A stretch of DNA of 21,760 nucleotides, taken from assembly GCA_021166815.1 (NCBI GenBank), contig JAJPEO010000343.1, forward strand, positions 1 through 21,760, given 5' to 3'. The stretch is from Nocardioides sp. Its GTDB lineage: Bacteria > Actinomycetota > Actinomycetes > Propionibacteriales > Nocardioidaceae. This document shows positions 1-21,760 of the stretch, in pieces. A model generated the notes under the pieces. It made no database searches. It was not told the DNA's origin and worked only from the letters and a program-made list of their open reading frames with translations. How positions within the stretch are numbered: position 1 is the first letter of the stretch; the number at the start of each line of letters is the position of its first letter. A program made the position numbers and the translations under genes.

Positions 1-503
1 GGTGCCGGTGCTGGCGCTGGTGTCGGTGGGGGTGGCGCGGGACGGTCCTCGCCGACGGTGAGCGCGCCCGGCCGGGCGGGGCTCGGAGTGCGGAGCGCAG
101 CGGGGGCGCTGGCGCGGTCGGGCAGGGCCAGGCCCGCGAGCAGGTCGCGGGAGTCGCCGCCGGCCGCCGTCGCCGGAGCCGCGATCCCGGCCGCGAGGGC
201 CACGCCGCAGGCGACGAGCACCAGTCGCCGGGCCAGGCCGGCGTGTCCCGTGGGCACGTGGCCGAGCAGCAGGCCGCCGACGGTGTGGGTGGCCACGACC
301 CACAGCCACCCCGTCGCAGGGAGGAGGGCACCCGCGCAGAGGGCGACGAGCAGGTCGGAGAAGGCTGTCGCGCCAGGGTCGGTGAGGGGGGTTCCGGCCA
401 CCAGCGGCACCGCCTGCCACCAGCACCCGGCCGTCACGGCCGTGACGCCCAGCCACACCGCGAGGCAGCGCATTGGCGGCGCCGTCGTCATCTCCCGAGC
501 CAT
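1..503 (-). CDS. Hypothetical membrane protein, 3' end cut by window edge
   Basis: The frame reads leftwards from an ATG at 503 and is open to the window edge, so only about the first 167 residues are visible. The start is supported by a GAAAGG Shine-Dalgarno (515-510 on this strand) six bases upstream. The protein has three likely membrane segments (about residues 12-36, 47-70 and 90-112), then a polar stretch and a Pro/Ala-rich linker (PAPPPPTPAPAPAP) where the window ends. Membrane segments followed by such a linker often lead to an extracytoplasmic wall-binding domain such as LysM in actinobacteria, but that part is not in the window and this is a guess. The gene is divergent from the gene at 631 and shares a 127-bp intergenic region with it. 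Function is not recognised. Confidence 0.75.
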   Translation of the reverse strand, partial: MAREMTTAPPMRCLAVWLGVTAVTAGCWWQAVPLVAGTPLTDPGATAFSDLLVALCAGALLPATGWLWVVATHTVGGLLLGHVPTGHAGLARRLVLVACGVALAAGIAAPATAAGGDSRDLLAGLALPDRASAPAALRTPSPARPGALTVGEDRPAPPPPTPAPAPA

Positions 504-514
504 GGCGAACCTTT

Positions 515-534
515 CGTTTGCGTGCGTTTGCATG
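515..534. promoter_or_regulatory. Tandem 10-bp direct repeat in divergent intergenic region (possible operator)
   Basis: CGTTTGCGTG (515-524) is followed directly by CGTTTGCATG (525-534), nine of ten bases identical, and runs into the 8-bp palindrome TGCATGCA (529-536). The repeat sits just upstream of the ribosome binding site of the leftward gene, in a locally AT-richer patch. A period of one helical turn suits side-by-side binding of a small helix-turn-helix protein. BldC-type MerR-like regulators bind direct repeats in this way, but no regulator is encoded here and the assignment is speculative. Confidence 0.3.
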
Positions 535-618
535 CATCCATGCCCGTCGGCAGCCGAGCCAAACCCCGCCAACGCGAACATGCCCAATTCGTGGCTGGGA
601 GAGGGGACAGGGGGTTCG

Positions 619-624
619 TACGCT
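619..624 (+). promoter_or_regulatory. Candidate -10 element (TACGCT), leaderless start
   Basis: TACGCT fits the actinobacterial -10 pattern TAnnnT and lies six bases before the ATG at 631, which would place the transcription start at or next to the start codon. No convincing Shine-Dalgarno precedes the ATG, as expected for a leaderless mRNA. I see no clear -35 hexamer. Confidence 0.35.
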
Positions 625-630
625 CGCCAC

Positions 631-1167
631 ATGGGGTGGGAGGAACAGCTCTTCGACGTCTTCGACGACCTGGAGGGTCAGGCCCGGGCGCTCTGGGCGG
701 CAGACCGGGAGGCGGAGCTGGCCGACCGCGCCCACTCCGAGTACGCCTCGGTCACCCTCGCGAGCCGGCTGATGGCGTCGCTCGGCACGCAGGTGGACAT
801 CGAGGTGCGGAGCGTGGGTCGCGTCAGCGGGGAGGTCTCGCGCGTGGGTGCGGACTGGTGCCTGCTGGGTGCCGGCGGCCGGCAGTGGATCGTGTCCCTG
901 CCTGCCGTGGTCTGCGTCAGCGGCGCCGCGCCGCGCTCCGTGCCCGAGGTGGCGTGGTCGCCGGTGCACCGACTGACCATGTCGTCGGCCCTGCGCCGCC
1001 TGGCGGACTCAGGGCAGCGGTGCGTGGTGCGTCTCGTCGACGGCCGGGCCCCCGAGGGGCGCGTGCTCCGGGTCGGTGCGGACTTCCTCGAGCTGAGGAC
1101 GGCCGGCGACGAGCCCGTGCTCCTCGCGCGCGCCGCCGTGGTCGCGGTGCACTGCCAGGAGGCGTGA
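631..1167 (+). CDS. Conserved hypothetical protein, two small-barrel-like repeats (178 aa)
   Basis: The frame stays open far upstream, but the ATG at 631 begins a typical protein sequence (MGWEEQLFDVFDDLEGQA), while the upstream part is Arg/Ala/Ser-rich noise opposite the leftward gene. The protein opens with an acidic helical region (residues 1-45). Two related beta-rich segments follow, around residues 53-92 and 126-164, both carrying the pattern G-x-V-x-RVGAD-x-x-x-L followed by a hydrophobic V-x-L-x-A-V-V-x-V strand. This looks like an internal duplication of a small SH3/Sm-like barrel. No catalytic motif, signal peptide or membrane segment is visible. It converges on tatB with five bases between stop codons. 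Similar short proteins with this N-terminus are, from memory, common in actinobacteria, but I know of no assigned function. Confidence 0.75.
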   Translation: MGWEEQLFDVFDDLEGQARALWAADREAELADRAHSEYASVTLASRLMASLGTQVDIEVRSVGRVSGEVSRVGADWCLLGAGGRQWIVSLPAVVCVSGAAPRSVPEVAWSPVHRLTMSSALRRLADSGQRCVVRLVDGRAPEGRVLRVGADFLELRTAGDEPVLLARAAVVAVHCQEA

Positions 1168-1172
1168 GGAGG

Positions 1173-1499
1173 TCAGGTCGCCTCGACGTCGTACGGCGGC
1201 AGCTGGCCGACCGCGAGCGTGGCCGGCGCGGTCCGCTGCTCCTCCTGCTCCACCTCGGTCATCGCCTCGGCGAGGTGCTTGCGCACGATCACCCGCGGGT
1301 CGAGGTCGCGCAGCTCGAGGTCGGCGTAGTCGGGGCCGAGCTCGGTGCGCAGCTCGTCACGAGCGTTGGTCGCCATCTTGCGGGCCTGGCTCAGGAACCG
1401 GGCCGCCTGCCGGGCGAGGTCGGGCAGCCGGTCCGGGCCGAGGACCAGGACCGCCACCAGGGCGATCACGGCCAACTCCGTCAGGCTGACACCGAACAT
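1173..1499 (-). CDS. tatB: Sec-independent protein translocase subunit TatB
   Basis: The 108-aa protein has the TatA/B layout: a short N-terminal membrane helix (MFGVSLTELAVIALVAVLVL, about residues 5-20), the Gly-Pro hinge (LGPDRLPDLARQ), an amphipathic helix, and a charged acidic cytoplasmic tail. The N-terminal FGVSLTEL with a Glu in the helix is typical of TatB rather than TatA. TatB works with TatC at the membrane in recognising twin-arginine signal peptides and passing folded proteins to TatA. It is the last gene of the minus-strand operon, starting three bases after the mrp stop, and no strong Shine-Dalgarno is visible, so it may depend on translation of mrp. Linkage of tatB to mrp is known from Mycobacterium. 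Confidence 0.92.
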   Translation of the reverse strand: MFGVSLTELAVIALVAVLVLGPDRLPDLARQAARFLSQARKMATNARDELRTELGPDYADLELRDLDPRVIVRKHLAEAMTEVEQEEQRTAPATLAVGQLPPYDVEAT

Positions 1500-1502
1500 G
1501 GG

Positions 1503-2663
1503 TCAGAACTTACTGCTGGGCGTCAGTCCCAGTTGCATTCCGGCCAGGCCGCGTCCACGACCGGACAGGGTGCCGGCGATCCGCTCCAGCTCACGCGCCG
1601 CGGGGGAGCCCGGCTCGGCCTCGACGATCGGCTTGCCCACGTCGCCGCCCTCGCGCAGTGCGACCTCGAGCGGGATCGTGCCGAGGAGCGGGACGTCGTA
1701 GCCGAACCGCTGCGACAGGGTCCGCGCGACGCGCTCGCCACCGCCGGCGCCGAAGACCTCCAGGCGGTGGTCGTCCTCGGGCGGGCAGTGGGGGCAGGGC
1801 AGGTAGCTCATGTTCTCGACCACGCCCACGACGCGCTGGTGCATCATCGAGGCCATCGTGCCGGCGCGCTCGGCGACCTCGGCAGCCGCCTCCTGCGGGG
1901 TGGTGACGACGACGACCTCGGCGTTGGGCAGGTGCTGGCCCAGCGAGATCGCGACGTCGCCGGTGCCGGGCGGGAGGTCGAGGAGCAGCGCGTCGAGGTC
2001 GCCCCAGTAGACGTCGGCCAGCATCTGGACCAGGGCCCGGTCGAGCATCGGGCCGCGCCACGCGACGACCTGGTCGCGTCGCGGCTTGAGCATGCCGATG
2101 GAGATCACCGAGACACCGCTGGCGGTGGGCACGGGCATGATCAGGTCGTCGACCTGGGTGGGCCGGGAGTCGGCGACGCCGAGCATCGCGGGGACCGAGT
2201 GGCCGTAGATGTCGGCGTCGACGATGCCGACCTTGAGGCCCGAGCGCGCCATCGCCAGGGCGAGGTTGACGGTGACCGACGACTTGCCCACGCCGCCCTT
2301 GCCGCTGGCGATCGCGTAGACCTTCGTCAGGTTGCCGGGCTGGGCGAACGGGATCTCGCGCTGGGCGCGGCCGTCGCTGAGCACCTCGCGCAGCTGGGCG
2401 CGCTGCTCGGTGGACATCACGCCGAGGGTGAGGTCGACCCGGGTGACGCCCTCGAGGCCCTGGACCGCCGCGGTCACGTCGCGGTTGATCGTGTCCTTGA
2501 GGGGACAGCCCGCCACGGTGAGCAGCACCTCCACCGCCACGACGCCGTCGGGGGAGACCTCCACGGAGTCGACCATCCCCAGCTCGGTGATCGGGCGCTT
2601 GATCTCGGGGTCGTTGACGGTCGCGAGAGCGGCCTGTACCTGCTCGGCGGTGGGGATGCTCAT
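1503..2663 (-). CDS. mrp: Mrp/NBP35-family P-loop ATPase, iron-sulfur cluster carrier
   Basis: The 386-aa protein matches the full family layout. Residues 1-90 form a MIP18/DUF59-type domain (NDPEIKRPITELGM; AGCPLKD). The deviant Walker A is GKGGVGKSS at 121-129, followed by VDADIYGHS (148-156), the Walker B-like LLLDLPPGTGD (227-237), and the C-terminal CPHC pair at 290-293, which holds a bridging Fe-S cluster between subunits in homologues. The family (ApbC, Nbp35, Ind1) binds and transfers 4Fe-4S clusters in the cytoplasm, with the MIP18 domain probably helping hand-over. It starts ten bases after the DUF1003 stop. No strong Shine-Dalgarno is visible, but the protein begins cleanly at MSIPTAEQV. 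All key residues are present, so it should be active. Confidence 0.95.
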   Translation of the reverse strand: MSIPTAEQVQAALATVNDPEIKRPITELGMVDSVEVSPDGVVAVEVLLTVAGCPLKDTINRDVTAAVQGLEGVTRVDLTLGVMSTEQRAQLREVLSDGRAQREIPFAQPGNLTKVYAIASGKGGVGKSSVTVNLALAMARSGLKVGIVDADIYGHSVPAMLGVADSRPTQVDDLIMPVPTASGVSVISIGMLKPRRDQVVAWRGPMLDRALVQMLADVYWGDLDALLLDLPPGTGDVAISLGQHLPNAEVVVVTTPQEAAAEVAERAGTMASMMHQRVVGVVENMSYLPCPHCPPEDDHRLEVFGAGGGERVARTLSQRFGYDVPLLGTIPLEVALREGGDVGKPIVEAEPGSPAARELERIAGTLSGRGRGLAGMQLGLTPSSKF

Positions 2664-2673
2664 GAGCCCGAGT

Positions 2674-3210
2674 CTACGAGCCGCTCGCGCGCTCCCCGGC
2701 GGCAGGCTCTGCCGCGGGATCCTCCTGCGGCCGGGAGAGCTCCTCGATGTCGCCGAGCAGGCCGCGCAGCTCCGAGCGGAGGAAGTCCCGGGTGGCCACC
2801 TCGCCCACCGCCATGCGCAGCGAGGCGACCTCGCGGGCCAGGAACTCCATGTCTGCGTGGGCTCGGGCGTTGGCCTGCCGGTCCTGCTCGGCCACCACCT
2901 TGTCGCGCTGCTCCTGGCGGTTCTGGGCGAGCAGGATCAGGGGGGCGGCGTACGAGGCCTGGAGGCTGAGCATCAGCGTCAGCAGCATGAAGGGCCACTG
3001 GTCGAAGCGCAGGTCCGACGGCGCGAGGAGGTTCCAGGCGATCCAGACCAGGACGAAGATGGTCATCCACAGCAGGAACCGCGCGGTGCCCATGTAGCGG
3101 GCGAAGCTCTCGGCGAAGACACCGAACGCGTCGGCGTCGTACGACGGGCGCCGCACGAGGTGGCGGCGCGTGTCGCGAGGCGTGTCGAGGCGGATGCGAC
3201 GCTCGCTCAT
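2674..3210 (-). CDS. DUF1003 family membrane protein (178 aa)
   Basis: The protein starts at the ATG at 3210, sharing four bases (ATGA) with the stop of the upstream gene. The frame continues further upstream, but only as the antisense-like shadow of that gene. Features are a cytoplasmic N-terminus rich in Arg, DAFGVFAESFARYMGT (27-42), a first membrane helix at about 44-62 (FLLWMTIFVLVWIAWNLL), a second at about 74-96 ending SYAAPLILLAQNRQEQRDK, and a long charged helical tail with an acidic end. This is the DUF1003 pattern: two helices separated by a short loop and the conserved S/A-P-LILLAQNR-Q motif. Function is unknown. The gene pairs with an MgtE-N/CBS gene as in mycobacteria (Rv1231c/Rv1232c), which suggests a shared role at the membrane. 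Confidence 0.9.
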   Translation of the reverse strand: MSERRIRLDTPRDTRRHLVRRPSYDADAFGVFAESFARYMGTARFLLWMTIFVLVWIAWNLLAPSDLRFDQWPFMLLTLMLSLQASYAAPLILLAQNRQEQRDKVVAEQDRQANARAHADMEFLAREVASLRMAVGEVATRDFLRSELRGLLGDIEELSRPQEDPAAEPAAGERASGS

Positions 3211-4475
3211 GCGCCACCACCCGGCCGGTTGCCCAGGCGCGCGGCGTGGTCGCGCCAGCCCTCCGGGAGCATGTGGTCGAGCAGGTCGTCGACGGTCACC
3301 GCCCCGAGGAGGCGCCCCTCGTCGTCGACCACGGGCGCGGCCACGAGGTTGTAGGTGGCCAGGTGGGCCGCCACCTGGTCGATGGTGGAGTCGGGGCGCA
3401 GCGGGTCCATCGACTCGTCCAGCGCGGCGGCGACGAGGGTGGAGGGGGGCTCGCGCAGCAGCCGCTGGATGTGGGCGACACCGAGCAGACGACCCGTCGG
3501 CGTCTCCAGCGGCTGGCGGCACACGTAGACCAGTGCGGCGAGCGAGGGGGTCAGGTCGGGGTTGCGGACGTGGGCCAGCGCGTCGGCGATGGTCGCGTCG
3601 GGGGAGAGGATGACCGGCTCCGGAGTCATCATGGCGCCGGCGGTGTCCTCGTGGTAGCTCATCAGCCGCCTGACGTCCTCGGCCTCCTCCGGTTCCATCA
3701 GCCCCAGCAGCGTCGCCGCCGTCTCCGGGTTGAGGTCCGCGATGAGGTCGGCCGCGTCGTCGGGCGACATCTCCTCCAGCACGTCCGCGGCGCGCTCGGA
3801 GTCGAGGTGCTCCAGGATCTCGACCTGGTCCTCCTCGGGCAGCTCCTCGAGGACGTCGGCCAGGCGCTCGTCGTCGAGGGCTGCCACGACCGCGGAGCGG
3901 CGCTCGGGAGGCAGGTCGTGGATCATGTGGGCCGCGTCGGCAGGACGCATCTCGTTGAGGGCGGCCGCGAGGTGCGTGGCGCCCTGGGTGTCCTCGCGGC
4001 GGGTCAGCCCCGACACGTTGCTCCAGGCGGCCACGTGGGTCTGGCCGCGGCGCCGGAAGCCCTTGCTGGGCTCCTGCACGGCCACGCGCGAGAGGACCCA
4101 GTCGCGGTTGCGGGCCTGCTCCATGGCCACGTCGTAGACGGTGCCGGTGACGCCCGAGTCGCGGATGGTCACGGTGCGGTCGAGCATCTGCCCGATCACC
4201 AGGGTCTCGGTCGAGCGCTGCTCGAAGCGGCGCATGTTGAGCAGGCCCGTGGTGTGCACCTGCCCGCTCTCGATCGCGGTGACCCGGGTCATCGGGACGA
4301 AGATCCGACGGCGACCGAAGACCTCGGCCACCATGCCGAGCACGCGCGGCTGGCTCGTCTCGGTCCGCAGCGCGACCACGAGGTCGCGCACCTTGGCGAC
4401 CTGGTCCCCCTGGGGGTCGAAGATCGGCAGGCCGACGAGCCGGGCCACGAAGACTCGGGTCGGTGTGGTGCTCAC
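3207..4475 (-). CDS. PRC-barrel/MgtE-N/CBS-domain protein lacking the transporter membrane domain
   Basis: The 422-aa protein has N-terminal beta-rich PRC-barrel-like repeats (about 1-130: LPIFDPQGDQVAKVRDLVV, then LDRTVTIRDSGVTGTVYDV). An MgtE-N helical repeat domain follows (about 165-275), with serial ADVLEELPEEDQ / ADVLEEMSPDDAADLIADL units and the MgtE signature YHEDTAGAMMTPE, and then a pair of CBS domains to the C-terminus. In MgtE these regions sense Mg2+ and gate the channel, but the five-helix channel domain is absent here. The start is uncertain: GTG at 4484 is possible, but GTG at 4475 lies seven bases after a TAnnnT element and gives MSTTPTRVFVARL. It is first in a minus-strand operon with DUF1003, mrp and tatB. 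A role as a soluble Mg2+/nucleotide-responsive regulator is inference. Confidence 0.87.
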   Translation of the reverse strand: MSTTPTRVFVARLVGLPIFDPQGDQVAKVRDLVVALRTETSQPRVLGMVAEVFGRRRIFVPMTRVTAIESGQVHTTGLLNMRRFEQRSTETLVIGQMLDRTVTIRDSGVTGTVYDVAMEQARNRDWVLSRVAVQEPSKGFRRRGQTHVAAWSNVSGLTRREDTQGATHLAAALNEMRPADAAHMIHDLPPERRSAVVAALDDERLADVLEELPEEDQVEILEHLDSERAADVLEEMSPDDAADLIADLNPETAATLLGLMEPEEAEDVRRLMSYHEDTAGAMMTPEPVILSPDATIADALAHVRNPDLTPSLAALVYVCRQPLETPTGRLLGVAHIQRLLREPPSTLVAAALDESMDPLRPDSTIDQVAAHLATYNLVAAPVVDDEGRLLGAVTVDDLLDHMLPEGWRDHAARLGNRPGGGA

Positions 4476-4482
4476 GCCGGAC

Positions 4483-4488
4483 ACGGTA
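4483..4488 (-). promoter_or_regulatory. Candidate -10 element (TACCGT) for the minus-strand operon
   Basis: On the minus strand TACCGT (TAnnnT) ends seven bases before the GTG at 4475, the spacing expected for a leaderless transcript. The longer alternative start at 4484 would overlap this element. No -35 hexamer and no Shine-Dalgarno stand out nearby. Confidence 0.33.
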
Positions 4489-4558
4489 GCGCCATCGGGG
4501 CGTCCGGGACGGTACGCCGGGCGCCTTCGCCGGAGTGGGTCGTCGCGCCCCGATGGGT

Positions 4559-4564
4559 TACCCT
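4559..4564 (+). promoter_or_regulatory. Candidate -10 element (TACCCT) for the EEP gene
   Basis: TACCCT fits TAnnnT, lies within a short inverted repeat (GGGT-T-ACCC, 4555-4563), and is about 50 bases upstream of the TTG start at 4614. A transcript starting near 4571 would begin with the hairpin listed at 4571-4591. There is no clear -35 hexamer, so support is modest. Confidence 0.3.
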
Positions 4565-4570
4565 GACCAG

Positions 4571-4591
4571 GCCCCGCAGTGCAGGCGGGGC
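4571..4591 (+). promoter_or_regulatory. Perfect 7-bp hairpin in the 5' leader of the EEP gene
   Basis: GCCCCGC (4571-4577) and GCGGGGC (4585-4591) are perfect inverted complements around the 7-base loop AGTGCAG. The hairpin ends seven bases before the GGAGGG ribosome binding site (4599-4604). It could be a 5' mRNA stabiliser, an operator, or a terminator for upstream read-through. I compared it mentally with known actinobacterial riboswitch cores, including the c-di-AMP ydaO type, and saw no match. Confidence 0.35.
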
Positions 4592-4613
4592 ATCACACGG
4601 AGGGTGTGCGTCC

Positions 4614-5711
4614 TTGGGTTCACATCGCGCACCACGGCGCCGACGTGCCCCTGCGATCGCGCCGTGGCGGCTGCTGGTCCCGGCCGTCATGGTCACGGGG
4701 CTCCTCGTGATGTCCATGATCCTCGTGCCGCGCGACGCCGACGTGGACTCCAGCGCCGCCATCGCGGCGCGTGCCGGCGCCGGCCACCACGCCGCCGAGG
4801 CCTCCCGCAGCTTCGTCCGCACCCCGAAGGCCCGCAAGCAGGCGCGCGCGGTGCCGTTCGACTCGGCCCAGGCGCGCCTGGCCGTCCAGCGCATCGCCGA
4901 GCGCAAGGCCCGCGAGGTGGCCCGACGCAAGCGGCTGCGCCGCCTGGCCCGCATCGCGGCCATGAAGAAGACCTCCACCTTCCGCGTGGGCGCGCTCAAC
5001 GTCCTCGGCAGCCAGCACACCCGTGGCAAGGGCGGGTACGGCCCCGGCCCGGAGCGGATGGCGATCTCGTCCGGCATCATCATGGCTCGCGGTGTCGACG
5101 TCGTCACGCTGTCGGAGGTCCAGGACGACCAGCTCCCGGTGCTCCTCAACCGGCTCGGCGGCTACCAGGTCTGGCCGCAGCACGCGCTGGGCCGCAACGG
5201 GCAGCGCCTGCAGATCGCCTGGCGCTCGTCGCAGTTCGAGATGCTCGACGGCGGGTCGGTCACCTACACGTTCGCCAGCCAGGCGATCCCCATGCCCTAC
5301 GTCCTGCTCAAGGACCGCAGCACCGGCGCCCAGTTCTGGGTGATCTCCGTCCACCTCTCGGCCGGCGGGCTGGAGGCCCAGCGCGACTCCGGCACGGCCG
5401 TGGCCATCTCGTTGATGCGGCGCCTCATGGCGACCAACGGCAAGCCGGTGATCATCGGTGGCGACGTCAACGAGCACGAGGAGTTCTTCTACAAGGTCTG
5501 TGGTGCGCTGGGCTTCATGGGCGCCAACGGCGGCGGCCCCGGCTGTGCCCTCCCGCCGCGCCCGCTGCGTGTCGACTGGATCATGGGCGGCGGAGGTGCT
5601 GGGGTGAACTTCTCCGGCTACGTCCAGGACGGTTCCACCTTGGCGCGGGCCAGCGACCACTACTTCATCCACGCCGACGTCAGCGTGGTCGACCCGGGAG
5701 GCACTCCGTGA
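4614..5711 (+). CDS. Membrane-anchored endonuclease/exonuclease/phosphatase (EEP) family protein
   Basis: The start is set at TTG 4614 because a strong GGAGGG (4599-4604) lies nine bases upstream and the product begins MGSHRAPRRRRAP. The 365-aa protein has one N-terminal membrane segment (about 18-36, LLVPAVMVTGLLVMSMILV), an Arg/Lys-rich linker to about 120, then an extracytoplasmic EEP (DNase I-like) domain. Expected active-site residues are visible: N129 in ALNVLGSQHT, E168 in LSEVQ, H247 in SVHLS, D284 and N286 in GGDVNEH, D321 in RVDWI, and D348-H349 in SDH. Members hydrolyse phosphodiester or phosphomonoester bonds with a divalent metal; the substrate may be nucleic acid, sphingomyelin or inositol phosphate. 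It overlaps the following lipoprotein gene by four bases and has a paralogous domain at the end of the 998-aa protein downstream. Confidence 0.88.
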   Translation: MGSHRAPRRRRAPAIAPWRLLVPAVMVTGLLVMSMILVPRDADVDSSAAIAARAGAGHHAAEASRSFVRTPKARKQARAVPFDSAQARLAVQRIAERKAREVARRKRLRRLARIAAMKKTSTFRVGALNVLGSQHTRGKGGYGPGPERMAISSGIIMARGVDVVTLSEVQDDQLPVLLNRLGGYQVWPQHALGRNGQRLQIAWRSSQFEMLDGGSVTYTFASQAIPMPYVLLKDRSTGAQFWVISVHLSAGGLEAQRDSGTAVAISLMRRLMATNGKPVIIGGDVNEHEEFFYKVCGALGFMGANGGGPGCALPPRPLRVDWIMGGGGAGVNFSGYVQDGSTLARASDHYFIHADVSVVDPGGTP

Positions 5712-6148
5712 CCGTGCACACTTCCCACCCCGTCTCCTCCCGTCGCCGCGCACTGGCGGTCCCCGCTGCGCTGCTGGCGCTGGGCCTGGTGCTCACCGGC
5801 TGCTCCGACGAGGAGGGGCCCGACGCGGCCAAGGACCCGGGCCCGGCATCGCAGTCCCCGTCCTCCCCCCCGCCCGCGAGCCCGACGGAGCCCGCTGGGC
5901 GGACCGACCCGGCGTGCGCCGAGGTGTGGGTGGTCGGCCAGGCGCTCCCCAAGCCCTACCGCGGGTGCTTCGACGTCGATCGCGAGCGCTGGGTCGAGCC
6001 CGATGTCTACCAATGTTCGTCGGGTCAGCGGATCGTGACGTACGGTCGTACCTTCTACGCCGTGCAGAACCGGGAAGTCGTCGAGACCGACGGACCCCGG
6101 TCGCGGGACCAGAGGTTCCGCTCCCTCATGGCGACGTGTGGGGCCTGA
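5708..6148 (+). CDS. Small secreted lipoprotein, function unknown (146 aa)
   Basis: Translation starts at GTG 5708, four bases inside the end of the EEP gene (GTGA overlap), so the two are probably translationally coupled. The N-terminus is a lipoprotein signal: basic residues (SSRRRALAV), a hydrophobic stretch, and the lipobox LTGC with the lipidated Cys near residue 35. A Pro/Ser/Ala-rich spacer follows to about residue 70, then a small domain with four Cys (DPACAEVW, YRGCFDV, VYQCSSG, MATCGA) that could form two disulfides. The mature domain resembles no family I can name. Its coupling with the EEP gene suggests it works beside it at the outer membrane surface, perhaps as a cofactor or inhibitor; this is inference only. 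Confidence 0.8.
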   Translation: MTVHTSHPVSSRRRALAVPAALLALGLVLTGCSDEEGPDAAKDPGPASQSPSSPPPASPTEPAGRTDPACAEVWVVGQALPKPYRGCFDVDRERWVEPDVYQCSSGQRIVTYGRTFYAVQNREVVETDGPRSRDQRFRSLMATCGA

Positions 6149-6164
6149 GCAACGCCGCTCGGCC
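6142..6164 (+). terminator. Hairpin overlapping the lipoprotein stop codon (candidate terminator)
   Basis: GGCC-T-GAGC (6142-6150) pairs with GCTCGGCC (6157-6164) around the loop AACGCC, giving eight base pairs with one bulged T. The TGA stop (6146-6148) lies within the stem. No U tract follows, which is usual in high-GC actinobacteria. The 144 bases from here to the next gene carry a promoter-like element and no other gene. Confidence 0.35.
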
Positions 6165-6196
6165 GTTCCCGCGCGCAGCAGCACTCGTGGTGAGCA

Positions 6197-6225
6197 TGTG
6201 ACCAGAGTGACAAATGAGATACAGT
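6197..6225 (+). promoter_or_regulatory. Candidate promoter for the PLD/RCC1 operon
   Basis: TGTGAC (6197-6202) and TACAGT (6220-6225) are separated by 17 bases, within the most AT-rich patch of the intergenic region. The -10 fits TAnnnT; the -35 is only a partial match to TTGACA. A start near 6232 would leave a leader of about 77 bases before the GTG at 6309. Confidence 0.4.
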
Positions 6226-6308
6226 AACCAGCCGCGCGTCGTGCTCGGGCCACTACGCCATCTTCGACGCCGCTGACACCATCGATGAAGTTTGTGGGGA
6301 CACCAGTC

Positions 6309-7685
6309 GTGCGCAAGTCCACCCTCCGCCTCCTCCCGACGAGCCTGGTCACCGCGCTGGTGGCCGGCCTGCTGGCCGTGGCGGGCTCCGTGCCAGCGTC
6401 GGCAGCGCCGACCCCGGACACCTACGTGCCGCCCAGCGGCCCGGTGTTCAACAACCCCTACGGCACCAAGGAAGCAGTGCGGCGCCTGATCCGTCAGGTC
6501 AACCGCACCATCGACTCCGTGCCGCCCAAGGGCAAGATCCGGATCTCGGCCTGGAACGTCCGCAGCTACCACATGACCTCGGCGCTCCTGCGTGCCCACA
6601 AGCGCGGCGTCAGCGTGCGCGTGATCATGGACCGCCACAACTGGAACCCCGACAACCCCAACGCCGACGCCCAGCGCCTGGCGCGTGGGCTGCGGGTCGG
6701 CAACAAGCGCCGCTCCACCTCCCGCAAGAGCTGGCTCAAGCGGTGCCGTCGCTCCTGCCGGGGGACCGCGGGCATCCCGCACACCAAGCTCTTCCTGTTC
6801 GACCGCATCCGCGGCAAGCGCAACGGCAAGTCGTACCCCGTGCGCTGGGTCTCGATGTACGGCTCCTACAACGCCACCGAGCTCGGCGCCACGATCCAGT
6901 GGAACGACATCTACACGTTCAAGAACGACCAGCAGCGCTACCAGTTCTTCAACAACGTCTTCAAGCAGATGGCGGTCGACGAGCCCCGGCGCCAGGGCTA
7001 CCTCACCTACGGCACCGGCAGCCGCGACATCAACCAGATCTACCCCTACAAGGGCGCCGGCACCGCGGTGGACCCCGTGATGGAGGCCCTCAACAGCGTG
7101 CGCTGCACCGGCGCCGCCACGAGCAACGGGCGTACTCGCATCCGGATCGCGCAGACCTCGATGTACGGCGACCGTGGCCTGGCCATCGCCAACAAGCTGG
7201 CGCAGCTGCGGCGCCAGGGATGCGGCATCCGCCTGGTCTACGCCATGTTCGGCAACAAGGTGCTCAAGGTCCTGCGCGACGCCAACGTGCCGCTGACCCA
7301 CCTGGCCTACGACTCCAACGAGGACGGGATCTACGACCGCTACGTCCACATGAAGTCGATGGCGATCAGCGGCAACGTCGCCGGCAAGCCCGACGCCAAG
7401 ATCACGTGGAACGGCTCGGCCAACTGGACCTCGGTGGCGCTGGCCAGCGACGAGGTCCTGGGCACGATCATCCGTCCGCGGGTGACCACGAAGTACATGA
7501 AGTGGATCGACTACATGTTCACCCACCGCCCGGCGTACTGGGGTCCCCAGCACCCCGACAACCAGGGTCGCGTCGCGCACGGGTCCACCGAGCCGATGAC
7601 CCAGGAGGCGTACGCCTCGATGGTCGAGAAGCGCGCGAAGGAGCGGGGCGTGGACCCCTACGCCCTGATCAAGCAGGAGAACTGA
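6309..7685 (+). CDS. Secreted phospholipase D-like phosphodiesterase
   Basis: The start is taken at GTG 6309, which gives a textbook signal peptide (VRKSTLRLLPTSLVTALVAG, cleavage likely after VPASA) and has GGGGA eight bases upstream. An in-frame ATG at 6285 would add eight residues with no ribosome binding site. The 458-aa protein carries two PLD (HKD) half-sites. The first is complete: H158-T-K160 with D165 and the trailing G185-S-Y-N188. The second has H347-M-K349 and G369-S-A-N372, but the usual Asp (HxKxxxxD) is replaced by Ser354. The active site of the superfamily uses the two His; substrates include phospholipids and DNA. Four Cys suggest disulfides. The next gene starts one base after the stop. 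Confidence 0.88.
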   Translation: MRKSTLRLLPTSLVTALVAGLLAVAGSVPASAAPTPDTYVPPSGPVFNNPYGTKEAVRRLIRQVNRTIDSVPPKGKIRISAWNVRSYHMTSALLRAHKRGVSVRVIMDRHNWNPDNPNADAQRLARGLRVGNKRRSTSRKSWLKRCRRSCRGTAGIPHTKLFLFDRIRGKRNGKSYPVRWVSMYGSYNATELGATIQWNDIYTFKNDQQRYQFFNNVFKQMAVDEPRRQGYLTYGTGSRDINQIYPYKGAGTAVDPVMEALNSVRCTGAATSNGRTRIRIAQTSMYGDRGLAIANKLAQLRRQGCGIRLVYAMFGNKVLKVLRDANVPLTHLAYDSNEDGIYDRYVHMKSMAISGNVAGKPDAKITWNGSANWTSVALASDEVLGTIIRPRVTTKYMKWIDYMFTHRPAYWGPQHPDNQGRVAHGSTEPMTQEAYASMVEKRAKERGVDPYALIKQEN

Positions 7686-7686
7686 C

Positions 7687-10683
7687 GTGGGGCGCTGGCG
7701 GCTGCTCCTGAGCCCGGTCGCGGTCGCGGTCACCGTGACCGCGCTGCTCCCGGCGAGCACGGCGCCGCTGCCAGCGCCTTCCCTCGGTCGTGGCGACCTC
7801 GTCCCGGCGGCCGCGGCCGCGTGCGTCGACGTGCTCGTGGTGGGCGTGGACGGCAACGGCGAGGGCAGCGGCACGACCCCCGGAGCCACCGTCGGCCGGA
7901 TCGCCAAGCGGCTCACCGCGAAGGCGCGGGCCAACGGCCGCACCACGGCCGTCCAGCGAGTCGCCATGGCGACCCCCGGTCCCGAGCGCATGGTGCGCAG
8001 CCGCCGACTGCCCACCCTGCGGGCGCTGACCACCAACGGCGTCCGCGCGTGGCGCCAGCCGGTCGGCACCGGCGAGCGCGCCACGCGCGCCCTGCTCGAC
8101 CAGCACCTCGCGGCCTGCCCCCAGCAGCAGGTCGTCCTCGTCGGCTACGCACAGGGCGCGGCCGTCGTCCACCGCGTGACCCAGGTGCTCGCCTCGCAGC
8201 GTCGCCTCACCAACGTCTCCGGCGCCGTGCTGGTCTCCGACCCCTTCCGCACCAAGCGCTCGGTCGCGGGGGCGCCCCTCGGCAACCCCGCCGCCGGCAC
8301 CGCCTCCGCGGGCGTGGTCACCAAGGTGCTGCGCTCGTACGGCGACGTGCCGCGAGCCACTCCGACCTTCGACGTGGTGTCGGTCTGTCACCGCGGCGAC
8401 CTGGTGTGCAACCCCAACAAGACGGTCGCCGCCGATGCCCTGCGCCTTGCCCGTGGCTACAGCACCTCGCGAGGCACCCGCGCCATGGTGCAGGCCGCCG
8501 AGCGCATGTGGCAGCGCACCGCGCTGTGGCCCATCTCGACGTCGAGCCGGGTCAGCGTCCAGGCCGACGCGGCCTTCAGCGAGCGACTCACCGTCAGCGG
8601 CGGCTCGCCCACCACGCCTGCGGCTCGCTGGGCCGCGACCTCCCTGCCCGACGGCGTACGCCTCTCTGCCGACGGCGTCCTCAGCGGGCGGCTGCGCACG
8701 CCCGGCACCTACCAGGTCGACTTCACCGTGGCCGGGGCGTCTCCCGCCACGCCGGCACGCCAGGCGTCCCTCGTGATCACCGTCGAGGCCGAGTCCGGGG
8801 GCCGGTCGGCCGGCGGCATGACCACCTGCGAGGTCCGCACCGACGGCTCGGCCTGGTGCTGGGGCCGCAACGACTTCGGCCAGGTCGGCGACGGGACCAC
8901 CACCCTGCGGACCCGTCCCACGCGCGTCGTGGGCGACGGCTGGGCCCGCATCGACACCGGCGGCGGCTCCACCTGCGGCGTGAAGACCGACGGGTCGCTG
9001 TGGTGCTGGGGTCTCAACAACTTCGGCCAGCTCGGCGGGTCCGACAAGAAGCGGGCCTCGCAGCCGCGCCGGGTCGGCTCCGACACCAACTGGCGCTCGG
9101 TCTCGGCGTCGTGGACCCATGCCTGCGCCACCCGGACCGACGGCTCGCTGTGGTGCTGGGGGCAGAACCTCCACGGCCAGCTCGGCATCGGCAAGACCAG
9201 CTCCCGCAGCGACGGCCCCCTGCAGGTGGTCGGGTCGCGGCGCTGGGCCGAGGTGTCGGCCGGCGAGTGGCACACCTGTGGGGTGGCGGCCAGCGGTGCG
9301 GCCCTGTGCTGGGGCAACAACGCCTTCGGCCAGGTCGGCGACGGCACCACCGCGCTGCGGGTCAAGCCCGCGCTGGTCGCGGGCGGGCGCACCTACACCC
9401 GCATCGAGACGTCATGGGCGCGCACCTGCGCGATCGCCATCGGCGGGCAGGCCTGGTGTTGGGGCGACAACACCAACGGCGAGCTCGGCAACGGCACGCG
9501 CGCCGACTCCTCCGCTCCGGTGGGCGTGGCCGGTGGCCGCAGCTGGGTCGCCCTCGCCCTGACCAACCACGCCACGTGCGCCACCGAGGTCGACGGGCAG
9601 GTCTTCTGCTGGGGCGACAACCGCTACGGCCAGCTCGGCCGGGCCTCGGTCGGCCAGGCGCTCGCGCCGGTGGCGACCGGGCTGACCTCCACCGGCGCCG
9701 AGGTCGCAGGCGGCTGGTACCACTTCTGCGGCGGCGGCACCTGCTGGGGAGCCAACGACTCCGGCCAGTGGGGCACCGGCACCACCTCCGGTGCCGCGAT
9801 GCCGTCCGAGCCGGCACCGCCGTGGGGCAAGATCACCCGCCTGACGGACGCGCAGGTGCGCGACTGGGCGCCGCGCCGCATCGCGCGCACGGCGATCGCC
9901 AAGCGGCCCGCGGTGTCGAACACCGCCATCGTCGGCAAGGACGGCCGCCGGGGCTTCGCCTTCGACCTGATGACCTTCAACGTGCTCGGCAGCCAGCACA
10001 CCTCTCCGTCGGGTGCCCGTCCGGCCTTCGCGCCGGGCAGGGTGCGCAGCGAGTGGGGCAAGACCATCGTGGAGCGCCGAGGGGCGTCCCTGGTGGGCCT
10101 GTCGGAGCCCCAGCCGGACCAGATCAACCAGTTCAACGTGGCGACCCGCGGCGCCTGGACCTTCTTCCCGGGCAACACCCAGGGCTACGACGCCGCCCCG
10201 CAGTCGGTGATGTGGAAGGACTCGGTCTGGCAGTACGTCTGGGCCGACACCGCCCAGATGCCCTTCATGCGCAAGTCGCGCCCCCAGCCGGTCGTGCGAC
10301 TGCGCCACCGCGCCACCGGACGTGAGATCTACATGATCAACGCCCACCTCTCACCGGGCAACATGCAGGCCGACCGCGACAAGGGCCTCGCGATCATCGT
10401 GGAGCTGGTCAAGCTGCTCAAGGGAGACAACCTCCCCGTCATCGTCACCGGGGACCTCAACGAGCACGCGCTGGCCTTCCGCAAGATCGCCTGCGGCACC
10501 TGGCTGGACGCCGCGATCGGGGGACGCTCCAGCGGTGGTGCCTGCGAGCTGCCCAAGGGGATGCGCGTCGACTGGATCTTCGGCGGACGCGGGAGCTTCT
10601 CGCGCACCGTGATCGACACCTCCAGCCGGGTGCGGCGTACGACCGACCACGCGGTGGTCTCCAGCCGCTTCTCCGTGCAGTAA
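7687..10683 (+). CDS. Secreted cutinase-like / RCC1 propeller / EEP fusion protein (998 aa)
   Basis: GTG 7687 follows AGGAGA by six bases. After a signal peptide (about 1-40) comes a cutinase-like alpha/beta-hydrolase domain (about 44-275). Its nucleophile motif reads G153-Y-A155-Q-G157, with Ala in place of Ser; the Asp motif CHRGDLVC (234-241) is kept, and the usual H-x-x-Y appears as A255-R-G-Y258. The domain is probably not an active esterase. Next is an Ig-like segment (about 280-370), then seven RCC1-type repeats (about 378-710) of the form C-x-V-x-x-D-G-x-x-WCWGxNxxGQLG, each with a Cys pair. An EEP domain (about 760-998) ends the protein and keeps N765, E807, H887, D923, N925 and D987-H988. 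An interaction or substrate-targeting role for the propeller is inference. The EEP domain is paralogous to the one encoded at 4614. Confidence 0.88.
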   Translation: MGRWRLLLSPVAVAVTVTALLPASTAPLPAPSLGRGDLVPAAAAACVDVLVVGVDGNGEGSGTTPGATVGRIAKRLTAKARANGRTTAVQRVAMATPGPERMVRSRRLPTLRALTTNGVRAWRQPVGTGERATRALLDQHLAACPQQQVVLVGYAQGAAVVHRVTQVLASQRRLTNVSGAVLVSDPFRTKRSVAGAPLGNPAAGTASAGVVTKVLRSYGDVPRATPTFDVVSVCHRGDLVCNPNKTVAADALRLARGYSTSRGTRAMVQAAERMWQRTALWPISTSSRVSVQADAAFSERLTVSGGSPTTPAARWAATSLPDGVRLSADGVLSGRLRTPGTYQVDFTVAGASPATPARQASLVITVEAESGGRSAGGMTTCEVRTDGSAWCWGRNDFGQVGDGTTTLRTRPTRVVGDGWARIDTGGGSTCGVKTDGSLWCWGLNNFGQLGGSDKKRASQPRRVGSDTNWRSVSASWTHACATRTDGSLWCWGQNLHGQLGIGKTSSRSDGPLQVVGSRRWAEVSAGEWHTCGVAASGAALCWGNNAFGQVGDGTTALRVKPALVAGGRTYTRIETSWARTCAIAIGGQAWCWGDNTNGELGNGTRADSSAPVGVAGGRSWVALALTNHATCATEVDGQVFCWGDNRYGQLGRASVGQALAPVATGLTSTGAEVAGGWYHFCGGGTCWGANDSGQWGTGTTSGAAMPSEPAPPWGKITRLTDAQVRDWAPRRIARTAIAKRPAVSNTAIVGKDGRRGFAFDLMTFNVLGSQHTSPSGARPAFAPGRVRSEWGKTIVERRGASLVGLSEPQPDQINQFNVATRGAWTFFPGNTQGYDAAPQSVMWKDSVWQYVWADTAQMPFMRKSRPQPVVRLRHRATGREIYMINAHLSPGNMQADRDKGLAIIVELVKLLKGDNLPVIVTGDLNEHALAFRKIACGTWLDAAIGGRSSGGACELPKGMRVDWIFGGRGSFSRTVIDTSSRVRRTTDHAVVSSRFSVQ

Positions 10684-10684
10684 T

Positions 10685-10704
10685 GTCCGGCTGTCAGCCC
10701 GGAC
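10685..10704 (+). terminator. Hairpin after the RCC1/EEP gene (candidate terminator or attenuator)
   Basis: GTCCGG (10685-10690) and CCGGAC (10699-10704) form a perfect 6-bp stem around an 8-base loop, one base after the TAA stop. No U tract follows, and the next gene starts 22 bases later with no obvious promoter between. It may be a leaky terminator separating the exported-protein locus from the glycan operon. Confidence 0.42.
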
Positions 10705-10726
10705 GACGGTGAGGTGAGGAGTCGCG

Positions 10727-12295
10727 ATGCTGCCGCGTGTGCTCTCCGTCGGTGACGACGGGGTGCGCCTCGAGCGTGGGTTCGACGGCTCCCTCGACGT
10801 CCACTTCGACGGCTGGCGCGGCTGGTCGGTCTCGGTGTCGCGCTCCGGCGACGCCGTGCAGATCGACTGGCCCAAGCGCCTGAAGGACCGCCTCGAAGGT
10901 CGCTCCGAGGTGACCATCACCGTCGACGACAGCGAGATCTTCCGGCAGGAGGTCTCCTTCGGTTCCGGCGAGGGGCGCGTCCGGCTCGTCGACCGCCACG
11001 GCAACAAGGTCATCATCGACAAGTGGGGGCTGACCCAGCGCCCCTTCGACTCCCGGCGCGAGGCCGGAGCGGTCGAGGCGATGACCGAGATGGCCGAGCG
11101 GGTCCTGGCCGTCATGCGGGACAAGTGCGGGTTGGAGGGGTGGATCTCGTTCGGCACGCTGCTCGGCGCCGCCCGCTCCGGCTCGGTCATCGGCCACGAC
11201 AGCGACATCGACCTGTGCTTCCTCTCCGAGAAGGAGACCCCGGCCGAGATGGCCGTGGAGCTGTGGGACGTCGCCCGTGCCCTCCACGACGCCGGCATCT
11301 CCGTCAAGCACAAGACCGCCAGCTTCATCACCGTCGTCTACCAGGCGCCCGACGGTGTCCAGGACGGCATCGACATCTACACCTGCTTCTACGTCGGGGA
11401 CCTGCTCCACGAGACCGCGACCGTGCGCGAGCGGGTCCCGCGCGAGGCGATCGTCCCGCTGCGCACCCTCGAGTTCGAGGGCAGGCAGATGCCGGCCCCG
11501 GCCGACCCCGACCGGCTGCTGGCGGTCTCGTACGGCCCCGGTTGGCGGGTCCCCGACCCGTCCTTCCGGCACGAGCCCTCCCGCGAGATCACCTCGCGCT
11601 TCGACGCATGGTTCGGCGCGTTGATGCCGCAGCGGCGCGACTGGACGCAGCACAACGGCGAGGTCGCCCGTACGCGTCCCCGGCCGAGCTCCTTCGCGCG
11701 GTGGGTCACCGGCCAGCTCGCCGGCACGCCGCGGGTGCTCGACATCGGGTCCGGTCCCTCGGCCGACCTGCGCCACTACGCCGCCCAGGGGTGCCAGGCG
11801 GTCGGCTACGACTACGCCCACCCCGGCAAGCACGCACTGGGCGGCCGCGGGATCGGCCTGCCTGCCGAGGCATCGCGACGGATGCTCAACCTGCTCGACG
11901 AGCGCGACGTGCTCGCGGTCGGCGCGATCCTGGCCCGCGGCAAGGGAGAGCAGGTCGTCACCGCCCGCCGCCTGCTCGAGGCGTTGCCCCCCGGCGTCCG
12001 GCCGCGCTTCTGGCAGCTCGCGGCGATGGCCCTCTCGGGTGGGGGACGGGCCTTCCTCGAGGGCGTGTCGCGCTCGCCGCAGGAGTGCCGTCGCCACATG
12101 GAGGCCACCGGGTCCCCGCGTGTCTGGCCCGTCGACCCTACCCAGCTCGAGCCGGCGGTGCGCGCTGCCGGCGGCCGCGTCGTGCACCGCGAGGGGTTCG
12201 CCGCGGCGTCGCGAGCCAGCCGTACCGGCAGCCCGGCCCGCTGGCGCATGAGCGTCGAGTGGCCCACCCAGCAGGAGGAACTGAGCTCCCCATGA
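10727..12295 (+). CDS. LicD-family phosphotransferase fused to a methyltransferase-like domain
   Basis: ATG 10727 is preceded by GAGGAG at good spacing. The 522-aa protein has three parts. Residues 1-110 are a beta-rich domain I do not recognise (VHFDGWRGWSVSVSRSGDA). Residues about 120-300 carry the LicD nucleotidyltransferase-fold signature: GTLLGAARSGSVIGHDSDID with G143 and the acidic D158, D160 and D162, later DIYTCF and YGPGW. Residues about 335-520 look like a class I SAM-dependent methyltransferase: VLDIGSGPSADL with D339 as motif I, GYDYA as the acidic loop, and a late GGGRAFLE. LicD proteins transfer phosphocholine or a similar phosphoryl group to teichoic acid or surface glycan; the substrate here is unknown. 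It heads an operon and overlaps the sulfotransferase gene by four bases. Confidence 0.85.
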   Translation: MLPRVLSVGDDGVRLERGFDGSLDVHFDGWRGWSVSVSRSGDAVQIDWPKRLKDRLEGRSEVTITVDDSEIFRQEVSFGSGEGRVRLVDRHGNKVIIDKWGLTQRPFDSRREAGAVEAMTEMAERVLAVMRDKCGLEGWISFGTLLGAARSGSVIGHDSDIDLCFLSEKETPAEMAVELWDVARALHDAGISVKHKTASFITVVYQAPDGVQDGIDIYTCFYVGDLLHETATVRERVPREAIVPLRTLEFEGRQMPAPADPDRLLAVSYGPGWRVPDPSFRHEPSREITSRFDAWFGALMPQRRDWTQHNGEVARTRPRPSSFARWVTGQLAGTPRVLDIGSGPSADLRHYAAQGCQAVGYDYAHPGKHALGGRGIGLPAEASRRMLNLLDERDVLAVGAILARGKGEQVVTARRLLEALPPGVRPRFWQLAAMALSGGGRAFLEGVSRSPQECRRHMEATGSPRVWPVDPTQLEPAVRAAGGRVVHREGFAAASRASRTGSPARWRMSVEWPTQQEELSSP

Positions 12296-13605
12296 CCCAG
12301 GTCGTCCATCTCCACGTCGGCGGTCCCAAGTCCGGCACGACGTTCGTCCAGCAGGTCCTGGAGCGCAACGCCTCCACCCTCGCCGACGCCGGCGTCCTGG
12401 TGGTCGGCCCGCGCCTGGACCTCATCCACGCGGCCATGGCCGTGCGCGACGACCCGCGCCTGGCCGGCCTGCCGGCCGGGGCGGCCCAGGCGTGGGACCG
12501 CGTCGTGGACCAGGTCCGGGAGTGGCAGGGGCGTTCGGCGGTCGTCAGCTACGAGCTCTTCGCCAACGCCTCCGTCGAGCAGGCACGCGCCGCGCTCGCC
12601 CGCCTCAGCGGGGTTGAGGTGCACGTGGTCGTCACCGCGCGCGACCTCGGCAAGGCGCTGGCCTCCTCGTGGCAGGAGCAGCTGAAGTTCGGGCTCACCA
12701 AGCCGCTCGAGCGGTGGTCGCCACCCCAGGAGTCCGCCGAGCGCAGCGAGTGGGGCTGGCGCACGATGCAGCCGGCCAACGTGGCCGCCCGCTGGGGGGC
12801 CGACCTGCCGCCCGAGCAGGTCCACGTCGTCACCGTCCCCGCGGCGGGCGGCGACAGCGGGGAGCTGTGGCGCCGGTTCGCCGAGGCATGCGGTCTCGAG
12901 GGCATCGAGGGGCTGGACCTCGACGTGGAGCGGGTCAACGAGTCCCTGGGCGTGGTCGAGGCCGAGCTCCTGCGCCGCGTCAACACCGCCCTGGACGGCC
13001 GGATACCCGGCGGCCGGCAGAAGTCGCTCTGGCTGCGCGACCTGCTCGCCCACCGGGTGCTCGCGCCGATCGGCCGCGAGCCGATCGGGACGGTGCCCGC
13101 GCACGCAGCGCAGGCGGGGGAGCAGGCCGACGCGGCCATCGCCGCCATCACCGCTGCCGGCTACCGCGTCCACGGCGACCTCGACGACCTGCGCCCGCGC
13201 GCGGTCGAGGCCCGGCTGCCCGGTGAGGTCACCGACGCGGAGGTGGCCGAGTCGGCCGCGATCGCGCTGGCCGACCTGCTGGTGTGGGCCCGGGAGGCCG
13301 GCGCCGACGTCCGAACCGCGGGGTCCGAGGACGAGACGGACGCCGACGCCGGCACGCTCGACCGGGCGAAGGCCGTCGTACGCTCCTCGCTCACCCGCCT
13401 GGGCGGTCCCTACCGCGACCGCCGCGTGGAGCGGCTGGAGGCCCGGATCGCCGAGCTGGAGGCCGAGGTCGAGCAGTCGCGGGCCCTGCACCTGCGCGTC
13501 GCCACGCTGTCGGACGTGGTCACCCAGCTGCTGCTGCCGGCCTCGCAGCAGGACGGCGAGGTCACGATGCAGGCGCTGCGCGAGTACCGCAAGAGGTCGC
13601 TGTGA
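12292..13605 (+). CDS. Sulfotransferase-like protein with C-terminal coiled coil
   Basis: The ATG at 12292 overlaps the stop of the LicD gene (ATGA). The 437-aa protein begins with strand-loop-helix HVGGPKSGTTFVQQ; PKSGTT (residues 12-17) is the 5'-phosphosulfate loop that binds PAPS. A second element, VVVTARDLGKALASSWQEQL, fits the 3'-phosphate binding region. Members move a sulfuryl group from PAPS to a hydroxyl, usually on a carbohydrate, in the cytoplasm. After about residue 340 the protein leaves the usual fold and ends with an acidic linker and a heptad-rich coiled coil (VERLEARIAELEAEVEQ). A paralogue without that coil lies at 18320. Whether it truly uses PAPS cannot be told from sequence alone. 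Confidence 0.83.
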   Translation: MTQVVHLHVGGPKSGTTFVQQVLERNASTLADAGVLVVGPRLDLIHAAMAVRDDPRLAGLPAGAAQAWDRVVDQVREWQGRSAVVSYELFANASVEQARAALARLSGVEVHVVVTARDLGKALASSWQEQLKFGLTKPLERWSPPQESAERSEWGWRTMQPANVAARWGADLPPEQVHVVTVPAAGGDSGELWRRFAEACGLEGIEGLDLDVERVNESLGVVEAELLRRVNTALDGRIPGGRQKSLWLRDLLAHRVLAPIGREPIGTVPAHAAQAGEQADAAIAAITAAGYRVHGDLDDLRPRAVEARLPGEVTDAEVAESAAIALADLLVWAREAGADVRTAGSEDETDADAGTLDRAKAVVRSSLTRLGGPYRDRRVERLEARIAELEAEVEQSRALHLRVATLSDVVTQLLLPASQQDGEVTMQALREYRKRSL

Positions 13606-13811
13606 CGTCGCGCGAGGAGTGGCGCCGCCGAGCGAGCGTGGCGCTCGGGGTCCGCAAGGTCAGGGAGCTCGAGCGTCGGGTGGCCTCGCTGGAGGTCGCC
13701 GTCGCCGAGAACCACGACCTGGCGCGCCCGCTGGAGCGGGTGTTGGCCGACGTCGAACGCGCCGTCGCCGGGGTGATCGAACGGTCCGGCACGGGTGACG
13801 TGAAAGCATGA
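13602..13811 (+). CDS. Small coiled-coil protein (69 aa)
   Basis: The reading frame starts at GTG 13602, four bases inside the end of the sulfotransferase gene (GTGA), and ends overlapping the ATG of the GT2 gene (ATGA), so it fits exactly between two coupled genes. The product is almost wholly charged helix with heptad spacing (VRKVRELERRVASLEVAVAE, then LERVLADVERAVAGVIER). It has no signal peptide, Cys or catalytic motif. It resembles the coiled tail of the preceding sulfotransferase, so it may bind that tail and scaffold the glycan enzymes. The overlaps on both sides are the main argument that it is real; function is inferred. Confidence 0.7.
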   Translation: MTSREEWRRRASVALGVRKVRELERRVASLEVAVAENHDLARPLERVLADVERAVAGVIERSGTGDVKA

Positions 13812-14788
13812 CGGGCATGTCGTCCGCGCCCAGCCACGTCGACCTGTCGGTCGTCATCCCGTGCTACAACGAGGAGGAGTCCCTGCCTCGCCTCGTGGAG
13901 GTCGTGCGCGAGCAGGTGGGCGCCATCACCGACAACTACGAGGTGATCCTGGTCGACGACGGCAGCCGTGACCGCACGCTGCCGATCCTGCGCCAGGTCA
14001 ACGCTGAGCACCCGCAGTTCCGCTACCTCTCGCTGAGCCGCAACTTCGGCAAGGAGTCGGCGATGCTCGCCGGCCTCAGCCAGGCGCGCGGCGACAAGGT
14101 CGCCATCATCGACGCCGACCTCCAGCACCCGCCGAGCCTCCTGCCCCAGATGCTGCCCCTGCTCGACTCGGGGGAGTACTCCCAGGTCGTCGCCCGGCGC
14201 ACCCGCACCAACGACCCGCCGGTCCGCACGGCGCTGTCGCGGCTCTACTACCGGATGATGAACCGCCTCATCGACGTCGAGCTCCAGGACGGCGTGGGCG
14301 ACTTCCGCGTCCTGGACCGGCAGGCCGTCCGGGCGCTGCTGACACTGGGCGAGACCAACCGGTTCTCCAAGGGGCTGTTCGCCTGGATCGGCTTCCCGAC
14401 CGCGGTGGTCGACTACGAGAACGTCTCTCGCGAGGCGGGGGCCACCAAGTGGCGCCTGCGCGACCTGTTCAACTACGGCATCGACGGCGTGGTGTCGTTC
14501 AACTACCGCCCGCTGCGCCTCTCGATCTGGCTGGGTGTCCTGGTCACGGCCGTGGCGGTGGCCTACGCGCTGTGGGTGCTGGTCGACGCGATCGTCCACG
14601 GCAACCCCGTCGCCGGCTACGTCACCACGATCGCGGCGGTCACGTGGTTCGGTGGCGTGCAGCTGATCGTGCTGGGCGTGATCGGCGAGTACCTCGGCCG
14701 CATCTACGCCGAGACCAAGCGCCGCCCGTTGTTCCTGCTCAAGGAGAGCAGCAACGGGCCCGACGACACCCCGGTGACCGGCCCGTGA
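13808..14788 (+). CDS. GtrB/DPM1-like GT2 polyprenyl-phosphate glycosyltransferase
   Basis: The 326-aa protein starts at ATG 13808, overlapping the small coiled-coil gene by four bases. The GT-A fold is clear: SVVIPCYNEEESLP (14-27), EVILVDDGSRD (45-55), the metal-binding DADLQHPP (102-109), then GVGDFRVLDR and the NRFSKGLFAWIGF stretch typical of the DPM1/GtrB/ArnC group. Two C-terminal membrane helices (about 237-262 and 271-299) match the GtrB layout. Such enzymes transfer a hexose from a nucleotide sugar to undecaprenyl phosphate on the cytoplasmic face. The lipid-linked sugar is then used outside by a GT-C enzyme, and the next gene is a good candidate. No GtrA-type flippase gene is present in the window. 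Confidence 0.92.
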   Translation: MTGMSSAPSHVDLSVVIPCYNEEESLPRLVEVVREQVGAITDNYEVILVDDGSRDRTLPILRQVNAEHPQFRYLSLSRNFGKESAMLAGLSQARGDKVAIIDADLQHPPSLLPQMLPLLDSGEYSQVVARRTRTNDPPVRTALSRLYYRMMNRLIDVELQDGVGDFRVLDRQAVRALLTLGETNRFSKGLFAWIGFPTAVVDYENVSREAGATKWRLRDLFNYGIDGVVSFNYRPLRLSIWLGVLVTAVAVAYALWVLVDAIVHGNPVAGYVTTIAAVTWFGGVQLIVLGVIGEYLGRIYAETKRRPLFLLKESSNGPDDTPVTGP

Positions 14789-17034
14789 GCGCGGCTGCAC
14801 CTCGCCGGTGGCTGTGGCCGCTGGTGGTGTGCCTGGTGACCGCCGCCTACACCGCCGTCCCGTTCGTCCTCGAGCCGCGCTTCTTCCAGCGCGGTGACAC
14901 CGCCGCCCAGTTCGCCCCGACGTGGTTCCACTTCGGCGAGATGGTGCGCGCGGGCCAGTGGCCGGTCTGGCTCGACCCGCAGTCGTGGGCAGGCGGCAAC
15001 TACGCCGGCGAGGCGCTCTTCGGCACCTACAACCCGCTCAACGTGCTGATCTGGCTGGCGGTCTCGCTCGGGCCGGACCTCGCCGTGACGACCTACCTGG
15101 TCAAGGCCACGGTGATGGTGCTGCTCGCGCTGGGCACCTACCTCCTGGCCCGCGAGTACGACGCCCTGCCGTGGGCCTCCGCGGTGGTTGCCGTCGCGCT
15201 GCCCTTCTCCGGGTTCACGCTGTTCTGGGACGCCGGCTCGTGGCCCGCGGGACTGATGGCCTTCGCCTACGCCCCGTGGGTGTGGGTGACCTTCCGGCGT
15301 GCGCTGCGCGGCGTCGGAAACCCGTTCTGGGCGTTCCTCGCCGGGGCGCTCGCCGTGCTCAACGGCAACCCGTACGGCACCCTCGCGGTCGTCGTGATCG
15401 GCGCGGCGATGGTCGTGGAGGGCGCGGTCACCCGGGCCTGGGGCGGACTGCTCAAGGTCGTGCTCGCCGGCGTCGCGATCGCCGCCTTCCTCCCGCTGGT
15501 CTACATCCCGCTGCTGGAGACCGCCGACCTGGCCGTGCGCTCCACCCAGGGCGCGCTCTTCGAGAACTCCGGCAAGCTCCGGCCGGCCGTCGGTGACCTG
15601 TTCGCCGCGAGCTCGCCGCTGCACGTGCCCCCGATCAAGGCGATCACCGGGCCGATGCAGGTGCCGGCCACTTTCCTGGCCTGGTTCGTCCTGCCCCTGC
15701 TGCCGTGGCTGCGGTACGCGGCCCTGCGCGGTCGCGCCCGCGAGCTGACCGGACTGACGCTCGTCACGGTCGCGTACCTCGCCATGACGCTCGGTCCCAG
15801 CAAGCTGTGGCTCTTCCGCTGGCCGCTGCGGGTGATCGAGTACTTCCACCTCGGCGTGCTGGTGGTGCTGGCGGTCCTGCTCAGCCACGGGCTGGCCACG
15901 ACGTCCCTGCGCCCGCGGCTGCTCGGCTCCGCCGCGATCGTGGCGACCATGGGCTGGCTCACGTGGTCACAGGACCCGGCGGGCCTGCGACGTGCGGTCG
16001 TGGGCACCGCGGTCGTGGCGGTGCTGGTCGTCGTGCTGCTCGGGGCGCACCTGCTCCTGCGGCGCACGGGCGCGGTGGCGCTGGTGGCGCTCGGGGGCAT
16101 CGGCGCCGTCCTGGCCCTGCAGGTCGCGGTGATCGGCGAGAACGCGAGCTCGCGCGTGTGGCACGTGCCCACCGACGTCTCCGCGCTGCAGCGCGACTTC
16201 GCCGACCGCGAGGGCCGGGTGATGCAGTTCGCCGACCTCAAGCCCCTGCAGAACCGGGCCACGCGCAGCGGCGACACCCGCAAGCTGGAGCAGCAGTGGC
16301 AGACCTTCCTGCCCGGCAGCATGTACCACCCGGCGGGAGTCGACGCCGTCAACAACTACACCGGCATGGGCTTCTTGCCGTTCACCCGCACCTTCTGCAT
16401 GGAGTACGACGGCCTCACCCAGAAGTGCGGCTACCGCAACCTGTGGCGCGTGGGTGGCTCCGGGCAGCCGCCGCTGGCCGACCTGATGAAGCTCGACACG
16501 ATCGTGGTGCAGAAGAGCCTGGCCGCGGGCGTGGCTCCGGGGGAAGGGTGGCGCGAGGAGTCGCGCGACGAGCGCGCCGTCGTCCTGCGCCACGACGGCG
16601 AGCACGACTTCGAGGGCTCCTCGCTGAGCTGGGCGAGCGACGGCATCGCCGTGGACTCGGCCGAGACGCGCGACCTGCTGCACGAGCGCGTGGACGTGGA
16701 CGCGTCCGCCGGTGGCGGTCGGCTCGTCTTCGCCATGCTGGGGTGGCCCGGCTGGGAGGCCGAGCTCGGCGGGCAGGCGCTGCGCGTCGGCCACTCCGAG
16801 GCCGGGCTGCTCACCGTCGAGGTGCCGGCAGGCGCGAGCGGACGGCTCGACCTGGTCTACCGCCCGCCCGGTCTCGGTGTCGGGCTGGGCGCAGCGGGCC
16901 TCGGGACGGTGCTCGCGCTGGGGCTCGGCCTGGCCGGTCGCATCGGCTCTCGGCGCCGCTCGGAGGACGTCGCGCCTGTGACGTCTCTCTCCGACGATGC
17001 TGGTGCCGAAGGGGGCTCCCGCTCACTAGACTGA
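14785..17034 (+). CDS. YfhO-like GT-C family membrane glycosyltransferase
   Basis: GTG 14785 overlaps the GT2 stop (GTGA). The 749-aa protein begins with a membrane helix followed by an external loop with acidic and aromatic residues (FQRGDTAAQFAPTWFHFGEM), as in GT-C enzymes where the first loop carries the catalytic acid. Roughly a dozen membrane helices extend to about residue 460. A soluble extracytoplasmic domain (about 460-690) with three Cys follows, then a last membrane helix (about 698-718) and a charged cytoplasmic tail. The layout matches YfhO/GtrC-like proteins that use undecaprenyl-phosphate sugars to glycosylate wall polymers such as lipoteichoic acid. Its partner is probably the upstream GT2. 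The acceptor is unknown. The stop codon lies in an inverted repeat with a promoter-like element. Confidence 0.85.
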   Translation: MSAAAPRRWLWPLVVCLVTAAYTAVPFVLEPRFFQRGDTAAQFAPTWFHFGEMVRAGQWPVWLDPQSWAGGNYAGEALFGTYNPLNVLIWLAVSLGPDLAVTTYLVKATVMVLLALGTYLLAREYDALPWASAVVAVALPFSGFTLFWDAGSWPAGLMAFAYAPWVWVTFRRALRGVGNPFWAFLAGALAVLNGNPYGTLAVVVIGAAMVVEGAVTRAWGGLLKVVLAGVAIAAFLPLVYIPLLETADLAVRSTQGALFENSGKLRPAVGDLFAASSPLHVPPIKAITGPMQVPATFLAWFVLPLLPWLRYAALRGRARELTGLTLVTVAYLAMTLGPSKLWLFRWPLRVIEYFHLGVLVVLAVLLSHGLATTSLRPRLLGSAAIVATMGWLTWSQDPAGLRRAVVGTAVVAVLVVVLLGAHLLLRRTGAVALVALGGIGAVLALQVAVIGENASSRVWHVPTDVSALQRDFADREGRVMQFADLKPLQNRATRSGDTRKLEQQWQTFLPGSMYHPAGVDAVNNYTGMGFLPFTRTFCMEYDGLTQKCGYRNLWRVGGSGQPPLADLMKLDTIVVQKSLAAGVAPGEGWREESRDERAVVLRHDGEHDFEGSSLSWASDGIAVDSAETRDLLHERVDVDASAGGGRLVFAMLGWPGWEAELGGQALRVGHSEAGLLTVEVPAGASGRLDLVYRPPGLGVGLGAAGLGTVLALGLGLAGRIGSRRRSEDVAPVTSLSDDAGAEGGSRSLD

Positions 17035-17038
17035 GCGG
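17019..17038 (+). promoter_or_regulatory. Inverted repeat around the GT-C stop codon with embedded -10-like TAGACT
   Basis: CCGCTCA (17019-17025) and TGAGCGG (17032-17038) form a perfect 7-bp inverted repeat around CTAGAC. The TGA stop of the GT-C gene is at 17032-17034, and TAGACT (17027-17032) is a good actinobacterial -10 for the acyl-CoA dehydrogenase gene that starts at 17070. It may be an operator over a promoter, a weak terminator, or both. No convincing -35 is seen. Confidence 0.35.
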
Positions 17039-17069
17039 CTGTTCGAGCCCCCAGCGCAAAGGACCACAC

Positions 17070-18266
17070 ATGCCTCGCCTCTGCCAGACCGACGACCTCA
17101 CCGAGGACCAGACCGAGATCCTCAAGGCCGTACGGCAGTTCGTGGACGAGCGGATCATCCCGGTCGCCCAGGAGCTCGAGCACAAGGACGAGTACCCCAC
17201 CGACATCATCGAGGGCCTCAAGGAGCTCGGTGTCTTCGGCCTGACCATCCCCGAGGAGTTCGGCGGGCTCGGTGAGTCGCTGCTGACGTACGCGCTGGTG
17301 GTCGAGGAGATCGCGCGCGGCTGGATGAGCGTCTCCGGCGTCATCAACACCCACTTCATCGTCGCGTACATGCTGATGAAGCACGGCACCGACGAGCAGA
17401 AGCAGAAGTACCTCCCCCGTATGGCCACCGGCGAGGTGCGCGGCGCGTTCTCGATGTCCGAGCCCGGGCTGGGCTCCGACGTCTCGGCCGTGTCGACCAA
17501 GGCGACCAGGCAGGACGACGGCTCGTACTCCATCACCGGCCAGAAGATGTGGCTGACCAACGGTGCGACCTCGACGCTCGTGGCGCTGCTCACCAAGACC
17601 GACGAGGGCGCCGACTCGGTCTACAAGAACATGACCACCTTCCTCGTCGAGAAGGAGCCCGGCTTCGGCGAGACCGCCCAGGGCGTCACCGTGCCCGGCA
17701 AGATCGACAAGATGGGCTACAAGGGCGTCGAGACGACCGAGCTCATCCTCGAGGGCCACCAGATCGCCGCCGAGCAGATCCTGGGCGGCGAGCCCGGCAA
17801 GGGCTTCTTCCAGATGATGGACGGCGTCGAGGTCGGCCGCGTCAACGTCGCCGCCCGCGCGTGCGGCCTGGCGTGGCGTGCCTTCGAGCTGGGCGTCGCC
17901 TACGCCCAGCAGCGCCACACGTTCGGCAAGCCGATCGCCGAGCACCAGGCCGTGCTGTTCCGCATCGCCGAGATGGCCACCAAGGTCGAGGTCGCCCACA
18001 ACATGATGGTGCGCGCGGCTCGCCTCAAGGACACCGGCAAGCGCATGGACGTCGAGGCCGGCATGGCCAAGATGGTCGCCTCGGAGTACGCCAGCGAGGT
18101 CGTGGAGGCCTCCTTCCGCATCCACGGCGGCTACGGCTACTCCAAGGAGTACGAGATCGAGCGCATCTACCGCGAGGTCGCGTTCATGCTGATCGGCGAG
18201 GGCACCTCCGACATCCAGAAGATGATCATCGGCCGCAGCCTGCTCAAGGACTACCAGCTGCGCTGA
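17070..18266 (+). CDS. Acyl-CoA dehydrogenase
   Basis: ATG 17070 lies six bases after AAAGGA. The 398-aa protein is a full-length acyl-CoA dehydrogenase. It has an N-terminal helical domain (IPEEFGGLG, 60-68), a middle beta domain with the FAD/substrate motif FSMSEPGLGSD (127-137) and KMWLTNG (159-165), and a C-terminal helical domain with RHTFGKPIAEHQ (282-293), the IHGGYGYSKE motif (351-360) and the catalytic base Glu377 in GEGTSDIQ. It oxidises an acyl-CoA thioester to the trans-2-enoyl-CoA, passing electrons to ETF in the cytoplasm. Chain length cannot be read from the sequence. It is separated from the glycan genes on both sides by an inverted repeat and a terminator, so it seems to be a single-gene unit with no known link to them. 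Confidence 0.95.
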   Translation: MPRLCQTDDLTEDQTEILKAVRQFVDERIIPVAQELEHKDEYPTDIIEGLKELGVFGLTIPEEFGGLGESLLTYALVVEEIARGWMSVSGVINTHFIVAYMLMKHGTDEQKQKYLPRMATGEVRGAFSMSEPGLGSDVSAVSTKATRQDDGSYSITGQKMWLTNGATSTLVALLTKTDEGADSVYKNMTTFLVEKEPGFGETAQGVTVPGKIDKMGYKGVETTELILEGHQIAAEQILGGEPGKGFFQMMDGVEVGRVNVAARACGLAWRAFELGVAYAQQRHTFGKPIAEHQAVLFRIAEMATKVEVAHNMMVRAARLKDTGKRMDVEAGMAKMVASEYASEVVEASFRIHGGYGYSKEYEIERIYREVAFMLIGEGTSDIQKMIIGRSLLKDYQLR

Positions 18267-18303
18267 CCGCGTCCGCGGGTCCGGGCCGGACCCGGACGCG
18301 GTC
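18265..18303 (+). terminator. Strong GC-rich hairpin terminator after the acyl-CoA dehydrogenase
   Basis: GACCGCGTCC pairs with GGACGCGGTC (10 bp). After a 2-base bulge on the left side, GGGTCC pairs with GGACCC (6 bp) around the loop GGGCC. The stem begins inside the TGA stop (18264-18266). There is no U tract, as is common for actinobacterial intrinsic terminators. It ends only five bases before the -10-like element of the next gene. Confidence 0.7.
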
Positions 18304-18307
18304 GCCC

Positions 18308-18313
18308 TAGGGT
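18308..18313 (+). promoter_or_regulatory. Candidate -10 element (TAGGGT), leaderless start of the second glycan operon
   Basis: TAGGGT fits TAnnnT and stands six bases before the ATG at 18320, so transcription could begin at the start codon. The AGGG within it might alternatively act as a Shine-Dalgarno for a longer transcript. The -35 region would fall inside the terminator hairpin and shows no consensus. Confidence 0.35.
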
Positions 18314-18319
18314 GATCCC

Positions 18320-19369
18320 ATGGCGAGACGGGTCCATCTGCACATCGGCGCCCCCAAGTCCGGCACCACCTACCTGCAGACGATCCTGTGGCGCAACCGC
18401 GACCTGCTGCGTGAGGCGGGGGTCCTGGTCCCGGGGCGCGGCTTGGTCGACTACAACCGTGCCGCCGTCGCGATGCGGGTGGAGCACCAGGGCGACGGGG
18501 AGGCGGCCCGGGCCTGGCGCGCGATGCTGCAGGAGGTCCATGCCTTCGACGGCGACGTCGTCATGAGCGGCGAGTGGTTCTGCCTGGCTCCGGCACACCT
18601 GGTGGGCCGCACCATCGAGCAGCTCGCGCCGGCGGAGGTGTCGGTGGTCTTCAGTGCGCGGGCCTTCGTCTCGCAGGTGCCTGCCGCGTGGCAGGAGAGC
18701 CTCAAGCGGGGCAACCCGCTCTCCCTCGACGACTTCGTCGACCGGCTGTGGCAGGGCCGGCGCCGATGGAGCTGGGGCACCCTGGATGCGCGGACCGTCC
18801 TCGAGCGCTGGCTGCCGCACGTACCGGTCCAGCGGATGGCCCTGGTGACGGTGCCGCGCGATCGGCGCGAGCCCGACGCCTTGCTGACGCGGTTCTCCGA
18901 GGCGTTGTCCTTCCCCCGTGGCGGGCTGGACCTGGGCGAGGCCGCCCGCAACGAGTCCCTCAGCGTCGAGTCCGCCGAGCTGCTGCGCAAGGTGGCGCCA
19001 CGGGCCCAGGAGGTCATCGACTTCAGCGATCGCCACTGGGCCGACGAGTACCGCTGGATGCGCCGCTACCTCGCCCACGACCTGCTCGTCCCGCAGGAGG
19101 GTCACCGCATCGCCCTGCGCCGCAAGGACGTCTCCCGCCTGCGCCGCCGCTCGCAGGAGGTCGTCGACTGGGCGCGCACCTCGGGGATCAGGGTCGTCGG
19201 TGACCTCGACGACCTCGTCGAGGTGGGCAACCCCGAGCACAGCCTGCACCCTTCCAAGGTCGACGCGGCCGCGCAGCTCGAGCGGGCGGTCCCGGTGATG
19301 GCCCGCCTGCTGCACGACCTGAGAGCCGCCACCCTGGCTGCCGAGGACGAGCGCAAGGAGCGGGCATGA
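18320..19369 (+). CDS. Sulfotransferase-like protein (paralogue of the one at 12292)
   Basis: The 349-aa protein begins MARRVHLHIGAPKSGTTYLQ, with the 5'-phosphosulfate loop PKSGTT at residues 12-17. A second motif, VSVVFSARAFVSQVPAAWQ, fits the 3'-phosphate binding element. The order of motifs, the ARNESLSVESAELLRKV stretch (compare VNESLGVVEAELLRRVN in the other copy) and the C-terminal RVVGDLDDL (compare RVHGDLDDLRP) show that the two proteins are true paralogues, although this one lacks the long coiled-coil tail. It probably sulfates, or is derived from an enzyme that sulfates, a sugar hydroxyl. It follows the terminator of the acyl-CoA dehydrogenase and overlaps the first GT4 gene by four bases (ATGA), starting a second coupled glycan operon. 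Confidence 0.83.
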   Translation: MARRVHLHIGAPKSGTTYLQTILWRNRDLLREAGVLVPGRGLVDYNRAAVAMRVEHQGDGEAARAWRAMLQEVHAFDGDVVMSGEWFCLAPAHLVGRTIEQLAPAEVSVVFSARAFVSQVPAAWQESLKRGNPLSLDDFVDRLWQGRRRWSWGTLDARTVLERWLPHVPVQRMALVTVPRDRREPDALLTRFSEALSFPRGGLDLGEAARNESLSVESAELLRKVAPRAQEVIDFSDRHWADEYRWMRRYLAHDLLVPQEGHRIALRRKDVSRLRRRSQEVVDWARTSGIRVVGDLDDLVEVGNPEHSLHPSKVDAAAQLERAVPVMARLLHDLRAATLAAEDERKERA

Positions 19370-20583
19370 GCCGTACGCGGGGCCGCGAGCAGGTCGTGTT
19401 CCTCATGTACACCGCCGACGGCGGGGGCGGGGTGGCCCGCACGGTCATCAACCTCGCCAACCAGCTCTGCGCCACGCACGACGTCGAGATCGTCTCCGTG
19501 ACCGACCGCAAGGGCGGAGCACGGTTCCCGGTCGACCCGGCGGTGCGGGTGACCTACCTGCAGTCGCTGCGCAGGACCGAGCCCCGCAACCTGGCGCCGG
19601 GCGACCGGCGCTGGCGCGACCGGCCGGGCCGTACGGCACGCAGTCGTCGCCTGGCCGCCCGACCCACCAGCCTGCTGGGCGACATCAAGAACGTCATGCC
19701 CGGGATGACGGCGTGGGGTGATCGGTTGATCCGGCGCAAGATCCGGTCGTTGCGTGGGGGTGTGCTGATCACGACGCGGCCGTCGTTGCACGTGGCGGCG
19801 GCGCGGTGGGCGCGCCCGGGTGTGGTGACGATCGCTCAGGACCACCTCAACTTCCCCACGCGCAGCCGCACCGACTGGGTGATGGCGGCGCAGCGCGAGG
19901 CGTTGGAGGGGTTGGACGCGTTCGTGGTGCTGACGGCCGAGGACGAGGCGGACTACCGGGCGTGGGTGCCGGGGGCGCGGGCGCGGGTGGTGACGATCCC
20001 GAATGCGTCGTCGTGGGCGGTGGCCGGGGGGCCGCCGGACCTGTCGGTGCCGGTGGCGGTGACGGGTGGGCGGTTCGAGCATCGCAAGGGCTTCGTGCGG
20101 ATGGTGCAGGCGTGGGCGCAGGTGGCGGGGGAGTTCCCGCAGTGGCAGCTGCACATCTATGGCTCGGGTGCGGAGCAGGGCCGGATCGAGGCGGCGATCG
20201 AGTCCGGCGGGGTGGCGGACTCGGTGGTGCTGAAGGGCTACAGCCAGGACTTCGACCGGGTGTTGCGCAGTGGGTCGGTCTACCTGATGGCCTCGCACTA
20301 CGAGGGTTTCCCGATGGTGTTGGTGGAGGCGATGGGCAGTGGGTTGCCGTTGGTGGCCTACGACTGTCCGCGCGGTCCGGCTGACGTGATCGAGGACGGG
20401 GTCAACGGCCGGTTGGTGCCCGACGGGGATCGTGATGCCTATGCGGAGGCGTTGCGTGAGGTGCTGTCCGACCTGGGGGTGCGGGAGCGGATGGCCCGTG
20501 CCGGCCTGGAGCGTGCCCGCGCCTACCAGCCCGAGGTGATCACCCAGCGCTGGCGCGAGCTCATCGAGGACCTGCGCGGATGA
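19366..20583 (+). CDS. GT4-family glycosyltransferase, copy 1 (TagE-like motifs)
   Basis: The 405-aa protein has a GT-B fold. The N-terminal domain has the glycine-rich loop TADGGGGVARTVINLAN (16-32), and the C-terminal domain has VAVTGGRFEHRKGFVRMV, HIYGSG, the E-x7-E motif from E313 to E321 (EGFPMVLVE) and AYDCPRGPADVIEDGVNG (331-348). The DCP-x-GP-x-x-I-x-x-G-x-NG pattern is typical of TagE-type poly(glycerol-phosphate) glucosyltransferases and related wall-glycan GT4 enzymes, which act in the cytoplasm with a nucleotide sugar. From M114 onward the DNA is about 94% identical to the next gene, while residues 1-113 are much more diverged. That shared part also uses G- and T-ending codons and TTG Leu, unlike the C-ending codons of its own 5' end. 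Mosaic origin is likely. Confidence 0.9.
   Translation: MSRTRGREQVVFLMYTADGGGGVARTVINLANQLCATHDVEIVSVTDRKGGARFPVDPAVRVTYLQSLRRTEPRNLAPGDRRWRDRPGRTARSRRLAARPTSLLGDIKNVMPGMTAWGDRLIRRKIRSLRGGVLITTRPSLHVAAARWARPGVVTIAQDHLNFPTRSRTDWVMAAQREALEGLDAFVVLTAEDEADYRAWVPGARARVVTIPNASSWAVAGGPPDLSVPVAVTGGRFEHRKGFVRMVQAWAQVAGEFPQWQLHIYGSGAEQGRIEAAIESGGVADSVVLKGYSQDFDRVLRSGSVYLMASHYEGFPMVLVEAMGSGLPLVAYDCPRGPADVIEDGVNGRLVPDGDRDAYAEALREVLSDLGVRERMARAGLERARAYQPEVITQRWRELIEDLRG
19705..20400 (+). repeat. Long direct repeat, copy 1 (shared GT4 segment)
   Basis: This segment matches 20922-21617 at a constant offset of 1217 bases with no indels. The first 131 bases (19705-19835) are exactly identical. By hand count there are roughly 40 differences over 696 bases, clustered where residues SRTDWV of copy 1 become SKSPST in copy 2. 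Similarity continues more weakly to the gene end. Confidence 0.9.
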
Positions 20584-21760
20584 CGGCGGTGTCCGGTGGC
20601 GGGGCCAAGGTCACCTTCCTGGTCTACAACGCCGACGGCAGCGGCGGCGTGGCACGCACGGTGGTCAACCTGGCCAACTCACTGGTGGAGATGCGGGAGG
20701 TCGAGGTCGTCTCGGTCGTCGACGGTCCGGCTGGCCCGAGCTTCCCCCTCGACGAGCGGGTCCGGCTGACCGTGCTGACCACGCTGCGCCGCCACGAGCC
20801 GCAGGACCTGCCGCCCGGCGACCGCCGCTGGCGCGACCGGCCGGGCCGCAGCGTCCTCTCCCGCTGGCTGGCCGGGCGTCCCACGCGGCTGCGACAGGGC
20901 GACGGTGGTCGCGACCCGGCCATGACGGCGTGGGGTGATCGGTTGATCCGGCGCAAGATCCGGTCGTTGCGTGGGGGTGTGCTGATCACGACGCGGCCGT
21001 CGTTGCACGTGGCGGCGGCGCGGTGGGCGCGCCCGGGTGTGGTGACGATCGCGCAGGACCACCTCAACTTCCCGACCCGCAGCAAGAGCCCCTCCACGAT
21101 GGCGGCGCAGCGGGAGGCGTTGGAGGGGTTGGACGCGTTCGTGGTGCTGACGGCTGAGGACGAGGTGGACTATCGGGCGTGGGCGCCGGGGGCTCGGGCG
21201 CGGGTGGTGACGATCCCGAATGCGTCGTCGTGGGCGGTGGCTGGGGAGGCGCCGGACCTGTCGGTGCCGGTGGCGGTGACGGGTGGTCGGTTCGAGCATC
21301 GCAAGGGTTTCGTGCGGATGGTGCAGGCGTGGGCCGAGGTGGCGGGGGAGTTCCCGCAGTGGCAGCTGCACATCTATGGCTCGGGTGCGGAGCAGGGGCG
21401 CATCGAGGCGGCGATCGAGTCGTGTGGTGTGGCGGACTCGGTGGTGCTGAAGGGGTACAGCCAGGACTTCGACCGGGTGTTGCGTAGTGGGTCGGTGTAC
21501 TTGATGGCTTCTCACTACGAGGGGTTCCCGATGGTGTTGGTGGAGGCGATGGGCAGTGGGTTGCCGTTGGTGGCCTACGACTGTCCGCGTGGTCCGGCTG
21601 ACGTGATCGAGGACGGGGTCAATGGTCGGCTGGTGCCTGATGGTGATCGGGCGGCGTACGCGGCGGCGTTGCGGGAGGTGTTGTCGGACGTGGGCGTGCG
21701 TGAGCGGATGGCCCGTGCGGGCCTGGAGCGCGCGCATGCCTACCAGCAGGAGCGGATCAC
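20580..21760 (+). CDS. GT4-family glycosyltransferase, copy 2, cut by window edge
   Basis: ATG 20580 overlaps the stop of copy 1 (ATGA), and the frame is open to the window end, giving 393 residues; by comparison with copy 1 only a dozen or so are missing. The N-terminal third (YNADGSGGVARTVVNLANSL) is related to but clearly different from copy 1. From M115 the protein is nearly identical, including GGRFEHRKGF, the E-x7-E motif (EGFPMVLVE) and DCPRGPADVIEDG. The shared C-terminal domain, which binds the nucleotide sugar in GT-B enzymes, implies the same donor, while the different N-terminal domain suggests a different acceptor. It is probably translated together with copy 1 and the sulfotransferase. 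Further copies may lie downstream. Confidence 0.9.
   Translation, partial: MTAVSGGGAKVTFLVYNADGSGGVARTVVNLANSLVEMREVEVVSVVDGPAGPSFPLDERVRLTVLTTLRRHEPQDLPPGDRRWRDRPGRSVLSRWLAGRPTRLRQGDGGRDPAMTAWGDRLIRRKIRSLRGGVLITTRPSLHVAAARWARPGVVTIAQDHLNFPTRSKSPSTMAAQREALEGLDAFVVLTAEDEVDYRAWAPGARARVVTIPNASSWAVAGEAPDLSVPVAVTGGRFEHRKGFVRMVQAWAEVAGEFPQWQLHIYGSGAEQGRIEAAIESCGVADSVVLKGYSQDFDRVLRSGSVYLMASHYEGFPMVLVEAMGSGLPLVAYDCPRGPADVIEDGVNGRLVPDGDRAAYAAALREVLSDVGVRERMARAGLERAHAYQQERI
20922..21617 (+). repeat. Long direct repeat, copy 2 (shared GT4 segment)
   Basis: This is the partner of 19705-20400. It starts abruptly at the ATGACGGCGTGGGGTGATCG sequence, right after diverged DNA, and has the same G/T-ending codon style as copy 1. 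The sharp left boundary and the matching composition point to gene conversion or recombination of this block between copies. Confidence 0.9.

Follow-up and report, generated by a model that had tools for sequence, protein, structure and literature searches.

The gene at positions 7687..10683 (+ strand) of the window, a stretch of 21,760 nucleotides from Nocardioides sp., encodes a fusion protein in which a cutinase-fold domain lacking its catalytic Ser and His is joined to an RCC1 propeller and to an EEP phosphodiesterase domain. The reading that we favour, with a probability of about 0.5, is that the product is a secreted, self-targeting phosphodiesterase, which would edit a phospho-decorated glycopolymer of the cell surface that the locus itself builds.

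The gene is a single open reading frame of 998 aa with a GTG start, preceded seven bases upstream by AGGAG (7675..7679, +; read by eye), a likely ribosome-binding site. The initial annotation had proposed one fusion frame here, and the Cutinase (50.1 bits, cut-off 25.9) and RCC1 matches in Pfam bear this out. The N-terminus resembles, by eye, a signal peptide, and the protein is probably secreted. The pseudo-cutinase domain (residues 46-262; 7822..8472), placed by Pfam Cutinase and fold comparison, is followed by an Ig-like linker (residues 280-370; 8524..8796) with a He_PIG match below the cut-off (21.9 bits versus 24), by the RCC1 propeller (8806..9801) and by the EEP domain (residues 735-998; 9889..10680), all on the + strand. 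In the genome from which the window derives (89.7% complete, 400 contigs) the fusion protein was the sole cutinase match.

Both the profile and the fold comparison assigned the alpha/beta-hydrolase fold of cutinases to the first domain, as had been claimed. It shares with the Cutinase / carbohydrate esterase family 5 (PF01083) this fold, the disulfide cysteines, the position of the nucleophile elbow and the Asp motif, and its fold neighbours include Rv3802c and mycobacteriophage lysin B. It differs from PF01083 cutinases in the absence of the Ser nucleophile and of the His, in a changed motif on the oxyanion side, and in being joined to a propeller and, here, to an EEP domain. All of the initially reported residues were read as stated: the former elbow is GYAQG in place of GYSQG (residues 153-157; 8143..8157, +), with Ala155 encoded by GCA (8149-8151); the position of the catalytic His is occupied by Ala255 (8449..8451, +), the first residue of ARGY (255-258); and Asp238 (8398..8400, +) is retained within CHRGDLVC (234-241). 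Residues 55-59 (7849..7863, +) read DGNGE, which replaces the RGSxE-type motif of triad-bearing cutinases.

A protein search scored 7996 candidates, and the family was taken from the best 120 of 4891 matches. Together with the window's protein this gave 121 proteins, of which 13 of at least 1100 aa were left out and 108 (P0001 included) were aligned; the cutinase and EEP regions were both covered in 100 of these 108, among the matches listed. After removal of six proteins for low coverage, 102 rows remained, and 100 after removal of P0073 and P0120, which have no cutinase domain. These two are the exceptions to C234, found in 100 of the 102 rows, and C241 was present in all 100 domain-bearing rows (among the matches listed). 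The 100 proteins, P0122 and 34 whole-genome loci made up 135 family rows; two of the 154 domains, L089_4 and L114_10, were shorter than 150 aa and were dropped from the residue alignment.

Among these matches and loci, position 155 was Ala in 123 of the 135 rows, Ser in nine, Gly in two and Asp in one, so that 126 rows lack the Ser; His was found at position 255 in 12 rows and Asp238 in all 135. The reported loss of Ser and His describes most of the family as well as the window. A full S-D-H triad occurs in seven rows (L082, L083, L084, L085, L109, P0106 and P0115), and because it is kept, esterase activity may persist in these members. S-D-S was found in two rows (L108 and L110) and A-D-H in five (L088, L112, P0039, P0116 and P0117), while 16 of 17 other cutinases were S-D-H and one had S-D with its His not aligned. 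The initial annotation had named homologues with Ser155 as evidence that would count against it. Such homologues exist (9/135), and these deep Ser-bearing members date the catalytic loss rather than undo it. The GCA codon had been correctly noted, along with its single-base distance from a Ser codon; it is not a sign of recent change, because Ala is old at this position (27/34 family loci: GCC in 21 and GCG in six; the Ser codons are TCC in six and AGC in one).

The architecture is not confined to the window. A cutinase-domain match was found in 38 of 215 genomes of the genus, 30 of which, the window's counted, hold the cutinase-RCC1 family, and a family-level search of 245 genomes yielded five further cutinase-RCC1 loci in three other genera. 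A contig scan with the whole protein had returned 28 loci with matches in or beside the propeller region, which were set aside. Conservation throughout a family puts the cutinase/RCC1/EEP pattern beyond chance. When residues 1-285 alone served as the query, a single protein was recovered from the 7997 scored candidates, P0122 (374 aa); within the limits of this search, pseudo-cutinases that stand on their own seem to be rare.

In a tree of 66 cutinase-RCC1 rows, built with the trait columns excluded, the Ser/non-Ser state changed at least seven times, a count that cannot separate loss of Ser from its regain. The same tree gave minima of six changes for His/non-His and three for EEP fused/split. 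Forcing the 57 non-Ser rows into one clade, a constraint chosen after inspection of the data, cost 164 log-likelihood units (AU p 3.2e-5). The cutinase trees were built by a quick method, with SH-aLRT as the sole measure of support, and many of their deep forks are open; one of them used 15 of the 17 outgroup rows and family rows thinned by identity. One clade (support 99) comprised 50 of the 66 rows, that of the window included, and none of its members has the Ser. Judged from these trees, the clade of the window lost the catalytic Ser long ago; the loss seems to have recurred, Ser having probably been lost more than once.

What the altered domain does now can be approached through its conservation. 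The view that it is a decaying remnant or an inert spacer without a ligand draws on the disappearance of both Ser and His, apparently several times, and on the dN/dS values that this domain shows in the four most distant of ten pairs of family loci, where estimates are less reliable (0.26, 0.47, 0.51 and, for the window's own pair, 0.69). In the six closest pairs, however, the values were 0.13, 0.14, 0.17, 0.25, 0.26 and 0.33, similar to those of the propeller (0.14-0.37) and higher than those of the EEP domain (0.05-0.18 in four comparable pairs). The invariance of Asp238 also speaks against a remnant, as do two features of the pocket, counted among the matches listed and the loci: among 124 rows without Ser the conservation of Ala155 is 98%, compared with a mean of 57% over the domain, and the pocket motif has been re-fixed as DGNG (D55 and N57 occur in 102 and 112, respectively, of the 121 rows without Ser and His, R55 and S57 in 16 and 15 of the 23 S-D-H rows), residues 55-59 differing as a block. 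Because of this re-fixation an inert relic fits less well than a binding site, and we consider it improbable; on this evidence the pseudo-cutinase is not a case of simple decay. It is still less probable, to the point of being remote, that the domain hydrolyses something by means of other residues. Asp238 and His162 do stay conserved, the latter in 121 of 121 rows without Ser and His, but His162 is not a replacement residue because it is also present in 16 of the 23 S-D-H rows; moreover, none of the tabulated pocket positions of the pseudo-cutinase has a newly fixed Ser, Cys or Thr, and Ser255, found in 40 of the 135 family rows, is not fixed. The conserved pocket fits the binding module proposed by the initial annotation, and the domain may bind a ligand.

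The propeller matched RCC1 (152.9 bits) and WD40_RLD (187.2 bits, cut-off 150) in Pfam, and reading by eye revealed seven WCWG-type blades with two Cys in each, in agreement with the Cys-paired, seven-repeat propeller described initially. RCC1 repeats are common to this propeller and to those of RCC1 and UVR8 type, from which it differs in its presumed secretion and its two Cys per blade; we see no grounds for assuming that it takes part in GTPase exchange or senses light.

The Pfam EEP match of the fusion protein was below threshold (20.5 bits versus 24.5), and the assignment was secured by profile and fold, the C-terminal domain having the EEP fold. Residues N765, E807, H887, D923, N925 and D962 were found in all 23 aligned domains (22 from fusion proteins plus the window's separate EEP) and D987 and H988 in all but one of the 23, whose row is cut by a contig end; in the larger alignment the catalytic residues were present in 99 to 102 of 102 rows, among the matches listed. 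We take the N, E, H, D-x-N, D and D-H residues to be the metal and catalytic residues, which agrees with their earlier description as intact, and the fusion EEP is apparently an intact phosphoesterase. The domain has the fold and catalytic residues of the EEP superfamily (PF03372), as represented by Bacteroides EEP proteins, 4c1r, TDP2, nocturnin and sphingomyelinase; it differs from the solved EEP chains listed in its identity of 13-18% to them and in its fusion to other domains.

The genes around the fusion gene give it a conserved setting. Upstream, on the + strand, lie those of a separate 340-aa EEP-family protein (4689..5711; Pfam 21.3 bits versus 24.5, catalytic residues present), a small putative lipoprotein (5708..6148; weak DUF3558, homologue in 32/34 family loci) and a PLD-like protein (6285..7685, start at 6285 or 6309), which ends one base before the fusion gene and whose second PLD motif lacks its usual Asp. 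The stretch ahead of the fusion gene (4689-7685) thus holds two secreted-looking phosphodiesterases, EEP and PLD, and the small lipoprotein. Downstream, also on the + strand, are a LicD-family protein (10727..12295; PF04991 41.5 bits, cut-off 22.6; within five genes downstream in 32/34 loci), which also shows a weak, sub-threshold C-terminal methyltransferase match, and the sulfotransferase-like ST1 with DUF6752 (12292..13605; sub-threshold Sulfotransfer_3; within five genes downstream in 31/34 loci). These are followed, on the same strand, by a family 2 glycosyltransferase resembling PgfS/ArnC (13808..14788; below NCBIfam cut-offs, homologue in 19/34 loci) and a large membrane protein (14824..17034; weak YfhO, homologue in 16/34 loci) that may be GT-C-like. 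An acyl-CoA dehydrogenase gene (17070-18266) stands amid these genes for a surface glycan, and 24/34 family loci contain a homologue of it. A second sulfotransferase-like protein (18320..19369, +), with no confident Pfam or NCBIfam match, resembles the first through shared homologues, both sulfotransferase assignments resting on weak matches; two GT4 glycosyltransferases complete the window (19366..20583, +, by Pfam, and 20580..21758, +, reaching the window end). Four locus proteins gave no match to the PADLOC anti-phage defence models at E 1e-5.

In the 34 family loci, which exclude the window and some of which end early, a PLD homologue lies immediately upstream of the cutinase-RCC1 gene in 30 and MgtE lies upstream in 32. 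In 12 loci (eight of Nocardioides and four of the five from other genera) the EEP has a gene of its own, directly downstream in nine and one to three genes away in three. Of the triad-bearing members, five could be placed in context: L085 and L109 have PLD before and LicD after, L082 (LicD on the opposite strand) and L083 (truncated where its contig ends) have just the MgtE side in common with the others, and L084 is found at a different place. A search for EEP relatives gave matches in 91 of 293 genomes and 5 of 37 genera. From its ranked list 18 EEP loci without a cutinase domain were picked by hand, not at random; LicD and ST1 homologues occurred in 14 and PLD in 12, with four lacking LicD. 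Around 24 other cutinase matches used as controls, LicD, ST1 and EEP at 80 bits or more were found in none and PLD in one, these stretches being shorter (mean 13.0 kb versus 19.0 kb). In three of the 18 EEP loci, L133, L134 and L151, RCC1 and EEP are fused in the absence of a cutinase domain (the EEP of L151 by BLAST only). In L142 (12103-13989), L143 (7190-9058) and L148 (11086-12939) EEP is fused, at a LicD locus, to a type I phosphodiesterase/nucleotide pyrophosphatase (Pfam), and no cutinase-RCC1 gene was found in these three stretches. Because split, RCC1-EEP and phosphodiesterase-EEP forms all occur, EEP recurs at the LicD locus and its partner modules vary. Tandem EEP paralogues were seen in two stretches without LicD from other Nocardioidaceae, L144 (7047-10016, three) and L147 (8548-10818, two).

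The same setting bears on two further explanations. The protein could be a secreted nuclease or phosphate scavenger, its EEP degrading extracellular nucleic acid or organic phosphate for nutrition and its N-terminal domains binding cells or debris. We consider this rather unlikely, since genes for LicD and sulfotransferase-like proteins recur beside it and since, in the fold comparison of the EEP domain, the first two solved chains were Bacteroides EEP proteins and the third the mannosyl-6-phosphatase 4c1r; DNase I stood at rank 47 of the Foldseek list. Pseudoenzymes often regulate partners, and the pseudo-cutinase might accordingly gate the EEP, or bind another esterase or the neighbouring PLD, instead of targeting the protein; such a role would suit the PLD gene, which is the next gene upstream in 30 of the 34 loci. 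The occurrence of EEP as a separate gene in 12 loci, and of EEP without any cutinase domain at the same kind of locus, makes a regulator the less plausible of these two.

A self-targeting phosphodiesterase would accommodate these observations as follows. The EEP domain would perform metal-dependent cleavage of a phosphodiester or phosphomonoester, and the RCC1 propeller and the cutinase-fold domain would anchor the protein on the polymer. The latter would descend from an esterase that lost its Ser, and mostly its His too, and would have retained the fold, Asp238, the disulfide cysteines and the pocket backbone as a binding site. The locus would combine synthesis with trimming of a phospho-decorated surface polymer, the fusion protein being its self-targeted trimmer. 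Directly established are the folds, the residue losses, the conservation, the split and fused forms and the make-up of the locus. Several points weigh against this reading: the glycosyltransferase genes are less constant (GT2 in 19/34 and the large membrane protein in 16/34 loci), the sulfotransferase matches are weak, the second PLD motif lacks its Asp, the EEP loci were hand-picked and four of them have no LicD, seven members retain a full triad and three of the five placed in context depart from the usual gene order, and dN/dS is higher in the more distant pairs. A lipid, wall or polymer target had been suggested initially; because of the genomic setting, this can be narrowed to a putative surface glycan of the LicD locus.

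LicD proteins transfer phospho-substituents onto surface glycans, and teichoic acids occur in Nocardioides. In pneumococci, LicD adds such a substituent, phosphorylcholine, and the secreted, repeat-bearing esterase Pce removes it. With a LicD-family gene close by, the window locus would work alike, by addition and removal, through an enzyme whose fold we take to be unrelated to that of Pce. We do not file the locus as a member of the LicD/Pce system. For LicD of the Lic-1 pathway, transfer of phosphorylcholine to surface glycans is stated in PMC10434233.

The architecture had been called undescribed, and we likewise found no account of cutinase/RCC1/EEP in the open-access literature, most subscription papers being outside that scope; the architecture is that of a family and not a one-off. 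Judged by titles, the open-access papers combining cutinase and RCC1 concerned plants; pseudoenzyme and cutinase together led only to plant GDSL lipases, and none of the papers listed for any two of cutinase, RCC1 and Nocardioides involved RCC1. Titles and opening lines of abstracts on secreted bacterial RCC1-repeat propellers contained nothing on this architecture.

More broadly, and as a tentative proposal, Nocardioidaceae may carry a chromosomal phospho-glycan editing locus with a constant secreted EEP and interchangeable propeller, pseudo-cutinase and type I phosphodiesterase modules, in which a cutinase was converted, several times independently, into a module that binds the polymer, acylated or phosphorylated, that it once cut. 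Database records of the fusion type named 'cutinase family protein' are mostly not cutinases. The locus suggests that a common soil genus has a surface polymer, with enzymes for its turnover, that we have not found described, and the natural S-D-H, A-D-H, S-D-S and A-D-A relatives allow the change of an enzyme into a binding module to be tested without design.
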